Positions 1-64,000 of a stretch of 64,000 nt of DNA are shown one piece after another (position 1 is the first letter of the stretch; each line of letters begins with the position of its first letter). Source of the stretch: Mesorhizobium loti (GTDB lineage: Bacteria; Pseudomonadota; Alphaproteobacteria; Rhizobiales; Rhizobiaceae); the NCBI GenBank assembly GCA_002356515.1, contig AP017606.1:186001-250000 (forward strand), read 5' to 3'. The notes below the pieces were generated by a model. That model saw only the letters and a program-made list of their open reading frames with translations. It searched no databases and was not told the DNA's origin. The translations under genes and the position numbers were made by a program.

Positions 1-503
1 TCCCCAAGCATGCGACCATCGTGGGTCTCGAGCGCGACCTCCTCGCGCTGCACATACTGGCCTGTTGCCGTCGCGCGCGCGACGCCCCGGGCGTAGGACA
101 CCACTTTGATGACCGCCGGCTGGTAGCCCGCCGCCAGCTGCCGGGCGCGGCCGAGAGCCCTACGCCCCCGCGCTCCGCCACGGCTCGAAAGATTTCCAGC
201 GATCGGCGCCGCCGACGAGCCAGATCCGCTGTTCCCCGCCAGCCCGCCGGCGCCTCGCCTGGCCGTCACCGGCAGAAACCGACGCCGCTCCTCGTCCTGG
301 CCGCCCGAGATCGTCGTTCCCCGAATGTCTGCCTGAGACGACGGACCTGGTGGCGGCGAATCCCGCTTGGCTTTCGGTTGGCGCTCCTCGTCAAGCGGCA
401 GCGGTCGCCGTGGCCGCCGGCGTTCCTCGCGTGCCGTTTCGACGGCCCGCCGCGCCGCGTTGACCTGCTCAAGCCACCATCCGATGTCATCCGCCCGGCT
501 CAA
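1..503 (-). CDS. Relaxase/mobilization nuclease (VirD2-like), N-terminal part, runs off window
   Basis: An open minus-strand frame runs from a TTG at 503 past the left edge without a stop, giving about 167 residues. It begins MSRADDIGWWLEQVNAARR, passes through a low-complexity Arg/Pro/Gly stretch, and then reads VIKVVSYARGVARA followed by GQYVQREEVALETHDGR. That block resembles the start of the relaxase domain in rhizobial plasmid relaxases, which nick oriT and lead DNA transfer; the catalytic Tyr and His motifs cannot be placed here. The TTG overlaps the stop of the MobC gene, as expected for a translationally coupled mobC-relaxase pair. The start is inferred from this overlap and from the lack of a better upstream start. 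Part of the C-terminal protein lies outside the window. Confidence 0.7.
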   Translation of the reverse strand, partial: MSRADDIGWWLEQVNAARRAVETAREERRRPRRPLPLDEERQPKAKRDSPPPGPSSQADIRGTTISGGQDEERRRFLPVTARRGAGGLAGNSGSGSSAAPIAGNLSSRGGARGRRALGRARQLAAGYQPAVIKVVSYARGVARATATGQYVQREEVALETHDGRMLG

Positions 504-916
504 GAGCGACCGTCCTGCGATGGTGCAAGCTTCGCGGCACGTCGAAGCCTGGAGCCATAGGCGACCGTCATCTCGGTGAGTTCCGCGTTGATCGTCTCGA
601 TCACCTCGTGCAAGCCGCGCCACACCGGCTCCGTGTCCTCGATGGGCACGGCCTGGCCACGATGGATCGCTCTCAAGACCTGGGAGAGATTGCGCCCGAC
701 CATGCGGACTTGGTTGGCGAGATCCACGATGACGACGGTGTTCTCGGCGGAGAGCGCCGGCCCGGCCTGCACCGACGCCCGGATCAACCGCCGTACCACC
801 TCGGCCTTCGGCAGGCCGAACAGCGCGACAGCCTCCTGAAGCCGCTGCTCATCGGATTCCGACAGCTCCGTGCGGAGCCTGGGCTTGCGTCTCGGCAATG
901 CAGCGGAACCGGCCAA
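500..916 (-). CDS. MobC-like relaxosome accessory protein
   Basis: 138 residues. Residues about 14-50 (ELSESDEQRLQEAVALFGL, then a helix ending VVRRLIRA) look like a ribbon-helix-helix DNA-binding unit. The C-terminal half (DLANQVRMVGRNLSQVLRAI) matches the conserved MobC/VirC2-type helical region of plasmid mobilization proteins. Such proteins bind oriT and help the relaxase melt the nick site. The start is TTG at 916, chosen because GAGGAGG lies six bases upstream. It is immediately followed by the relaxase reading frame, which supports the assignment. oriT would be expected upstream, between 917 and about 1100, but I could not delimit it. Confidence 0.75.
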   Translation of the reverse strand: MAGSAALPRRKPRLRTELSESDEQRLQEAVALFGLPKAEVVRRLIRASVQAGPALSAENTVVIVDLANQVRMVGRNLSQVLRAIHRGQAVPIEDTEPVWRGLHEVIETINAELTEMTVAYGSRLRRAAKLAPSQDGRS

Positions 917-1477
917 GGCCGTCCTCCTCTTCCTTTAACGGCCGGCGGACCTCAGGGCTCGCCGGCAGGCAACGCGCATCAGCGCCATGGCTGCGTCCAG
1001 CAGCCTCCCCGGTTTTGGCCCACAAACCGGTATCTTGTCAACCAATATCTATTATACTGAACTTTCCCGACTGGAGAGAGCCGCCCCCTGACTGCTCCTG
1101 CCCCACGCAGGGCCGCGATCCCCCGACACCGGGCTATTCCCACTCGCTGTTTGCCGCAATACCGCTATGACGTCTTTTGGCATTATCGACCCCCTGACAC
1201 TCCTGCTATGTTCGACAAAGGTGGGTATTCATGCGTTACGGCATTGCCGCATGTCCGAAAAAGAGGGTTACGACATTGCCAGGAAATATCATTGCCGCCT
1301 TCCGGCAACAGCGTCTTGCGGTATTACCGCTTTGCCGAACCACAGCAGTGCCGCATTGCCCCTTTGCGGGACCGCGCGAATAACGACTTGCACGTTTACC
1401 GGCAGCGAAATATCTAATATATTGTTTTGTCTTTGGTCATTTTCGCCGTCGCGATTGCGACGCCACGAGGAGTCTTC
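917..1477. promoter_or_regulatory. Intergenic region with a cluster of short GC palindromes before parA-like gene
   Basis: No gene is supported here. Between 1151 and 1376 variants of a motif close to TTGCCGCATTGCCGC recur: 1151-1165, 1236-1252, 1268-1280, 1288-1299, 1316-1330, 1349-1362 and 1363-1376. Several are near-perfect palindromes, for example GCGGTATTACCGC at 1318-1330 and CGGCATTGCCG at 1239-1249. A run of such sites directly upstream of a ParA-like ATPase suggests an operator, centromere or iteron array. The mobC promoter and oriT should also lie in this interval. Function is inferred from position only. Confidence 0.5.
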
Positions 1478-2179
1478 ATGCCGAGCATTTTCGCCGTCGC
1501 GAATCCAAAAGGAGGTTCCGGTAAGACGACTGTCGCCATCATCCTCGCCGGCGAGTTCGCCAAGCACGACTATTCCGTCGCCATAATCGACGCGGACCCT
1601 CAGGGCTCCTCCTACCAATGGCATGCGTCCTCGGTCGCGCGGGGGCTCAGTCCCAAAGGGATCGATCTCGTGCGGGCGTCGAACGAACAGAACCTTGCCC
1701 AAGCGCTCGAGCGTCTTGACGGCCATGACGTCGTCGTCATCGACACGCCGGGTTACTACGGACCAGTGCTCACGCATTCGGCGCTGCGCGCCGACCTTGT
1801 CGTCCTGCCCTGTAAGGTTCACACCTTCGATGCATCGCAGGTCGTGCGCACCATCCGCAACCTCGAGCAGCACGCCGACGCAGCCAATCTCCCCATGAAC
1901 CAGCACCGCGTCCTCTTCAACGAATACGACAGCCTCGATCGCAACACCCGGCCGCTGCGCGAGGTTCTCGCCTATCTAAACGCCGAGCAGGTGCCCGTCT
2001 GCGTCAACGCGCTCTACCGGCGCATCACATATCGGACGATGACCAGCGGCCACGGTACGCTCTACCAGATGAGCGACACGGATGAGTCGATCCGCAAAGC
2101 CCGCTACAATGCCGACCAGGTCGTGCGCGAATTGCTTGCAGCGAGTCAGGGCGCCAATCACAGCGACAATGCCACATGA
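1478..2179 (+). CDS. ParA-like P-loop ATPase
   Basis: 233 residues from ATG 1478, which is preceded by GAGGAG and fits the family better than the upstream TTG. Near the N-terminus ANPKGGSGKTTVA is the deviant Walker A motif of ParA/MinD ATPases. VAIIDADPQGSS is the A' motif and VVVIDTPGYYG is Walker B. At 233 residues it lacks the N-terminal helix-turn-helix of repABC RepA, so it resembles small type Ib ParA proteins or VirC1. These partition DNA, or position cargo such as relaxosomes at the cell pole. The next gene overlaps its stop (ATGA). Its position beside mobC and the relaxase makes a VirC1-like role in conjugation plausible. Confidence 0.85.
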   Translation: MPSIFAVANPKGGSGKTTVAIILAGEFAKHDYSVAIIDADPQGSSYQWHASSVARGLSPKGIDLVRASNEQNLAQALERLDGHDVVVIDTPGYYGPVLTHSALRADLVVLPCKVHTFDASQVVRTIRNLEQHADAANLPMNQHRVLFNEYDSLDRNTRPLREVLAYLNAEQVPVCVNALYRRITYRTMTSGHGTLYQMSDTDESIRKARYNADQVVRELLAASQGANHSDNAT

Positions 2180-2604
2180 ACGAAACCTCGAAGCCGCCCC
2201 GTCCTGCCTTGCCGCGCGACGCCTTTCGCGCCCAGCGGATCTCGTCCGACCCGCCGCTCGCGCCCAAGCCCGTCGTCATCACGCCGCACTACGACGATCA
2301 ACCAACGACCCAGGCGTCAAGCTCCGCCACGCCACTTCAGTCTGAACCACACCGATCCCACAACGCCGTCAGGCCGATCTCGCCACCATTGGAAAAACCG
2401 AAGAGGGGAAATCCGCGACCGTTCGATGCCTATGGCGAACGCAGCTCGTCACGGCCCTACGCACTTCGCTTGCCCGACGCCATCGATCTGGCCCTGCGCC
2501 AGATTGCCGCGGAAGAACGCACGCACCCTCTTCGTATCATCGATCGTGTTCTCTACGACTACTTGAAACGCATTGGACGTCTCCCGCCCTCGCACAAGGC
2601 CTGA
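2176..2604 (+). CDS. ParA partner, small basic/Pro-rich protein with C-terminal helix domain
   Basis: 142 residues, start overlapping the ParA stop by four bases. The first ~90 residues are Pro/Ser/Arg-rich and probably disordered. Residues 94-140 (RPYALRLPDAIDLALRQIAA, then HPLRIIDRVLYDYLKRIGRL) form a strand plus two helices, compatible with a ribbon-helix-helix DNA-binding domain. Small RHH proteins are the usual centromere-binding partners of short ParA ATPases (ParG/VirC2 analogues), and the tight coupling fits. I do not recognise a named family. The palindrome cluster upstream of parA would be its natural target; that is inference. Confidence 0.65.
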   Translation: MNETSKPPRPALPRDAFRAQRISSDPPLAPKPVVITPHYDDQPTTQASSSATPLQSEPHRSHNAVRPISPPLEKPKRGNPRPFDAYGERSSSRPYALRLPDAIDLALRQIAAEERTHPLRIIDRVLYDYLKRIGRLPPSHKA

Positions 2605-3163
2605 CCATCAGCCCTCGGCCGCACCGGCAGCAATTTAGGAGCGCGGTCCGGCGCGAGCTTGCTGCGCTACGCGGCCGCCTCGCACGGCTGGACAGCCGCT
2701 TCGAACAGCGGCGACGCCGGCGGCAAGCCTCTCGCGAGTCCGAATTCGAACGGCAAGCGCTAAAGCCATGCGAGAAAAAAGGGCGGCCGCTCTTCGCTTG
2801 ACATCCAGATGCCGCCCACCGTGCGCAGAGTTGCACAAGGAAATAACCTCGGAGCCATCGCCCAAGTGTTGCACCAACTTCGACGTCCTGAAAGCGCTCG
2901 CCGTGCGAAGGCAGAACTGGAAAGGAGCGGGACGGCCCATGCAGCGTCAGCAGGTTTTATCGGTCTCCCGTCGCTGGCGAACGGCAGCGATGGTCCATAT
3001 ATAGGCTACGCGTGCTTTTTGCTTGGCATCGTTCCTTTTGTCGGCCGGCGGCGTCGCGCGGTAACCAGCGACATGACTATTAGTGCCAGACAGAAAACGT
3101 GCACCTGGGTCGAAAACTCCGTACGTTATCTCGTATGTCGCTATACCTACCGAAGACCCGAGG

Positions 3164-3205
3164 CCACCCTGGTTCATCAGGGTGGGACGCCAAAGTCCCA
3201 CCCTG
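3164..3205. repeat. Two mutually exclusive stem-loops sharing an arm
   Basis: CAGGGTGGGAC (3178-3188) and GTCCCACCCTG (3195-3205) form a perfect 11-bp stem with a 6-base loop. CCACCCTG (3164-3171) can instead pair with CAGGGTGG (3178-3185), so the middle arm can fold with either neighbour. This resembles an attenuator, although no U-run follows and no leader peptide is evident. Confidence 0.55.
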
Positions 3206-3303
3206 CCTCTTACCGTCGCATATCGAATGATCGGCTGCCGGAAGATCAGCAATCATAGGGACCAGGAGGACCTGACGCGTCATGTCCATTCTGATAACAT
3301 TCA

Positions 3304-3325
3304 GTATATGAGAGCCTTCATATAC
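3304..3325 (+). promoter_or_regulatory. Candidate operator upstream of XRE-type regulator
   Basis: Perfect 8-bp inverted repeat GTATATGA - 6 bases - TCATATAC, ending 23 bases before ATG 3349. The position and AT-rich arms are typical of an autoregulatory site for a small helix-turn-helix repressor. Confidence 0.45.
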
Positions 3326-3348
3326 AAGATAATCGCATTGCGGTATTG

Positions 3349-3765
3349 ATGGTCTCCGCAGCGCAGCTACCTCATCCGGAGTTCATCGATTTCATGTCGC
3401 CCGTCCGCAAACCCCAGCCGGTCGATCATTCCATCCTCAATGAAATGCTCGCGCTGCGCCTCCAGCAGCTTGAGATCGAGAATGGTGGAATGGAGGCCTT
3501 CCTCCCCAAGACGGGGCTGGCGCGAGGGACCTACTACACGATGCTGCGCGGTATCGGCAATCCGACCTTGAAGACGATGGAACGTATCGCTTCCAAGCTC
3601 AATATGACAGTATTCGAGTTGTTGGGCTTCGAAATCGACGATGCGCGCAGAGCCCTGAAGAAGCGCGGCGTCGACTATGACGAGTTGACCTCAGCCATCC
3701 GGAAAAAAGATGAAGCGACCCGGCGTGTAGCGCGGCAGACCAGGTCACAGAAGCTGCTGGGCTAA
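3349..3765 (+). CDS. XRE-type helix-turn-helix regulator
   Basis: 138 residues from ATG 3349 (a TTG directly precedes it). The segment from about residue 50 to 95 (FLPKTGLARGTYYTMLRGIG, then PTLKTMERIASKLNMTVFEL) is a classical Cro/C1 five-helix DNA-binding domain: helix 2-turn-helix 3, then the conserved 'NPTLKTMERIA' region. The N-terminal ~35 residues are an extension, and the C-terminal ~40 residues are charged. It probably represses its own promoter through the inverted repeat at 3304-3325. The bases just upstream (CGCATTGCGGTATTG, 3334-3348) resemble the palindromes before the parA gene, so the two loci may share a regulator. Confidence 0.75.
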   Translation: MVSAAQLPHPEFIDFMSPVRKPQPVDHSILNEMLALRLQQLEIENGGMEAFLPKTGLARGTYYTMLRGIGNPTLKTMERIASKLNMTVFELLGFEIDDARRALKKRGVDYDELTSAIRKKDEATRRVARQTRSQKLLG

Positions 3766-4149
3766 GTCAAGAGAAACAGGCCGCCTTCGTCTCTTCGCAT
3801 GGGCCTGCCAGAGAATCGAGCGAGCCGTGCTCGGACGCGCTGGCCCCGATCAGCATCGCATTGATTCTTGACGATCGTCGGCCTGATCGCGGCGGGTATG
3901 TACGCTGCCGATCATTTTCAGTTCGCTGATCGGCTCACTCTGGCTGCCACCGCACCACAGACGGATACGCCGCCCGCGACATTCCACTATTCGCTCGCGA
4001 TGCAGCCGACCCTTGCGCGCGCAGCCGAAGTAGCCAGACGCGCCACGACTGACGCTCGGTTCCATCCATCACGAGAGTGAATCGATCCACGTCCGCTGAT
4101 TCAAACCATTCATTGGACGCGCGCGTCCGGCTGCGCGATTCTGTCCCCT
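3766..4149. other. Intergenic; only a weak 70-codon plus-strand frame
   Basis: A frame from TTG 3868 to 4080 starts with a short hydrophobic stretch (IVGLIAAGMYAA), but it has no clear ribosome-binding site or recognisable similarity. I do not call it a gene. Nothing else is recognised in this stretch. Confidence 0.3.
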
Positions 4150-4500
4150 ATGATCGCGCAGCTCTATCGCCTCCATATCGAACGCCGCGACGCGGATCGG
4201 AACATGGCGCGCTTCTATGCGCTGTCGATCGAGGAGACCCTGTTAGGCCAGACCTGCCTGGTCCGCCGTTGGGGCCGGATCGGAACCACCGGCCGCACGG
4301 TACAGCACTCCTTCGATACCGAGGGCGAAGCCGTCGAGCTCTTCCTCGAGCTGCTGCGCGCCAAGCGGGTGCGCGGCTATCAGCCGCGTTCCGCCTACCC
4401 GACGCGCAGAAGCGATCCCGTCCGGTTGACAGAGCAGGCGCTTGGGGTGACAGGAGCTACCCCTTGGAACGAAAGTCCTCCGGGTCCTCGGTCTGGTTGA
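4150..4500 (+). CDS. WGR domain protein
   Basis: 116 residues. Residues about 2-85 form a WGR domain: LYRLHIERRDADRNMARFY, TCLVRRWGRIGTTGRT with the eponymous W-G-R, then EGEAVELFLELLRAKRVRGY. WGR domains occur in PARPs and in bacterial one-domain proteins on plasmids; they bind nucleic acid or mediate protein contacts. The last ~30 residues (after about position 89) do not match the domain and may be a fortuitous extension, so the original gene may have ended earlier. Stand-alone WGR proteins are common next to DUF736-type genes on rhizobial plasmids. Molecular function unknown. Confidence 0.8.
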   Translation: MIAQLYRLHIERRDADRNMARFYALSIEETLLGQTCLVRRWGRIGTTGRTVQHSFDTEGEAVELFLELLRAKRVRGYQPRSAYPTRRSDPVRLTEQALGVTGATPWNESPPGPRSG

Positions 4501-4694
4501 AGTTGTCGCGATTGGGTCAAGCGAGGAGTTCGACGGCGTCGACGATGATGTTGGAGCTGTTGCCGCTCGATGCCCGCCTTGCCCGTCCGCTTCATGTAGT
4601 GGACACGCCCACGCACCCCAAGCGACATGCAGTCAACGTTCCCCGCGGCCCGCGTGAGCGCAGTGGAAAAGACGGCAACAGCTGCCCCCGTGGT

Positions 4695-5450
4695 TTAACG
4701 CTTTGCTTTCCGCCAACCGGCGGCCACCGCCTCAGCCTCGCTGCAGAACCACCGCTCTCCCTTGCTGGTCGTTATCGCGGTGCGATCGTAATATTCTTGG
4801 CCGGGCATGTGATAGATGTGCTCACCGCGAGCATTGATGTTGCCTTTGATGTTGCAGGCACTGGGCGACGCAGCGAGCAAGGGAGCGATCGCCGATGGCT
4901 GTTCATTGTCAGCGCGATGCTCGGCACGCCAATCCCAAGGCGCTTGAAACGTTCCTGCCCAGATGCCAACCCTTGCCGCCTTGGCCTTCTCCTGTAGCAT
5001 GGCGTAGGCACCATGGCTGTATTTTGGCCAATCAAGAGCTTGGCCGTTCTCGACCATCCAGGCGGCGACGCTGACCCCATCGGCCCGGCTACAATTGCCT
5101 ACATAGCGGCCGTACCGATCCCATGACACAAACATGCACTGGGTCGGCCGGGAGGCGGCGAGAAAGGCATCGAGAGCGGCGGCAGACTTGGCGCCACATT
5201 GATACCGGAAGCCGTTTGCGTCGTCGCACAGTTGTGCTGACTCCGGTGCATCGATACCATTGAAGCGAATGCGCTGGCCATGGATCTCGATCGTGTCGCC
5301 ATCGATCACAGATGCGACCCCAGCAATTGTTACCGGTCTCGGCTTGATTAAGTTCTGCAGATTGATTTCCGGCAGCGATCCGCTGTTATGGATGGCAAAC
5401 TGCGTCACCAGGGCGAAAGCCGCAGCCGTCGTCACGAAGACCAGCCGCAT
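4695..5450 (-). CDS. Secreted thermonuclease-like (SNase) protein
   Basis: 251 residues from ATG 5450; the frame stays open upstream, but MRLVFVTTAAAFALVTQFAI is a credible signal peptide or membrane anchor. The SNase-like OB-fold follows: VIDGDTIEIHGQRIRFNGID, then APES, which carries the acidic metal ligands and the catalytic Arg of the IDGDTxxxxG...R.xGIDAPE motif, then SWDRYGRYVGNC. Staphylococcal-nuclease-type enzymes cleave DNA or RNA with Ca2+. A C-terminal extension (ACNIKGNINARGEHIYHMPG ending in EAVAAGWRKAKR) is the small Cys-containing domain often attached to rhizobial SNase proteins. An export role in plasmid biology is not established. Confidence 0.8.
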   Translation of the reverse strand: MRLVFVTTAAAFALVTQFAIHNSGSLPEINLQNLIKPRPVTIAGVASVIDGDTIEIHGQRIRFNGIDAPESAQLCDDANGFRYQCGAKSAAALDAFLAASRPTQCMFVSWDRYGRYVGNCSRADGVSVAAWMVENGQALDWPKYSHGAYAMLQEKAKAARVGIWAGTFQAPWDWRAEHRADNEQPSAIAPLLAASPSACNIKGNINARGEHIYHMPGQEYYDRTAITTSKGERWFCSEAEAVAAGWRKAKR

Positions 5451-5976
5451 CGGCACGCTGGCCCAGCGCCGTACGAGCGAGGGTCCTACGCCGGTACGCT
5501 TGCGCCACGGGCTCGACCGATCATTATAGCGGGATTTATCCAAGCCCCTTCTCCCCGGCGCAAGAATGCGCCCAAAAGACACGGAAAGTCCAGAATCCCA
5601 TCGAAAGTGCTTGGATTGGTCGAGGCGTTTCAGCAGCGTCGTGGATTCCGTCGCGCTTAGGACGATCGCCGCCACCGTTGCCCTCGATAGCGAGGCGGCG
5701 ACTTTGCCTGCGCAATCCACGCCAATGCGCTGGGCCAAAAATGTTCTCGCCATGTTCAGGCATGACCGGTTGCGCCTTTATCAACCAAAGACAGCTACGG
5801 TTGATTTGATGATGAGGCCTCCCTCTGGCGACCGACGTATTTGTCGGCCGGTAGTTCACCAGACTTGCGCGGTTAGGCGTGGGGTTTCCAGTCGGTAGTG
5901 GCGATTCAACGCTCGCTATGCGCAAAAAAAGGGCCCGCGACGGAGCACTCCGTCGCGGACCCTGAGACGTGTTTGC
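5451..5976. other. Intergenic with a decayed duplicate of the neighbouring gene tail
   Basis: No intact gene. Bases about 5615-5710 resemble the 3' end of the gene at 5977-6318: both read TTGGTCGAGGCGTTTCAGCA, then a CCGTCGCGCT segment, with mismatches and an in-frame stop between. This looks like the remnant of a paralogue. A strong terminator follows at 5924-5962. Confidence 0.45.
5924..5962 (-). terminator. Rho-independent terminator of the DUF736 unit
   Basis: Read on the minus strand, arms 5948-5962 and 5931-5945 form a 15-bp GC stem with one mismatch and a 2-base loop, directly followed by seven T. It lies 15 bases past the stop of the gene ending at 5977. Confidence 0.9.
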
Positions 5977-6318
5977 CTACTTCGGTTGGTCGAGGCGTTT
6001 CAGCAGGTCACCGAGGATGCCGTCGCGCTGCGGACGGCCGCTGGCTGCCGCTTTGTCGTCGACCAGCTTTGCGGCCAATTCGGGCGACAGCGGCATGACG
6101 TCGTAGCCGTGTGAGATGGCTGCATGGCGAAGATCCTCAAGCGTTTCGAACGCTCGATCGCGGGTGCCGAGCCAGAGCGCGGGCTCGTCGGTTTCTTCGT
6201 GCGGGAACGCTTGCAGGAAGTAGGTCCGAAGCGGTGGATCGTAGCCGATGACAGCGTCTGGATCCGAGCGGACTTTTCCGGTGACGGTGCCGGTGACAGT
6301 GATGGTGTAGCGGCTCAT
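5977..6318 (-). CDS. Conserved plasmid protein of unknown function
   Basis: 113 residues from ATG 6318, preceded by AAAGGAGGT at ideal spacing. It begins MSRYTITVTGTVTGKVRSDP, followed by a stretch with aromatic and acidic residues (LRTYFLQAFPHEETDEPALW) and a helical tail ending GDLLKRLDQPK. I recognise this only as a short protein that accompanies DUF736 genes on rhizobial plasmids. It is downstream of the DUF736 gene on the same strand (58-base gap) and before a strong terminator, so the two are probably cotranscribed. A degenerate copy of its last codons lies at about 5615-5710. Confidence 0.65.
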   Translation of the reverse strand: MSRYTITVTGTVTGKVRSDPDAVIGYDPPLRTYFLQAFPHEETDEPALWLGTRDRAFETLEDLRHAAISHGYDVMPLSPELAAKLVDDKAAASGRPQRDGILGDLLKRLDQPK

Positions 6319-6376
6319 TGCAACCTCCTTTTGCCGGTGGGGAAGCCGGCCCCTCGAGGGGCCGGCCACCGATGCC

Positions 6377-6700
6377 TCACTGGGGGTTGTTCCAGAGGAT
6401 GACCTTCTTGTTTTCCTCGCCGCCCGGGGCGGGGGCGAGATTGCCGAAGATCACGCCGATCTCGGGGGCTTCCAGCTTGACCGAGAGGTATTCCTCGCCC
6501 GAACGCTGGGAGATGCGGTGCCAGCCGGCTCCGATCTCGAAGCCCGTGCGCTTGTTGACGATCCGATAGGCGGGTGCGTCGTCGCGGGACTTGTTGGTGT
6601 TCGGGATGAGGGTGATCGGGGCGTTGACCCGGAGCGTGGCGAAGACGCCTTCCATCGAGCCGTCGGCCTTGATGGTGAGGTTTGCGATCGTGGTGGCCAT
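6377..6700 (-). CDS. DUF736 domain protein
   Basis: 107 residues, the usual family length. It starts MATTIANLTIKADGSMEGVF, continues with APITLIPNTNK and FEIGAGWHRIS, and ends GEENKKVILWNNPQ. This is the complete DUF736 pattern, a small beta-rich protein abundant on conjugative plasmids and ICEs of Alpha- and Gammaproteobacteria. Its biochemical role is unknown. It is first in a two-gene unit, with a good ribosome-binding site (GGAGAA) before ATG 6700. A second, decayed DUF736 sequence lies in the opposite orientation at about 7125-7300. Confidence 0.9.
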   Translation of the reverse strand: MATTIANLTIKADGSMEGVFATLRVNAPITLIPNTNKSRDDAPAYRIVNKRTGFEIGAGWHRISQRSGEEYLSVKLEAPEIGVIFGNLAPAPGGEENKKVILWNNPQ

Positions 6701-7124
6701 GGTAGTTCTCCTTCGGTTGCATCGGGACCATTCCCGATGGCGCCAAAGGAGAGGGCCGTCCTGCTGCGGTCATCTCGGCGAAAATTCTGGAAAATTCTAT
6801 TTGCCGAAAAATGCGGGCAGGCCCTTCGCCTGTCCGCAGACAAAAAACAGAAATCGAATTTTCCTGAATATTCGCCGAGTGTACCCCCAACGGGGGTTGA
6901 CCGCACAAAGCAGGCGGTCGTCTACAAAGGCGACATGAAACGGGAATGGCCCCGGATGTGACCGGAGGAGAATAACCCAGGCCGCCATCGCTTGGCCGCC
7001 ATACAACGCTGCCGGATCGCAGGAACAGGCTGCAGACTTCTCGGGGCATGTCGCCTGCGTCAACGATACTTCGAACAGCAGTCTGGCGCGTGAACCGCCT
7101 TGCGTGTTGGGGATATCGGCACAG

Positions 7125-7300
7125 CGGTTTTGAGATCGGAGCCGGCTGGCAGCGAACTTCATGCCCCTCGGTGGTGATGCCTCGCAGCCAGGTTGGATGA
7201 CCGCGCAAGCCAGGATGTTCGGCACGCTTGCACCCGCTTCAGATGCGAGGCAGGTCAAGATGATCCTTCTGCACAACGCCCCGGGGCTCTTCGCGTGTGT
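7125..7300 (+). pseudogene. Decayed DUF736 paralogue
   Basis: On the plus strand the bases after 7128 read GFEIGAGWQRTS, matching GFEIGAGWHRIS of the intact DUF736 gene. In another frame there follows MFGTLAPASDARQVKMILLH, then NAPG, matching IFGNLAPAPGGEENKKVILW, then NNPQ. The reading frame is broken between the two blocks and the 5' part is missing. It is oriented opposite to the intact copy. Bases 6701-7124 otherwise hold nothing I recognise. Confidence 0.65.
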
Positions 7301-7376
7301 CGGTTTCGAAGGGGACGGTCCCGGCCGCTCATACAAGCGGAGTTGGGGCTCGGGGCCGGATCAAGCCTATCGGATC

Positions 7377-7402
7377 GGACCCGCCGGGCTGTCGGCGGGT
7401 CC
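7377..7402 (-). terminator. Stem-loop after the SLOG-like gene
   Basis: Perfect 10-bp stem GGACCCGCCG / CGGCGGGTCC with a 6-base loop, ten bases past the stop at 7412. No U-run follows, so termination is only probable. Confidence 0.45.
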
Positions 7403-7411
7403 GCGCCTACG

Positions 7412-7945
7412 TCATCCTGGCAACGCCAGACGCTCGTCCGGCGTCATGCGGGCCTCGGCTTGCCGGCGAATGTCGGGACCGGCATGGCGGAGCATGGCAC
7501 ACCAGTCTTCCACAGTGTACGTGGTCGCCATGCTGCCCCTGGCCAGATCGTAAATGACGCACGGCTTGTTCGCGATGGCGAGCCGAAGCACGTTGACGGC
7601 AGTGCCGGGTGATGTGCCGTCCCAGACCATCATGCCAAAGTCGGCGCGTTTCGCCATCTCGCGGTCCTTCTCGGCGTGGACGGCAAAACCTTCTGCACTG
7701 TGCGGCGGCGGAATGTGATAGGCGGCCCAGTCGCCGAGATTGTTGCGGGGCTCGGCTAGGGCATGGAAGACGCCGACGTGGTCGTACTTGTAGCCCGCGA
7801 GCAGGGCCTGGATCTCCGCATCGGCTCCCGGCGCGTCGCCGATCAGCACGCCGTGTTCGGCCGCTACGATCGCGCCGATCCGTTCGACCGCGGGGACTGG
7901 CAGTTCGACGACGTCGCGTGAGCCGCCAATAAAAATCATCGCCAT
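7412..7945 (-). CDS. SLOG/Rossmann-like nucleotide-binding protein
   Basis: 177 residues. The N-terminus MAMIFIGGSRDVVELPVPAV, a GVLIGDAPGADAEIQALLA loop, and the later DFGMMVWDGTSPGT and KPCVIYDLA segments follow the SLOG/DprA-like Rossmann pattern: beta strand, GGSR loop, G-x-A-x-G-x-D helix, then a 'MVWDG.S.GT' strand. Relatives (YspA, DUF2493) are thought to bind nucleotides or nucleotide-derived ligands. The C-terminal 40 residues (TVEDWCAMLRHAGPDIRRQA) are helical and specific. The gene stands alone on the minus strand. No partner effector is adjacent, so a signalling role in defence cannot be claimed. Confidence 0.7.
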   Translation of the reverse strand: MAMIFIGGSRDVVELPVPAVERIGAIVAAEHGVLIGDAPGADAEIQALLAGYKYDHVGVFHALAEPRNNLGDWAAYHIPPPHSAEGFAVHAEKDREMAKRADFGMMVWDGTSPGTAVNVLRLAIANKPCVIYDLARGSMATTYTVEDWCAMLRHAGPDIRRQAEARMTPDERLALPG

Positions 7946-8089
7946 GGTGTCTCTCTTTCTCTCTAGCAGCCCCGCCCCGCTCCAGCCCCCTCTCCCTCGC
8001 GCGACTCGCCTGCCGCGCGATCAATCCTTGAAAAGCCGCGCGTCAACTGTCATATTGAAAAGAGACAAGTGACGCATTAAGGTGATGCC

Positions 8090-8575
8090 ATGGTGATCGC
8101 GGCCGAGAACATAGCCCCACACAGAGGTGTCAGCGACCTGCAGAAAGTGGCGGACCTGTTGGGCGGCGCCCGCGTTCTGTCGCGACGCGTGACCAGCGCG
8201 CTCGATGCTCATGAGCTGCTGTTGCATGGGTTGCCGACCTCGGCGCTGGATTATCTCGTCGGACGTCTGGTGTTCATTCACAAGGCCGAGTCGCTCGAAA
8301 AGGCCGTGGGCATGAGCGTACGCACCTATCAGCGGCGCAAGGATACACCGTCGAAGCCGCTCAGCCAGGAGCAGAGTGGGCGGACGTGGAAGTTTGCCGA
8401 GATCCTGGCCAAGGCAACGGATGTGTTGGGATCGCAGGCCGAGGCGGAGCAGTGGCTTGAGCGCCCGGCGATCGGTCTGGATCAGCGGCGGCCGATCGAT
8501 CTTCTGGCGACGCCGGCGGGCGTCGAGCTTGTCGAGGATTACCTCGAAAGGCTCGAATACGGCGTCTATGCATGA
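8090..8575 (+). CDS. Xre/ParS-type antitoxin of a RES toxin-antitoxin pair
   Basis: 161 residues. Residues 38-95 form a degenerate helix-turn-helix (LDAHELLLHGLPTSALDYLV, then AVGMSVRTYQRRK). Residues 100-160 match the toxin-binding MbcA/ParS domain: WKFAEILAKATDVLGSQAEA, then QWL, then PIDLLATPAGVELVEDYLER. In this family the antitoxin binds its promoter and blocks the RES toxin. The toxin gene starts within its stop codon (ATGA overlap). Length and order (antitoxin first) are standard. The ribosome-binding site AAGGTGAT precedes ATG 8090. Confidence 0.92.
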   Translation: MVIAAENIAPHRGVSDLQKVADLLGGARVLSRRVTSALDAHELLLHGLPTSALDYLVGRLVFIHKAESLEKAVGMSVRTYQRRKDTPSKPLSQEQSGRTWKFAEILAKATDVLGSQAEAEQWLERPAIGLDQRRPIDLLATPAGVELVEDYLERLEYGVYA

Positions 8576-9081
8576 CGCCGCTGCCGGCGGCGCTCGGCGG
8601 CACGGAGTTCCTTGTCTGGCGTCTCGATCAGGCCCACTTCGCGCCAACCTGGGACAGTGGGGAAGGCGCCTATCGTGTTGGCGGTCGTTGGAACAGCAAG
8701 GGCGTGCGCGCTGTCTATTGTTCCATCGATCCCTCGACCGCGATTCTCGAAGTGGCGGTCCATAAGGGCTTCAGGTCACTCGACACAATCCCACATGTGA
8801 TGACGGCGGCCGTCATAACCGACGCAACAGATGTCCATGTCGTGGATCCTGGCGCGGTTCCCAATCCCAACTGGCTGCGTCCCGGCATTCCCAGTGCCGG
8901 GCAGCAAGCGTTCGGCGACGATCTTCTGCGGCGCCACCGCTTCGTGGCAATCCCGAGTGCCGTTTCTTCGCATAGTTGGAATCTCGTCTTCGTCGCCAGT
9001 GTCGCTGCCGGCGCTTATGCGCTGAAGCTCCAGGAGCTCTTTGCCCTCGATACGCGCCTGCATCCACCGGCAACACCATGA
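8572..9081 (+). CDS. RES domain toxin (NAD+-degrading family)
   Basis: 169 residues. LVWRLDQAHFA, then GEGAYRVGGRWNSKGVRAVY, then CSIDPSTAILEV contain the family's conserved Arg, Glu and Ser pattern: R in VWR, GGRWNSKG, Y in VYCS, and the E in ILEV. RES-domain toxins (MbcT, Res) deplete NAD+ by phosphorolysis or hydrolysis and arrest growth; they form 4-helix ADP-ribosyltransferase-like folds. The four-base overlap with the antitoxin gene indicates coupled translation. Both domains look intact, so this should be a working stabilisation module for the replicon. Confidence 0.92.
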   Translation: MTPLPAALGGTEFLVWRLDQAHFAPTWDSGEGAYRVGGRWNSKGVRAVYCSIDPSTAILEVAVHKGFRSLDTIPHVMTAAVITDATDVHVVDPGAVPNPNWLRPGIPSAGQQAFGDDLLRRHRFVAIPSAVSSHSWNLVFVASVAAGAYALKLQELFALDTRLHPPATP

Positions 9082-9225
9082 TGGCGACGTGCATAGATTG
9101 AGGAACGGTGACCGCGCCTACCAGACCGCGTCGAAACGCCATGCGGATTTTCCGCATGGCATCCTCGTGTAGTCGACTGTCGGCGCTGGCTTGACCCATT
9201 TCAGCCTGTCCTGTTCACATGCGGC

Positions 9226-9855
9226 ATGTTCAAGACCATCAACGCAGTCCTGATTCACGTTTCGCTGGATGAGATCCAGCCGAAAATCTGGCGTCGACTT
9301 GTTTTGCCGTCAGGCTGGACTCTTGAGCAGCTCCACCTTGCCATTCAGGCGGCCTTCAACTGGTGGAACTATCATTTGCACGAGTTCAACATCGGTGGCC
9401 TGCGCTATGGCGATGTCGAGCTCCTGGCGGAGGATGCCGCTGAAGACGACCTCCGCGTCTTTGATTGTCGTGAGGTTCGCCTCCGCGACTTCGCGCGGGG
9501 AGCCGTGTTCAAATACATCTATGACTTCGGCGATAACTGGTCCCACACTGTCGCGATCGAGGAACTCGTTGCCCTTGACGTCGCGCCCAAGCACGGGATG
9601 TGCATCGATGGAGCGCGCGCCAGGCCGCCCGAAGATGTTGGCGGTATTCCCGGTTATGAGGACTTCCTGGAAATCATGTCGGACAAGACAGACCCCGAAC
9701 ACGCCGACACCAAGCGGTGGTGTGGAGGATATTTCGACCGGGAATGGTTCGACCTGGCCGTGGTGGACAAGGATGTGCGCAATGCACTGCGCCCGAATGT
9801 TAGGCGTCGGCTGCATCAGCCAAAGCCGAAGCGTAGCGGACCGACAACTGCTTAA
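9226..9855 (+). CDS. Plasmid pRiA4b ORF-3 family protein
   Basis: 209 residues. It contains the family hallmarks IHVSLDEIQPKIWRRLVLP, LEQLHLAIQAAFNWWNYHLH, FKYIYDFGDNWSHTVAIEEL and the later DVGGIPGYEDFLEI plus KRWCGGYFDREWFDL segment. The family (also annotated as IS1096 passenger TnpR-like) is widespread on rhizobial plasmids. No biochemical function is established, although the compact alpha/beta fold suggests nucleic-acid binding. The ORF is full length for the family. No clear Shine-Dalgarno is visible before ATG 9226. Confidence 0.9.
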   Translation: MFKTINAVLIHVSLDEIQPKIWRRLVLPSGWTLEQLHLAIQAAFNWWNYHLHEFNIGGLRYGDVELLAEDAAEDDLRVFDCREVRLRDFARGAVFKYIYDFGDNWSHTVAIEELVALDVAPKHGMCIDGARARPPEDVGGIPGYEDFLEIMSDKTDPEHADTKRWCGGYFDREWFDLAVVDKDVRNALRPNVRRRLHQPKPKRSGPTTA

Positions 9856-10295
9856 ATCAACAGGCGACGACTTGACCGCCATGCTCGAATGGGCGTCGAC
9901 AGCATCGGCTCGTTCGGCGCAGATCGGCCGACAGCATGACCGGCTTTCTTGCCCGAGCGTAAGAACAACGCCCATGCAATCTCCCGTCCGCAGCTTCACG
10001 GTCGAAATCAAGCGACGCAGCAAGAGGGTCGTGGGCGAATCCAAGCCCGCGATATTGTCCGGTGTTTCGCTCCAGGGGGCAAGAAGGGCCGAACGAGGAC
10101 AAGCGGGAGTCCGAATGGGGTTTGCAAAAACATGATGGAACATAAGCCTGCGTCGAGCGGCAAACTCCTCCCCGATCTGTCGTCGAATGCAAATGGAGCA
10201 GACGAGCACGACATTCTGAAACGCGGCAACGAGACATAACTCCCGGCATTTCGATCGCCGGGAGCTTGCTTGCAATGGCACCCATGGGGTCACCG
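9856..10295. other. Intergenic; a possible 53-codon frame only
   Basis: An in-frame ATG at 9974 would give MQSPVRSFTVEIKRRSKRVV followed by 33 residues, ending at 10135. The basic start resembles short rhizobial plasmid proteins, but there is no ribosome-binding site and the rest looks scrambled. It may be a truncated remnant. Nothing else is recognisable. Confidence 0.3.
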
Positions 10296-11237
10296 TCACG
10301 CACCGGCATCTCCGAAGCGCCAGACCGGCAGGCCGAGACGGCGCGCCTTGTCGGCGAGATTGCCAGTGATGCCGGAACCGGGGAAGACGATCAGGCCGCT
10401 CGGCATGACCGACAGCATCTCGTCGTTCCGACGGAACGGGGCCGCCTTGGCGTGGCGGGTCCAGTTCGGCTTGAAGGCGATCTGCGTCACTTTGCGGCTT
10501 TCGGCCCAGCACGCCGCGATGCGCTCGGCACCTCGCGGCGATCCGCCGTGCAGGAGCACCATATCGGGGAACCTGGCGCGGGCCCGGTCGAGCGCATCCC
10601 AGATCAACTCGTGATCGTTGAAGTCCATCCCGCCGGAGAAGGCGATCTTGGTGCCGGCCGGGATCAGCACCTCGGTCTCGGCCCGGCGGCGCGCCGAGAG
10701 GAAGTCGCGGCTGTCGATCATGGCGGCGGTCAGGTTGGCGTGGTTGACCTTCGAGCCGGTGCGCGGTCGCCAGGTTGAGCCGGTCTGCGCCTCGAACAAG
10801 TCGGCCGCGAGGTCGCGCATGAACTCGAAGGCGTTGCGGCGCTCAAGAAGCGTGATGCCCTCGGCCACATGGCGCTCCAGCTCGACGGACTTGACCTCGG
10901 TGCCGTCCTGTTCGCGCTGCCCGCTTCGCTGCGCATCTTCGTTGCGCTGCAGATCGCGCTGGATGCGGTCGCCGGCGCGATGGAAGAGATTGACGGTCGA
11001 CCAGAGCAGGTCTTCGAGGTCGGGCTCCAGCCGTGTGTCGCCGAGCATTTCGGCGAAGGCGTCGAAGATGGCTGTGAGCGCACCCTGGACAGCCGGTTCC
11101 TCGGGCAACGGCCGCGGATCGGGTTCGTCCTGGAAGGGGCGATGGCCGTAGAGCTGCATCTCGTAGATGAAGCGGGCGGTCGGCGAGGACGCGTGGGGGG
11201 GCTCGTAGCTGTCGTCGAGGGGAAGGGTCAGGTTCAT
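10296..11237 (-). CDS. DUF2493 domain protein
   Basis: 313 residues from ATG 11237; the longer upstream frame runs through a 25-bp inverted repeat and is not credible. Residues 1-180 are acidic and helical (FDAFAEMLGDTRLEPDLEDL). The C-terminal third is the DUF2493/SLOG domain: KIAFSGGMDFNDHELIWDAL, then MVLLHGGSPRGAERIAACWA, then GLIVFPGSGITGNLADKARR, a Rossmann-like fold that probably binds nucleotides or DNA ends as DprA relatives do. It is a common rhizobial plasmid backbone gene in the same gene order with DUF7146/Toprim and strawberry-notch genes. Function unknown. Confidence 0.85.
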   Translation of the reverse strand: MNLTLPLDDSYEPPHASSPTARFIYEMQLYGHRPFQDEPDPRPLPEEPAVQGALTAIFDAFAEMLGDTRLEPDLEDLLWSTVNLFHRAGDRIQRDLQRNEDAQRSGQREQDGTEVKSVELERHVAEGITLLERRNAFEFMRDLAADLFEAQTGSTWRPRTGSKVNHANLTAAMIDSRDFLSARRRAETEVLIPAGTKIAFSGGMDFNDHELIWDALDRARARFPDMVLLHGGSPRGAERIAACWAESRKVTQIAFKPNWTRHAKAAPFRRNDEMLSVMPSGLIVFPGSGITGNLADKARRLGLPVWRFGDAGA

Positions 11238-11325
11238 GGGATTCTCCATCGGGTTAGGGCCGCGTCTCTCGCGGCCTGACGGCGATCCCCTCCCACGCGC
11301 TCTGCGGGCCGGAACCGCGAGCTCC

Positions 11326-11378
11326 CGGCATGATCTGTTCCCAAAAGCGGGAACCGCTTTTGGGAACAGATCATGCCG
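11326..11378. repeat. 25-bp perfect inverted repeat (extragenic palindrome)
   Basis: Arms 11326-11350 and 11354-11378 are perfect reverse complements separated by GAA; each contains CTGTTCCCAAAAGCGG or its complement. The sequence is typical of repeated extragenic palindromes scattered in rhizobial genomes. It lies between the Toprim gene (stop 11684) and the DUF2493 gene (start 11237). The remainder of 11238-11683 is GC-rich and holds no supported gene. Confidence 0.85.
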
Positions 11379-11683
11379 CAAAGGGAGCGAAGCGGCCGAG
11401 CGTAGCGCTGGGCGGCGCCAAGGCAGGTTTCCTGGCCCGCGAGGAATGGCCGGCCCGCACATCGGCCGGGAAGCCGCGCAGCGGCTTTCCGGTGCGCCGA
11501 TGTGCCAACAAAAAAGGCCGGCCAGGGGAGGAAACCTGCCGGGCGCTGCTGAAGGCCCGGATGACGCGTGGTAGGGGTCGCCTCCCGGCAGGCCCGCGGG
11601 CGCGCGCCCTTCCCGGTATCGGAGAAGCCTGGGGGCCGGCCTTCGGCACGGCCACAGCATGCGCCTGCGCGACCGGGCTCCGT

Positions 11684-12721
11684 TCACGTCGCGAGGAAGG
11701 CTAGCGCGTCTTCCGGAACGAGCTGTTCGCGAAGTCGCTTAATGAGCCTGTCCGGCCCGAGACAGCGCAGATCCTCGTTGAAATCGCCGAGTTCCGGCGA
11801 AACCACGAGCGGCAGCAGACCAGCAACCTGCGCGCGCCGGCTCAGCCGATCGATGCCATGCCGGCCGGCCGCATCGGCATCGGCAGCGATATAGAGGCGG
11901 CAGCTACCGGGCGGGAAGCGGAAGGCCGAGAGGTGATTGGCCGACAGGGCTGCGACCACCGGCATGGCCGGCATCACCGCGTTGAGGGACAGCATCGTTT
12001 CGATGCCTTCGCCCGCTGCCATGATCGGGACCGGGCCGATCGTGGGAAACGAGAAGCGCACGGCATTGCCGAGAAGGCCACCGAGCGATCGCCTTGGATT
12101 GTCGACCGGAGCCTTGCCGGCTCCGCATGGATCGAGCCAAGTCCGATGCACGCCGGTGATCGTGCCGGCGGCGTCGGTGACGGCTGCGATCATAGCTGGG
12201 AATGTCGATGTCGCGTCCGTCGTGAGATCCCGGTAATAGCAGGAGGGATGGAAGCGGAGCGAGCCGTGGCGCGCGGCCGCAACGATGCCACGATGGCGCA
12301 GATATGCCTCGGCCAGACTGCCATGGAACGCACCGCTCATCGCGAAGAGGCGTCGCGCGCGTTCGCTCGCTGACGACACGCCGGCAACCGGCCTTCTATC
12401 GCCGGCCGTTGACCGCGAAGGCTCAGGGTTGGGCAAGCTCAGGAAGCGCCGCGCCTCGTCGGCGACATCATGGAAGTCGACAAGCCCGCAGGTCTCGCGC
12501 ACGAGATCGAGGAGATCGCCGAACTGGGCCGTGGCCTCGTCTGCCCATCTGCCTCGACGCGGCCCGGAAAGATGGACATAGAGGGAGCGGCCCTTGTTGT
12601 TCCTGACGTCACCGACGATCCAGTAATTGCCCGCACGTCGGCCGGCGGAGAGATAATGACGGCAAACCGCCTCGGCGCTCTGCGCGAGGCGGTCCGCGAG
12701 TTCGGATGCGGAGGCGTGCAT
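11684..12721 (-). CDS. Toprim domain protein (DUF7146/primase-like)
   Basis: 345 residues, ATG 12721 preceded by GAGGGGCG. The N-terminal region (AVCRHYLSAGRRAGNYWIVG, GRSLYVHLSGPRRGRWADEA, QFGDLLDLVRE) is the primase-like DUF7146 module. The C-terminal Toprim domain has its conserved Glu in MAAGEGIETMLSLN and the D-x-D in RLYIAADADAAGRHGIDRL. Toprim proteins act as primases, topoisomerases or nucleases. Plasmid copies like this are thought to prime the transferred strand or help replication, but this is not proven. It starts 16 bases after the strawberry-notch gene on the same strand, so they are probably cotranscribed. Confidence 0.85.
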   Translation of the reverse strand: MHASASELADRLAQSAEAVCRHYLSAGRRAGNYWIVGDVRNNKGRSLYVHLSGPRRGRWADEATAQFGDLLDLVRETCGLVDFHDVADEARRFLSLPNPEPSRSTAGDRRPVAGVSSASERARRLFAMSGAFHGSLAEAYLRHRGIVAAARHGSLRFHPSCYYRDLTTDATSTFPAMIAAVTDAAGTITGVHRTWLDPCGAGKAPVDNPRRSLGGLLGNAVRFSFPTIGPVPIMAAGEGIETMLSLNAVMPAMPVVAALSANHLSAFRFPPGSCRLYIAADADAAGRHGIDRLSRRAQVAGLLPLVVSPELGDFNEDLRCLGPDRLIKRLREQLVPEDALAFLAT

Positions 12722-12737
12722 AACAACCGCCCCTCCG

Positions 12738-15700
12738 TCAGACGCGGCTGGCGATGTCGACTAGGCGATGGCGTTCCATCAGCCGCGAAAGGATCGCGAC
12801 GGCCTCGCCGGTCATCGGCACAAAGAACCGGGTTTTCCATTGGATCATCTCGCAAAACAGCCCGATCGCCTTCAGCCAGTCGCACATACCGTCGGTGAAG
12901 CCGTTCAGTTCGACGCGATAGTCGTTCATGACTTTCACGCGCCGCAACGTCATGTCGCCGGCAAGGCCGATCACGGACGAGCCGTTGGTGAGCGCGGCCC
13001 AGACCTGTTCGGGACTGATCGTCTGGACTTGGTCCAGGCCAAGATTGCGGCATAGCGTCGGCAGATGCGCGGGCGCTATTGTGCGGCCGACGATCTTTTC
13101 GCCATCGTCGGTCTGCAGCCGCAAGACGCGGCAATAGTCCTGCGGCAGCAGGCGCCAGATCGGCAGCAGCAGCCCTGTGATGATATGCAGCTGCGAGTCA
13201 GAAAATTGCGGAACCTTCGTGACCTCGGCCTGCCAGGATGCGGCGAACAGCACTTCGTCGGCCTCGTGCCAATTGGTGTCTTCGAGCTGGCGAACTTCGT
13301 AGCGCAGTTCGTCCATTGGCCGGATGAGCGCGACGCGCGGTTCGATCGTGCCATCGTCCAGCATGACGCTACGGGTCGGCATCATGACTGCCGCACGACC
13401 GGATTTGGCATTGACCATCAACGTGGCGCGACGATCGCACTTGGTCATCGCAAGTGCGTCCGAGAGGGACATCGGCTTGTTGCGTGTACGCTGTGTGATG
13501 GTCAGGAGATGCGACTGAGCGCCGCTGCCGGGATGGGTGTAGACGACCTGACGATCCGTGACCATCATGCTGTCGGCTTCAAGTGTCTCCAGGCCCTTGT
13601 CGTAAATGCCGGCGGCGATCGCGCCATCGATGCGCGCTGCCAGAAGTTGTTCAAAGGCGTCGAAGAGCAGATTTTGCATGGCGATCGTCAACGCCAGCAT
13701 ACGATTGAGAAAGGTCGTGATGGGCGGAAGTTCGTCTTTGAGGCCGCCCTCTTCGGTGGTCAGCGCCAGGCCGGTGATGGCTTCGAACTGGCTGAGCGAG
13801 CAGCCCTCGACCTTGCCCTGGTGGATCAGCAGGTAGAACTGGCGTAGCGCATCGCGCGCATACTGGGATTCCAGGTTGTCCTCGCTTCGAAAAAGCCCCT
13901 GTCCGCCCGTTTGCCGCTGCCCGCGGGTGATCGCGCCGAGCGTGTCGAGGCGGCGTGCGATCGTCGACAGGAAGCGCCGCTCGGCCTTGACGTTGGTGGC
14001 GATCGGCCGAAACAGCGGTGGCTGCTTCTGGTTGGTGCGGTTGGTGCGACCGAGCCCCTGAATGGCGGTGTCGGCCCGCCAGCCGGCTTCCAGCAGATAG
14101 TGGACGCGCAGGCGCGTGTTCCGCGCCGACAACTCGGCGTGGTAGCTGCGTCCTGTCCCGCCGGCATCGCTGAACACCAGGATGCGCTTGACGTCGTCCA
14201 TGAAGGCCCTCCCGTCATTAAGGCCCGCCGACCCGGGACGGGTCTCGACCGCAAACCGCTCGATGTGCCCGCCTGTGTCGCGACGGACAATGCGACGGGA
14301 GCGGCCGGTGATCTCCGCAACCTGTTCCGTCCCGAAATGCTGGACGATCTGATCGAGCGCGGTCGGAACGGCAGGCAGCGAGCCGAGTTTTTCGAAAAGC
14401 GCGTCACGGCGGGCGACGGCCTCGCGGCATATGACGGGGGTGCCGTCCTTGTCGAAGACCGGCCGGGAACTGATATTGCCGCTCTCGTCGGAGAACGCCT
14501 CGAAGAGCTGCGTCGGGAACGAATGCATCAGGTAGTCAGCTACGAGTTCCCTAGGGGTCACATCAACCTGGACGTCGCCCCATTCCTCGGTTGGAATCTG
14601 GGCGAGGCGACGCTCGGTGAGGGCTTCCCCGGTCGAAACGATCTGAATGACGACGGCGTGGCCTTCCGCCAGATCGCGCTCGATTGTGCGCATCAGCGTC
14701 GGCGTCTTCATCGCGGTGAGGAGATGGTTGAAGAAACGCAGCTTGGAAAATTCCAAGGCCGACCGCGCCGCCGACTTGGCATTGCGATTGAGCGTGCCTG
14801 ACTGCCCGGTGATGCCGGACGCTTCCATGGCGGCCTCGAGGTTGGTGTGGATGACCTGGTACGCCTCAGCCCAGGAATCATAGATCCTAACCTGCTCTTC
14901 CGTCAGTTCATGCTCGACCATCTCGTATTCGACGCCGTCATAGGAAAGCGAGCGTGAGGCATAGAGGCCGAGGGCTTTCAGATCGCGCGCGAGCACCTCC
15001 ATGGCTGCGACGCCGCCGTCTTCGATGGCCGTGACGAAATCCGATCGCGTCGGAAACGGGAAATCGGCGGCGCCCCACAGTCCGAGACGCTCGGCATAGG
15101 CCAGATTCTCGACGTCCGTCGCACCCGTCGCCGAGACATAGACCACGCGCGCATGGGGCAAGGCGCGTTGAAGCCGCAGGCCAGCCCTGCCCTGTTGCGA
15201 TCCGGCTTTATCACCACGCTCCGTCTTGCCGCCGGCAGCGTTCGCCATGGCGTGGCCTTCGTCGAAGATGATGACGCCGTCGAAATCTTCGCCGAGCCAG
15301 TCCACGATCTGCTGAACGCGCGAGCGTTTGCCTTCGCGCTCGTCGGAGCGAAGCGTCGCGAAAGTGGTGAACAGGATCCCTTCCGCGAGACGGATCGGCG
15401 TGCCCTGCCGGAAACGCGACAGCGGCGTGACCAGCAGCTTCTCCTGACCCAGCGCCGACCAATCTCGCTGGGAATCCCAATGCAATTTTTCGGATTTTGT
15501 AACCCACAGATGCCGACGGCGACCCTTCAGCCAGTTGTCCAGCAGGATGCCGGCGACTTGCCGTCCCTTGCCGGCGCCTGTCCCGTCACCGAGAAACCAG
15601 CCACGGCGAAAGCGGACGGCGCCGGTGGTTTCTTCGTTGGCTGCCTCGACATTGTCCCAGGATTTGTCGACTGTCCAAAACCCGGCGAGATAGCCAGCGT

Positions 15701-17174
15701 GGGCTTCGCCTGCATAGATCACGCTTTCGAGCTGCGCGTCGGAGAGGATGCCTTCCCTGATGACGTGCTCGGGCAGATGCGGGCGGTAGCTCGGCCTGGG
15801 GGGAGCGACTGATGCCATTGCGGTCGATTCCACGAGCTTGTCCGGATGAGGTTTGGCGCCGGGGATGCTGATCGCCTGAAGCCGATAGGGTTCGTAGATC
15901 CCGTCCGGCAGATTGCCGCGTGTTTCGTCGGCGGCTTCACGAATCTCGTAGGCGAGCTCGACGATGGGCGGCGATGGCGGCGAGAAGGGGCCGGTCCCTG
16001 GCAGGGCGCGGTGCTGGGACGCCCCTGGCCGTGCTGGCGCTGCCGTCATCGGTGTGGGCCGCAGCGTGTCAGCGCTCCTGCCTGGCGCCCTCTTTGCCGC
16101 CACGGCCCGCAGGATTCCGTTGGAGAGCGCGCCGATAGAGTCCGGCGACGTCGCCGGCGAGCGCGGCGGCAGCACTGTCATCCAATCGAGGAGCGCTTGG
16201 AGGTCCGGGGCTGTGCCATGTGAGGCGATCAGGCGGGCGGGATCCTGCGCCGGAATCTTGTCCAGGACGGTAAGCCGCGTCTCGACATTGGTGCCGTGCC
16301 GTACATAGACGCTGCCGTCGATCGCCGCGGAAAACAGGATGCGGCCACGTTCCTGCAGTCGGACGAAGGCGTCGCGCCATTTCGGATTGTCGGGAGCGAG
16401 GCTCGAAGCGGTGATCGCGACCAGGCGACCGCCGGGCGCCAGCCGCGCGAAGGCGGACGCGAGGTGACGCCAGGCCGCGTCTGAAACCCTGCCCTCGACG
16501 TGAGCGCCGACCGAGAATGGCGGGTTCATTAGGACGACGGTCGGGTTGGCGGATCGCTCCAGGTAATCGTCGATATGGGCAGCATCGTGCCGCGTGGTCC
16601 GGGCATTCGGGAAAAGCTGCGACAGCAAGGCCTGCCTGACGGGCGCGTAGTCGTTCAGCATCAGCCGCGCTTGGGCGATCTCCGCGAAGATGGCGAGAAG
16701 GCCTGTGCCCGCGGATGGTTCGAGCACGATGTCGCCGGCGATCATGCCGGCGGCGCGAGAGACGACATAGGCCAGCGGCATCGGTGTCGACAGCTGCTGG
16801 AGCGCCTGCGATTCATCGGATCGGCGCGTATGGGTCGGCACGAGATGCGCGACCTTCGCCAGCATGGCGAGCGCATCGGTTTGAAAACGGGCGAGAATTG
16901 CTGGTCCGAACTTGCGCAGGAAAAGAACCTGTGCCGCCTCGCAGGCTTCATAGGCGTCTTTCCAGACCCAGCATCCCTGGGCATCGCTGCCGTCGAAGGC
17001 GTTGGTCATGATTGGACGAAGATCGCTTGCCCCGATCGGCTGACCCCGTTCGAGGAAGGGCAGGATCTGGTTGGCGGCTTGCAGAATTCGGATGGCGCGG
17101 CTGGCCCGGTCGGAGATGGTCGGGTCGAGAGAGCCAGTCGGAATGCCGGTGGCTCGTGCGGAGATCGCGTTCAT
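12738..17174 (-). CDS. Strawberry-notch family methylase/helicase
   Basis: 1,478 residues from ATG 17174 (AGGAC upstream; the longer frame is GC-rich shadow). Residues ~150-300 are an adenine-methyltransferase fold: EPSAGTG at 152-158 binds AdoMet and NPPF at 217-220 is the catalytic motif. Residues ~450-1000 form a superfamily-2 helicase: GDGTGAGKGR at 529-538 (Walker A), DEGH at 638-641 (Walker B), and the C-terminal helicase motif GLGRTNRTNQ after FSDAGGTGRSYHAE. The remainder is the family's Sno C-terminal region. Large proteins of this type are plasmid and phage genes proposed to protect or remodel DNA during transfer. Substrate unknown. Confidence 0.9.
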   Translation of the reverse strand: MNAISARATGIPTGSLDPTISDRASRAIRILQAANQILPFLERGQPIGASDLRPIMTNAFDGSDAQGCWVWKDAYEACEAAQVLFLRKFGPAILARFQTDALAMLAKVAHLVPTHTRRSDESQALQQLSTPMPLAYVVSRAAGMIAGDIVLEPSAGTGLLAIFAEIAQARLMLNDYAPVRQALLSQLFPNARTTRHDAAHIDDYLERSANPTVVLMNPPFSVGAHVEGRVSDAAWRHLASAFARLAPGGRLVAITASSLAPDNPKWRDAFVRLQERGRILFSAAIDGSVYVRHGTNVETRLTVLDKIPAQDPARLIASHGTAPDLQALLDWMTVLPPRSPATSPDSIGALSNGILRAVAAKRAPGRSADTLRPTPMTAAPARPGASQHRALPGTGPFSPPSPPIVELAYEIREAADETRGNLPDGIYEPYRLQAISIPGAKPHPDKLVESTAMASVAPPRPSYRPHLPEHVIREGILSDAQLESVIYAGEAHAGYLAGFWTVDKSWDNVEAANEETTGAVRFRRGWFLGDGTGAGKGRQVAGILLDNWLKGRRRHLWVTKSEKLHWDSQRDWSALGQEKLLVTPLSRFRQGTPIRLAEGILFTTFATLRSDEREGKRSRVQQIVDWLGEDFDGVIIFDEGHAMANAAGGKTERGDKAGSQQGRAGLRLQRALPHARVVYVSATGATDVENLAYAERLGLWGAADFPFPTRSDFVTAIEDGGVAAMEVLARDLKALGLYASRSLSYDGVEYEMVEHELTEEQVRIYDSWAEAYQVIHTNLEAAMEASGITGQSGTLNRNAKSAARSALEFSKLRFFNHLLTAMKTPTLMRTIERDLAEGHAVVIQIVSTGEALTERRLAQIPTEEWGDVQVDVTPRELVADYLMHSFPTQLFEAFSDESGNISSRPVFDKDGTPVICREAVARRDALFEKLGSLPAVPTALDQIVQHFGTEQVAEITGRSRRIVRRDTGGHIERFAVETRPGSAGLNDGRAFMDDVKRILVFSDAGGTGRSYHAELSARNTRLRVHYLLEAGWRADTAIQGLGRTNRTNQKQPPLFRPIATNVKAERRFLSTIARRLDTLGAITRGQRQTGGQGLFRSEDNLESQYARDALRQFYLLIHQGKVEGCSLSQFEAITGLALTTEEGGLKDELPPITTFLNRMLALTIAMQNLLFDAFEQLLAARIDGAIAAGIYDKGLETLEADSMMVTDRQVVYTHPGSGAQSHLLTITQRTRNKPMSLSDALAMTKCDRRATLMVNAKSGRAAVMMPTRSVMLDDGTIEPRVALIRPMDELRYEVRQLEDTNWHEADEVLFAASWQAEVTKVPQFSDSQLHIITGLLLPIWRLLPQDYCRVLRLQTDDGEKIVGRTIAPAHLPTLCRNLGLDQVQTISPEQVWAALTNGSSVIGLAGDMTLRRVKVMNDYRVELNGFTDGMCDWLKAIGLFCEMIQWKTRFFVPMTGEAVAILSRLMERHRLVDIASRV

Positions 17175-17539
17175 GGGAAAGTCCTGTCGAGAGCAGCGAA
17201 AGGGTCGGCCAGCACCGGGCGCTCTCTCAACCCAGCCAGGCCAAACCCTTCCCGGCTTCGCTCTTCCTCTGCAGCGGACCCGCCACCCCCGGCCACTCTC
17301 CCCCAAGGGTGGCACCTGTTGCTTTTGGCGACCTGGCCGGTCGGCCTTGTCCTGGCGATCGCTTCCTCTCAAACGAGGCAGTAACCGTAGCTACCGGGCC
17401 GGCTTTTTATTTTGCGTTCGCAGCCGCCATTGGTGGCTGCATCAATTCAGTCGAATGAGGTAGATCGCGGCGGATGCGCCAGTTCAGGATTGGGACCAGA
17501 CATTGGGGGACGGCGCCGGAGCTTCAACCGGTGCTTGAG

Positions 17540-17700
17540 CAGGGGCTACGAGCGCAGGCAGCGACCCTTGTGCCTTTGCCGTGAACAGCCGGTTGTTGTG
17601 ATGTACATTGCCCGTCTCAACGGTCAGTATCTCGTCAGACGCATGCCTTAATCGGGGTGCGCGACCATGATTTAGCCTGCCTCCTGACGAAGCCATCTTG
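17540..17700 (+). pseudogene. Fragment of a DUF1173 gene
   Basis: The plus-strand frame reads RPLCLCREQPVVVMYIARLN, then GQYLVRRMP, then stop. This matches RPLCLCRESGPAMYIAQVGD, then QYVVKRMP, near the N-terminus of the intact DUF1173 protein at 30562-31779. After the stop, a shifted frame still resembles the next block (HDLACL versus HDPSCF). Only about 50 codons survive. The surrounding stretch 17175-17785 holds no other gene I can support. Confidence 0.75.
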
Positions 17701-17785
17701 TTCATCCGGCCGGGGTAGTGCGGGCAGGCGGAAGCAGCGGACCTGATCCGAGCCGAGACATGTTCTGTGCCGAGAACAGAAAAAA

Positions 17786-18205
17786 TCAATCCAGACGGTT
17801 GACGCGGCGGCCTTCGCTGCGCGCTTCGATGAAGGCGCTTGCGATCTTGATCATGAATGCCTTGCTAAAACGACCCAGGGGCTTGCTGTCGGATTCGATG
17901 TACCAGGAGCGTTCGGGAATATCGTAATTGTATTCGTCCACCACGATCCAGCAGCGTTTAAGATCGGTCAGACCGGCACGTCGGCACTCGATGGCGGAGA
18001 CTTCCAAACCGACCCGATCGGTGAGTGGTGGCTGGGTGGTTATCGCCAGGAGCGCCAGATGGGTCAGGCCGTCTCTTGCGCCGCGCACAGCGATGACCAC
18101 GCAGGTCGGCCGGCTTTTGCGGCCTTCCGTTTCGCCGCGCTCGTGTTGCCATGCCCAAAGATATGGGTAGGAGATCACCTGACCGGGCAGGAATCTACCG
18201 CTCAT
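17786..18205 (-). CDS. PemK/MazF-like toxin candidate
   Basis: 139 residues from the ATG at 18205, which overlaps the last codons of the upstream antitoxin. The beta-rich start FLPGQVISYPYLWAWQHERG, followed by EGRKSRPTCVVIAV and later HLALLAITTQPP, has the layout of PemK/MazF SH3-like barrels: a 'GxVxxYP' strand, an 'RPxxVI' strand and an 'aITt.P' strand. Such toxins are ribosome-dependent or free mRNA endonucleases. The C-terminal WIVVDEYNYDIPERSWYIES region is family-specific. Pairing with a Phd antitoxin rather than MazE is a known exchange. Catalytic residues cannot be fixed by eye, so the toxin identity is a structural guess supported by the gene pair. Confidence 0.65.
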   Translation of the reverse strand: MSGRFLPGQVISYPYLWAWQHERGETEGRKSRPTCVVIAVRGARDGLTHLALLAITTQPPLTDRVGLEVSAIECRRAGLTDLKRCWIVVDEYNYDIPERSWYIESDSKPLGRFSKAFMIKIASAFIEARSEGRRVNRLD

Positions 18206-18449
18206 CGTCGTATCCCTCCCCGCGCGCCAGTCGGTCAATCTCGGCGAAGAGTTCCGCGTGTTCCTCCGGCATCTCGGAGACGCGATATGCGTGGCGGGGA
18301 TCGCCGGTGCGCATCCGTTCGTAGTGCTCGTAACTCATCAACACGAACCGGGGTTTCCGGTGCTTGGTGAGAATAACGGGTTCGCGGCTGGCAACGTCCG
18401 TGACGTCGCCAACCTGCTTGTTGAGATCCCCCGTCGTGAACTGACGCAT
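18195..18449 (-). CDS. Phd/YefM-family antitoxin
   Basis: 84 residues from ATG 18449; the longer frame upstream is not credible. MRQFTTGDLNKQVGDVTDVA, then SREPVILTKHRKPRFVLMSY, then EHYERM is the complete Phd/YefM pattern: a DNA-binding N-terminal half, 'PVxITkhgkpraVLvs.eeYe', and an acidic toxin-neutralising tail. It starts MRQFTT as many plasmid 'Phd' proteins do. It is translated ahead of, and overlaps, the toxin-like gene. Antitoxins of this type repress the common promoter, expected in the AT-rich stretch 18450-18490. Confidence 0.88.
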   Translation of the reverse strand: MRQFTTGDLNKQVGDVTDVASREPVILTKHRKPRFVLMSYEHYERMRTGDPRHAYRVSEMPEEHAELFAEIDRLARGEGYDDER

Positions 18450-18723
18450 GGCTGGATTCCTTATCAATTTCCATATTATCCAGATTTCCCCGATTTGCAA
18501 GAAAATGGCGCCACATCCGGCTGACCTCCTCGCACCTGTCGGGATTATCGCCATCCGGCGTGAGCTGCGATGAATTGGAGCGCCGGCTGACCGACGGTCT
18601 CGCGGCTTTCGCGGAGCTTCTATGCTATCGGAAACTAGCAGGTGCGGAAACGACATTGATCAGCGGCGGATACCACCTTATTCATAGGGCTAGCACAGCA
18701 GTTCCCCTACCTAGCCGAGCAAC

Positions 18724-19320
18724 ATGAGTAGATACAAAGACTATCGCAAGCCCCGTCGGCATCGAGATGACGACGAGCCGCTTGCTCTTCCAGAAAGGGT
18801 TTTCGAGCCCAGCTTCTTTCAGCGGCCATCACCTGCGATTGCAGAGCCTTTAGACGCGCAGGTGAAGTGGTTCAACGCGGGCAAAGGATTTGGCTTCGTC
18901 AAGGTCTCAGATGGCAGGGAGGCCTATCTGCCGTTACGCGTGTTGGAGGGGATCGGAAGCCGCGATGTCGCGGCGGGAGCTCGTCTCAAAGTCACCTTGG
19001 AAGAAACGCGAAAGGGGCATCAGGTTGCGCAGGTGTTGGAGATCGGAGAAGTTAGCCCGACCGAGCCGACAAGTGCGGATGTCGATGAAGCATCCGTTGT
19101 GCTGGAGCCGCGGCTTGAAACCGCTGGTACTGTGAAGTGGTACAATCCTGACAAAGGCTTTGGCTTCATCGCTCCTGAAACAGGCGGCAAGGACGTCTTC
19201 GTTCACGCCAACCAGTTGTCCCGCGCCGGGCTCACCGTACTGGTAGAGGGACAGAAGGTGCTTTTCGAACACGGGCAAGGCAAAAAAGGCCCCGAGGCCC
19301 AGAGCATTCGCCTTGGTTAG
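18724..19320 (+). CDS. Double cold-shock-domain protein
   Basis: 198 residues with two CSDs. The first (residues ~40-100) reads QVKWFNAGKGFGFVKVSDGR, EAYLPLRVLE. The second (~135-197) reads GTVKWYNPDKGFGFIAPETG and KDVFVHANQL. Both keep RNP1 (KGFGFV / KGFGFI); only the second keeps a full RNP2 (VFVHA), as is usual for the longer alphaproteobacterial proteins. These bind single-stranded nucleic acids and act as RNA chaperones. It stands alone on the plus strand. The first 35 residues are charged and probably disordered. Confidence 0.92.
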   Translation: MSRYKDYRKPRRHRDDDEPLALPERVFEPSFFQRPSPAIAEPLDAQVKWFNAGKGFGFVKVSDGREAYLPLRVLEGIGSRDVAAGARLKVTLEETRKGHQVAQVLEIGEVSPTEPTSADVDEASVVLEPRLETAGTVKWYNPDKGFGFIAPETGGKDVFVHANQLSRAGLTVLVEGQKVLFEHGQGKKGPEAQSIRLG

Positions 19321-19673
19321 AGCGTTATAGCGGCGCCGGTCGATCGGTTGAGAGATGCCCCAGGTCAGGACAATTTTGCCAAAAGCTCGTCGGCCTCAGC
19401 TGGGCTAAGGCAGCACAGCCGGATCGGGTGCGATCGACCTAATCTCAGCCCGGCGGCCGTGAAAGGCTTACTGTGCTCTAGCAGCATTCAAGGAGCGGCT
19501 GACCGGCGACCAACGCATACTCTTAGAGGGGGTGGGGGTTACATGAAAGCGTCGGTCGCCGGCATTAGGCGGGCCGCGTCAACAATGACGCGAGGGGCGG
19601 ATTAGGCGTCGAGAGACGCCGTCGATAGGGATGCCAGATCATGGTAAAGAAGACGTTACCACCCGCGGGGCCG
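19321..19673. other. Intergenic, nothing recognised
   Basis: No frame here resembles a protein family on either strand. A GGGGGTGGGGGTTACATG stretch near 19540 is low complexity. Confidence 0.4.
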
Positions 19674-19937
19674 TCAGATTTGGGGACCTTCAATCGGGTT
19701 TTTTTGGTGTAGGGCCTGGTTGGCCGCGTTCAGCAGTTTACCAGTTGGCGTCTGCGTTGCCTGCCGGTGGCCATGCATATCGTAGACCCCTTGGTCGCCA
19801 ACCAGCCAAAGGCCGGGCTTTTCATCCTTACCCGGCGCCAGGCCGTAATGGGGATTGCGGTAGCCGCCGTTGGCGGCGGCATCCAGCTCGCCGCGCGCAA
19901 TGATAGCGCGCACCGCTGAAAGCGGGAACGTGAACAT
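19674..19937 (-). CDS. DUF3085 domain protein
   Basis: 87 residues, ATG 19937 preceded by CAGGAGAAAA. FPLSAVRAIIARGELDAAAN, then GGYRNPHYGLAPGKDEKPGL, then WLVGDQGVYDMHG follow the DUF3085 pattern (ending in 'vgDqGVYlms'). It is a short, uncharacterised protein of plasmids and ICEs. The last ~25 residues after the GVY motif do not look like the usual family ending, so the 3' end may have been replaced by a deletion or frameshift. The next gene upstream on the same strand (DUF1419) begins 755 bases away. Confidence 0.7.
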   Translation of the reverse strand: MFTFPLSAVRAIIARGELDAAANGGYRNPHYGLAPGKDEKPGLWLVGDQGVYDMHGHRQATQTPTGKLLNAANQALHQKNPIEGPQI

Positions 19938-20089
19938 GATTTTCTCCTGAGCTTGAGGGGACTTCGCCGTGATCGGTCAAGCGACGACAAAGCCCGGTGG
20001 GTGAATTTGGTAGTGGTCAGCATGCAGCCGGCGACGTTCGACGGAACGTCATAGGCAAATGCCGGACGCGATCGATCGCGAGCCGGGTA

Positions 20090-20692
20090 TCAAGCGCCAT
20101 TGTACGGCTTTCCCGTGCGGAGTTTGTCTTCGATTTCTTCATCGGTCAGATCTTCCAGGAGCTTCAGGATGGTGCCATGGCCGCCTGCATTGACGAGGAT
20201 AGTGCGCTTGCCGCGATGCTCGGCTGGCCAGGCGCTTGGGTCGGCGGAACCTGCGATGCCACGAAAATCGGGATGCGTGCCGGCCCAGATCGCCTCAAGC
20301 TTCTCTTCGCGCGTCCTGCTGTCAAGCAAATGATTCTCGTAAGCGATGATGGCTTCCCGCATCGCATCGGGGCTTTGGCGGTCGGAGAGGTCGCAAAACC
20401 CAGTGAACCATCGCCGCCGGCCGCGAATGGTGATTTCGAAGAAGACGCTGGTGATATAACCGGCCTTGAACTCCGACATTCCGAACATGCCGGCTCTGAG
20501 AAAGAGCGGCGGCAGCATGTCGAGCATGAAGTAATATGCACTTGCTTCGATCTCGAACCATTGGCAAGCATAGGCCTTGCCCGAAATACGATCCTCGGGC
20601 GGTGCGTCATGGTCGCGATTAAACAGTGCAATCATCTCTTCGCGTGTTGCGACATTCTCAAAAATCTTTCTGAAGGACGGGTGATCTGGCAT
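20090..20692 (-). CDS. DUF1419 domain protein
   Basis: 200 residues from ATG 20692, with AAGGAG eight bases upstream (an upstream in-frame ATG lacks one). It starts MPDHPSFRKIFENVATREEM. The core runs YACQWFEIEASAYYFMLDML, PPLFLRAGMFGMSEF, then SVFFEITIRGRRRWFTGFCD, the conserved DUF1419 block found on Agrobacterium and Rhizobium plasmids. The C-terminus ends LEDLTDEEIEDKLRTGKPYN. Function unknown; gene context (ParB-like, DUF3085, DUF932) is a conserved plasmid block. Confidence 0.85.
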   Translation of the reverse strand: MPDHPSFRKIFENVATREEMIALFNRDHDAPPEDRISGKAYACQWFEIEASAYYFMLDMLPPLFLRAGMFGMSEFKAGYITSVFFEITIRGRRRWFTGFCDLSDRQSPDAMREAIIAYENHLLDSRTREEKLEAIWAGTHPDFRGIAGSADPSAWPAEHRGKRTILVNAGGHGTILKLLEDLTDEEIEDKLRTGKPYNGA

Positions 20693-20858
20693 GGGATGCT
20701 CCTTTCGGGCATGGCGAAGGGGCCGTTCCAGCGGCGTTCGCATTCTTCATTGCGGCGGGGTATGCAGATCCGGCGGCTCAGGCGATGAGCAGCAGTCGGT
20801 TCAGCGATGAGGTGGGGGTGTAATCAGGAAGCCGAGACGTCCAGAAACTAACGAGGCT

Positions 20859-21248
20859 TCATGCTGCTCGCGACACGGCAGATCTCGGAGAACTTCCCAC
20901 GCCGCTGATTGCGTGAACGAGCGCTGCGAGCGCAGGAATGTCGTCGAGCAGAGTGAGATCGGCCAAGTGATTGGGGCCACCGGTGTAGTCCTGCCGACCC
21001 TTGCAGGTCCGGATCAGAATTCCGTGTCCAGACAAAAGACCGAACTGGCCAACCTGGATATAAACGCGGCGGTCATGCAGGGTTATTTCACCTGCGACAG
21101 CTATGCCTGCCTTGTTCGAACGCAGATCGTACGATCCGGCAGGCAGGTGCAGCTCTGCGGCAAGCTTCTTCAAACGCGAGCGCGCGGTTGAATGAAAGCG
21201 CCTCTTCTGTTGCTCGTCATAGGAGCAGCTTCTGTTCCAGTCGAACAT
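20859..21248 (-). CDS. Conserved plasmid protein, unknown function
   Basis: 129 residues from ATG 21248 (GGAG seven bases upstream; another ATG lies at 21260). It starts MFDWNRSCSYDEQQKRRFHS, with a basic N-terminal helix, then a beta-rich middle (SYDLRSNKAGIAVAGEITLH, DRRVYIQVGQ) and the conserved-looking GHGILIRTCKGRQDYTGGPN block. The protein ends in a helix. I recognise this only as a hypothetical protein accompanying DUF1419 genes. No catalytic motif is visible. Confidence 0.6.
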   Translation of the reverse strand: MFDWNRSCSYDEQQKRRFHSTARSRLKKLAAELHLPAGSYDLRSNKAGIAVAGEITLHDRRVYIQVGQFGLLSGHGILIRTCKGRQDYTGGPNHLADLTLLDDIPALAALVHAISGVGSSPRSAVSRAA

Positions 21249-21324
21249 GTCGATCTCCATGAAACGGAACGATCGCTTGCGCGACCCCGGGCCTGTCGTC
21301 AGTTGGTTCTATGCGGTGAAAGGG

Positions 21325-21802
21325 TCAGGCGGCCGTGCGGCCCTCGATGACATCGGCGCCCACCTCGTCGGCGGAGACCTGCTCGAGATAAGCCCGGCTG
21401 TACGAATTGCTACCGAGCCAGCGTTCGGCAGCCTCACGGTTCTCTGCGAGATGCAGGAGCTCCGGGCTGTCGCCGAGGTCCTGCAGAATGCGGACCATGC
21501 CGATTGCTGGACGCTCGACGATCTCAAAATGCAGGTCGCTCTCGACGGACCAGGTGCGCCGGACCGAGACGACGATAATGCCGCCCTGGCCGAAATCGCC
21601 TTCGTGCAGGGTGAAATAGGCCGGCGAGCTATAGGTTGCCCGCGATCGTGGCGGTTCCTTCCTGACCAGGCGGCCGGTGCCGTTGCGGCTTTCCCACGCG
21701 ACGACCTTTTTTTGTAAAGCGGGCTGGCGGCTTCGGGGTGAGGTCGGTGTATCGTACGAGGCTCCCCAATCGGGCAGAAGTGTAGATGATATGGGCTGAC
21801 AT
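21325..21802 (-). pseudogene. Frameshifted conserved plasmid protein
   Basis: From ATG 21802 the frame reads MSAHIIYTSARLGSLVRYTD, then LTPKPPARFTKK. It then leaves frame in a run of seven A and would end as nonsense. One base over, the sequence continues VVAWESRNGTGRLVRKEPPR, then GDFGQGGIIVVSVRRTW and the tail ending VGADVIEGRTAA. Removing one A joins the two parts into a coherent ~158-residue protein. The family is uncharacterised and shares the plasmid block with ParB-like genes. A real mutation, a sequencing error or slippage at the A-run are all possible. Confidence 0.6.
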
Positions 21803-21827
21803 GCGGATCTCTCCATGTTGGAAACCG

Positions 21828-21855
21828 AAAAAAGGCCCGGCGAAGATGCCGGGCC
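21828..21855 (-). terminator. Rho-independent terminator after ParB-like gene
   Basis: On the minus strand, arms 21848-21855 and 21834-21841 (GGCCCGGC/GCCGGGCC) form an 8-bp stem with a 6-base loop, followed by six T. It lies 21 bases beyond the ParB-like stop. Confidence 0.9.
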
Positions 21856-21876
21856 CGGTGCGGAGCGGGAGACCGA

Positions 21877-24033
21877 TTATTCGGCGGCCTGGAGGTGGTC
21901 AGCCTCGTCGCCGACGCCGACCGTGGACTCATCGGTGGATGGATCCGAATCGTCCGCGAGGAAGGCCGGCAATTCGGCGGCATCGCCTTCGCGGCCGGCA
22001 TCGTTCGGCTCATCGTCGGTGACGGTCACGCCGGCATCGGCAACCGCGTCGTCGACATCGAGACGCAGCGGCTCGGGCAGCCAGTTCGATCCTTCGAGAA
22101 GGCGAGCAGCCTCACGTGCCATCAAGTCCTTCTTCATGTGGTCGATCAGCTGCGCGGAATCCTCGCCGCTCGCTTCGCGCACCGCCTGGACGATCCGGGC
22201 CTTGGTGACGCGGCCGAGATAGTTCTCGACGGTGGGCTCCCAGCCGGCCGTGACCATGTCGAACTGAAGCGTGGCCGCGACTGCATCGGCATGGGCAAGC
22301 GCGCCAGGGCGCCTGTTCCAGGGCTCGACGACTGCGTTGAGCGAGAGTGACGCGCAGTGCGCGAACAGCGCCTTGCGGCTTGCTTCATCGAGACCGAGCA
22401 GGAAATCCCATAGCTTGTCGCTGTCGGGCATATCCCTGTCCCAGGCCTCGTGCCGCTCGGCAATTTCCTTCGCCCACTGGGTCTCGGCCAGGTCTTGTAC
22501 CTGGCCGAAACTGTTGCTTGTCAGGCTGATCTCGAGGCAGCTGTCCTTGGCGAACCTGAAGAACACCTGCAGCACGAGTGCATGGAGCACTGCGACGAAG
22601 GCGATGTCGACGTCGCTGGCGAGTGCGTTGCGCAGCGCGAGCGTCTTTTGCGCGGTGAGATCGAAGACGAGGCGATCGGGCAGTGGCTTTATGCCTTCAT
22701 CCTCGGGTTCTTCCGCACCGTCGGATGTACCGTTCACGGAGCGACCGTTGACAACTACGCCATTGCCGCTGTCAATCTCGGACAGTGACGCCTCGCGATC
22801 CTCGCCGTCGCCCTCTTCGTCGTCATCGTTTGTCTCGACCCGCGGTTCGTCCTCGGGACGGACAAAGCCGGGTTCGATCTGCAACTGGCCGTTGGCGCCG
22901 AGCGTGACAAACGCTCCGGCGATAGTCTTGTGCGTCGGATCGAAGACATGGGGACGATCGCTGAAGCCGTCGAGTTCAGCGCCGAGCTGATCGAGCTTGT
23001 CCTCGATCTCCTGGTCGGCCTCCTCCATCTCGGCATACCTGGCGTCGAGCGCATCATACTCGGCCTTCACCGCATCGTAGCGAGCGGTCTCCTCGGCGCT
23101 CATCTGAGGCTGTTCGGCATAGACGCGCCGCATGCCGGCAGTGTGGCCATAGGGGAAGCTGATCGCCGCCTCGGCCCACTTCCAGCCGTCGGCGCGAACG
23201 GCCTCGGCGTCCAGCTTGAGCTTATCGAAGACCAGCTGCTCAAGAAGAGCTGCATCCTGGAACCAGCCGCCAGAATCCTGCTCGAACAGATCGCGCAGGA
23301 CAACGCCGCCCGCAGCTTCATAGGCCTCCGTGCCGACATAGACCGCCCGGCGATCGTCGGCACGAACCGTCGTCTCCGTCAGCAAGCGCCTGATGTAGTA
23401 CGGCTCCTGCACGCTCGAGTTGTTGGAGACGCGCTCCCAGACCTGCTCCTGACGTGCATGGTCGTCGGAGATCGAAAACGCCATGATTTGGTCGAGACGG
23501 ATTTCGTCCTGTTCGTAGAGCCCGAGCAGCTTTGGCGAGACCGAGGCGAGTTTCAGCCGCTGCTTAACAGTCGCCGCCGACACGAAGAAACGGGCGGCGA
23601 TCTCCTCGACGTCAAGACCCTGCTCTTTCAGAGTCTTGAATGCGCGGAACTGGTCGAGCGGATGCAGGTTTTCGCGATGCACGTTCTCGGCCAGCGAGTC
23701 CTCTTCGGCCGATGTTGTTCCGCTGCGGTTGACAATGCAGGGGATCGGTTCGTTCTTTGCCAGACGTTTCTGCTTGACGAGAATGCCGAGCGCCAGATAG
23801 CGACGGCCGCCGGCGGGCACTTCGAAGGTGCCGGTCTCGTCTCCGTTCCCGTCAAGTACGGGACGAACGTTCAGGCTCTGCAGGAGCTTGCGCCGGCCGA
23901 TGTCTTCGGCGAGTTGCTCGATCGTGACGCCGTCCTTTACCCGGCGCACATTCTCCTGCGACAACACAAGTTTGTCGTAGGCGATATTCTCAGAGGGGTT
24001 CATTGCGATCTTCTGTATGGCGCTTTTTGCCAT
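21877..24033 (-). CDS. Large ParB/Spo0J-family protein (nuclease-domain subgroup)
   Basis: 718 residues from ATG 24033 (an in-frame ATG 15 bases upstream is also possible). Residues ~10-110 are the ParB N-terminal CTPase domain: VEVPAGGRRYLALGIL-type block (seen as FEVPAGGRRYLAL), then SLAENVHRENLHPLDQFRAF. A helix-turn-helix follows (EEIAARFFVSAATVKQRLKL). The C-terminal ~480 residues are acidic and specific to plasmid 'ParB-like' proteins. These are distinct from RepB partition proteins and are thought to act in plasmid transfer or gene regulation. Its own terminator follows. It is cotranscribed neither with repABC nor with a ParA gene. Confidence 0.88.
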   Translation of the reverse strand: MAKSAIQKIAMNPSENIAYDKLVLSQENVRRVKDGVTIEQLAEDIGRRKLLQSLNVRPVLDGNGDETGTFEVPAGGRRYLALGILVKQKRLAKNEPIPCIVNRSGTTSAEEDSLAENVHRENLHPLDQFRAFKTLKEQGLDVEEIAARFFVSAATVKQRLKLASVSPKLLGLYEQDEIRLDQIMAFSISDDHARQEQVWERVSNNSSVQEPYYIRRLLTETTVRADDRRAVYVGTEAYEAAGGVVLRDLFEQDSGGWFQDAALLEQLVFDKLKLDAEAVRADGWKWAEAAISFPYGHTAGMRRVYAEQPQMSAEETARYDAVKAEYDALDARYAEMEEADQEIEDKLDQLGAELDGFSDRPHVFDPTHKTIAGAFVTLGANGQLQIEPGFVRPEDEPRVETNDDDEEGDGEDREASLSEIDSGNGVVVNGRSVNGTSDGAEEPEDEGIKPLPDRLVFDLTAQKTLALRNALASDVDIAFVAVLHALVLQVFFRFAKDSCLEISLTSNSFGQVQDLAETQWAKEIAERHEAWDRDMPDSDKLWDFLLGLDEASRKALFAHCASLSLNAVVEPWNRRPGALAHADAVAATLQFDMVTAGWEPTVENYLGRVTKARIVQAVREASGEDSAQLIDHMKKDLMAREAARLLEGSNWLPEPLRLDVDDAVADAGVTVTDDEPNDAGREGDAAELPAFLADDSDPSTDESTVGVGDEADHLQAAE

Positions 24034-24178
24034 GGTCAGGGTCTCCATGACGGGCGGCTCGGGGCCTCTCCCCGAACCTCCAAACCCGTCAGGAACCCTC
24101 CCGTCCGCACTCTGCCTCTCGCGATGCCGCGCCGGCGCAGGCCGGCGGCCTCAACGCGGTTCGGCGACATCGACCCGG

Positions 24179-24739
24179 TCAGCCTTGCGCAGAGCCTCGA
24201 TCGTGCTGGCAGCAGCGCAGTCGCTCGAGGTCTGCGGCTGCGTTGCCTGTGAGCCGGTCGAGGATCCGGAGATACGCTTCCTCGTCCGCGCCGCTCCAGT
24301 TCGACATGCGGCGATTGTAGCGATGCATTTTCGGGCGCGAGCTGATCGTCTCTGTCTCGGCACGATCGCGCAGAGAGTTCGAGCTCGTAAAGATTGTGGC
24401 GCGTGTCCCGCTTCCATGCGCGGCTTCGGCATAGGCGGAGAGCGGGTACACGGCGGTGAAGAGGATGTCGCGCTCGATATGCATACCGAACGGCAGGCTG
24501 AGCGAGGCGAGTTCTTCGAGACTGAACGATCCAATCTCCGGGAAGCCAAGATCCGCGAGGCCAAAGCAAGTGTCGTTGTCCGCATCGAGTTCGGTAGCGA
24601 GCCAGGTGCCGATACCGACCGGATTGAAGAACTTGACCACTGGAACGTGGTCGGCACCGGGCTGGCGGCCATTAGCGAGAAGCTGATCGCGCTGACCAGG
24701 CGTCAGCAAGGGCATTGGGGTTTGGGCGGTTTCGTCCAT
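24179..24739 (-). CDS. DUF2958 domain protein
   Basis: 186 residues. PMPLLTPGQRDQLLANGRQP, VVKFFNPVGIGTWLATELD, then CFGLADLGFPEIGSFSLEEL, with LPFGMHIERDILF, is the full DUF2958 domain (about 115 residues). The remaining 70 residues, including SNWSGADEEAYLRILDRL, are an unusual extension; DUF2958 proteins normally end near residue 120-130. A readthrough or fusion with a small downstream gene is likely. The gene sits between DUF932 and ParB-like genes, a conserved plasmid arrangement. Function unknown. Confidence 0.85.
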   Translation of the reverse strand: MDETAQTPMPLLTPGQRDQLLANGRQPGADHVPVVKFFNPVGIGTWLATELDADNDTCFGLADLGFPEIGSFSLEELASLSLPFGMHIERDILFTAVYPLSAYAEAAHGSGTRATIFTSSNSLRDRAETETISSRPKMHRYNRRMSNWSGADEEAYLRILDRLTGNAAADLERLRCCQHDRGSAQG

Positions 24740-24802
24740 GGGTGGTGCTCCGTGACGGGCGGCCGAAAGCGAGCCCTTCGACCTCCTGACCCGTCACGAC
24801 GA

Positions 24803-24838
24803 AAGGCGCCGCCCTCTTGGCTGTGAGGACGGCGCCTT
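24803..24838 (-). terminator. Stem-loop between DUF932 and DUF2958 genes
   Basis: A 14-bp stem with one mismatch (arms 24803-24816 and 24825-24838) and an 8-base loop, followed on the minus strand by only TTTC. It is probably a weak terminator or processing hairpin after the DUF932 gene. Confidence 0.5.
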
Positions 24839-24897
24839 GGAGCGGCGAGCGTGGGAAATTCGCAGTGGGATGTGCAGGATCGCCGGCCAGGACAGGA

Positions 24898-26094
24898 TCA
24901 GTGGGTGAGGTCGAGGAGCTTCTTGGCCTTGCCCTCCATCTCGAGGCGCACGTCCTGATGCTGCTTGTCGCGAGCGACACGGGTGATGCCCTGAACGAAA
25001 TCGAACACCGATGCCGGCGGATGGCCTTCGTCGGTGAGCACGGCATCGATGATCTTCGTGGTTTCACCCTTGGAGAAGCCACGCTTGCGCAGGAAGGTGG
25101 TTCGGTCGTCATCGTCGCGAGCGACGATCCGCTCCCGCGCGGCTTTGATGCCGTTGATGAAGGGCATGGGTGAGGATTCGGCAAACTGGATCAGCGCCGG
25201 TTCCGCTTCGAGCGCGAAGCGGGAAGGAGCATATTTGGAATGCCGGATGGTTATTTCCTGGAAATCTTCCGCGCCCCAAATGTTCCTGTTTTGGCATACG
25301 GCGCGGAGGTAAAAGCTGGCTATGCCAAGCGTCCTGGCGCCGACTTCCGAGTTCCAACAGTAGAACCCGCGGAAGAACAGATCAGGTTCGCCGTTCGGCA
25401 GCTTTCCGGCCTCGATCGGGTTGAGGTCGTCGACGAGGAAGACGAAGACATCGCGGTCGGAGGCGTACAGCGTCGTGGTATCTTTCGAAACATCGACATG
25501 TGGGTTATAGATACCAGTATCCCATTGAAGGCATCCTGGCACCTTCCAGCGTGTATCTCCAGTGCCGTTACCTGCGATCTTCTGTACAGCCTCGATCAAG
25601 TCTTCATCGAATATTCTGCCGTAATCTGGCCCCGTCACGGCCCTGAGCTCGAGGCGGCCATTTTCGATTTCGAGCGTTTTGATCTGTTCGGCTGGTTGTG
25701 AGGTCAGGCCGTACTGCAGATTGATCGCTGCCAGCGGGGCCGGGAGCTGGCGCAGATAGGTGGCCGGCGCGCCGACCAGGCTGGCAAGTTGACCAAAACT
25801 CCAGTGTGTGGGCGCAACCGGTGCCTCCGCGTCTGGCAGCATGAGCGTGAGACGTTCCGCGTCGTTGCGACTGGCTTCGACGCGGATACGTTCGCTTTCG
25901 ACAATGCGCGTGCGGCTGCGCTGGGACCTGGCCCTCACCGAATTCCGGAGGTCGCTGAGGGACAGGTATCGCTCGTCGGCCGGGCGGTTGAACCATTCCG
26001 AAGACACGCGGCCGACACGCTGGCCGCGGCTCACATCGACCTTGTAGCCTGCCCGCGTGTTTCGCGTTGGCGATTGAATTTCCATCTGTGTCAT
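24898..26094 (-). CDS. DUF932 domain protein
   Basis: 398 residues from ATG 26094 (upstream in-frame ATG lies in GC-rich non-coding DNA). Residues ~75-330 hold the DUF932 signature: HWSFGQLASLVGAPATYLRQ, AVTGPDYGRIFDEDLIEAVQ, then LYASDRDVFVFLVDDLNPIE, FRGFYCWNSEVGARTLGIAS and the CQNRNIWG motif. Family members are phage and plasmid proteins of unknown biochemical function. The protein is full length. The gene is likely the first of a unit with DUF2958, separated by a hairpin. Confidence 0.9.
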   Translation of the reverse strand: MTQMEIQSPTRNTRAGYKVDVSRGQRVGRVSSEWFNRPADERYLSLSDLRNSVRARSQRSRTRIVESERIRVEASRNDAERLTLMLPDAEAPVAPTHWSFGQLASLVGAPATYLRQLPAPLAAINLQYGLTSQPAEQIKTLEIENGRLELRAVTGPDYGRIFDEDLIEAVQKIAGNGTGDTRWKVPGCLQWDTGIYNPHVDVSKDTTTLYASDRDVFVFLVDDLNPIEAGKLPNGEPDLFFRGFYCWNSEVGARTLGIASFYLRAVCQNRNIWGAEDFQEITIRHSKYAPSRFALEAEPALIQFAESSPMPFINGIKAARERIVARDDDDRTTFLRKRGFSKGETTKIIDAVLTDEGHPPASVFDFVQGITRVARDKQHQDVRLEMEGKAKKLLDLTH

Positions 26095-26230
26095 GGGTTT
26101 GCTCCGCGGCGGACGCCGGGAGCCTCTCTCCCGGACCTGCGACCGCCACCGCAACCCCCGCCTGCCCTCTTCCTCTGCTGGCCGCCCGCTGCGCTGGCGT
26201 CTCCGTCCAATTCACGGCCTGCCCGTCAAG

Positions 26231-26640
26231 GTCGAACCGGTGGATCTCGCGGGTATCGCCCTAAAGAGGCTTGGCCTGGTTGGGAAGGGCCATCAGCGCG
26301 ATGGGCGGCCGACGCAGGATGAACTCGACAGGCTCATCGGTCACTTCTATGCGAACCCTCGGCAAATTGCACCGGTTAGCCAAATCATACGTTTCGCCGT
26401 CGCAACCGCAATGCGCCAGGAGGAAATCTGCAAGATGCGTTGGTCCGACTTGGAATCTCGCACGCGGATGCTTCTCATCTGTGACCGGAAGGGCAAGGCG
26501 CAGCAATGACGATGATCGAATTTTCCTCTTCAATCATAGGTCAGTCGGTACCGCCTTCCGTCGAGGATGCGCTGACCTGGCCATCGATGACCTTCACTTT
26601 CATGATCTGCCGTTTGAACCGCGGCCCCGATCTCAGTCAA
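26231..26640 (+). pseudogene. Decayed phage-type tyrosine integrase
   Basis: The plus strand reads VDLAGIALKRLGLVGKGHQR, then RPTQDELDRLIGHFYANPRQ, FAVATAMRQEEICKMRWSDL and RTRMLLICDRKGKAQQ, then stop. This is the middle of a tyrosine recombinase, including the first catalytic Arg region (AMRQEEIC). After a deletion, a shifted frame gives NHRSVGTAFRRGCADLAIDD, then LHFHDLPFE, where functional enzymes have the HDLRHE motif. The third segment with the nucleophile Tyr is lost. It lies against the S8 protease gene, so it may mark the edge of an inserted block. Confidence 0.8.
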
Positions 26641-28313
26641 AGCGATAAGATTTTCGTCCTCAGAGCTCCCGAAATCGCCTCTTGCGCCAGGAGGCCGCGG
26701 TAGCGAATTTTGTCATCTGGGGAGAGGGTCTGACCGTTAGCTGCATCGGCTGCGGCCCTTCGCAACTCCGAAGATGTCGACTGCAACACAACCTGTGCCA
26801 CCTCGGCCTCGTACATTCGTTCTTCTTCACTGTTCGGCGGTCCAAGCCCCGTCAACAAGCGCCAGAATGGGAACGACACGCTATCTTGCGCGGACTGACG
26901 AAGCTGACCGGAGTTCGCCTTGGCTATCAGTTGTGCCGCGAGGCCTTCGTCCAGCATTCTTGGCACATTAAGAATGCCCCAGCCGAGTTTGGGTTTGTTG
27001 GGGTGGGCATGGTCCGCGCTGTCAAAGAGGGCCAACCTACACGCCTCGACACGGCGCCAATCGGCGGGCGTTTTGTCGCGATAGAGTTGGAGCCACAAGG
27101 CGCAAGCGGCCGCCACCTGGGGAGTGCTCGCCGATGTCCCTCCCCCGCTCATCTCGAATCCGGTTGGACAATCGTCAAATTTCATCCAGGCGACATTGGG
27201 CGTGAATCCGGCGATGGCTTTCTCCATCACGCTATCGGGCCCCCAACAACCTTGCATAACGCCGAACTTGTCGGTGACGTATGGCTGTTTGGCGTAGGTC
27301 GCCCCCACAACCGTCAGAACACGATTGAAGGCGCTTGGATAGACGGTAAAGCGCGTCGCGAGATCAGCCACTTCGAGATAGAAGCTGTCGCCTGAAGCCG
27401 CCACTACGACGAGACCCTCCTCGTAGAGCGTATTGACCGCATCGGCCCAGGCCGCGGTCGGAAGGCCACCATGACTTATTGAAACAACATCACAACGGTT
27501 GGCGGGATTCGGCTTTTCCGGGTCGCCACTGGGCGCCAACGCATCATACAGGCCCTTGGCCATTGTGCTGGTATACATGTGCACAACAGAAGGACTGATC
27601 CGGATAGGGATGACCTCAGCGTCGGGCGCGCCTCCGATGTCGCCCTGATACCGTTGCTTGCCAAACTTGAGATCCATCGCATTGCCCGCCAGCAGGGCGA
27701 GAGTGGCAGTGCCGTGACCCGGCTGGTCCAGACCCAGCAATTGCGTCCCGGGATCTATTGGATCCTTTTTCTTGTCCCAATAGTCGTAACCGAGGTCCGG
27801 TCGCAGATAACGTGGCTTGGAGGCATGTCCTGGCGTGTAGCCTGTATCCAGGTGCGCGATCTTGACCCCTTTGCCGGTGGCAACATCCCGAATGCTGGCA
27901 AAACCGGTGAAGTCCCCACCCAGGTGCCATCCAGGAGACACGCCGGCGGCGGGGTTCACCGCGGGCGGCCAGTCGGTATTCAGGCCTCCGTCCAATTTAC
28001 CCCGCGGCGGGGCGGACAGCTCGTGCAGGACATCCGGTTCGATGTAGTGGGTATAATTCTGAGCGCTGGCAGCTGCATGGGCGGTGTCCCAAGGCGTCAG
28101 GTCTTCTTTTGGCTCGACAGGTTTCGCCAACAGCCAGTGGTCAGCCACTACATAATCGGTGAACTGGGGCCGACTTCGCGGGGTCGCCGATAGAAGCTCG
28201 AGCGAATAGCCCGGAATGGCGACTGGCAGGTTGGGCAGGTTGGTCTCCAGAACGACCGCGAACGGTTGATTGTGCACCTTTACCAGGAGCTGCCCATTGC
28301 CCTTGAGCGCCAT
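26637..28313 (-). CDS. Subtilisin-like S8 serine peptidase
   Basis: 558 residues. The catalytic triad is in order: D156 in KIAHLDTGYT, H200 in DQPGHGTATLALLAG, S394 in GGGTSASTPQVAAA. The oxyanion position, normally Asn in 'AAGN', reads AASGDS (about 305-310), an atypical replacement. Residues 1-130 form an N-terminal domain with no signal peptide visible (MALKGNGQLLVKVHNQPFAV), so it is either cytosolic or exported by a non-Sec route. It is the last gene of a three-gene minus-strand cassette with a papain-fold and a GH75-like protein. The substrate is unknown. Confidence 0.85.
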   Translation of the reverse strand: MALKGNGQLLVKVHNQPFAVVLETNLPNLPVAIPGYSLELLSATPRSRPQFTDYVVADHWLLAKPVEPKEDLTPWDTAHAAASAQNYTHYIEPDVLHELSAPPRGKLDGGLNTDWPPAVNPAAGVSPGWHLGGDFTGFASIRDVATGKGVKIAHLDTGYTPGHASKPRYLRPDLGYDYWDKKKDPIDPGTQLLGLDQPGHGTATLALLAGNAMDLKFGKQRYQGDIGGAPDAEVIPIRISPSVVHMYTSTMAKGLYDALAPSGDPEKPNPANRCDVVSISHGGLPTAAWADAVNTLYEEGLVVVAASGDSFYLEVADLATRFTVYPSAFNRVLTVVGATYAKQPYVTDKFGVMQGCWGPDSVMEKAIAGFTPNVAWMKFDDCPTGFEMSGGGTSASTPQVAAACALWLQLYRDKTPADWRRVEACRLALFDSADHAHPNKPKLGWGILNVPRMLDEGLAAQLIAKANSGQLRQSAQDSVSFPFWRLLTGLGPPNSEEERMYEAEVAQVVLQSTSSELRRAAADAANGQTLSPDDKIRYRGLLAQEAISGALRTKILSL

Positions 28314-28387
28314 AACCTACCCCCCATTATCTGCAAAATCACTGCGTTGGCACGTGCCCACCTAGACCGGACGCGTCCGTCAGGTGC

Positions 28388-28414
28388 GTGCACCGAGCCA
28401 CGGGCTCGGTGCAC
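28388..28414. repeat. Perfect 12-bp hairpin inside the hydrolase cassette
   Basis: Arms GTGCACCGAGCC (28388-28399) and GGCTCGGTGCAC (28403-28414) enclose three bases. It lies in the 107-base gap between the papain-fold gene and the protease gene and has no U-run, so it may be an RNA-processing or attenuation hairpin. Confidence 0.55.
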
Positions 28415-28420
28415 AGCGCG

Positions 28421-29188
28421 TCAGCTGATTGCCCCCAACAGTGGGAACTGACTGGGGTCCAGTTGATAAAACAGGACCTGGAGTCCCTTGCTGTCGCCGT
28501 AGTGCGCCTGCCAGGTGTCCAAGGTGTATTTGTTGTAGAATTTCTGGAGCGACGAGCTGTTGGAATAGACCTGGCCATTGTCGCCCACAATGCCGACATG
28601 GCCGATGTTCGGGCCCTCCGTCGGCGAAATGATGACGTGACCGGGGATGGCGTCGGCACGTTTGACGGGTTGGTGCTTGGCCTTCAGCACCAGGTACATG
28701 CTGGCGGTTGAGAGCCCTCCCCCAATCGGCCGCCGGAGCGCGCGTCTTGCGACTTCATTCACCGCCCAAGCGCAGGCCAGGTTGCCGTGGTCAGTGCCGG
28801 GGACATCACCGGTGAGAAGCGTGTTGACACACGCTTTGGCTTCGTCTGCCAGCTTCGTGTCGAGCTGCTGCTTCGTGAGAAACGTCGCGCCGGCAGCAGC
28901 CTTCCAATCCAGGTCGACCGTCACCTCCGGAATCTTGAGGCTGTCCAGGGCCGACTTCAGGTCTGACCCGATGTCGTCCCGAGGATCAGCCTGCAGCACG
29001 CCGGCGTCGCTCAGCGGAAACGTGATGTTGCCGGCCTGGTCGACTTTGGCGACCAGCTGACCGCCTTCGTCTTCGGACGTTACGTTCAGCTTATAGAGTG
29101 TGTCCGTGCCGACGGTCGTCTTCTCGACGAGGACGCCAGTCTGTCCGGAGCCAAGGCGTTCCAGAATTGTGCTCGGAACGTCAGTCAT
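28421..29188 (-). CDS. Papain-fold (NlpC/P60- or CHAP-like) hydrolase candidate
   Basis: 255 residues from ATG 29188, with GGGAGGA upstream. The C-terminal half has a Cys helix (NLACAWAVNEVARRALRRPI) and then IPGHVIISPTEGPNIGHVGI, with the pattern 'GHV...GHVGIV' in which the second His fits the papain-fold histidine of NlpC/P60 and CHAP cell-wall hydrolases. The N-terminal ~110 residues (LNVTSEDEGGQLVAKVDQAG) form a beta-rich domain that may be a binding module. No signal peptide is visible. Peptidoglycan or peptide hydrolysis is inferred. It ends 107 bases before the protease gene and follows the GH75-like gene by 29 bases, so the three are probably one operon. Confidence 0.6.
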   Translation of the reverse strand: MTDVPSTILERLGSGQTGVLVEKTTVGTDTLYKLNVTSEDEGGQLVAKVDQAGNITFPLSDAGVLQADPRDDIGSDLKSALDSLKIPEVTVDLDWKAAAGATFLTKQQLDTKLADEAKACVNTLLTGDVPGTDHGNLACAWAVNEVARRALRRPIGGGLSTASMYLVLKAKHQPVKRADAIPGHVIISPTEGPNIGHVGIVGDNGQVYSNSSSLQKFYNKYTLDTWQAHYGDSKGLQVLFYQLDPSQFPLLGAIS

Positions 29189-29217
29189 GTGAATTCCTCC
29201 CAAAGCGGTTGATGATG

Positions 29218-29925
29218 TCAGGCGAAGTTTTCTTTCGGAAATATGGCATCCAGCTGGGCGTCCCCGCCCCAGTCGCGGAAGCCCGCTTGCGACTCAGACT
29301 GGACCAGACCAACCGCCCAAGGCGCGTCCACAGTTCGGTCCGGATACAGGAGATAGAGAAATCGGGGCTCATCAAAGCCCACGACCTTCGGGGGATGCTT
29401 TTTCGAGAATGGGCTCAATCCAAGGTTCACCGCCAATGCGATTGACCCTTCGCCGACGGCATGTCCCGTATCGGCGAGGATCGCGCCCGTGCGTTTCCGG
29501 CTGTTAAGGTCGACGACCGTGGCGATCGATCCTAGCGGGACACTAAATTGGGGGAATTCCTGGCGGTTGAGCACGAAGTATGGGATTTTTGCCGCGTCTA
29601 CCCAGTGACGAGTGTCCTTCGATCCATATGCGGGATCAGACAATGAGGTTCCAGATACGTAAAATCCTGGCGCTGGCCCGACTGCACCGTCCTCGCCTTG
29701 AATTCCGTGCAAGTCGTTTTTGCTGACGTTGGCTAAGTAATCGTAAGAACCTGTATCGCCGGGATGATACGCCATCGGCGCGCCGTCTGCATCAACTGCG
29801 AGTTTACTAACGAAAAACGGTGACTTTGATCCCTGCACAAGTCGAACATCGACCTGTGCAACACAACTCTTTTGGGCGTAATCCCATTCCGTACAAACCG
29901 AGCCGATAATATCGACATGGGTCAT
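29218..29925 (-). CDS. GH75-like (fungal chitosanase-type) protein
   Basis: 235 residues from ATG 29925, with GGGGG upstream. PMAYHPGDTGSYDYLANV, IPYFVLNRQEFPQFSVPLGS, then IATVVDLNSRKRTGAILADT and GEGSIALAVNLGLSPFSKKH resemble glycoside hydrolase family 75, whose members have the 'D.DG...DYlanAG', 'ViP', 'GdvavV.y.....yAi.aD.Gp..GEgSiaLa..lGi' pattern. Chitosanases of this family hydrolyse glucosamine polymers; bacterial relatives are often exported. No secretion signal is visible here. It is the first gene of the cassette. The similarity is motif level, so the catalytic role is tentative. Confidence 0.6.
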   Translation of the reverse strand: MTHVDIIGSVCTEWDYAQKSCVAQVDVRLVQGSKSPFFVSKLAVDADGAPMAYHPGDTGSYDYLANVSKNDLHGIQGEDGAVGPAPGFYVSGTSLSDPAYGSKDTRHWVDAAKIPYFVLNRQEFPQFSVPLGSIATVVDLNSRKRTGAILADTGHAVGEGSIALAVNLGLSPFSKKHPPKVVGFDEPRFLYLLYPDRTVDAPWAVGLVQSESQAGFRDWGGDAQLDAIFPKENFA

Positions 29926-30561
29926 GCTTACCCCCGGATGAGCCATGTTCGAATTTGGATGAGAAATAGATGATGTCTCGTTTTACTGTATTAGCTAACG
30001 GAAAGCTAGCTGGGTCTTGAAAATTTAACGCCAATGGCCGCCTGGGCCTGTTGTCCCACAATCAATCCGTGAAACGTCTACTCGTCAAAGCCCGCCCCGA
30101 ATCCAGAGCCCTTGGGCGTGACCTAGGCTCGGTCCGATTGTCCTGATTAAACGGCACGAAGCCGTCAAGAGCTTGGTCAGCAAGGCTGTCGCCAGCATTG
30201 CTGACAGCGAGCGGTTCCTCGCGAAAGCCGTGCCAGCCGCCGGGCGTCGCCTGGAGCTCGAGAGCCCGCGGTGCTAGCGGGCCGAGTTGGCCGAGGAGCG
30301 AAGGGATCGCGTTTGTTGGCGAGACTGGGCGGACAATCGACGTCTTAGCAGGTTGATGTGCCGTGCCCCATCCCCACTCCAAGACTGGGCGAAGGAAGCC
30401 CGTCCTACTTGACGGCATACGTAATGTGGAACGGATCGACAGCCTTTTCCAGCGCCTCCCTATCCGCCCTAGCCATCATGGCGGGGCCGACTTGCTTCGA
30501 CGGCAGAACTATGAGTCAATGGGGGCGTGGGGATGCGGCGGCGTCCGGAGCAATGGAGGCG
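29926..30561. other. Intergenic between hydrolase cassette and DUF1173 gene
   Basis: No recognisable gene. The region upstream of the GH75-like gene is AT-richer (29940-30010) and presumably holds its promoter. A minus-strand open frame at 30062-30418 has no ribosome-binding site or recognised motif. The early part of the long plus-strand frame before 30562 looks like shadow. Confidence 0.4.
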
Positions 30562-31779
30562 ATGCGACGTTTCAGTCTTGCTAACGAGGTGATCGAGGAG
30601 GAGGCGCCGGATCTTCAGGATGCGCTTGCGGATGCTTATCGAAGGAAGGTCCGACCGCTTTGCCTGTGCAGGGAGTCGGGCCCCGCCATGTATATCGCGC
30701 AGGTTGGTGATCAGTATGTCGTCAAACGGATGCCGCTGTCCGGCGGTGGCCATGATCCTTCCTGTTTCTCGTACGAGCCGCCTGACGAACTGTCAGGGCT
30801 CGGCGTGCTGATGGGCAGCGCGATTCAGGTCGATTCAGAGAGCGGGATGGCGGCGCTCAAGCTCGATTTCAGTCTTTCGAAAGTTGGCGCTCGATCGGCG
30901 CCTCCTGTGGGCGCCGGAGGATGGGACAGTGTGGCCGGGGACACGAAGAAACTGTCGCCGCGCGGCCTACTTCATTACCTGTGGCATGCAGCCGAACTCA
31001 ACGTCTGGACATCCCGATGGGCTGGTAAACGCCATTGGTGGAACATCCGTTGGCACCTCATCGAGGCCGCGCGCCAGATGACGGTCAAGGGCGGACCGCT
31101 GAGCGACATATTGTTCGTACCAGAACCGTTCCGGTCCCCCGACAAAACCGCGATAGAACAGAGACGCGCGGAGGCGCTTGCGTCTGCGGTACCTCCCAAG
31201 AGCGGTCCAAGAAAGCTGATGATCCTTGTCGGTGAGGTCAAGGAATTCGGCGTTGCCCGCAGCGGTCACAAGCTGGTCGTCAAGCACATGCCCGGGTTCG
31301 TGTTCCTTCTCGACGATGGTCTGTACCGTCGGCTCCAAACCCGTTTTGAAACCGAGATGGCTCTCTGGGGTGCGGATGAGGCATCCCATTTGATCGCTAT
31401 TGCCACCTTCGGGTTGACGCCGGCGGGGCTGGCGGTGATCGAGGAAATGGCAGTCATGGTGGTGGCGGAGAATTGGGTGCCTTACGAGTCCGCCTATGAA
31501 AAGAAGCTGCTCGATGCGCTCGCCAGGGTGAGAGAGCGAAGTGTGAAGAGTCTGCGCTACAGCTTGCCGCTCGACAAGCCGGCCGTGGCCGCGATGTTGC
31601 AAATTCCGCCGCGACCGGTTGGACTTTACGTCGTTCCTCCTTCTTCCGATCACGCATATGAGGAGACGCTGGGCGAATTGATCGCATCACGACCGGAGTT
31701 CGATTCCTGGATCTGGCGGACGGCCGATGGTGAGATGCCGCCATTGCCCGTCCGGCAGGACCGTGTGCCCGTCACATGA
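30562..31779 (+). CDS. DUF1173 family protein
   Basis: 405 residues from ATG 30562, with GGAG seven bases upstream; starts further upstream are less likely. RPLCLCRESGPAMYIAQVGD, then QYVVKRMPLSGGGHDPSCFS and YEPPDELSGLG form the conserved N-terminal block with Cys residues. LHYLWHAAELNVWTSRWAGK and HWWNIRWHLIEAARQM follow, and a C-terminal domain ends EFDSWIWRTADGEMPPLP. The family is common on plasmids of Hyphomicrobiales and Sphingomonadales; function unknown. A decayed fragment of a second DUF1173 gene lies at 17540-17700, evidence that this backbone family was once duplicated. Confidence 0.9.
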   Translation: MRRFSLANEVIEEEAPDLQDALADAYRRKVRPLCLCRESGPAMYIAQVGDQYVVKRMPLSGGGHDPSCFSYEPPDELSGLGVLMGSAIQVDSESGMAALKLDFSLSKVGARSAPPVGAGGWDSVAGDTKKLSPRGLLHYLWHAAELNVWTSRWAGKRHWWNIRWHLIEAARQMTVKGGPLSDILFVPEPFRSPDKTAIEQRRAEALASAVPPKSGPRKLMILVGEVKEFGVARSGHKLVVKHMPGFVFLLDDGLYRRLQTRFETEMALWGADEASHLIAIATFGLTPAGLAVIEEMAVMVVAENWVPYESAYEKKLLDALARVRERSVKSLRYSLPLDKPAVAAMLQIPPRPVGLYVVPPSSDHAYEETLGELIASRPEFDSWIWRTADGEMPPLPVRQDRVPVT

Positions 31780-31828
31780 CGCCATGGCGGCGAGTCTCGC
31801 CCGCCTTTCCAACGCACTTCAATCACAT

Positions 31829-31858
31829 AAAACAAAACCCCGCCGAAAATCGACGGGG
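31829..31858 (-). terminator. Terminator of the groESL operon
   Basis: On the minus strand, arms 31851-31858 and 31838-31845 form an 8-bp stem with one G-T or mismatch pair and a 5-base loop, then TTTTGTTTT. A second perfect 9-bp hairpin (31873-31896) lies just before it. Confidence 0.85.
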
Positions 31859-31919
31859 AATATCAGCGGTCTGAGGGCGGCATTGCTGCCGCCCTCCCGA
31901 GTTGTTGAGCCGTGAGGAC

Positions 31920-33617
<1,698 letters not shown>

Positions 33618-33640
33618 TTAGGTGACGGTGAGGCCGATAT

Positions 33641-33937
33641 TCAGCCGATGATGCCCATGATGTCGGATTCCTTCATGATCAGAAGGTCTTCGCCATTGAG
33701 CTTGACTTCGGTGCCCGACCACTTGCCGAACAGAATGCGGTCGCCAGCCTTGACGTCCAGGGGAACCAGCTTGCCGGCTTCGTCGCGGGCGCCGGAACCA
33801 ACGGCGATGATCTCGCCTTCCTGCGGCTTTTCCTTCGCCGTATCCGGGATGATGATCCCGCCGGCGGTCTTGGATTCGGATTCAACCCGGCGAACGACCA
33901 CGCGGTCATGCAGCGGCCGGAACTTCGACTTTGCCAT
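33641..33937 (-). CDS. groS: Co-chaperonin GroES
   Basis: 98 residues from ATG 33937 (the longer frame begins in the CIRCE leader). [20 protein letters not shown], then [20 protein letters not shown] is the GroES beta-barrel start and the mobile loop; [20 protein letters not shown] and the tail ending DIMGIIG complete it. It caps the GroEL ring. First gene of the operon; CIRCE sits 53 bases upstream of its start. Confidence 0.97.
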
Positions 33938-33989
33938 TTTTGGATATCCCTGGTGCGGATGTTGACTGGTTCTCCGTCGCCGGAGCCCG

Positions 33990-34016
33990 TTAGCACTCGC
34001 CACACGCGAGTGCTAA
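33990..34016 (-). promoter_or_regulatory. CIRCE element (HrcA operator)
   Basis: TTAGCACTC at 33990-33998, nine bases, and GAGTGCTAA at 34008-34016: an exact match to the CIRCE consensus TTAGCACTC-N9-GAGTGCTAA. HrcA binds this site and represses groESL until heat shock. Its presence on the plasmid operon means it is controlled by the host's chromosomal HrcA. Confidence 0.97.
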
Positions 34017-34334
34017 CGCGACGGTGGGATAGGCGGTCGGCTGGTACTAGTCAAGACGGAAGAGGAGACGAGTGAAGAGTAAAACAAGCACGCACGTGAG
34101 ATTTGCACCCGATCCGCAGATCACCATACCGACCAGCAGCTTCGACAAGTGCCGCGCTCAAAGGCCTGACCGAAGACCGCATTCGATCATACGTTCAGAC
34201 AGTCAGAAACTCCTTGTACACCGGACGGCAACATGAAGCGGAAGCTTCACGGCTTTCCATCCGAGCGCAACGGCTGCGGATTTGGTCCATCAACCGGCAA
34301 AGAATTCGCGCCGATTCTATGAGCGCTTTTGCCG
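34017..34334. other. Intergenic, promoter side of groESL; no gene recognised
   Basis: Only an 80-codon plus-strand frame (34103-34345) without ribosome-binding site or recognised motif. It runs into the DUF2285 gene on the other strand and is probably not real. The groESL promoter is expected in the first 50 bases. Confidence 0.35.
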
Positions 34335-34601
34335 TCAGTCTTTGAAAAGTCCCGTAGTCAGGAGCCACACCAGCCGATCGAGATGACTGCGAACCGCGTC
34401 GCGGGCGCGAACTGGCTCCTCCCACGGATCGATACCCAATATTTCGGCCATCTCTTCTACGCTGGCTTCCTCGAACCATGCTTGCAGGAGCATCAAAAAG
34501 ATGGGCTGATGCTCTCTATCATAAGCCGTTAGGTGGTCCGACCAAGGGACATGGGTAGATACAGCAGAAGCTTTATTAGGAATTTGCGATCTATACTCCA
34601 T
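34335..34601 (-). CDS. DUF2285-type DNA-binding protein
   Basis: 88 residues. DHLTAYDREHQPIFLMLLQA, EMAEILGIDPWEEPVRARDA and VRSHLDRLVWLLTTGLF match the DUF2285 pattern ('LT.yD..hl..YLRLLDA...G..W.evar.iLgIDp..epeRArra..sHLarArWmt..GYr.l'). In Mesorhizobium ICEMlSymR7A the activator FseA combines DUF6499 and DUF2285 parts through programmed frameshifting, so short DUF2285 proteins can be transcriptional activators of mobile elements. Here no DUF6499 partner is seen next to it; it may work alone or be an orphan. This is inference. Confidence 0.7.
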   Translation of the reverse strand: MEYRSQIPNKASAVSTHVPWSDHLTAYDREHQPIFLMLLQAWFEEASVEEMAEILGIDPWEEPVRARDAVRSHLDRLVWLLTTGLFKD

Positions 34602-35061
34602 GATATCTCCCCCTACGCAATTCTGACCCCGCCTTTGACGCGTCTAGACTATCGTCAATTGTGGAAATTTCAACATTTCTCGGCCGCGCAACCGGCGGCG
34701 ATGGCAGTGAAGGCCGGCCCCTCGCCAGGGGCGTCGCTGGAGCTAGCCGTTTACAAATTCGGCGAAGCGCGCTGGGCGGATATCCTTCGGGTCGGCGTTC
34801 AACCGAAAGCAGACCATGCCGGGGCAGATCCGCCGCGCTTTTTCGTTGCCATCCCCCGCGACATAATACCGGCTGACCTGGTGCTCAGACTTAGCTTGAA
34901 AACCGGCCCCGACAGGCCTTCTCAAAAGCCAGTTTTCGACGGATCCGTCTTGCACCGAGGGTCCTGGTTCGGTTTCGCTGTCAGCAGGAGACGGTTTGCG
35001 ACCAGCAAGCCGATGACCGCGGCCCGAGGGGCCACCATCCGGATATATGACAGGCCGCGAG
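34602..35061. other. Unassigned stretch downstream of repC
   Basis: A plus-strand frame (34533-35156) overlaps the 3' end of repC by 94 bases and runs antisense to the DUF2285 gene at its start. Its middle (LELAVYKFGEARWADILRVG) looks protein-like, but it has no convincing start and matches no family I know. I do not call it. Confidence 0.35.
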
Positions 35062-36267
35062 TCATCCTGTCATCCTTGAGGTCGTCCCATTGGCTTTCAG
35101 CGCGGCCATCAGCATCGGTCCAACCGAAAACTCCCCTCCCCTCGCCTTTTCGGTGAGTACCCGCATATAACCGCCAGCCGAGTTGATGTGCTGCGCCCGT
35201 TGCAGAATGCAGGCAATCACGATCGCCGCGGTCTCCTGGCCCATCACATGGCAAGCCTCCTCATACGCTGAAGGCGAAACCCCCAGAAAACCCCGCACCT
35301 GGGCGGCCGTTATCATGAGTTCGCGCCAGTTGCCGATCCCATCTATGGCGTAGGGCACAATATCGGGGCAGGCCTTCAGCACCATCCCCAGCGGATAGGT
35401 TTTCGGCGCCTCTGCGGTCCTCGTCCTGGGCTCGGCCGTTGCCCCGCTTTTTTCTAAAGCAGGTTCAGATTCAAAAATAGAGTCGGTGTTTGAATCAGGT
35501 TGCTGCCGCTCGTTTTGAGAGTCATTGCCGCTCGTATTCGTGGATTTCATGTGAATTTCCAGCAGCTTATCCACATCGTCATGCAACGCGGCCAGATCGG
35601 CCGCGATCGGTTCGAGCTCAGCAATAGAGGCGCGGCGTGGGATTGCTTCCACAACGCGGCGGAAACGTCTCCAGAGGCCTCCCCAGTCGCCCGGCACGTC
35701 TTCCTCAACGGCCGCCTCTATCAGCTTTTGGATGTCACGGCGGTGCAAGGTGATCCGCTCGCGCATAAGCCTGAGCGCCCTGTTGTCGGCGCGGACCCGC
35801 TCGGCCGCCGCCTCGAACTCGTGAGCACGGGCCAGCAGCGGCGCCAGGGAGAAGCCGAATGCTTGCTCGATCTCCCCTCCCCTGCCCTTGCGCGCGTAAC
35901 GCTTGCCGTTCGGGCTGTCCCGACGGATGATCAGCCCGCAATTCACAAGAGCCGCCAGGTGCCGTCTGACTGTGGGCTCGGGCATTGCATGCGCCCTGAG
36001 TGAGAGGTGGGCGTTCGAGGGAAAAACGATGAGCCCGTTTTCCTCGCTCAGCTCATTGTCCGGGTAGAATGACAGCAACGCATTCAGCACGGCCAAAGCG
36101 CGATCGCCGACACCGGCGATGCTCCTGCCCTCGCAGAGGTTGCGGTAGATCTGCCATTTGTCGACGGCGGTGCCCTTGGGGATTTCACGTGAATCGTTTT
36201 GCGCCGCCAACATGGCAAGCGACATCGGTCGCCGCCCAAAGGGCGTCGTTGCAATACCCGTCTCCAT
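35062..36267 (-). CDS. repC: Replication initiator RepC
   Basis: 401 residues, ATG 36267 with AAGGA upstream. It starts METGIATTPFGRRPMSLAML, the typical RepC N-terminus, followed by RNLCEGRSIAGVGDRALAVL, the conserved winged-helix core around LRAHAMPEPTVRRHLAALVN, then CGLIIRRDSPNGKRYA. RepC binds the plasmid origin, which usually lies within the repC coding sequence. The C-terminal domain (YPLGMVLKACPDIVPYAIDG, then EEACHVMGQETAAIVIACIL) is intact. Expression is limited by the antisense RNA in the repB-repC gap. The full gene set marks this replicon as repABC. Confidence 0.97.
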   Translation of the reverse strand: METGIATTPFGRRPMSLAMLAAQNDSREIPKGTAVDKWQIYRNLCEGRSIAGVGDRALAVLNALLSFYPDNELSEENGLIVFPSNAHLSLRAHAMPEPTVRRHLAALVNCGLIIRRDSPNGKRYARKGRGGEIEQAFGFSLAPLLARAHEFEAAAERVRADNRALRLMRERITLHRRDIQKLIEAAVEEDVPGDWGGLWRRFRRVVEAIPRRASIAELEPIAADLAALHDDVDKLLEIHMKSTNTSGNDSQNERQQPDSNTDSIFESEPALEKSGATAEPRTRTAEAPKTYPLGMVLKACPDIVPYAIDGIGNWRELMITAAQVRGFLGVSPSAYEEACHVMGQETAAIVIACILQRAQHINSAGGYMRVLTEKARGGEFSVGPMLMAALKANGTTSRMTG

Positions 36268-36326
36268 TTTTCCTTCGCCTTCAATTAGGCAAAAGAAATC
36301 CGCTCGCCGAATCGACGCCTAGACTC

Positions 36327-36355
36327 TTGACAGTGATTCGTGGAAATGCGATTCT
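36327..36355 (+). promoter_or_regulatory. Promoter of the counter-transcribed RNA
   Basis: TTGACA (36327-36332), exactly 17 bases, then GATTCT (36350-36355) on the strand opposite repABC. This is a good sigma-70-type promoter in the position where the incompatibility RNA of repABC plasmids starts. Confidence 0.8.
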
Positions 36356-36361
36356 CAGTTT

Positions 36362-36414
36362 GCGACAACTTTGAAAGAGGCTTCCACGGCTAAGGTCGTT
36401 TGGGGGCCTTTTTC
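36362..36414 (+). ncRNA. repABC counter-transcribed antisense RNA (ctRNA, inc-alpha)
   Basis: The repB-repC gap (36268-36423) on the plus strand has the promoter above, then about 50 transcribed bases ending in a stem (AAAGAGGC 36374-36381 with GCCTTTTT 36406-36413, one G-U pair) followed by T-rich sequence. In this plasmid class a small antisense RNA binds the repC leader, promotes premature termination or blocks repC translation, and determines incompatibility. The 5' and 3' ends are estimates from the promoter and the T-run. Confidence 0.75.
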
Positions 36415-36423
36415 TTTTGCGGT

Positions 36424-37419
36424 TTACTCCTGCTTCGATTTTCTGTTTGCCTGCCAGTCGGCATAGAGATCGTCCAGCCGTTCTGTCAGATATGCGCCAA
36501 AACCTTCATCGGCTCCGGCAGTCTTGAGGGAGAGCGTATAGGCCCTCCCTGTGTCCTTGATCTTTGCCGCGACCTTGCCGCCGTTCGGTTTCCACTCCCT
36601 GATCTGTTCTCGCTGCGGCTTCTTCGAAACTTCAGCCAAAACCATCATGAAGCGTTCGTCCGAGCCCAAGGCCTCGAACTCGGGCCTGTGGATGGCATTT
36701 TTGGCGGCTTCTAGCGCTTTGGGATCAGTAATCTTTTCGGCAATATCCATCCACCTGCGACGGCCCATAGAGGGTGCGGCACCGATGACTTTGACCAGGC
36801 TGTCCGGAATGCCCTTGGCGACGGACAGCAGTTTCGACAGTTCCGTCTTGTCGGTGCTTAACGCCTGCATGATCAGATCGCGGCCAAAGCCGTGTGTCTC
36901 GAGGCTTAGGGCAAAGACGGCTCTCTCGATATAAGAGAGATCCTTTCTCGCGGTGTTTTCGATACCTTGCGCGACTACGAGTTCATTGTCCGATAATGGC
37001 CTGACAACCGCCCTTACCTTCCGCCTCAGGAGCCGGACAGCACGAAGCCTCCTATGGCCATAGGCAACCTGATATCGTCCTTCGAGATCGGGGTGCAGCC
37101 TGACGAGGATGGGCACTTCTTGGCCGTTATCCTCGATCGACCTCACAATATCGTCCGTAGCGGCTACCTCGCCGTCAAGGCGATCACGCACGAATGAACC
37201 GTCAATGAGTTCGGGATCGAGTTCGACAACCCTCTCGCCGGACTTCAAGGCTTCTTGAAGTTCTCTGGCTTCCTGGTCCATGCGGTCGAGCGCAAGTCCC
37301 ATCGTCCTTACAGGCCCCGCCAGAACACGACCGCTATCCGTCTCTCTGGAAAAGTTGGCCGCGGCCAACTCTCGCGTCGTATCGGCAAATATTCCGTTCA
37401 GAACGTCTCGCCTGCTCAT
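36424..37419 (-). CDS. repB: Partition protein RepB (ParB family)
   Basis: 331 residues from ATG 37419, overlapping the repA stop as ATGA, with GGGGGAGG upstream (a frame start 12 bases earlier is possible). SFVRDRLDGEV, then VPILVRLHPDLEGRYQVAYG, then HRRLRAVRLL is the ParB CTPase motif region. SLETHGFGRDLIMQALSTDK is the helix-turn-helix. RepB binds parS; here three identical 16-bp palindromes are found, one within repB's own codons 17-22 (37354-37369). It partners with RepA to segregate the plasmid. Complete. Confidence 0.96.
   Translation of the reverse strand: MSRRDVLNGIFADTTRELAAANFSRETDSGRVLAGPVRTMGLALDRMDQEARELQEALKSGERVVELDPELIDGSFVRDRLDGEVAATDDIVRSIEDNGQEVPILVRLHPDLEGRYQVAYGHRRLRAVRLLRRKVRAVVRPLSDNELVVAQGIENTARKDLSYIERAVFALSLETHGFGRDLIMQALSTDKTELSKLLSVAKGIPDSLVKVIGAAPSMGRRRWMDIAEKITDPKALEAAKNAIHRPEFEALGSDERFMMVLAEVSKKPQREQIREWKPNGGKVAAKIKDTGRAYTLSLKTAGADEGFGAYLTERLDDLYADWQANRKSKQE
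37354..37369. promoter_or_regulatory. parS site 1, inside repB
   Basis: GTTGGCCGCGGCCAAC, a perfect 16-bp palindrome of the repABC parS type (GTTnnnnGCnnnnAAC). It encodes codons near the start of repB. Confidence 0.92.
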
Positions 37420-38630
37420 GACCTCCCCCATGCCTTTTCGATGTCGCCGAGGATTTCCCCGTTGACTGCATCAAGGGATTCGAGTGCCCGGTCGAATGTC
37501 GAGCGGCGAACTTGTCCACGTTCGATCTCATAGAGTGTCTGTTTCGTGAGCCCGGCATCGGCGATCGCCGTCGATTTCAAGACTGTCGCCGCCAAAACCT
37601 CTTCCCCAAAGAGACTTCTCAACAGGGCAACGATCTGTGCTTGCGGACCATCATGCGGCTCATGGCGCGTTATGACATACCGGATGAAATCGTGGTTTAG
37701 ATCGCCGCCTGCGTTCCGGACGACCGACAGAAGGTCGGAAGTCATGAGCAGAAACTGCGACATTGACGCCACGTCGACCATCTGAGGATGGACGGTGATG
37801 AGAAGCGATGTCGCTGCACAAACCGCACCGAGTGTCAGGTATCCGAGTTGCGGCGGGCAGTCGACCACCACAATATCATAATCGGCTTCAACTTCGGCTA
37901 AGGCCATGCCGACGCGCCGAAAGAAGATTCCGCTATTGCTTGGTTTCCGCTGCCCCATCAACGCAGTCGGGGTTTCGTGCTCGAACTCCATCAGTTCCAA
38001 ATTTCCGGGAACGAGGTCGAGGCCAGCGAAGTACGTTTTTCTGATTATTTCCTTCAGCGGCCGCCGTTTCTCGTCGTAACGGATCGCACCGTAGAGGGTA
38101 TCGCCTTCCGCGAGATCGAACTCCGGCTGAACACCGAGCATCGACGACAACGAAGCCTGCGGGTCGAGATCAACCGCGAGAACGCGATATCCGTGCAGAG
38201 CAAGATACTGTGCGAGGTAGATAGACGTCGTTGTCTTTGCACTACCGCCCTTGAAGTTGGCGACGGCAATCGTCTGGAGCTTCTCACCTCTCTGCCGCCA
38301 GGGAAGGTAAGTGAGTGCATCCTTCGGCTTGATAGAAGCCATGTATTGACGCAACTCATGAATTTGGGAGAGAGAGTACGAACGTCGTCCCGTCTGGGAC
38401 ACCTCAGGCGTAGGGCCTCTGCCATCTATGGAAAGCTGCCGTAAATAGCCGTCTGATACTCCGACGAGCTGAGCGGCTTCGCCGGAGGTGAACGTTTTCA
38501 ACATCTTCTGGGAGGACGGTGGGAACAGGCGCTCTCGCAGTAGCTGCAGCTGCATAGACAGCTGGCGAGCATGATGAGCAATCCGCGCGTCGGAAGAAAT
38601 GGCCGTCGATACGTTTTGAGTCTGCAACAT
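37416..38630 (-). CDS. repA: Partition ATPase RepA (ParA family)
   Basis: 404 residues, ATG 38630 preceded by AAAGGGGAA. The N-terminal helix-turn-helix region (MLKTFTSGEAAQLVGVSDGY, LRQLSIDG) and LRQYMASIK are typical of repABC RepA. FKGGSAKTTTSIYLAQYLAL is the deviant Walker A, VLAVDLDPQASLS the A' motif and DIVVVDCPPQLGYLT Walker B. RepA segregates plasmids and represses repABC from a site upstream; a palindrome at 38652-38675 fits. First gene of the operon repA-repB-repC. Confidence 0.97.
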   Translation of the reverse strand: MLQTQNVSTAISSDARIAHHARQLSMQLQLLRERLFPPSSQKMLKTFTSGEAAQLVGVSDGYLRQLSIDGRGPTPEVSQTGRRSYSLSQIHELRQYMASIKPKDALTYLPWRQRGEKLQTIAVANFKGGSAKTTTSIYLAQYLALHGYRVLAVDLDPQASLSSMLGVQPEFDLAEGDTLYGAIRYDEKRRPLKEIIRKTYFAGLDLVPGNLELMEFEHETPTALMGQRKPSNSGIFFRRVGMALAEVEADYDIVVVDCPPQLGYLTLGAVCAATSLLITVHPQMVDVASMSQFLLMTSDLLSVVRNAGGDLNHDFIRYVITRHEPHDGPQAQIVALLRSLFGEEVLAATVLKSTAIADAGLTKQTLYEIERGQVRRSTFDRALESLDAVNGEILGDIEKAWGRS

Positions 38631-38651
38631 CGATTTCCCCTTTCGATGCGC

Positions 38652-38675
38652 TTTTTAGCTGCAAATTGCTAAAAA
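38652..38675. promoter_or_regulatory. Candidate RepA operator
   Basis: TTTTTAGC (38652-38659), eight bases, GCTAAAAA (38668-38675): a perfect 8-bp inverted repeat 22 bases upstream of the repA start. The site and AT-rich arms match the autoregulatory operators of repABC systems. Confidence 0.7.
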
Positions 38676-38755
38676 ACCGTATTGAAAATGGCACGATTCG
38701 GTAACCATGCCAAGAACCCCTAGGATTCAACGGTTTCCGGCGAACCACGGTCAGA

Positions 38756-38771
38756 GTTGGCCGCGGCCAAC
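38756..38771. promoter_or_regulatory. parS site 2, upstream of repA
   Basis: Identical GTTGGCCGCGGCCAAC palindrome, 126 bases upstream of the repA start. Confidence 0.92.
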
Positions 38772-38831
38772 TGCTTATTTCTGGAGAATCGCTTGCCGCC
38801 AATAGCGCCTCCGTCATGGTCAAAGTGCAAA

Positions 38832-38847
38832 GTTGGCCGCGGCCAAC
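38832..38847. promoter_or_regulatory. parS site 3, upstream of repA
   Basis: Identical palindrome, 76 bases from site 2 (start to start), about seven helical turns, so both lie on the same DNA face. Confidence 0.92.
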
Positions 38848-39154
38848 TCGACGTTCTGGCACCGCCGCTATTGTGCTGCTCGCCGGCCCGGCCGGCTGGT
38901 GACTGCGCGAAGTCGTCGCTAGATCGCGCCGGGCAATTAGCCGAGAAGGCGGCGACAACGCACTGGGGCAAACTTATGGTCAAGCCGGGAGGCTGGGTTC
39001 GCGCGATGAGTATTGCGTTCGCGCCAAAACATGCGTCGAATTTTACAGCCTCTGACATCGCGGAAAGTTGCTCTGCCTTTCGTGTCGACGGGAAGCGCGA
39101 ATTTGCGTGTCAGAGGCATTTGGAGCCCGGCAGGAGCATTTTTCAGCCGAACAG

Positions 39155-39640
39155 CACGGCGTGATGTGGACGATGCCGCCACCGGCGTAGCCGGGCAGCC
39201 GGTATACGAGTCCGGCAAGCGCGCACGTCGATCACTGGCTCGCGCCGCACCCAGGTCGGCGAAGTCCGCGACGCCCGGCTCGGTCGGCCGAAAGGCGAAG
39301 GCGCTGACGCCGCGCCATTCGGCGAAGCTTTTCCTGTCCTCGCCGATACCAGTTCCAGAAGGCAGTGAGGTCGCCGTTGAGTTCGATCAGCTCCCTTTCG
39401 ATCCAGGGCACGGTGGTTGCCGCAACAATTGCCGTCCGCAGCGACAACAGCGTGAGGATTCCTCCAATTGGGATCGTCGATCGTCACGACGGTGAAGGCA
39501 AAGCCTGGAAAGGGGCCTTATTGAGGGCAGGGGGGCGAGCTTGGCGTCGACCGACTGGGCCTTCAGAGATGCGAGCTCGGTTTCGACGGAAGCGCGGTCG
39601 GGCGGGCAGACGGGTCCCGTGGTCAGGCAAGGCTCTCTTC
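39155..39640 (-). pseudogene. Decayed copy of the unknown gene of the recombinase module
   Basis: Minus-strand fragments match the intact-looking gene at 41713-42809: VCPPDRASVETELASL (versus VRLPDATTVEAVLAAL), WIERELIELNGDLTAFWNWY (versus WVENELTALGGDLTAFWNRH) and VYRLPGYAGGGIVHI (versus VYRLGSRAAGSIVHM), in three different frames. The 3' third is absent. The copy sits just upstream of repA in the same orientation. The sequence before it also matches the intact locus, including the first arm of its inverted repeat (39746-39754). The rest of 38848-40004 holds nothing else recognisable. Confidence 0.8.
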
Positions 39641-40004
39641 GGCAGGGCGAAAGAAACGCGTTCTCGTCGGTGGCAAGGCCGACTGTCATCGCCGGCGACA
39701 TCTGGAGGAATTTTGGTCGATTTGGTCGGCGAGATCAACCAGAGGTCACTATCGGAGCGGACGCCGACGGCCGCGTCTACCTAGGCCCCGAGAGCGACAT
39801 GCTTGTCGCAGATCCGCTCGACGGCGACGGTCGTGTTGTCGTTGAGGATGTGCCAGAAGTGCGCCGCTTGGGATGCCGCCCAACCGGATTCAGCGGGCCC
39901 CAGCCTCGACGCAGTAGGGTGCAGATCACGAAGAGGGGGCTCGATCCGCTCCATGGGGCATGGCGGTGGCTGCAGTGCTTGTCTCGACGAGCATCATCGA
40001 AGGC

Positions 40005-40163
40005 ATGAAAACCGAGCATGACCGGGAACCGACGCTCGATGAAACCGCCGGAATGGTGTGGTGGAACTCACTTTCCGAGGCTGGCAGCGCCGTTCCAGCC
40101 GATGCCTGGGCCGCGTACAAGCGTTTCAGAGATGTTGACCGTCAGCCGCGGATCAAAGACTGA
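40005..40163 (+). CDS. Small conserved rhizobial protein
   Basis: 52 residues: MKTEHDREPTLDETAGMVWW, then NSLSEAGSAVPADAWAAYKR. The 'GMVWWNSLSE...SAVPADAWAAYKR' pattern resembles a group of short uncharacterised rhizobial proteins that share a 'WWN.lte....W' core; the identification rests on memory of that pattern. GAAGG lies five bases before ATG 40005. It is too short for firm assignment. The following 40164-40533 holds no supported gene. Confidence 0.5.
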   Translation: MKTEHDREPTLDETAGMVWWNSLSEAGSAVPADAWAAYKRFRDVDRQPRIKD

Positions 40164-40533
40164 AGGCTGATCTGAAGCGAGGACAACGTCCTTTGGTCAT
40201 TCGTCAGGTGGCGGGTGGTTCGGCGACGAGACCAAACCGGCGGGCTGGATCGAGCAGGTTTCCGACTCATGCGTCCGACCAATTTGCGATCCCTCGTGGG
40301 GTGCGCTCATGCAGGTGCTCGAGTTGGTAACGGTGTCGCGAAGCGATATGATTGCCCGAGCGTGCAAACCGACCTTCACGCCCAGGGGTAGGTACGGATA
40401 GACTGCTTCGCACTGAGTAGCAGCTTGCGAGATCCGGAAAGATCAAAAGTTATCGGTACCGGCGCGGGCAAACCAATGTCCGGGCCGTCCAACGCGACGC
40501 TCGAAAACCTCAAGACTGCGATGCGTGGGCCGG

Positions 40534-41703
40534 TCAGACGATCAGCCGCGCGGCGCGTCCCAATTGGCGCTCGGCGTCGTTGTAATAGCGCGATGCCTGT
40601 TGCACGGAGCGGTGCTGCGATTGCTGCATGGCTTCCGACAGGGGAATGCCGCGGCGGGCGGTTTCGGTCAGAAAACCGGAGCGCAGGCCGTGGGCGGAAA
40701 AAAGCTTTGGATCAAGCCCGGCCTGGGCGATGCGGCGTTTTAGGATCAGGTTGACGGCTTGTGGGGTGAGCGCCTTTCGCTCGAGATGGCCCCAACGGTC
40801 GATGCCGCGGAACACCGCACCTTCGGTAATCGCCGATCGTTCCAACCACTCCTGCAGCGCCAGCACGGGCCGTCCGACCAGCAGGACAAAAGCGTCCGCG
40901 TCGGCCTCGGTGGTTTTGGTGCGGTCGAGCCGGATTTTCAGGCAAGGCAATGTTGGGCTTTCAGGATCCTTCGGATCGGCCGGGACCGGATCCTGCGCAA
41001 CGATCTGCTCGACGCGCAGGGCCGCAACCTCGCTGCGACGGCGGCCGCCGGAGGCGAAGGCGACGAGCAGCACGGCGCGGTCGCGCAGGTCGACAAGGCG
41101 GTCGCCGGCGCAGGTTTTGAGCACCGCGCCCAGAATGTCGGCGGTCACCGCCTTTTGGCTTTTTCGTCCGCGCGGCCGCGTGCTGGCGCGGACAGCGAGT
41201 TTTAAGGCGCTGCGCAGCCCCGGCGCGTTGAATTTTCCCGCAGAACCGCGCCACTGCGTCAGCGTCGACCAGCTGGCCAGCCGCCGGCGCACTGTGTTCG
41301 GCGCGTGCGGTCCGTCGCTACGCAAAAGCCCTTGCAATTTCAGCGTCGCCGCGACGTCGGCCGGCATGCCGTGCGCCGGATCGGTTTCGCGTTTCGCAGA
41401 ATCCCAGAGGTGATGCGCGACGTATTTTATCAACAGCGCCTCAGGCGCCGGCCAGGGTAGGGGCTGTCCAGTGGACGCCTGGCACCAGGCCTCGAGATAG
41501 CCGAGGTCGGAAGCGAGCGCCCGAAGAGAGTTGTCGCCAATCCCTTCCCTGGCGAGGTGGCGCAGCGTCTCGACGTCATCGTCGGAGAGCAGCTCGGCCA
41601 AGCGGTCGCGGCGGTCGAAGTGCAGCACCGAATCCAGTGCGTCAAGCGCCTCTGCACGGCGCAGTTTTTGGTCGGATACGGGTTTTGGCAGACGAAGGTC
41701 CAT
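40534..41703 (-). CDS. Tyrosine recombinase (module recombinase 1)
   Basis: 389 residues. The SAM-like N-terminal half (HLAREGIGDNSLRALASDLG) precedes a catalytic domain with R221-R223 in ASGGRRRSEVAALR, K263 in RLDRTKTTEA, H338-x-x-R341 in FSAHGLRSGF, H364 in QSQHRSVQQAS, and Tyr373/374 in SRYYNDAERQ. All catalytic residues are present. It starts nine bases after the frameshifted gene on the same strand, so both were probably in one transcript. Such enzymes resolve multimers, integrate elements or invert segments. Its partner recombinase (43205-44428) suggests a two-enzyme XerC/XerD-like arrangement. Confidence 0.9.
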   Translation of the reverse strand: MDLRLPKPVSDQKLRRAEALDALDSVLHFDRRDRLAELLSDDDVETLRHLAREGIGDNSLRALASDLGYLEAWCQASTGQPLPWPAPEALLIKYVAHHLWDSAKRETDPAHGMPADVAATLKLQGLLRSDGPHAPNTVRRRLASWSTLTQWRGSAGKFNAPGLRSALKLAVRASTRPRGRKSQKAVTADILGAVLKTCAGDRLVDLRDRAVLLVAFASGGRRRSEVAALRVEQIVAQDPVPADPKDPESPTLPCLKIRLDRTKTTEADADAFVLLVGRPVLALQEWLERSAITEGAVFRGIDRWGHLERKALTPQAVNLILKRRIAQAGLDPKLFSAHGLRSGFLTETARRGIPLSEAMQQSQHRSVQQASRYYNDAERQLGRAARLIV

Positions 41704-41712
41704 GGCGACCGC

Positions 41713-42809
41713 TCAGAACAGATAGGGCTGGTCGGCCCAGGCGAGCAGGACGCCGGCGTCTCGAGGGGGCAAACGCACCCGTCCTTGCCGCAGGCCCGCA
41801 GCGATCGCCTCGCCGACGTCCGGATCGACCCAGTGGCCGTGGGTCATCAGGAAGAACCAGGCGAAAGGCAGGCCAATTTTTTGGTCGATGGCGTCGGTCA
41901 GCTCCATCAGGCGGTGCACCGAAATGCCGTCTTCCAACACCAGCTTCTCGGTCGGCATTTTGAGCGGACGCGGGATAAAACCGATCTCGCGCCGGCCACC
42001 ATGCTCAAGATCGTGGATGTCGAAGGCCCAATGGTCAAAGATGCGGTGGGCGCAGGCGCTCGACCGCTCCCAGTCGGCAAAAAAGCGGTTCTCGCGTGGC
42101 ACGAAATCGAACCAGTCCGGATTGGCGTCCAAGAACGCGGTGTCATGCTTGCCGTCGGGACCGACCTGACGGATGATGCGGTTTTCGAGCTCGGGACGGT
42201 TTGCCTGGCGCTGTTCCTTGTCGATGCGCGCCCGGCGCGCCAGGAAACTGCGCATGTGAACGATGCTACCGGCGGCGCGGCTGCCCAGCCTGTACACGGT
42301 CCGGAAAGCAGCGACGCGTCCGTGGCTGGCTCGCGCCGCACCCAGGACGGGTCCAAAAGATCGTCGGCGCTATAAGGGCGGTAATCGGGATCGACGACCG
42401 GACCAGCCAGAACCTCGATCTCACGGCCAAGCGAGAGCTGGACAAAATCGGCGACGCCCGGGCCGGTCGTAGCGCATACGAAGGCGGAGGTGCCACGCCA
42501 TTCGGCGAATTTTTGTTCGCCCGATCGGTGCCGGTTCCAAAAGGCGGTTAGGTCGCCGCCCAGCGCGGTGAGCTCATTCTCCACCCAAGCGCGGTGGTCG
42601 CCGAGTCGCGCACCGTCGGCGGACAGGACCGTGCGGGCGTCGCCGCGCCAGTAAAGATCGTCGACCGCTGCGGTCGTGAAATCAAAGCCTGGAAAGGCGT
42701 TGGCGAGGGCAGGGACGAGCTCGGCGTCGGCCGAGGCGGGATTGAGGGCGGCGAGCACGGCCTCGACCGTTGTGGCGTCGGGCAGGCGGACGGGTTTTTC
42801 TTCGCTCAT
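41713..42809 (-). pseudogene. Unknown gene between two recombinases, one frameshift
   Basis: From ATG 42809 the frame reads MSEEKPVRLPDATTVEAVLA, then WVENELTALGGDLTAFWNRH, SAFVCATTGPGVADF and ends DPSWVRREPATDASLLSGP. At about 42298 the coding sequence jumps by one base to VYRLGSRAAGSIVHM, then NPDWFDFVPRENRFFADWER and GLPFAWFFLMTHGHWV. Joined, the two halves form a coherent ~365-residue protein of no family I know. A one-base deletion, error or programmed frameshift explains it. The decayed copy near repA covers the same region and shows the joint sequence VYRLPGYAGGGIVHI, so the two halves belong together. Confidence 0.7.
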
Positions 42810-43204
42810 GCCGGGCGGCCTCTTTTGCGCGGCGGAATGGCCGCCCCCTTGCTTCTCGGCGCGCGCGAACGTCGCTGGCGGCCATCTGGAGCACGATTCT
42901 GGCTGATTTGCGCCGCGAAAACAATCACTATCGATAAGAGGCCATTATCGATAGTGACTTTTGTCGTCGAGGATATCGCCTGTGACCGAAGTGAAATACA
43001 AGATAGCTTCTGTTTCGCGAATGACATACAATCGAATCAATGGCTTATGATCTTGCCAACTTGCCCCTGAAGGCCTTGGTCGGGCCGCTCGCCCGCGCCG
43101 ATGTCGCTTTTACTTCCCGATTTCAATTGAAGCGCTAAGGTGAAAATCCTGTCTTCCCCGGACCGCCATACGGTGGCCTGAAGCGGGGGAGGGAAGGGGG
43201 CTTC
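42810..43204. other. Regulatory gap of the recombinase module
   Basis: No gene. It contains the 13-bp inverted repeat at 42925-42957. The bases before it (CATCTGGAGCACGATTCTGG) match the corresponding region of the decayed copy near 39710. Confidence 0.55.
42925..42957. promoter_or_regulatory. 13-bp perfect inverted repeat, candidate recombination or operator site
   Basis: TCACTATCGATAA (42925-42937), seven bases GAGGCCA, TTATCGATAGTGA (42945-42957). The 13-bp arms and short asymmetric spacer resemble tyrosine-recombinase sites (loxP has 13-bp arms and 8-bp spacer). It lies between two such recombinase genes, 115 bases before the start of the gene at 42809. The left-arm half TCACTATCG recurs at the same distance in the decayed copy (39746-39754). 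Confidence 0.6.
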
Positions 43205-44428
43205 TCAAAGCCCCGACGCCTTGGTGAGGTTGACCCTAAACCGATCGCGCCGTCGCTGGTATCTGCGCGTCATCTCGGCGCTGGTGTGGCCAAGCTGCTT
43301 CTGCACATAGCGCTCGTCGACTTCGGCCGAGGATGCCAAACCGGCGCGCAGCGAATGGCCGGCAAAGAGTTTTTCGCGTTCGCCTTCCGGCAGGTCACCG
43401 CGCACCCCGGCGGCTAGGGCGGTCCGCTTGACGAGGCGGGCGACCTCCTGGTCGTTGAGCCGATCGGCGCCGACCGCCTTGCCTTGGCCGGTGACGCGCC
43501 GGAAGAGGGGGCCGTGCGCGATGCGCGCCAGCCTGAGCCAGGTTTCCAATGCTACGACCGGGCAGGTCGTGTCGGATGAGCCACGCCCGACTTCGACCTC
43601 GCGCCAGCCGGTCTTGCCGCGCAGGCGCAACAGCATGCCCTTGTCGAGGATTTCGATCCAGCCGGAAGAATCCTCGGTCTGTTCGCGGCCGCAATCCAGG
43701 CCGACAACCTCGGAGCGACGCAGGCCGCCGGCAAAGCCGAGCAACAGCATGGCGCGATCGCGCAGGCCGCGCAGGGTGCCGCGGTCGAGCGTTTCCAGCA
43801 TGGCGATCAGATCCTCGGGCAACACCGCCTCCTTCTGCCGAGGCGGGGCAGCGTGCTTGTTGCGGATGCCGGCCATGACGGTAGCGATATGGCGGTCCTT
43901 CCTGTCCAGCGGCTGGCCACGCTGCGCATAGTTCCACGTCAGCGAGGAGAGCCGGCGTTCGATCGTCGACACGGAATTGGGCTTCTTCTCGCCGGGCGCC
44001 TTTCCCGAGGCGCATGCGGTGATGTAGAGCCCAACCACCTGGGGATCGGGCGGAAACATTTCGACGCCCTGCCGACGGCACCAGCTCGCAAATTGCTTCC
44101 AGTCCGAGGCGTAGGCGCGGCGGGTGTTGGCCGAGCTCGCCGCCTCGACATAATCGCGGGCGCGCCCGGCCAGCGCGTCGAGATGCGCCGGCAGGCGGGG
44201 ATTGGCGACAACCGGAAGAGGGGAGGGGGTGTCGGCCGGCGCTTCCTCCGGCGCGCGGCCCATCTCCAGGACGACGTCGATGATGTCGGGCAGGTCGTCG
44301 GCGATCGGCGTGTCGTGCCCGGCCGAGCCTGCCTGCGCGATTTGATCGACACCCGGCGCCGTTTCCTGTGGTTGAGCGGAGCCGTGCTGAGTATGTTTTT
44401 CGGGGTTTTGATCGACGAGAGAGGCCAT
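43205..44428 (-). CDS. Tyrosine recombinase (module recombinase 2)
   Basis: 407 residues from ATG 44428; the longer frame is possible but its start is hydrophobic without need. The acidic N-terminal ~80 residues precede a SAM-like domain (SANTRRAYASDWKQFASWCR). Catalytic residues: R237 in GGLRRSEVVGLD, K272 in LRGKTGWREV, H358-x-x-R361 in AGHSLRAGLAS, H381 in QLGHTSAEMT, Y390 in RRYQRRRDR. All are intact. Together with recombinase 1 it flanks the unknown gene. The divergent 44429-44545 gap contains GATAA-N7-TTATC. Confidence 0.9.
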   Translation of the reverse strand: MASLVDQNPEKHTQHGSAQPQETAPGVDQIAQAGSAGHDTPIADDLPDIIDVVLEMGRAPEEAPADTPSPLPVVANPRLPAHLDALAGRARDYVEAASSANTRRAYASDWKQFASWCRRQGVEMFPPDPQVVGLYITACASGKAPGEKKPNSVSTIERRLSSLTWNYAQRGQPLDRKDRHIATVMAGIRNKHAAPPRQKEAVLPEDLIAMLETLDRGTLRGLRDRAMLLLGFAGGLRRSEVVGLDCGREQTEDSSGWIEILDKGMLLRLRGKTGWREVEVGRGSSDTTCPVVALETWLRLARIAHGPLFRRVTGQGKAVGADRLNDQEVARLVKRTALAAGVRGDLPEGEREKLFAGHSLRAGLASSAEVDERYVQKQLGHTSAEMTRRYQRRRDRFRVNLTKASGL

Positions 44429-44453
44429 TTCCAATATAAAGACGAAAACGACG

Positions 44454-44470
44454 GATAAGGCAACTTTATC
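44454..44470. promoter_or_regulatory. Second GATAA-N7-TTATC element in the recombinase/DUF1403 gap
   Basis: GATAA (44454-44458), GGCAACT, TTATC (44466-44470). The core arms and 7-base spacing equal those of the inverted repeat at 42925-42957 (GATAA-GAGGCCA-TTATC). It lies between the divergent starts of recombinase 2 (44428) and DUF1403 (44545). Confidence 0.45.
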
Positions 44471-44544
44471 ATTCATTACACGCAAACGACAGGCGCGGCG
44501 GTTAGGAGGTGATGTGCTTGCCAAAAGCGCCGTCGTGATTCATC

Positions 44545-45576
44545 GTGCTTTCGATGATTCTGCGTCCCAAACCCTCTCCGCGCCACCACGCCACGCTTGC
44601 CGGTGCCCCTTCGACCGCGCCGATGACAACGGTGCCGGCCTGGCTGCGCCGCGCCGTCCCGGATGCACAAGGCCTTGCGAGCAAAAACGCAGAGGATGTG
44701 GCGCTCGTTGTCGGCGCTGCCATAGGCGCGCTCGATGCCGTGGTCCGCCGGCAGGAGCGGTGGTCCGGCGCCTGGCGGCAGCGCCTGGCGCTTTCGGCGG
44801 CCGCGGCAACGGCGAAGCAGGCCGGCCGCGTCGAGGACGAAAGCGCGCTGCGCGACGCCGTGCTGCTTACACGCCCGGGCGATTTTTTGTCCGTCGGTCC
44901 CGCCGGATCGATGCTGTTGGCTTGGCGCCGGCTGGCCAGCACGCCTGCCGAGAAACTGCTGACCGAGGCCAGCATCGGCGCGGTGCTGGATGACCTCGGT
45001 CTCCGCCGCGACGACGACGCAGTCAGCGACTTGGCGGACGATCTTCGACAGCTCCCCGGGGGCATCGGAATGGTCGGCATGCTGACCGGCGCGTTCACGG
45101 CTGCCGAAAGATATGGCTTCGCACGAGCCTTCGGATGCTGGCTCGCCGACGCCCTGCTGGCGCATCGGCTGGGTTGGGCCCACGCGGTGCCGCTGCTGGG
45201 CGCCGAGGCAGGCTTGGGTACAAGCGCCCGCCCGCGTCGATCGGCAGCCAGCTCTCTGGCGACAGGCATTGAGACAGATCCTGAGCGTGCCAAAAGTCTG
45301 CTTGCCGCGCAGGCGCGCGCTGCCCTGCGCGCCATTGATCTTTCCGCCGAGCTTGAGCGCCGCGCGGGCCGGCTGCTTGCTGTTGCCCCGAAACTCAGGG
45401 CCAAGGCGGCGGACGCTGTTGTCGACAAGCTCCTGTCCGACGACGCGATCGTTGCCTCGGAAAAGATCGCCGGCATGAGTGACCGTGGGCTGCGCCGCCT
45501 GTTCGACCGGCTGGTCGAACTCGGCGCCGTGCGCGAGCTTTCCGGCCGTCCGGCCTTCCGTATCTACGGGCTGTGA
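44545..45576 (+). CDS. DUF1403 family protein
   Basis: 343 residues. It begins GTG (ATGs at 44554 and 44623 are alternatives). The conserved body runs WLRRAVPDAQGLASKNAEDV, ALVVGAAIGALDAVVRRQER, WSGAWRQRLALSAAA, then LDDLGLRRDDDAVSDLADDL, with the helical tail GMSDRGLRRLFDRLVELGAV ending in a winged-helix-like SGRPAFRIYGL. The family is restricted mostly to rhizobial plasmids and is typically followed by an ScpB gene, as here with a 4-base overlap. The end resembles Fic-associated DUF proteins, but no catalytic motif is seen. Function unknown. Confidence 0.88.
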   Translation: MLSMILRPKPSPRHHATLAGAPSTAPMTTVPAWLRRAVPDAQGLASKNAEDVALVVGAAIGALDAVVRRQERWSGAWRQRLALSAAAATAKQAGRVEDESALRDAVLLTRPGDFLSVGPAGSMLLAWRRLASTPAEKLLTEASIGAVLDDLGLRRDDDAVSDLADDLRQLPGGIGMVGMLTGAFTAAERYGFARAFGCWLADALLAHRLGWAHAVPLLGAEAGLGTSARPRRSAASSLATGIETDPERAKSLLAAQARAALRAIDLSAELERRAGRLLAVAPKLRAKAADAVVDKLLSDDAIVASEKIAGMSDRGLRRLFDRLVELGAVRELSGRPAFRIYGL

Positions 45577-46289
45577 AGACGATGGTGGAGAGTGCACGTA
45601 GGAGAAGGGGAGGGGCGCAAGGAGGCGACGGCCGGCCAAATGACCATTTGTTTGATCGCGAGCTGGATCACCTGCCGCCGGAGGCGCGCTGGCGCGAATG
45701 GATGAACCGTGTCGAAGCAACGATCTTTGCGGCCAGCCAACCGGTGACACGCGAAACGCTCGCCCGGATTGTCGGCAAAAGCTGCAGCATCGATCTTTTG
45801 ATCGACGACATTCGCGAGGAATTGCGCGGCCGACCCTATGACCTCGTCGCCGTCGCCGGTGGCTGGAAGCACCTGACCCGGCCTGCCTATGCCGACGCCA
45901 TCCGCAGTGCAGCCGGCGGCAACGATCGCGCGGTACACCTCTCGCAGTCAGAGGTGCTGGTGCTGATGTGCATCGCCTACTTCCAGCCAATCACCCGCAC
46001 CGAGTTGTCGTCATTCTTCGGCAAGGAGATCAGTCGCGATTTTATTGGTCATCTGCGCGGTGCCGGTCTGATCGCTTCCGGTCCGCGTAGCCCGACCCCG
46101 GGCGCGCCCTACACCTACGTGACGACAAAAGAGTTCCTGCTGGAGTTCGGGCTCGAAACCTTGCGCGATCTTCCCGACTTCGAGGCGCTGGAGGATGCCG
46201 GGCTGCTGTCGAAGGAAAAGCTGCTTGCGGGCGACATCATGCCGGGGTTTTCGGGCCCCGGCGAGAATAATGCCGACGCCGACGAATAG
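45573..46289 (+). CDS. ScpB-like segregation/condensation protein
   Basis: 238 residues, start GTG 45573 overlapping the DUF1403 stop; ATG 45582 also possible. WREWMNRVEATIFAASQPVT, then TLARIVGKSCSIDLLIDDIR and YDLVAVAGGWKHLTRPAYAD are the first winged helix; QSEVLVLMCIAYFQPITRTE, LSSFFGKEISRDFIGHLRGA and the 'GAPYTYVTTKEFLLEFGL' end are the second. ScpB pairs with SMC and ScpA kleisin. Plasmid copies lack an adjacent scpA or smc, so this one either borrows the chromosomal complex or acts as a DNA-binding adaptor with DUF1403. It is the second gene of a two-gene unit. Confidence 0.88.
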   Translation: MKTMVESARRRRGGAQGGDGRPNDHLFDRELDHLPPEARWREWMNRVEATIFAASQPVTRETLARIVGKSCSIDLLIDDIREELRGRPYDLVAVAGGWKHLTRPAYADAIRSAAGGNDRAVHLSQSEVLVLMCIAYFQPITRTELSSFFGKEISRDFIGHLRGAGLIASGPRSPTPGAPYTYVTTKEFLLEFGLETLRDLPDFEALEDAGLLSKEKLLAGDIMPGFSGPGENNADADE

Positions 46290-46325
46290 AGGCCCTGTGC
46301 CTGGGCCGGCGGCGACCGGCCATCG

Positions 46326-47627
46326 TCACCGCAGCTTCTCGAGAGATCGGACAGCAAGATCGATTTTCCCTATGAGCTCTCTCAACGGCGCACAATCCGG
46401 ATAGTGCTGCATCAGCACGGACTGTGCGAGGCGGAGGTTCTCGATGTGCTGTTCGCCAGCTTTTGGCTTTCCTTCAATGGAATTCTCTCCGTAGTAGAGG
46501 TCGAAAAATACCGCATCGGGCATGGCCGCCCGATCGTGTTCGCATTGAACCCAGTCATCAAGCTCGCTTCGGACGGCATCAACGCGCTTGTACACGCCCG
46601 CGCGCGCTCGCGTGTCGGTCAGCACACTCTTCAGCAGGGTGCCTATCCTGGCATGCGCGTCCACGGGCATTGCCGCCTTCGGACGCCGGCGGCGCTGACC
46701 GCTGAGCGGCAGCCGGTACTCGACAGTGGTTTTGGGACCGCGTGGCGCGGGAGCTTTTCGTTGGACGTTTCTCGCGAGCTTCGCCTCGGCCTCAGCCCTC
46801 TCTCCCGGAGTCACAAAAGGAACGTGACCCTCGACGGCGACCCTGTCACAATTCGCGGGCACGATCGGTGAAGGAGCCTTGGAAAGCGCCTTGAGGAGCC
46901 GATCCAGCGAATATCCCTTCGACGTATCGGCATACAGATAAAGTTCACAGCCTTCCGGATAGTACATCCCCGCCCATTCCGGCCTTGCAAGCGACCAGTT
47001 GTGCTGCCGCGCCCAGGCGTCCCGTTCGGCAATTTTCGACGGAACACTCGCGGCGTAAGGTTCGTCGGCGCCGACATGATGTTTTGCCACTGGATCGTAC
47101 CAGACACTTCCATGATCACGTCCAGGCAAGCGGGCCGAATATACCGCTCCGCGTTCGACGTCTGCCTTGGATGGCTGCAGGCCGGTGATGTCCATGAACT
47201 GCAGTACCCTCGCGGCTCCGCAAGCGCGCTCCAGAGCCGCGCTCGCCGAGTCCGGTCGATACTCATCGACCACATGGTCTGAGGCATGACGTCGGAAACG
47301 ACCGAGCTTATGAGCATATCGATACTGAGATGGCTTGATCAGCTCATCGAGTGGCGTTGATAAGAATACCCGGATCGTCTCACGGCCGGAGGCTCCTGTT
47401 AGGCCATCGCGCCAGAAGGTGGAGATGTAGACGGCCTGCCGCGTCGAGCCGGCTTCCGCTGAACATGCGGTCAACGATCGCCGTGCATGCTGAAAATTGC
47501 CAAAGCCCGATGCTTGTGATGCTGTGTCGAGGGCTTTGCTGTGCGAGATCGAATCTCGCTTTGAGATCGCCTTGGCAAGGCGCTTTATGCCCTCAATCGA
47601 GGACGGCTGAATATCTGTCTTGGACAT
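46326..47627 (-). CDS. DUF5623 family protein
   Basis: 433 residues from ATG 47627, with AGGAGAA upstream. MSKTDIQPSSIEGIKRLAKA, then SKRDSISHSKALDTASQASG and FGNFQHARRSL is the conserved start that resembles small toxin-related 'glyoxalase superfamily protein' N-termini. Later come VYISTFWRDGLTGASGRETI, then RVLQFMDITGLQPSKA and WYDPVAKHHVGADEPYA, and a helical C-terminal domain. The family is found on alphaproteobacterial plasmids; function unknown. It stands alone on the minus strand. Its end overlaps no neighbour. Confidence 0.85.
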   Translation of the reverse strand: MSKTDIQPSSIEGIKRLAKAISKRDSISHSKALDTASQASGFGNFQHARRSLTACSAEAGSTRQAVYISTFWRDGLTGASGRETIRVFLSTPLDELIKPSQYRYAHKLGRFRRHASDHVVDEYRPDSASAALERACGAARVLQFMDITGLQPSKADVERGAVYSARLPGRDHGSVWYDPVAKHHVGADEPYAASVPSKIAERDAWARQHNWSLARPEWAGMYYPEGCELYLYADTSKGYSLDRLLKALSKAPSPIVPANCDRVAVEGHVPFVTPGERAEAEAKLARNVQRKAPAPRGPKTTVEYRLPLSGQRRRRPKAAMPVDAHARIGTLLKSVLTDTRARAGVYKRVDAVRSELDDWVQCEHDRAAMPDAVFFDLYYGENSIEGKPKAGEQHIENLRLAQSVLMQHYPDCAPLRELIGKIDLAVRSLEKLR

Positions 47628-47882
47628 GCCAGTTCTCCTGGCCCGTGGGGAAGTGTCGCCCGTCAACCACCTCGCGAGCCCGAACATGACATGAACGGGA
47701 GCGTCAGCAACGGCAGTGCTGTCAACAGCTTCGCAACGACGGGCGGCGCGCTCCTGCCAGAGCACCGAATCGCAGAATACAATTGATCCCCCTTCGTGAG
47801 AAGCGTTTGGGCGACTGCATTGCCCCCCAATTTCGAGGGTCACAGAGACGGCTTACGAGATGCTGCCCTGAGGGGATCCCGA

Positions 47883-48875
47883 TCAAATGACTCGCGAATA
47901 CGCCTCAAGCAGATCGATGAGGCCAGCATTCGGGGGTGGTGAGCGCTTTGACAATTGCGATTGCTGAGTCTTCTCCAGGATATCTGTAAATCGAGCGATC
48001 AGTTCTGAGTGGCCGCCCTCAGACAGAATAGCCCGACGTCGATGCGCGATGGCACCATCCTCATTGCTGAACAACCAGTCTGCAGGCTGCGTCGTAAGCG
48101 CGTTGAAGCAGTGGATGCGCGTTGCAGCCGATAGGCTGGTCAGGCGCTTTACCGAGCGAATGTCGGCGACAACTGGCGCATGCAGCAGGCGCGACACCAG
48201 ATCTTTGATCGTGGGCGAGCGTTTGGCAATTTCGATGCTGCAGATGTCCGCGATGGCACGTTCGAGCCGCCGCGACGCTGCGTTGATGGAGGTCTTCGGG
48301 GCGCCACGCAAATCGAAGCGGCATCGCGCGCAGAAATGCTGTGGGCGGAGCTCAGTTAGGTCAAAAGAGGCGACACCGGCGTGGCAGTTGGGACATCGAT
48401 CGCGAAGGCTGCAACGATGCATGAAGCAGGATATCCGAGATGACAGCCGCCACTGCCGGCGAAAATACGGTGCTTCGTCGTCGGCGAGACACAGAGGGCA
48501 ATACTGCATCCAGGTGGAACGGCTCCGGTGCGCGTTCTCGCGAAGAGGCAGCAGGAGCGGGATCAACGCACAACCGGTCATGGTCATCGTTATGATTTCT
48601 TCACGCGGAACACTCGTCTGATCAGCGAGCCAAGCGGCGACGTGGCGTGGAAGATGAAGATCGAGGCGCGGCGACCACATCCCGTTGCCGAGCCCGAGGA
48701 CGCTGGCGAACGACCGCGGTGCGATTCCGTTTGCGAGCGCGAGACGGCTGATCCAGCTCGACAGCAGCTCGTCCGGCTGCGGGTCGACAGAAACCGGCCA
48801 CCGACTAGGAACGACGTCGCCGTATCGCTCGCGAATCTCGATCGCGAAGCCCGCCCGTGCGCCATCACCTATCAC
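47883..48875 (-). CDS. TniQ-family transposition targeting protein
   Basis: 330 residues. WPVSVDPQPDELLSSWISRL, then ALANGIAPRSFASVLGLGNG match the TniQ N-terminus (a DNA-binding helix-turn-helix). Cys motifs follow: YCPLCLADDEAPYFRRQWRL, then HRCSLRDRCPNCHAG and FCARCRFDL, zinc-binding pairs. TniQ/TnsD proteins direct target choice for Tn7-like and Tn5053-like transposons. The start overlaps the tniB stop (ATGA). Intact, but the transposase TniA is missing except for its C-terminus, so the element cannot move by itself. Confidence 0.88.
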   Translation of the reverse strand: MIGDGARAGFAIEIRERYGDVVPSRWPVSVDPQPDELLSSWISRLALANGIAPRSFASVLGLGNGMWSPRLDLHLPRHVAAWLADQTSVPREEIITMTMTGCALIPLLLPLRENAHRSRSTWMQYCPLCLADDEAPYFRRQWRLSSRISCFMHRCSLRDRCPNCHAGVASFDLTELRPQHFCARCRFDLRGAPKTSINAASRRLERAIADICSIEIAKRSPTIKDLVSRLLHAPVVADIRSVKRLTSLSAATRIHCFNALTTQPADWLFSNEDGAIAHRRRAILSEGGHSELIARFTDILEKTQQSQLSKRSPPPNAGLIDLLEAYSRVI

Positions 48876-49750
48876 AGCAGGTCGTCGCGCACTGGTGCCC
48901 GCCGGCGCTTCGAGACCGGGACGTAGCGAAGCGCCTCGATCCCCGGTTTCGTGATCCGCTCCTCACGGGACCTCACCGCGGCCGCGGCCGCCGCGGAGAC
49001 AATCGCCACGATCTCGCCGATCAGTCCCTCGGAGAGCTGGAAGATCGATTGCGCCAAGGGTTCATCCGAGAGATCGGACGCGCGGGCGAGCGGCAGGGCG
49101 CTTTCGAGGCTATCGAGCAGCGCAAGGAACTCCTCGCCATATTGCCAACGTGGCACGGCGTGCAGGTCGAACCGGGTCGCCATTTCGGCAGTCTGGTTGA
49201 CGAAGTCGTAGATTGCGACCTCGCCTATCAGAACAGGCGAAATGTCGAACTGACGGCCGATCCTCCGAAGGAACGCAAGAACTGCCTCGACATCGCGCGC
49301 CCTGCCGCGCAGAGCATTGTGGAACTCATCGAAGATCAGTATTCTGGGCTTCAGCCTGTCGAGCAGATGATCGACCTGCTCGGCCTTACGGCCGACGTCC
49401 CGGCTGCTGCCGGTTGGCGCGTGCAACGCCTGCAGGATGCTCCCGTAGAAATGGGCGAGACCTGCGCCCTCGCGCGTCTGCACCACCCAGACTCGCTGCT
49501 GTTCGGCCGTCTTCAGATGCCCGACGGCGAACCGTTCGGCGATCATCGTCTTGCCGTTGGCATAGGGTCCGACGAGCATCAGGCCCAGGGTCCGCAACGA
49601 TGGCGGCCGCGACAGAAGCTCGGCAAGGCGTTCATGCGCCTGGACCGCCACTTGGTGTCCGATCCATCGCGGCGTCTGGATATACGCAATCCGCTCTTCC
49701 GTGCTGTGGTCGAGATGCGGGCGAACGTGATCGAGAAGATGATCAGTCAT
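48872..49750 (-). CDS. TniB-family transposition ATPase
   Basis: 292 residues from ATG 49750 (GGAGGA before it), which immediately follows the tniA stop. MLVGPYANGKTMIAERFAVG is Walker A; RPRILIFDEFHNALRGR is Walker B; TAEMATRFDLHAVPRWQYGE is the sensor region. TniB (TnsC/MuB relatives) is an AAA+ ATPase that brings target DNA to the transposase. Gene order tniA-tniB-tniQ is typical. The tniA part (49752-50045) is only a C-terminal piece fused with a metH fragment. Confidence 0.9.
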   Translation of the reverse strand: MTDHLLDHVRPHLDHSTEERIAYIQTPRWIGHQVAVQAHERLAELLSRPPSLRTLGLMLVGPYANGKTMIAERFAVGHLKTAEQQRVWVVQTREGAGLAHFYGSILQALHAPTGSSRDVGRKAEQVDHLLDRLKPRILIFDEFHNALRGRARDVEAVLAFLRRIGRQFDISPVLIGEVAIYDFVNQTAEMATRFDLHAVPRWQYGEEFLALLDSLESALPLARASDLSDEPLAQSIFQLSEGLIGEIVAIVSAAAAAAVRSREERITKPGIEALRYVPVSKRRRAPVRDDLL

Positions 49751-49751
49751 C

Positions 49752-50033
49752 TTACCAATCCTCCACCGGCAGGCGACGCTTTGGGCGAGCGGGATGATCG
49801 GCGGGTGCCGGCGCCGCCGGCCGCATCGCGTCATAGGGCTTTGGGGCGTCTGCGGCATGACTTCTGCGCACAGCATTACGAAGTTCCGCCTTCGACGGCT
49901 TCGTTCCGCCGGCAATCTCCGCGATCCGGCGGCGCAGCGTCACCTTCTCGACGTCCGTGCGCGCGTTCGCGGCGCGTCGCTGCAGGCGGTCGGCCTCGTG
50001 CTCCCACAACGTTATCGGAGCAAGCATGCCGTC

Positions 50034-50045
<12 letters not shown>
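49752..50045 (-). pseudogene. TniA C-terminal remnant fused to metH
   Basis: The minus-strand frame [20 protein letters not shown], then [16 protein letters not shown] and the tail ending RRLPVEDW is the helical C-terminus that ends TniA-type (DDE) transposases, just before tniB. It continues directly, in frame, from a methionine synthase sequence (RMHEK), so a deletion or insertion joined the two genes at about 50034-50046. The catalytic core is gone. Confidence 0.75.
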
Positions 50046-51204
<1,159 letters not shown>

Positions 51205-51238
51205 GACGGCTTGGAGAAGCCGGCTCCGCCGGCAATGA

Positions 51239-51508
51239 TTAGTATGCTGCTCCCCAGGGATGGCCGGTTTGGGGCGCCAGCATCCTATCCGCACGGGACC
51301 GCAAGATCATGGTGGCGATTCGTTCTGATCCGTCAGTGGCCCGCAAATAGGCCGCGAGGAGAACCGCAGGGTCAGCGCCGGGCGGGCGACCGCACAGACC
51401 TCGCTGATCCTTGAGCTTGTCCATCAAATCCGCAAACTGCGCGATCAAGCGGGCATGGCCGCCTGTGGCCAAGACGAGCCGACTGTCGGGCAACAGTATC
51501 GTCCTCAT
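51239..51508 (-). pseudogene. Remnant of a second TniQ C-terminus
   Basis: The frame LVLATGGHARLIAQFADLMD, then GADPAVLLAAYLRATDG matches the end of the intact TniQ (AILSEGGHSELIARFTDILE, then AGLIDLLEAYSRVI). No N-terminal part remains. It shows that a second related transposon once lay on the other side of the metH fragment, so the metH piece is bracketed by Tn remnants. Bases 51509-51754 hold nothing recognised. Confidence 0.65.
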
Positions 51509-51754
51509 TTGCCGTCAACCGGCTGGCAGGCTTATTCGCGAGCCATTCGAAGGAGCCGATACGCGAGGACGTAGACAGGTTCGTGATCGTCTTCCTCAAT
51601 TAGACGTTTGCAATGTGCGATTGCGTCCTCGACAGCATTGACGTCGCCGCGCCCGTGCCAGCATGGAAGAACGGGCTTGCCCAGGCTGGTAGCTCACGCG
51701 GCGACCGGCGGGACTTTGGTAAAATGATATCGCACCATTCACTGGTACTGCCCC

Positions 51755-52555
51755 CTAGGGGCGGGCAGAAATCATAATGTGCTGGATGGTTTGAATCTCG
51801 CGCCTCATCCACCTCAGGAGCTTCGGAATCCGTTCTTGTGGCATCTGTGTAGTTGTCGCCTTGATAGCCAAGGCCCCCACAACACCCCTACCATGCGGTC
51901 GGATCGGCAACGCTAGCGATGAAATTCCAGCTACGAGACGGCCCTGATCTAAAGCATATCCTACCTTACGGATGCTCGGCAGTTGATGCAGGATGTCCTC
52001 AGCACTTAGCCCGTTGAAAGCGTGGTAGAGGTGAGCGTCGGCGCTTATGATACTATTGGCTTCTTCAGGCGGCAGAAAAGCCAGAATTGCGAGGCTTGCC
52101 GAATCTACGCCCAGCGGCACTTGACTACACGCGTGACGGGCGAGGCTGTTAACAGGGTTGGTTCCCTCTTGCCTATCTATGCACACGCTATGGAAGCCGC
52201 TTCGCGCCACCAGAGAGACAGAATTCCCCGTTTTGGCTGCAAACCGCAATAGCGCGGCACCGCAGCAACGACGCAAGCTCGTGCTTTCGACTGCCTTGAC
52301 TCCGAGCGTGTATAACAACAACCCCAAGCGGTAACGCCTCGTGGAGGGTTCCTTTTCAAGTAGTAGATGCCGCTCAAGTGCGCTAACGATCCGATGCGTT
52401 GTCGACATGGTGAGGCCGAAAGCCTTCGCCATTTCGTGCACGCGCGCCCCTTCCTCCCCCGCCTCGGCAAGATAGTTTAGAAGAGCCATAGAGCGGTCGA
52501 GAAGCTGTGCGCCCTTTACTTCTTCGGTTTCAAGCTTATTGATTTGGCTTTTCAC
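51755..52555 (-). CDS. IclR-family transcriptional regulator
   Basis: 266 residues from GTG 52555 with GAGGGG upstream (a TTG at 52570 is alternative). MKSQINKLETEEVKGAQLLD leads into the winged helix (EGARVHEMAKAFGLTMSTTH, RIVSALERHLLLEKEPSTRR). The effector domain has ARSGFHSVCIDRQEGTNPVN and the end GVVGALAIKATTTQMPQERI, which binds small molecules. IclR proteins usually repress or activate adjacent catabolic genes. Two palindrome-like sites (52574-52626 and 54033-54060) are candidate targets. It probably controls the dehydrogenase and racemase genes next to it. Confidence 0.9.
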   Translation of the reverse strand: MKSQINKLETEEVKGAQLLDRSMALLNYLAEAGEEGARVHEMAKAFGLTMSTTHRIVSALERHLLLEKEPSTRRYRLGLLLYTLGVKAVESTSLRRCCGAALLRFAAKTGNSVSLVARSGFHSVCIDRQEGTNPVNSLARHACSQVPLGVDSASLAILAFLPPEEANSIISADAHLYHAFNGLSAEDILHQLPSIRKVGYALDQGRLVAGISSLALPIRPHGRGVVGALAIKATTTQMPQERIPKLLRWMRREIQTIQHIMISARP

Positions 52556-52573
52556 GATGACGCCCCTCAAGGT

Positions 52574-52626
52574 TTGGAAAACCGGTCGACTTGCTAGGGC
52601 GCTCGGTGGAAAGACCGGTGTTCCAA
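52574..52626. promoter_or_regulatory. Inverted repeat upstream of the IclR gene
   Basis: TTGGAAAACCGGTC (52574-52587) and GACCGGTGTTCCAA (52613-52626), 13 of 14 bases complementary with a 25-base spacer, ending just before the ribosome-binding site of the IclR gene. A likely autoregulatory site. Confidence 0.5.
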
Positions 52627-52773
52627 GCTAAATCAGTCGGCGGCGGCTGCATTTGTTGTGCGATCACGCGAGACGCTTACGGTGGCAGACAACCTATAGG
52701 CGAGCGAGAGGATGAAAGGGCTCAGATCGAACAAACAGCTGTGCCTTCGTAGGCCAGATCGCGATTTATGAAG

Positions 52774-53928
52774 TCAGGCGGCGCGAATCGCGCCTGATTG
52801 AAGGCGACCGCAATATTCGGCGTATTTAGCTGCCAACTCCTCGGCGCGTTTTTCGCACTCATCCAGCGGCATTGCTTCGCAATCATAGCCGAGCAACTCA
52901 CGCAGGATTCCTGCCGATTCAACCGTGAAGCGCACGGTACCGTCGCTTTCGACCGCCTCGATCCCATCGTACTTCTGGCATTGTGAATTGATCTCCACCG
53001 CATCGTCCAATGACAAGCCTTGAGGCAGTTCGATCGAAATACCAGTTGGAGCAATCCTAACGGGATAGCCTCCCACGAGACCTAGTGGTCCCGGCGCGTG
53101 AACAACGCGTTCCAAGTGATCGGCAAACGCACGTAGAATGGCTGTCGCTGACGAAGCGGTGACGGATTGGCCCGCAAGACCTTTGACCCGGCGGAAACGT
53201 CCGGCCACGTTCGCGAAGATCTCATCATGCCCCAGTTCCTGTGGCTTAACTTCCTGGCCGTTCCGATATATGCTCAAGTGATAGGGCGCTCCGTCCGTGG
53301 AACCGGTGCTTGGCATACGATAACTGACATAATGTTGGGCAAAAAACTGCACATCCACCGCTTTCAATTCGCAACCCAGAAGATGTGCGGCTGCCAACCG
53401 GATGCCCGGCACGGCGTTTGCGATGTTACCGATCCCAATTGTCGGCGAGAGACCCTCGGCCGCAAGCGCGGCATTCGTCACGTCAGGGTAGGATGCGTTT
53501 ACGACGATGCTCTCCACACCAGCTTCCCGCACAGCCTTCATGAGGCGTCGTATGAGCATTAGATGCATAGGCGTCCATACCCCGCCGCGTGCTCGATCGA
53601 TCTGCTGATAGGCATCGGTCGGCAATTGCGTTATCCGCCACCAGGAATGCAAAGTCGTGGCATTAAAAATTATGTCAGGACGGAGGGCCGCTAGGCGCTC
53701 TGCTGTCGCCTCTGTATTCATCAAATCCAGCGGAACTATCTCAATGGCAGGAGAGAGCCCGAGGTTGAGGGCAGTGTACTTTGAGAGGTTGACCCTCAAC
53801 GAGGCCCGCTGGAGATCTCGTGCTCCAACGTGCAGATCGTAGGGTCTGCCACTTTGGCAGAGAAAATCAAGAACGGCCCCACCAAGTACGCCATGCCCAA
53901 CAATCAGTATCTTTACCCGGCCATTCAC
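52774..53928 (-). CDS. Saccharopine-dehydrogenase-like NAD(P)-binding protein
   Basis: 384 residues from GTG 53928, with GGTGGAGG upstream; an ATG at 53979 is less likely. KILIVGHGVLGGAVLDFLCQ is the Rossmann dinucleotide-binding motif, followed by LHVGARDLQRASLRVN and PDIIFNATTLHSWWRI. The C-terminal half resembles the saccharopine-dehydrogenase/homospermidine-synthase-like fold. These enzymes reduce or oxidise imines formed between an amine and an oxo-acid; the substrate here is unknown. It is divergent from alr across a 313-base gap with an AT-rich palindrome. Possible opine-like chemistry is inference from context. Confidence 0.75.
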   Translation of the reverse strand: MNGRVKILIVGHGVLGGAVLDFLCQSGRPYDLHVGARDLQRASLRVNLSKYTALNLGLSPAIEIVPLDLMNTEATAERLAALRPDIIFNATTLHSWWRITQLPTDAYQQIDRARGGVWTPMHLMLIRRLMKAVREAGVESIVVNASYPDVTNAALAAEGLSPTIGIGNIANAVPGIRLAAAHLLGCELKAVDVQFFAQHYVSYRMPSTGSTDGAPYHLSIYRNGQEVKPQELGHDEIFANVAGRFRRVKGLAGQSVTASSATAILRAFADHLERVVHAPGPLGLVGGYPVRIAPTGISIELPQGLSLDDAVEINSQCQKYDGIEAVESDGTVRFTVESAGILRELLGYDCEAMPLDECEKRAEELAAKYAEYCGRLQSGAIRAA

Positions 53929-54032
53929 TGCAGACCTCCACCTTCGTTGCCGAAGAGGGTTGTAACGTGACATTTGCAAGGATGAAAGGAGAGTTCCGTG
54001 AATTTTATGTCCAACGTGCGAAACAATAGTGC

Positions 54033-54060
54033 AATGTAATTTTACATTATTTTACATTAT
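54033..54060. promoter_or_regulatory. AT-rich palindrome and direct repeats between dehydrogenase and racemase genes
   Basis: AATGTAA-TT-TTACATT (54033-54048) is a perfect palindrome; TTTACATTAT follows twice in tandem (54041-54050, 54051-54060). The 313-base gap divides two divergent genes, so this may be the operator for the IclR regulator. Confidence 0.5.
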
Positions 54061-54241
54061 ATTTACTGGACTTTTGGCTGGCTTGTTGTTCTTATCGGCA
54101 TATATCATTGTCAAAGCTGATACTTGCAGACGTGTGGCGGGAGGTATTGAGTGCGACTAAGCCTTTGATGTAACGGCTTACATGTCGCCCGACGAATTGC
54201 GGTGCTTCGAAGCGCGAACCGAGGACGGTGGAGAGCAAGGC

Positions 54242-55408
54242 ATGTTGACCTCGGTACGACCTGCCGATGTTGTACTCGAAATCGATCTCAGCGCAATTCA
54301 GGCGAACTTTCAGACTATATCGGCTCTCGTTGGGCCACAGGTAAGGGTAGCCGCTGTCGTCAAAAGCGACGCCTACGGGCTTGGCTTGGTTAAGGTTGCA
54401 GGCGCGCTCATTGACGCCGGATGCGATCTGCTCTTCGTCGGCAATCTGCACGAAGCGTTGCTTCTGAGATCTTCCCACATTAGCGCGGCAGTTGCGGTTT
54501 TTTGTGATGAGTTTGCGAGGTATGGCGAACACTATCGATCGAACGGCCTCATACCAGTTGTGAACAATTCTGTCGAACTGGATGCCATTTGCGGCGCACG
54601 GGAGCCGCAAGCATACTTCCTCAACGTGGAGACTGGGCTCTCTCGCCTTGGGCTCGCTTTCGATGATGTACGGCGCAGGTATCTTGGTGGTATCTTCAAG
54701 CGGCGTCCGCCTTCGGTCGTGCTCAGCCACCTCGCATGCAGCGAACGCGCTGGGGACGCAATGAATCTGCTACAATGGAACCGCTTTCGGGCGACGTCAG
54801 ACCTGCTAAAACCGACACTTCTCAGTCTCGCGGCCTCCGCCGGTGTGTGGCTAGGGAAGCGCTATCACTTCGATATGGTGCGGGTGGGCTCGGCCCTTTA
54901 CGGACTTAATAATGCCGGCATCCGGCCAAATCCTTTAAAGCCCGTTGTCGGCGTCAAGGCAAAAACACTCGACGCGCGCAACGTAGCAAGGAGTGAGGCA
55001 GTTGGCTACGGTGCGACTTTTCGAACGGGCCGAGCCAGCCGCCTAGCAATCGCCGGGATCGGCTACAAGCATGGCCTTCCATGGGCCTGCGCCAACAAGA
55101 TATCCGTCCGGTTTGCTGGATATTCCGCTCCATTAGTCGGAAGGGTGTCCATGGAATACATAACAATCGATGTAACGGATGTTCCCGAAGCGCTTTGCGG
55201 TCCGGGTACGAATGTGGAACTGCTGAGTGACGATTTCACCGTCGATGACCTTGCCGCGTCCGCTGGCGTTCATCCACAAGAAGTGCTCACGCGGCTTGGT
55301 GTCGGTTGCGCAAGGCAGTATCTGGATGGTTCTTCTGCATCTGCGGGGTTCCCGGGCAATTTGACTAATGCGGGCCCTGGCCACGATCCGCGCGCCATCC
55401 TTGGCTAG
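54242..55408 (+). CDS. Alanine racemase-like enzyme
   Basis: 388 residues from ATG 54242, with GGAGAG upstream. The PLP lysine lies in VRVAAVVKSDAYGLG. Fold-type III motifs follow: FLNVETGLSRLGL, LSHLACSERAG, FDMVRVGSALYGL, then VGYGATFRTGRASRLAIAGI, with the catalytic Tyr-containing loop GRVSMEYITIDVTDV and the cap domain. It interconverts L- and D-amino acids, most likely alanine, with PLP. A catabolic rather than cell-wall role is suggested by its setting beside an IclR regulator and amino-acid-like transport genes. Named by fold only; the substrate could be another small amino acid. Confidence 0.88.
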   Translation: MLTSVRPADVVLEIDLSAIQANFQTISALVGPQVRVAAVVKSDAYGLGLVKVAGALIDAGCDLLFVGNLHEALLLRSSHISAAVAVFCDEFARYGEHYRSNGLIPVVNNSVELDAICGAREPQAYFLNVETGLSRLGLAFDDVRRRYLGGIFKRRPPSVVLSHLACSERAGDAMNLLQWNRFRATSDLLKPTLLSLAASAGVWLGKRYHFDMVRVGSALYGLNNAGIRPNPLKPVVGVKAKTLDARNVARSEAVGYGATFRTGRASRLAIAGIGYKHGLPWACANKISVRFAGYSAPLVGRVSMEYITIDVTDVPEALCGPGTNVELLSDDFTVDDLAASAGVHPQEVLTRLGVGCARQYLDGSSASAGFPGNLTNAGPGHDPRAILG

Positions 55409-55428
55409 AGCGAAGAGGCCCGACTGCC

Positions 55429-56346
55429 TTGTTTCTAGATAGTTATACGAAAGGGCTTCTTTTTGTCACGATCTCTGCAGTCGCGTGGAGCACCGCAGGG
55501 CTGTTCGTCAGAGTTCTGCCACTTGACGCTTGGACAATTTTGTTCTGGCGCAGCCTGTTTGCAGCGGCTTTCCTGGCAATTCACCTCTTTGTAGATGGGC
55601 CAAGACATAGCCTCCGCCCAACAGCGCGAGGGGTGATTGTTGCAGCCTCGTTGGCAATCGCCCTGCTAGCGTTCATCCCCGCGTGTCAGTTAACCTCGAT
55701 CGCCAATGTAGCAGCCCTCTATGGGACGACACCGGTCTTCACGGCTATCCTGGGGTGGCTTTGGCTGGGAGAGAAAATTCATCCTGCGACCATGTTGGCA
55801 ATAGTAACGATGGCTGCAGGTGCCGGCGTGCTCGTCTGGGGCACAGGTCTAGACTCCGACTTTGTTGGCAACGCTCTTGCCGTCGCCATGACCTTCATGA
55901 CCGCGTTTGTTGCTGTGTGTATCCGCCGGCACCGCAAAGAATCGCTTCTGGCTTCTATCTGCGCGGCCAACGTTTTCGTCTCACTGGTCAGCTTGTGCTT
56001 CGCTGCGCCGCTATCACCAAGTCTGAAACATCTGGCATATCTTGCGCTTTTTGGCCTGGTGCAAGTGGGATTGGCTTTTGTGTTCTATTCGGCTGGCGCT
56101 CGTCGCGTTCCAGCTTCGCAAGCCTCCTTGATTGGAGCGCTAGAAACGCCGCTCGCTCCATTTTGGGTGTGGCTCGCATTCGGCGAAACACCCTCCGTGT
56201 CGACCCTCGTTGGGGGTGGGATCATTACTGCATCAACAGTTGGATACCTTCTAGCGATGGCCGGACTCGCGGCACGTAACGCTGACGTTTGGCCGTCTCA
56301 GGAGTTGCAGGAAGGCGTGAAAAAGGAAGCTAAGCTCAATGAATAA
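55429..56346 (+). CDS. EamA/DMT-family transporter
   Basis: 305 residues from a TTG at 55429 (AGAGG nine bases before), 20 bases after the racemase gene. About ten hydrophobic segments are visible in two EamA repeats: GLLFVTISAVAWSTAGLFVR, TARGVIVAASLAIALLAFIP, and PFWVWLAFGETPSVSTLVGG with GWLWLGE/FGETP motifs. These export or import metabolites such as amino acids. It ends overlapping the HAD gene (ATG within stop region), so alr, transporter and phosphatase form one operon. Direction and cargo unknown. Confidence 0.85.
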   Translation: MFLDSYTKGLLFVTISAVAWSTAGLFVRVLPLDAWTILFWRSLFAAAFLAIHLFVDGPRHSLRPTARGVIVAASLAIALLAFIPACQLTSIANVAALYGTTPVFTAILGWLWLGEKIHPATMLAIVTMAAGAGVLVWGTGLDSDFVGNALAVAMTFMTAFVAVCIRRHRKESLLASICAANVFVSLVSLCFAAPLSPSLKHLAYLALFGLVQVGLAFVFYSAGARRVPASQASLIGALETPLAPFWVWLAFGETPSVSTLVGGGIITASTVGYLLAMAGLAARNADVWPSQELQEGVKKEAKLNE

Positions 56347-57214
56347 TTTGCAAGCGCCAATCATAATAGAAGGCATTGCGGCGGTCATAGAAAAGTATCG
56401 TGCCGTCATTCTTGATCTATGGGGTGTCTTACACGACGGGAACGTTGCCTCTCCTCACGCGATCACTGCCCTGGATGCTTTGCGAAACAAGAAGATTGAT
56501 ATCTGTCTCCTGTCGAACTCCCCCCGTCGTGCCTACCAGGTCGCTAAACACTTAAAGTCGATGGGAATAGAGCCATCTCAATATAACTATATTGTCACAT
56601 CTGGAGAGCTGGTTTACAAGGCGCTGGAAAATGCCTCAGACGACTGGCATAGAGCACTAGCAGCTCGCTACTTCCATATCGGACCACCTGAGCTGGCGGG
56701 CTTGCTCCGGGGGTTAGATCGGTTCGAGGTCTTTTCACCTCGGGACGCCGACTTTATTTTAACCACTGGGGGGAGCACTCAGCCGCCAGATGAAGTTGCG
56801 GCACTGTTGAAGGAATGTGCTTCGCGCAAACTTCCAATGGTCTGCGCGAATCCCGATCTGGTCGTTCTAGTTGGCGATCAACTTGTTGTTTGTGCGGGGG
56901 CGCTCGCCGAGCAATACGAAGCGTTGGGAGGGGAGGTTTTCTATCATGGAAAGCCGTATTCATCGGCTTACCGAAGCGCCCTCGACCTCCTCGGCTACGA
57001 AAGACATGAAGTGCTCGCAGTGGGTGATTCGCTACGGACCGACGTTGCGGGTGGTCGAAACGAGGGTATGGACGTGCTCTTCATCGCCAGCGGCATACAT
57101 AGGGACGCTGCTGATGACTTCAAAGCGGGCAAATTCCCCAGTGCGCTGCTCCAACAGGTCTTTGCCGGAGAACCAGTCGTTCCCACGTTCGCTGCTTCCC
57201 AATTTAGGTGGTAG
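56339..57214 (+). CDS. HAD-superfamily class IIA hydrolase (TIGR01459-type)
   Basis: 291 residues with AGGAAG before ATG 56339. AVILDLWGVLHDGNVASPHA is motif I (the nucleophile Asp and the 'WGVLHDG' signature of the TIGR01459 group); ICLLSNSPRRA is motif II; GEVFYHGKPYSSAYRSAL has the conserved Lys; VLAVGDSLRTDVAGG is motif IV. Cap type IIA. It is likely a sugar- or nucleotide-phosphate phosphatase; relatives sit in many small metabolic clusters. Third gene of the operon; the short gap to the next gene is a divergent junction. Confidence 0.88.
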   Translation: MNNLQAPIIIEGIAAVIEKYRAVILDLWGVLHDGNVASPHAITALDALRNKKIDICLLSNSPRRAYQVAKHLKSMGIEPSQYNYIVTSGELVYKALENASDDWHRALAARYFHIGPPELAGLLRGLDRFEVFSPRDADFILTTGGSTQPPDEVAALLKECASRKLPMVCANPDLVVLVGDQLVVCAGALAEQYEALGGEVFYHGKPYSSAYRSALDLLGYERHEVLAVGDSLRTDVAGGRNEGMDVLFIASGIHRDAADDFKAGKFPSALLQQVFAGEPVVPTFAASQFRW

Positions 57215-57549
57215 GAGAGGAAAGGTGACGAGAACGACCACCCTTGGCAAGTTAATTGATTTCAAGGATGATCTCGATTTGAGAATCTGAGCCGACGGAT
57301 TTGGACAACCACGGTGCGCGTCGATATAGAGTTTTTCACGATGCCGCCCGGATCAGTTCCACCGCGGCCGAATACTTGGTCACGGTTCTCAAGCGTCTAC
57401 GCAGCAGGTTGAACTTGATGGATGGCTGGCGAGAGCAATTCGAGGGTCGCCCCAGGTGAGCGATTGGGCCTCCTCGACAGTCCTCATCGATGAGGCCACG
57501 GGTCGCATCTCGAAAGCCGTACTCGCGGAAGTCTATCGGTAGTGGATGC
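57215..57549. other. Convergent gap with a short unidentified remnant
   Basis: Between the HAD gene (plus) and the enolase gene (minus). A plus-strand frame near 57455-57545 reads DWASSTVLIDEATGRISKAV, then LAEVYR, then stop, like the end of some protein, but I cannot name it. No terminator is obvious. Confidence 0.35.
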
Positions 57550-58698
57550 CTATGTGCATGAAGCCCAGAGGTACGGTTCGATGTTTCGTTTTATAAGAAC
57601 TGCTCCAAGTCCGGGCCCGTTGGGCATTTCAAAGTATCCAGAACTGATCGACGGCGGATTCTCAAGAACCTCAACATATCCGTCATCCGCCTTAAAAGCA
57701 GGATAATGCTCGTGGATCATAAAATTCGTGATATTAGCCTCAAGCTGGAGCGTTGCAGTTTCAATTAGGCTGCTTCCGCACACATGTGGAGCTACACGCA
57801 TATTGTATGCTTCTGCCATTGCGCAAATCTTCTTCGTCTCCATCAAGCCTCCCGCCGTTCCAATATCAGGCTGGATAATCCCGCAAGCCTGCAACTCGAA
57901 GATCTTACGGAACCCAAATCTGGTATAGACACGTTCTCCAACCGCTATCGGCAAGGGAATTTGTTCCGAAATTACTTTCAGCGCCCCGTTGTCGAATGGA
58001 TCGCATGGCTCTTCTACAAAGCAAATATCGAGCTCACCGATTTTTCGGCAAAACCGAATCGTCTCATCGGTAGTCAAGCCCCCACTGAGATCGACCATGA
58101 GCTCAATTTCGGGCCCGGCCGCATCACGGACAGCCTTGACCCGGCGGTATGCAAGCTCAATTGCTTCGGCGGACATCGATCGTCGTGTCACGTGCTGTAA
58201 AGCCGAGCCGACCCGCTGTGCCAAAGGGTAGAATTTGAGCGCCCCATACCCCTCCTTCAGAGGGCGTTCTACCGCCCGGGCAAATTCGTCCGGCGTGTCA
58301 GCCGCACCGTACCAACCGTTCGCGTAGGCGCGCACACGGTCCCGGATTTTTCCGCCGAAAAGCTCATAAACGGGGACCCCGAGACATTTGCCTTTGATGT
58401 CCCACAGAGCCTGCTCTATCGCGCTGATGCCGGCAAAGATAATCGCACCACCATTCTTTGCCCAAAATGAATGATCATACATTGTTGACCACAGCTCTTC
58501 GATCCGAGATGGGTCTTTGCCGATTAAGAATCTTTCCGAGAGATCCTTGATCATCCCTGCCGCTGCGGTCCCGCCAACGCCATAGGCTATTCCCGCCTCG
58601 CCAGCCCCCGTTATGCCTTCGTCCGTCGAGATTTCAACCAAGACAGGATGGAGGCGGCCAGATTTGAGCAAATAGATATTTACACCAGTAATTTTCAT
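57550..58698 (-). CDS. Mandelate racemase/muconate lactonizing (enolase superfamily) enzyme
   Basis: 382 residues from ATG 58698. The capping domain starts MKITGVNIYLLKSGRLHPVL. Metal ligands are D in ELMVDLSGG, E in CFVEEPCDP and E in IAVGERVYT. A general base His lies in RVAPHVCGSSLIETA, with Lys in GYGALKFYP. This is the mandelate-racemase subgroup, whose members dehydrate sugar acids or racemise alpha-hydroxy or amino acids. It is 28 bases after the C45 gene in one operon, under a palindromic operator. The substrate cannot be told; the nearby peptidase-like enzyme favours an acyl or amino-acid derivative. Confidence 0.85.
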   Translation of the reverse strand: MKITGVNIYLLKSGRLHPVLVEISTDEGITGAGEAGIAYGVGGTAAAGMIKDLSERFLIGKDPSRIEELWSTMYDHSFWAKNGGAIIFAGISAIEQALWDIKGKCLGVPVYELFGGKIRDRVRAYANGWYGAADTPDEFARAVERPLKEGYGALKFYPLAQRVGSALQHVTRRSMSAEAIELAYRRVKAVRDAAGPEIELMVDLSGGLTTDETIRFCRKIGELDICFVEEPCDPFDNGALKVISEQIPLPIAVGERVYTRFGFRKIFELQACGIIQPDIGTAGGLMETKKICAMAEAYNMRVAPHVCGSSLIETATLQLEANITNFMIHEHYPAFKADDGYVEVLENPPSISSGYFEMPNGPGLGAVLIKRNIEPYLWASCT

Positions 58699-58726
58699 AG
58701 TCGCCTCGCAATCCGATGGTGTGAGC

Positions 58727-59758
58727 TTAAAGGCTGATGCGCTGATACTCGGTCGCTGTGGGCATTCCTCGAACCAGAAACAAGGTTCTGTTCCGGCACT
58801 GCATGACGACCGAAAAGGCCGTCTGAGTCGGCTCACGCAAAGAGGTCTGCTTGCAGACCGAGTCAGGTGCATTGGTCCGATCCCGAAGAATATCCATGAC
58901 CTCGCAGGCGTCTGCGCAGCCTGCTTCTCGCATCTTCAGAACCTCGAGGCGCTTCTGGCTCGACGGATATTGCCTGGCCAAAAGCTCAGCATCTTCGTCA
59001 GCGCGAATTTGATCATTCAAGGCATGATTGGTGTGAGCAAGGAATGAACCTGATCTGCACACCGACACGCCATGTCTCGCAGAGACCTCTATCGAGGCGA
59101 TTTTGTTTGACGCATCGCCGAAAAGATATGCCCGACCAGCCATATGCGGCAGCGACTTTGCCGCTTCGACTGCTGCATTCACGTCCGGGCAGCCAAGAAA
59201 AACGCGGCGAACGATTTGGCTTGGAATTCCATCGCAACGTGACTTCAAGACAAGGTCATTGTTGACGAAACCAAAGCCCGCTCGGTTGAACCCTACCCAA
59301 CCGAGGGCACCTACGGCTGCCACGGTGGCGAATTCGAAGCCACTTGTACCGACATGAATGAAAAGGGCCTGTTCCACATCGCTCCCGAGCGGCCCGTCCC
59401 AGTTCTGTGCAATCAGCGCTCCGTCACGCGTTTGCACTGCCAGACCACTGCAGCCCGTCGCCGTAGGCGACGCAAGAAGTTCAAATGAGCTGCGCAGGAC
59501 GATACCCGACACCTCGCGGCCGGCACCGTCTGCGATTCCGCGCAACTCGGTTCCAACATGAGGAGCCATCACATCGATCGTCGCCAGAACATCGCTGGCG
59601 CGCTTGTGTGCTTGGGACAAATCCGCGGCTGACAAGGATGCTAAACGACGGTCCAAGGCCTGACTGATTAGGTCAGCGAACCGATTGCCATGCTGAAAAC
59701 CACGTTCGTATGGAGATCCCGACAATACCATAATTGGAATAGGTAGCGCAAACGCCAT
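58727..59758 (-). CDS. C45-family (isopenicillin N acyltransferase-like) hydrolase
   Basis: 343 residues. The likely autoprocessing Gly102-Cys103 pair lies in PTATGCSGLAVQTRDGALIA, followed by QNWDGPLG. VGALGWVGFNRAGFGFVNND and LAHTNHALNDQ fit the C45 Ntn-hydrolase core. These proenzymes cut themselves before the Cys, which then hydrolyses or transfers N-acyl groups. Penicillin acyltransferase and beta-alanyl-dopamine hydrolase are relatives. First gene of the two-gene operon with the enolase enzyme; the palindrome at 59812-59832 is 54 bases upstream. An N-acyl amino acid substrate is a reasonable guess. Confidence 0.82.
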   Translation of the reverse strand: MAFALPIPIMVLSGSPYERGFQHGNRFADLISQALDRRLASLSAADLSQAHKRASDVLATIDVMAPHVGTELRGIADGAGREVSGIVLRSSFELLASPTATGCSGLAVQTRDGALIAQNWDGPLGSDVEQALFIHVGTSGFEFATVAAVGALGWVGFNRAGFGFVNNDLVLKSRCDGIPSQIVRRVFLGCPDVNAAVEAAKSLPHMAGRAYLFGDASNKIASIEVSARHGVSVCRSGSFLAHTNHALNDQIRADEDAELLARQYPSSQKRLEVLKMREAGCADACEVMDILRDRTNAPDSVCKQTSLREPTQTAFSVVMQCRNRTLFLVRGMPTATEYQRISL

Positions 59759-59811
59759 CGTAATCGCGGCCTTTGTCAGTACGAAAATTACTAGCCTGTC
59801 TTAGCCCTCCA

Positions 59812-59832
59812 AATTTTCTTGTCAAGAAAATT
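59812..59832 (-). promoter_or_regulatory. Operator of the C45-enolase operon (palindrome overlapping TTGACA)
   Basis: AATTTTCTTG, one base, CAAGAAAATT: a perfect 21-bp palindrome. Read toward the C45 gene it contains TTGACA, a perfect -35 hexamer, with TAAGAC 16 bases further on. It recurs at 61150-61166 before the other operon. Confidence 0.7.
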
Positions 59833-61004
59833 CAAGTGTCGCCTGCAACTTGGGCTAGTGCGCTGATCTCCTTGACCAGACCACTACGCCAGGCGCCCTC
59901 CTTTTCCATCTCTTCAAAAACCTGGCGGGACTTTGCGCGCCACGCCTTTACCCCGACATTACACAAAACCGCTCCGTCCTCCTCCAATAGGGCAGGCAAA
60001 AGATCACACGTGTGGCCAAGCAAATTCGAACAAAATTCTGCAGCCTCGATGGCAGCTTGTTCCAGCCCGGTTTGAATGTGCGGAGCGAGAATTTGATAAC
60101 GCTGTAGGTTCATTGCAAATGTCAGGTCGAGCGGCCGGTAGTCCAATGCTGTCATGAACCGAGCAAATCGCGTGAAACGCATGCTCACAACATGACTGAG
60201 ATTGGTAATCATCGCTGAAAATTTGCCGTCCTGGAGCGCGTCCCCCACCTCATTCCACGGGACAACTACAGGTCGGCAGCCCATAATCTCGAGATAACGG
60301 AACATGGTATCGTTTTCAGGGCACCTTATGGGCAAGTCTCTTAGGTCATCCGGAGATAAGATAGGGGTCCGCGATAACAAAACTAGGGAAGGGCCCCGCT
60401 TCCACTTCAAGCTCGGATTTAGAAGTTCGACCGAATTGCTTCGGAGAGCCTGCCTGACTTCTCGATCAAACAAGGAGCTCTCCGAAAATCGTTCCAGATG
60501 CTTTTCATCGTCGAAGCAAAACGGGAGTGATGCTAGTTTGACGGGATCCGAATAGTGCTGAAAAAACCCCAGGCTTTCGACAAAAATGTCAATAATTCCA
60601 TTGACGAGGGCTCGCACTTGAGTTTCAGCGGGACCAAGTTGGCCCCCGGGAAATACCGAAATCGCAAGATCGTATCCTGTTTTTTGGCTGACTAGGGACG
60701 AGAACATCTCGATAGCTCTGCCCTCAGGATCCCAAGACGGTACCAGAGTGCCCAAACAACGCGGCATTTCAGAATCCGACTGAAGAAAATATTGCGCTGA
60801 TCGGTCCAATTCCAGGCCGAAACGCACTAAAGCTGCGATCGACGCCGGGGCCTTTCCCGTTTCAAGCTTCGATAGCTGCGACACAGACATGCCGACCTTT
60901 CCAGCGAGGGCCTCGAGACTAAGGCTCTTGGCCTTCCGGGCCTCGCGCAGCCGCTTTCCAACCATGCCATTGATCTGTTTTTCCACTTCGGATCTTGCGT
61001 CCAT
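59832..61004 (-). CDS. XRE helix-turn-helix fused to a TRAP DctP-type ligand domain
   Basis: 390 residues from ATG 61004 (AGGAGCGG upstream). Residues ~10-65 are a Cro/C1 domain: RLREARKAKSLSLEALAGKV, then GMSVSQLSKLETGKAPASIA. From ~80 on the protein is a DctP-like periplasmic-binding fold: LAISVFPGGQLGPAETQVRA, then LVNGIIDIFVESLGFF, LRDLPIRCPENDTMFRYLEI and MGCRPVVVPWNEVGDALQDG. No signal peptide and no transporter genes are near, so the solute-binding domain serves as the regulator's sensor in the cytoplasm. It lies between two operons, each preceded by the same palindrome. It is probably the ligand-responsive repressor of both. Confidence 0.85.
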   Translation of the reverse strand: MDARSEVEKQINGMVGKRLREARKAKSLSLEALAGKVGMSVSQLSKLETGKAPASIAALVRFGLELDRSAQYFLQSDSEMPRCLGTLVPSWDPEGRAIEMFSSLVSQKTGYDLAISVFPGGQLGPAETQVRALVNGIIDIFVESLGFFQHYSDPVKLASLPFCFDDEKHLERFSESSLFDREVRQALRSNSVELLNPSLKWKRGPSLVLLSRTPILSPDDLRDLPIRCPENDTMFRYLEIMGCRPVVVPWNEVGDALQDGKFSAMITNLSHVVSMRFTRFARFMTALDYRPLDLTFAMNLQRYQILAPHIQTGLEQAAIEAAEFCSNLLGHTCDLLPALLEEDGAVLCNVGVKAWRAKSRQVFEEMEKEGAWRSGLVKEISALAQVAGDT

Positions 61005-61149
61005 TACCGCTCCTGCGCGCTTGCTTCGATCGCGGCCGCTACACTGCACCTAACGCGTGTGGGGGAAGGCAGGGGAAATCTCTGGGCCGCTTTGTTCACC
61101 CCTAACACGTCCCGATCGGAAAAAACAGATGGTAGCAGATGCACAAGAA

Positions 61150-61166
61150 TTTTCTTGACAAGAAAA
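61150..61166 (+). promoter_or_regulatory. Operator of the M24-hydrolase operon (palindrome overlapping TTGACA)
   Basis: TTTTCTTG, one base, CAAGAAAA (17 bp), nearly identical to the 21-bp palindrome at 59812. Read toward the M24 gene it contains TTGACA. It lies 74 bases before the start at 61241 and about 145 bases before the regulator start on the other strand. Confidence 0.7.
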
Positions 61167-61240
61167 TAAAGTCATGTGCCCATAGGCGGCATCAAGGCCC
61201 GTGATCGACACAGCGCCATACTTAGAGAGAAGATAAAGCC

Positions 61241-62395
61241 GTGACTGGACGGAATATGGCGTTTTCGCCTCAAGAATATCGAGAAAGGCTGGCAAAGGTC
61301 CAAAACGCCATTCAACAGCGCGGGATGGTTGGCCTGCTCGTGCATTCGCCGCATAATATCTGCTATCTCACCGGCTATCACACCTCGGGCTTTTTCGCTT
61401 ACCAGGTCCTGTTCGTCCCCGCCGACGGCGAGCCGCTGTTATTGGTCCGTGAACTGGAACGGACCAATGCTGACGAGTATTCATGGCTGGCTCTCGACCG
61501 GCAGGCCGTTTATCTCGACAACGAAGATCCGGCTTCCGTGACGGGTCGGTGGTTGGCTGAACTTGGATGGACGGCAGCCAGCGACCCAATCGGTGTCGAA
61601 AAAACCTGCTTCAATTTGGCAGTAAGAGACTACGAGGAGCTTTGCCATGCTGCGAGGCCGAATAAAGTAGTCGATGGGTCAGGTATCGTCGGTCGCGTGC
61701 GGCTCATCAAATCGTCGCAGGAGATCGCTTATGCGCGTCGAGCTGCCGAAATAACCGACATTGCGATGCGTACAGGACTTGAGGCCCTCGCCGTCGGGAA
61801 AGAAGAACTCGAAATCGCAGCGGCGATCCAGGAACAACAAGTCCTAGGCGGTTCCGAGTACACAAGCCTGCCGAACTACCTTTCATCTGGTTATAGAATG
61901 AGGATCGGTCATGCCACGCCGACCGAGAAGGTGATCGAGGCCGGCGACCTCCTCAAATTCGAGATCACCAGTTGCGTGAAGCGTTACAGCGCAGCGATGA
62001 TGCGCACTGCGGTGATGGGCGCGCCGAGTGCCGAAATTGCTCAGGCCGCTGATCTGCTGATAAGCTGCCAGGACCGTGCCTTCAGCATCATGAAGCCAGG
62101 CGCAATTGCTGGCGAAGTCGACGCGGCCGTACGTCAACCGGTCTTAGAGGCAGGACTTCGGAAAACCTATTATCCGCGTGTTGGCTATTCCTTGGGCATC
62201 GGCTTCCCCCCCGTTTCCGGTGAGTGGGAAGTATGCGACTTCATGGCAGGCGATACTTGGCTGCTCCAGGCGGGGATGATCTTTCACATGCTCGTCAATG
62301 CCAACGGCATCTCCTTCAGCGAGACTATTCTGGTGACGGAAACGGGTTCGGAACGCCTGACTTCCCTGCCGCGGGAGCTGTACATTGCCCAATAA
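61241..62395 (+). CDS. M24 (Xaa-Pro peptidase/creatinase-like) hydrolase
   Basis: 384 residues from GTG 61241 (ATG 61256 also possible). N-terminal creatinase domain (GLLVHSPHNICYLTGYHTSG), then the pita-bread C-terminal domain: RIGHATPTEKVIEAGDLLKF, YPRVGYSLGIGFPPVSGEWE and the ISFSETILVTETG end. The dinuclear-metal aspartates of true aminopeptidases are replaced: E241 and A251 stand where two Asp are expected, while H224 and E361 remain. That pattern occurs in creatinase and ectoine hydrolase-type enzymes, which cleave C-N bonds without metal. So an amide or ectoine-like substrate is more likely than a peptide. First gene of an operon with the imidazolonepropionase-like gene. Confidence 0.82.
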   Translation: MTGRNMAFSPQEYRERLAKVQNAIQQRGMVGLLVHSPHNICYLTGYHTSGFFAYQVLFVPADGEPLLLVRELERTNADEYSWLALDRQAVYLDNEDPASVTGRWLAELGWTAASDPIGVEKTCFNLAVRDYEELCHAARPNKVVDGSGIVGRVRLIKSSQEIAYARRAAEITDIAMRTGLEALAVGKEELEIAAAIQEQQVLGGSEYTSLPNYLSSGYRMRIGHATPTEKVIEAGDLLKFEITSCVKRYSAAMMRTAVMGAPSAEIAQAADLLISCQDRAFSIMKPGAIAGEVDAAVRQPVLEAGLRKTYYPRVGYSLGIGFPPVSGEWEVCDFMAGDTWLLQAGMIFHMLVNANGISFSETILVTETGSERLTSLPRELYIAQ

Positions 62396-63704
62396 CCCCA
62401 CCACGTCGACCAGCGCCACTTCCGGCCCGAATTCCAATCTTCGGAAGGGCGAGGCTGGCGGGCTGCTGATCACGAACATTGCGGAACTAACACCCCTCGA
62501 TGAATTCGGGCCGGGTCCTCAGAGAGGTGGCCTGAAACACCTAAAGTCGATCAGGAACGCTGCAATCCATGTCGTTGACGGACGGATAAGGGATTTTGGG
62601 CCTGCCGAACGAGTGGCGGTCGGATTGCCGAAGGGAGCAGAGCCTAGAGTTCTTGATGCAGCCGGAGGCGCGGTGGTACCTGGTTTCGTCGACTGCCATA
62701 CCCACCTGCTCTATAGCGGTTCGCGGGCCGACGAGTACCCAATGCGGGTCGCGGGCGCTAGTTATGGCGAAATTAGTTCCAGGGGCGGCGGCGTCACCCG
62801 CACAATTCGCGAAAGCAGTGACGCAACCTCAAGCGAACTCAAGCAGGCGTTGACGGTACGGCTGGCGAAGGCGTTGCTGAATGGGACAACGACTGCGGAG
62901 ATCAAAACCGGTTACTGGGTCGACCCGGAAGGAGAAGGCGCGGCGCTGGGTATCATCGCCGAAGTCTCAGCGTCTCAGCCAGTCGATCTCGTTCAGACGT
63001 TCCATGTCGCGTTGGGCACGCCGGCACGATTTGGTGGAGCTGGGGAATATGCCAGATACGTCATCGACTACGTTCTACCGTCCGTTGCCTCCCATGCACG
63101 CTTCTGCGACGTCGTTTGCGATGTCGGGGCCTTCTCGCACGATGAGGCGCGGCAAATATTGCACGCAGCGGGCAGGCGCGGTTTAAACTTCAAGATTCAC
63201 GCCGATGAATTTTCCGCCGCCGGCGGTGCCGAACTCGCAGCTGAGCTTGGCGCTGTTTCAGCCGATCATTTATGCTTCCTGGGAAAAGACACTGCCCAAA
63301 CGCTGGCCAAGGCACAAACGGTTGCCGTCTTGCTTCCGGCGACGTGTCACTATCTGCTTGCTCCCAAGTTCGCGGACGCCCGCCACCTCATTGACGGCGG
63401 AGTAGCGATAGCGCTCGGGACAGATCATGGGCCAGGCAGTCCGACCCTTTCAATGCCGTTCGTCATGGGTCTGGCATGTTCCTGGTTGCGAATGGATCCG
63501 GCCGAGGCGCTGGTCGCGGCGACGTGTAACGCCGCCCACGCCATCGGAGCCGCCTCAACTGCGGGCCAAATAGCGATCGGGCGCCCAGCGGACCTGGTGG
63601 TCCTAAAGACGCCGACCTATCGAGATCTAGCATATTTGATCGACCAAAACTTGATCCGATACACCCTTAAGGACGGCGCTGTCTTCGGCAAGCACATAAA
63701 ATAA
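62385..63704 (+). CDS. Imidazolonepropionase-like amidohydrolase
   Basis: 439 residues, start TTG 62385 overlapping the previous stop, GGGAG eight bases upstream. VPGFVDCHTHLLYSGSRADE is the first metal site, followed by MRVAGASYGEISSRGGGVTR. LNFKIHADEFSAAGGAELAA and LGTDHGPGSPTLSMPFVMGL are the other metal-site motifs (usual members read GTDLNPG). HutI opens the ring of 4-imidazolone-5-propionate in histidine breakdown. With no hutH/hutU/hutG beside it, a related cyclic amide is at least as likely. The extra N-terminal ~35 residues are Ser/Thr-rich. Coupled to the M24 hydrolase. Confidence 0.85.
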   Translation: MPNNPTTSTSATSGPNSNLRKGEAGGLLITNIAELTPLDEFGPGPQRGGLKHLKSIRNAAIHVVDGRIRDFGPAERVAVGLPKGAEPRVLDAAGGAVVPGFVDCHTHLLYSGSRADEYPMRVAGASYGEISSRGGGVTRTIRESSDATSSELKQALTVRLAKALLNGTTTAEIKTGYWVDPEGEGAALGIIAEVSASQPVDLVQTFHVALGTPARFGGAGEYARYVIDYVLPSVASHARFCDVVCDVGAFSHDEARQILHAAGRRGLNFKIHADEFSAAGGAELAAELGAVSADHLCFLGKDTAQTLAKAQTVAVLLPATCHYLLAPKFADARHLIDGGVAIALGTDHGPGSPTLSMPFVMGLACSWLRMDPAEALVAATCNAAHAIGAASTAGQIAIGRPADLVVLKTPTYRDLAYLIDQNLIRYTLKDGAVFGKHIK

Positions 63705-63727
63705 CAACTTCAACAAAGGGGAATAAA

Positions 63728-63982
63728 GTGGCCGTGCTGCTGCCCGTAACCCACCACTACAAATTGGCTCGTAAGCTGCCTGACAGGCGAACGCTGATCG
63801 AGGACGGGGTCGCTGTGCCGCCTGTGCTCTTGGCCCTCGAAGAGGCGGCCGGCTGCCAAAAAATAGGACGGCCCGCCGATTTCGTCGTCCTTGAGGCTGA
63901 GTCATATCGAGAGAATCCCATGCTTGATCGACCATCTGCTGGTCAAAACCACAATCAAGAAGGGAAAGTCTACCTGAACTGA
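63728..63982 (+). pseudogene. Shrunken duplicate of the amidohydrolase C-terminus
   Basis: 84 codons from GTG 63728: VAVLLPVTHHYKLARKLPDR, then RTLIEDGVAV matches VAVLLPATCHYLLAPKFADA, then RHLIDGGVAI of the preceding gene, then a deletion jumps to IGRPADFVVLEAESYRENPM, matching IGRPADLVVLKTPTYRDLAY. About 75 residues, including the metal-site Asp, are missing. It follows 23 bases after the intact gene. It is probably a decayed tandem copy. Confidence 0.8.
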
Positions 63983-64000
63983 CCTCAGTTCAGGCAACCT

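What the first reader, a model, noticed from the sequence alone, without database searches (positions are those of the whole stretch)
39155..46289. Two tyrosine recombinases, an unknown gene, DUF1403 and ScpB with shared inverted-repeat sites
Two complete tyrosine recombinases flank a gene of unknown family; divergent from them is a DUF1403-ScpB pair. A 13-bp perfect inverted repeat with 7-base spacer lies between the recombinase genes, and the core GATAA-N7-TTATC recurs in the divergent promoter gap. In the decayed copy near repA the sequence TCACTATCG survives 132 bases from the matching codon, against 131 bases in the intact locus. So the site has kept its place across a duplication. A two-recombinase plus condensin-like module beside repABC could be a plasmid dimer-resolution or segregation system.
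Basis: partly seen in the sequence, partly recalled or inferred. Interest (0 to 1): 0.8.

Follow-up and report, generated by a model that had tools for sequence, protein, structure and literature searches.

The report
Paired recombination sites swapping plasmid halves
Next to the replication genes of this soil-bacterium plasmid lie two enzyme-plus-DNA-site units of a kind already shown to fuse plasmids in a related bacterium; each kind of unit is paired with an unstudied, probably DNA-binding protein, and related plasmids differ just at these sites, as if whole plasmid parts had been swapped there.

Summary
Observation confirmed. The 13-7-13 palindrome (site1, 42925-42957) and a second GATAA-N7-TTATC core (site2, 44454-44470) are real, beyond chance and conserved on alphaproteobacterial plasmids. 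They are of the att type used by IntA, the tyrosine recombinase that joins plasmids p42a and p42d in Rhizobium etli: window Rec1 is 63% identical to the p42a integrase beside that site, and the published 23-bp att has the same core. Of 85 Rec1 loci, 65 carry such a site upstream (shuffled 0.13); 45 of 47 DUF1403 genes carry one, 42 of them 61-84 bp before the start. Related plasmids part company at these sites: the window's plasmid shares about 90 kb at 99.8-99.96% with pMLa, one edge of it at site2, and repA-to-rec1 with another plasmid (93%) up to the last base of site1. So both look like natural crossover points. New relative to IntA: a second recombinase/site pair with DUF1403-ScpB; kinship of DUF1403 and RHE_PE00001; a predicted Fic fold plus winged helix without the Fic motif. 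Dimer resolution is plausible, unproven. The site keeps its distance from DUF1403 even where no such recombinase lies near, so it may also be that protein's binding site. The unknown gene is frameshifted in this window.

The parts
42925..42957 (.). site1: att-type site, 13-bp arms, 7-bp spacer (reads TGGCCTC toward rec1)
   Evidence: natural breakpoints at it
44454..44470 (.). site2: GATAA-GGCAACT-TTATC core, 74 bp before the DUF1403 start and 25 bp before the rec2 ATG
   Evidence: natural breakpoint at it
40534..41703 (-). rec1, tyrosine recombinase, 63% identical to the R. etli p42a integrase (taken to be IntA)
41713..42809 (-). unk, gene of unknown family between site1 and rec1; frameshifted in this window, intact in relatives
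43205..44428 (-). rec2, tyrosine recombinase of a second family; relatives in 102 of 294 genomes searched
44545..45576 (+). DUF1403: predicted Fic fold plus winged helix, no Fic motif
45573..46289 (+). ScpB, one of four in the genome against one ScpA
39155..39754 (-). decayed unk N-terminal part with half-site TCACTATCG (39746-39754)
35062..38630 (-). repC, repB, repA beside the module

Best explanation
The stretch is a double IntA-type site-specific recombination module of a repABC plasmid. Unit A is site1 - unk - rec1; unit B is ScpB - DUF1403 - site2 - rec2. Inferred mechanism: each recombinase binds the two GATAA-containing arms of its own site, cuts at the edges of the 7-bp spacer and exchanges strands between two copies, fusing plasmids (two molecules) or splitting dimers and cointegrates (one molecule). 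The divergent winged-helix protein (DUF1403 in unit B, its relative RHE_PE00001 in ordinary unit A loci) sits at a near-fixed distance from the site and probably binds it, as autorepressor and accessory factor. Shown here: conservation of site, spacing and architecture; kinship to IntA; natural breakpoints at the sites. Inferred: binding, cleavage, which enzyme uses which site, roles of partner and ScpB.
For: Rec1 is 63% identical over 383 aa to the p42a integrase that lies 111 bp from TCCGATAAGCAGTACTTATCGGA; the published IntA att, a 23-bp palindrome, has the same GATAA-N7-TTATC core (PMC4928290, passages). 93 stretches of the species-representative contigs match 20 fixed bases of the site exactly (about 0.2 expected, 257 Gb / 4^20); 89 of 93 hold a match to a module, rep or VapC query. 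Rec1 loci: k=7 in 46 of 85, k=5 in 1, no other k from 0 to 20; downstream none; with variants 65 of 85 against 0.13 in shuffles. Rec2 loci: k=7 in 44 of 60, no other k from 0 to 15; downstream 1. Breakpoints: window vs pMLa at the DUF1403-side arm/spacer edge of site2, with about 90 kb at 99.8-99.96% on that side of the circle; window vs MesoLj113b2 at the last base of site1, RHE_PE00001 beyond; window vs MesoLj131b2 at site1; p42a vs two Rhizobium plasmids, each sharing one opposite flank only. Outer-arm halves occur in all four combinations.
Against: 20 of 85 Rec1 loci show no such site. DUF1403-ScpB with a site2 core 84 bp upstream stands on the host's own chromosome with no rec1 or rec2 relative in a 19.9-kb stretch, and pNGR234a keeps a variant site by an RHE gene whose nearest annotated recombinase is of another label, 'recombinase family protein': the site follows the partner gene more faithfully than the recombinase. 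In the MesoLj131b2 comparison the low-identity stretch left of site1 is only about 160 bp; further left, in the rec2 3' end, identity is 97-100% again, so that pair is a finer mosaic. Edges could in part reflect homologous recombination in conserved islands. Rec2 and site2 have no experimental relative that I found.
Confidence: 0.8

Rival explanations
1. The palindromes are primarily operators or binding sites of the divergent Fic-like winged-helix proteins (DUF1403, RHE_PE00001), which repress their own and the recombinase promoter; recombination at them is secondary.
For: 45 of 47 distinct DUF1403 genes have a site within 500 bp upstream, 42 of them 61-84 bp before the start; 76 of 85 RHE genes have one, clustered at 33, 82 and 91 bp (many RHE loci were fetched by the site pattern itself, most DUF1403 loci by rec2). 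Site2 with DUF1403 but no rec1 or rec2 relative nearby on the chromosome. Site2 spacers are few (11 types in 45).
Against: IntA recombines such 23-bp sites (PMC4928290) and no RHE gene is annotated beside the p42a site, although RHE proteins encoded elsewhere in R. etli could act in trans; edges of identity fall inside the sites. Both roles can coexist.
Confidence: 0.45
2. A dedicated dimer-resolution system for the low-copy repABC plasmid, with exchange between plasmids as a side effect.
For: One site per unit, often close to repABC (Rep hits in 44 of 85 Rec1 and 45 of 60 Rec2 loci); distant match to Xer models; an earlier paper suggests such a role for a XerD-like gene near repABC (PMC10194956, passages).
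Against: IntA excision is about ten times rarer than integration. Co-resident plasmids share the same spacer more often than expected (4 of 14 pairs; permutation p 0.0025, 0.033 when restricted to the same site class), which invites fusion.
Confidence: 0.4
3. A cargo platform: toxin-antitoxin and other genes collect between site and recombinase, as in an integrative element.
For: VapBC, DUF1778-GNAT, VapC or unk lie between the DUF1403/RHE side and the recombinase in several loci; the gap from site to rec2 varies from about 25 bp to about 5 kb while site to DUF1403 stays nearly fixed.
Against: Among 60 Rec2 loci only one (L318) showed a second exact core on the far side of rec2, and that one reads like a unit A site; degenerate cores were not sought.
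Confidence: 0.2
4. Sharp identity edges arose by ordinary homologous recombination, and the site is only the last conserved island before unrelated DNA.
For: Sites are conserved islands; only 5 of 50 alignment ends counted within 1.5 kb fell at the core (one-genome-per-species data, duplicate contigs not removed, ends near two sites counted twice).
Against: Those 5 ends lie in a 33-bp band where about 0.6 is expected if ends were uniform over 3 kb; edges sit at the arm/spacer boundary or the last arm base in several plasmid pairs.
Confidence: 0.15

Closest known systems
IntA / attA-attD of Rhizobium etli p42a and p42d
   Same: Rec1 63% identical over 383 aa to the p42a integrase; site a palindrome with GATAA-N7-TTATC core beside the recombinase gene; joins plasmids (PMC4928290, passages)
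   Different: Window arms read CACTATCGATAA, not TCCGATAA; a second recombinase/site pair; unk, DUF1403 and ScpB, which the passages read do not mention
Xer/dif and plasmid cer-type resolution
   Same: Tyrosine recombinases with weak matches to Xer models (15-56 bits); ATAA-spacer-TTAT inner arms resemble dif (recalled, not tested)
   Different: Scores far under the Xer cut-offs of 220-371 bits; plasmid-borne, 7-bp spacer, palindromic arms, a site beside each recombinase
BIM bipartite modules (recombinase plus conserved unknown protein; PMC3414803, passages)
   Same: Rec1 with unk is a recombinase-unknown pair; unk has relatives of about 26-34% identity on beta-proteobacterial plasmids
   Different: Whether unk is the BIM partner protein was not tested
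Fic/Fido proteins; DUF1612
   Different: No HxFx[DE]GN motif in 46 DUF1403 and 81 RHE proteins
SMC-ScpA-ScpB condensin
   Same: ScpB passes the PF04079 cut-off
   Different: Under the TIGR00281 cut-off; no ScpA with it, the only ScpA found is chromosomal

Membership tests
IntA-type plasmid recombinase and att site | tyrosine recombinase homologous to R. etli IntA over its length | tested here: met
   Rec1 63% over 383 aa; that the p42a gene is intA follows from its place beside att, not from a record label
IntA-type plasmid recombinase and att site | palindromic site with GATAA-N7-TTATC core beside the gene | tested here: met
IntA-type plasmid recombinase and att site | recombination at the site | not testable with these tools
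   only natural breakpoints seen
IntA-type plasmid recombinase and att site | Rec2 homologous to IntA | tested here: inconclusive
   profile match of the Rec1 and Rec2 families, probability 99.9%, 30% identity: a relative, separate family
Xer dimer resolution | passes XerC/XerD/Xer model cut-offs | tested here: not met
   15-56 bits against cut-offs of 220-371
Xer dimer resolution | monomerises plasmid dimers | not testable with these tools
   needs an assay
RIT elements | three adjacent tyrosine recombinases | tested here: not met
   two, separated by unk and site1
Fic enzymes | Fic fold | tested here: met
Fic enzymes | HxFx[DE]GN active-site motif | tested here: not met
   0 of 46 DUF1403, 0 of 81 RHE
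SMC-ScpAB condensin | ScpB domain | tested here: met
   PF04079 116 bits, cut-off 27.4; below the TIGR00281 cut-off (67.1 vs 89.2)
SMC-ScpAB condensin | ScpA encoded with it | tested here: not met
   single ScpA match in the genome, on C1
BIM | second protein of the known BIM family | not tested
   paper passages only (PMC3414803)

The most novel reading that the evidence does not exclude
DUF1403-ScpB (and RHE_PE00001 in unit A) is a dedicated accessory complex of a plasmid crossover site: a catalytically dead Fic-winged-helix protein marks the att site and, through ScpB, borrows the host's chromosomal ScpA-SMC to hold sister sites together, so that the tyrosine recombinase separates plasmid dimers and, when two different replicons meet, swaps whole plasmid parts. 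It would be a condensin-guided resolution system, one per replicon.
Probability: 0.15. Interest if true: 0.88.

Novelty: new variant of a known kind. Interest (0 to 1): 0.62.

Why it matters
It ties two widespread families of unknown function (DUF1403, with matches in 683 plasmid records at E 1e-5; and RHE_PE00001) to one defined DNA site and a recombinase, and offers a physical mechanism for the mosaic structure of rhizobial plasmids: replication module and load can be re-paired by a crossover at one fixed point. RHE_PE00001 was reported as essential in R. etli (PMC9022086, one passage), without an explanation in that passage; a candidate binding site for its family makes that testable, though the p42e copy itself has no such site beside it. 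It also turns the puzzle of plasmids carrying an ScpB without ScpA into a testable question.

Tried and rejected

Selections and dropped rows: of the Rec1 matches, the window's own, fragments and frames with stops were not fetched, leaving 85 loci; of the Rec2 matches, 60 mostly high-scoring loci were fetched, so close relatives are over-represented. One search left out identical proteins, genes with under 40% query coverage and genes with under 300 bp of upstream DNA. One search used 63 of the 65 sites. In one search contigs fetched twice were not removed. L196, one of the 20 Rec1 loci without a k=7 site, has long arms with a 5-base gap.
Full report
What is there. On the minus strand next to repABC (35062-38630) lie rec1 (41703-40534), a gene of unknown family (unk, 42809-41713) and rec2 (44428-43205); DUF1403 (44545-45576) and ScpB (45573-46289) point away on the plus strand. 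Site1, a 13-7-13 perfect palindrome, is at 42925-42957, and a second GATAA-N7-TTATC core, site2, at 44454-44470. In the whole 294,703-bp contig the core occurs only at these two places (0.07 expected from composition). unk is frameshifted in this window; intact copies exist in relatives (for example).

Identity of the site. The site is of the type used by IntA of Rhizobium etli. The paper PMC4928290 (passages read) gives the 23-bp att as two arms of a palindrome with a divergent centre, TCCGATAAGCATTACTTATCGGA, and reports integration at 2.4e-5 and excision at 2.1e-6. On p42a the one-base variant TCCGATAAGCAGTACTTATCGGA lies 111 bp upstream of the integrase gene 2487-1339; the paper says that attA and attD differ by one base, so I take this gene to be intA. 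Window Rec1 is 63% identical to it over 383 aa. The positions that I assign by eye as catalytic R-K-H-R-H-Y are kept in at least 97% of 136 Rec1-family and 74 Rec2-family sequences.

Conservation. An exact scan with 20 fixed bases found 93 stretches in the species-representative genome set (257 Gb / 4^20 gives about 0.2 by chance). Of the 93, 89 hold a match to at least one of the module, rep or VapC queries, 71 a Rec1-family gene and 66 an RHE_PE00001 or DUF1403 gene. Independently of the pattern, Rec1 relatives were found in 67 of 297 genomes drawn from the family and 85 full-length loci fetched. GATAA-Nk-TTATC upstream of them occurs at k=7 in 46 of 85 loci, at k=5 in one and at no other k from 0 to 20; downstream never. 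Counting variants with a different innermost base pair, 65 of 85 have a site, against 0.13 on average in 30 dinucleotide shuffles; 20 of 85 have none. Rec2 relatives occur in 102 of 294 genomes; of 60 fetched loci 44 have the k=7 core within 1.4 kb upstream, no other spacing from 0 to 15 occurs there, and one locus has a core downstream.

Two units. In unit A the site lies between RHE_PE00001 (divergent) and rec1, with or without unk or VapC. In unit B it lies between DUF1403-ScpB (divergent) and rec2. DUF1403 and RHE_PE00001 are distant relatives (hhalign probability 91.7%, E 1e-7, 299 columns) and so are Rec1 and Rec2 (99.9%, 30% identity). Unit B sites read roughly AACGANYGATAA-TGTTGCA-TTATCGTTCGTTT, 11 spacer types in 45 loci; unit A sites roughly CACTATCGATAA-NNACCNC-TTATCGATAGTG, 42 spacer types in 78 (the core letters are fixed by the way the sites were picked, the outer letters are not). 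The window plasmid carries both units side by side; where it has rec2-DUF1403-ScpB beyond site1, the related plasmid MesoLj113b2 has RHE_PE00001.

Breadth. In six further DUF1403 loci picked from the listing, a Ti plasmid record (NC_002377), a Bradyrhizobium and a Methylocystis plasmid have the exact core 80-83 bp before DUF1403, a Dinoroseobacter and a Ruegeria plasmid a one-base variant, and a Pseudosulfitobacter plasmid none.

Natural crossover points. (1) Window and pMLa are 99.8% identical over 4.6 kb that ends, base by base, at the DUF1403-side arm/spacer edge of site2; three of seven spacer bases and the DNA beyond the far arm differ. Around the circle the same side of the contig shares about 90 kb with pMLa at 99.8-99.96% and a further 35 kb at 98%, with gaps between the blocks (pMLa 150001-251912 was not fetched), while the matches on the repABC side are at most 93% identical. 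(2) Window and MesoLj113b2 share repA to site1 at about 93%, ending at 42957, the last base of site1; beyond it one has rec2-DUF1403-ScpB, the other RHE_PE00001. (3) Window and MesoLj131b2 go from 60-72% identity in the 160 bp left of site1 to 89-97% from the site on; further left, in the 3' end of rec2, identity is 97-100% again, so this pair is a finer mosaic. (4) p42a and a TAL182 plasmid share only one flank of att, p42a and R. phaseoli R744 only the other; of the 60 rows listed (194 records matched), 14 end within 6 bp after the core and 7 more 19 bp after it, but many of these strains look near-clonal. (5) Among the loci held, 5 of 50 alignment ends counted within 1.5 kb of a core lie between -8 and +24 bp of it, where about 0.6 would be expected if uniform (ends near two sites were counted twice). 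Outer halves of the arms occur in all four combinations.

Results against. A DUF1403-ScpB pair on the host chromosome keeps a site2 core 84 bp upstream with no rec1 or rec2 relative in a 19.9-kb stretch; pNGR234a has a variant site by an RHE gene whose nearest annotated recombinase is labelled 'recombinase family protein' (a serine recombinase by that naming, recalled). So the site follows the partner protein more closely than the recombinase, and an operator role is likely as well. RHE_PE00001 on p42e, reported essential (PMC9022086, one passage), has neither site nor recombinase beside it; it follows repC, so that protein must do something without the site too. Identical spacers are commoner within genomes than between (4 of 14 pairs against 3.2%; p 0.0025, or 0.033 when permuted within site classes), which speaks against a spacer code that keeps plasmids apart. 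20 of 85 Rec1 loci and, within 1.4 kb, 16 of 60 Rec2 loci show no exact or variant site as sought; in several of the latter the core lies further off, beside DUF1403.

Verdict. A known kind of recombination system (IntA/att) in a new, double and much wider form, with a Fic-like winged-helix partner and, in one unit, ScpB. Crossover at the sites in nature is well supported; dimer resolution, binding by the partner and any link to condensin are inference.

Noticed in passing
window 42240-42320: unk is broken by a frameshift in this assembly although both pieces are well conserved; sequencing error not excluded.
   Followed up: partly
L346 (G000:C1) 9838-11584: Chromosomal DUF1403-ScpB with a site2 core and no rec1 or rec2 relative in the stretch, beside genes that look like ubiquitin-like/JAB genes (by eye).
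   Followed up: partly
L344 (pNGR234a) 6654-9245: RHE_PE00001 family gene with variant site near a 'recombinase family protein'; a gene of the same label lies near the site in L227.
   Followed up: partly
L225 (pMLa) 1365-2890 and 14172-17177: pMLa carries two DUF1403/DUF5623 clusters on either side of repABC.
   Followed up: no
window 46326-50408: DUF5623 gene followed by a gene annotated TniQ in pMLa and an ATP-binding protein gene; the pMLa-identical block breaks at 49031 and resumes at 52769, with a 371-bp piece between.
   Followed up: no
window 33988-34018: 13-bp palindrome with 5-base spacer just upstream of groES, resembling a CIRCE operator (recalled).
   Followed up: no
window 11326-11378: Perfect palindrome of 53 bp with 25-bp arms, the longest found in the window; function not examined.
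   Followed up: no
L160, L176: Two Rec1 loci have long matching arms but one base less between them (GATA-N8-TATC).
   Followed up: no
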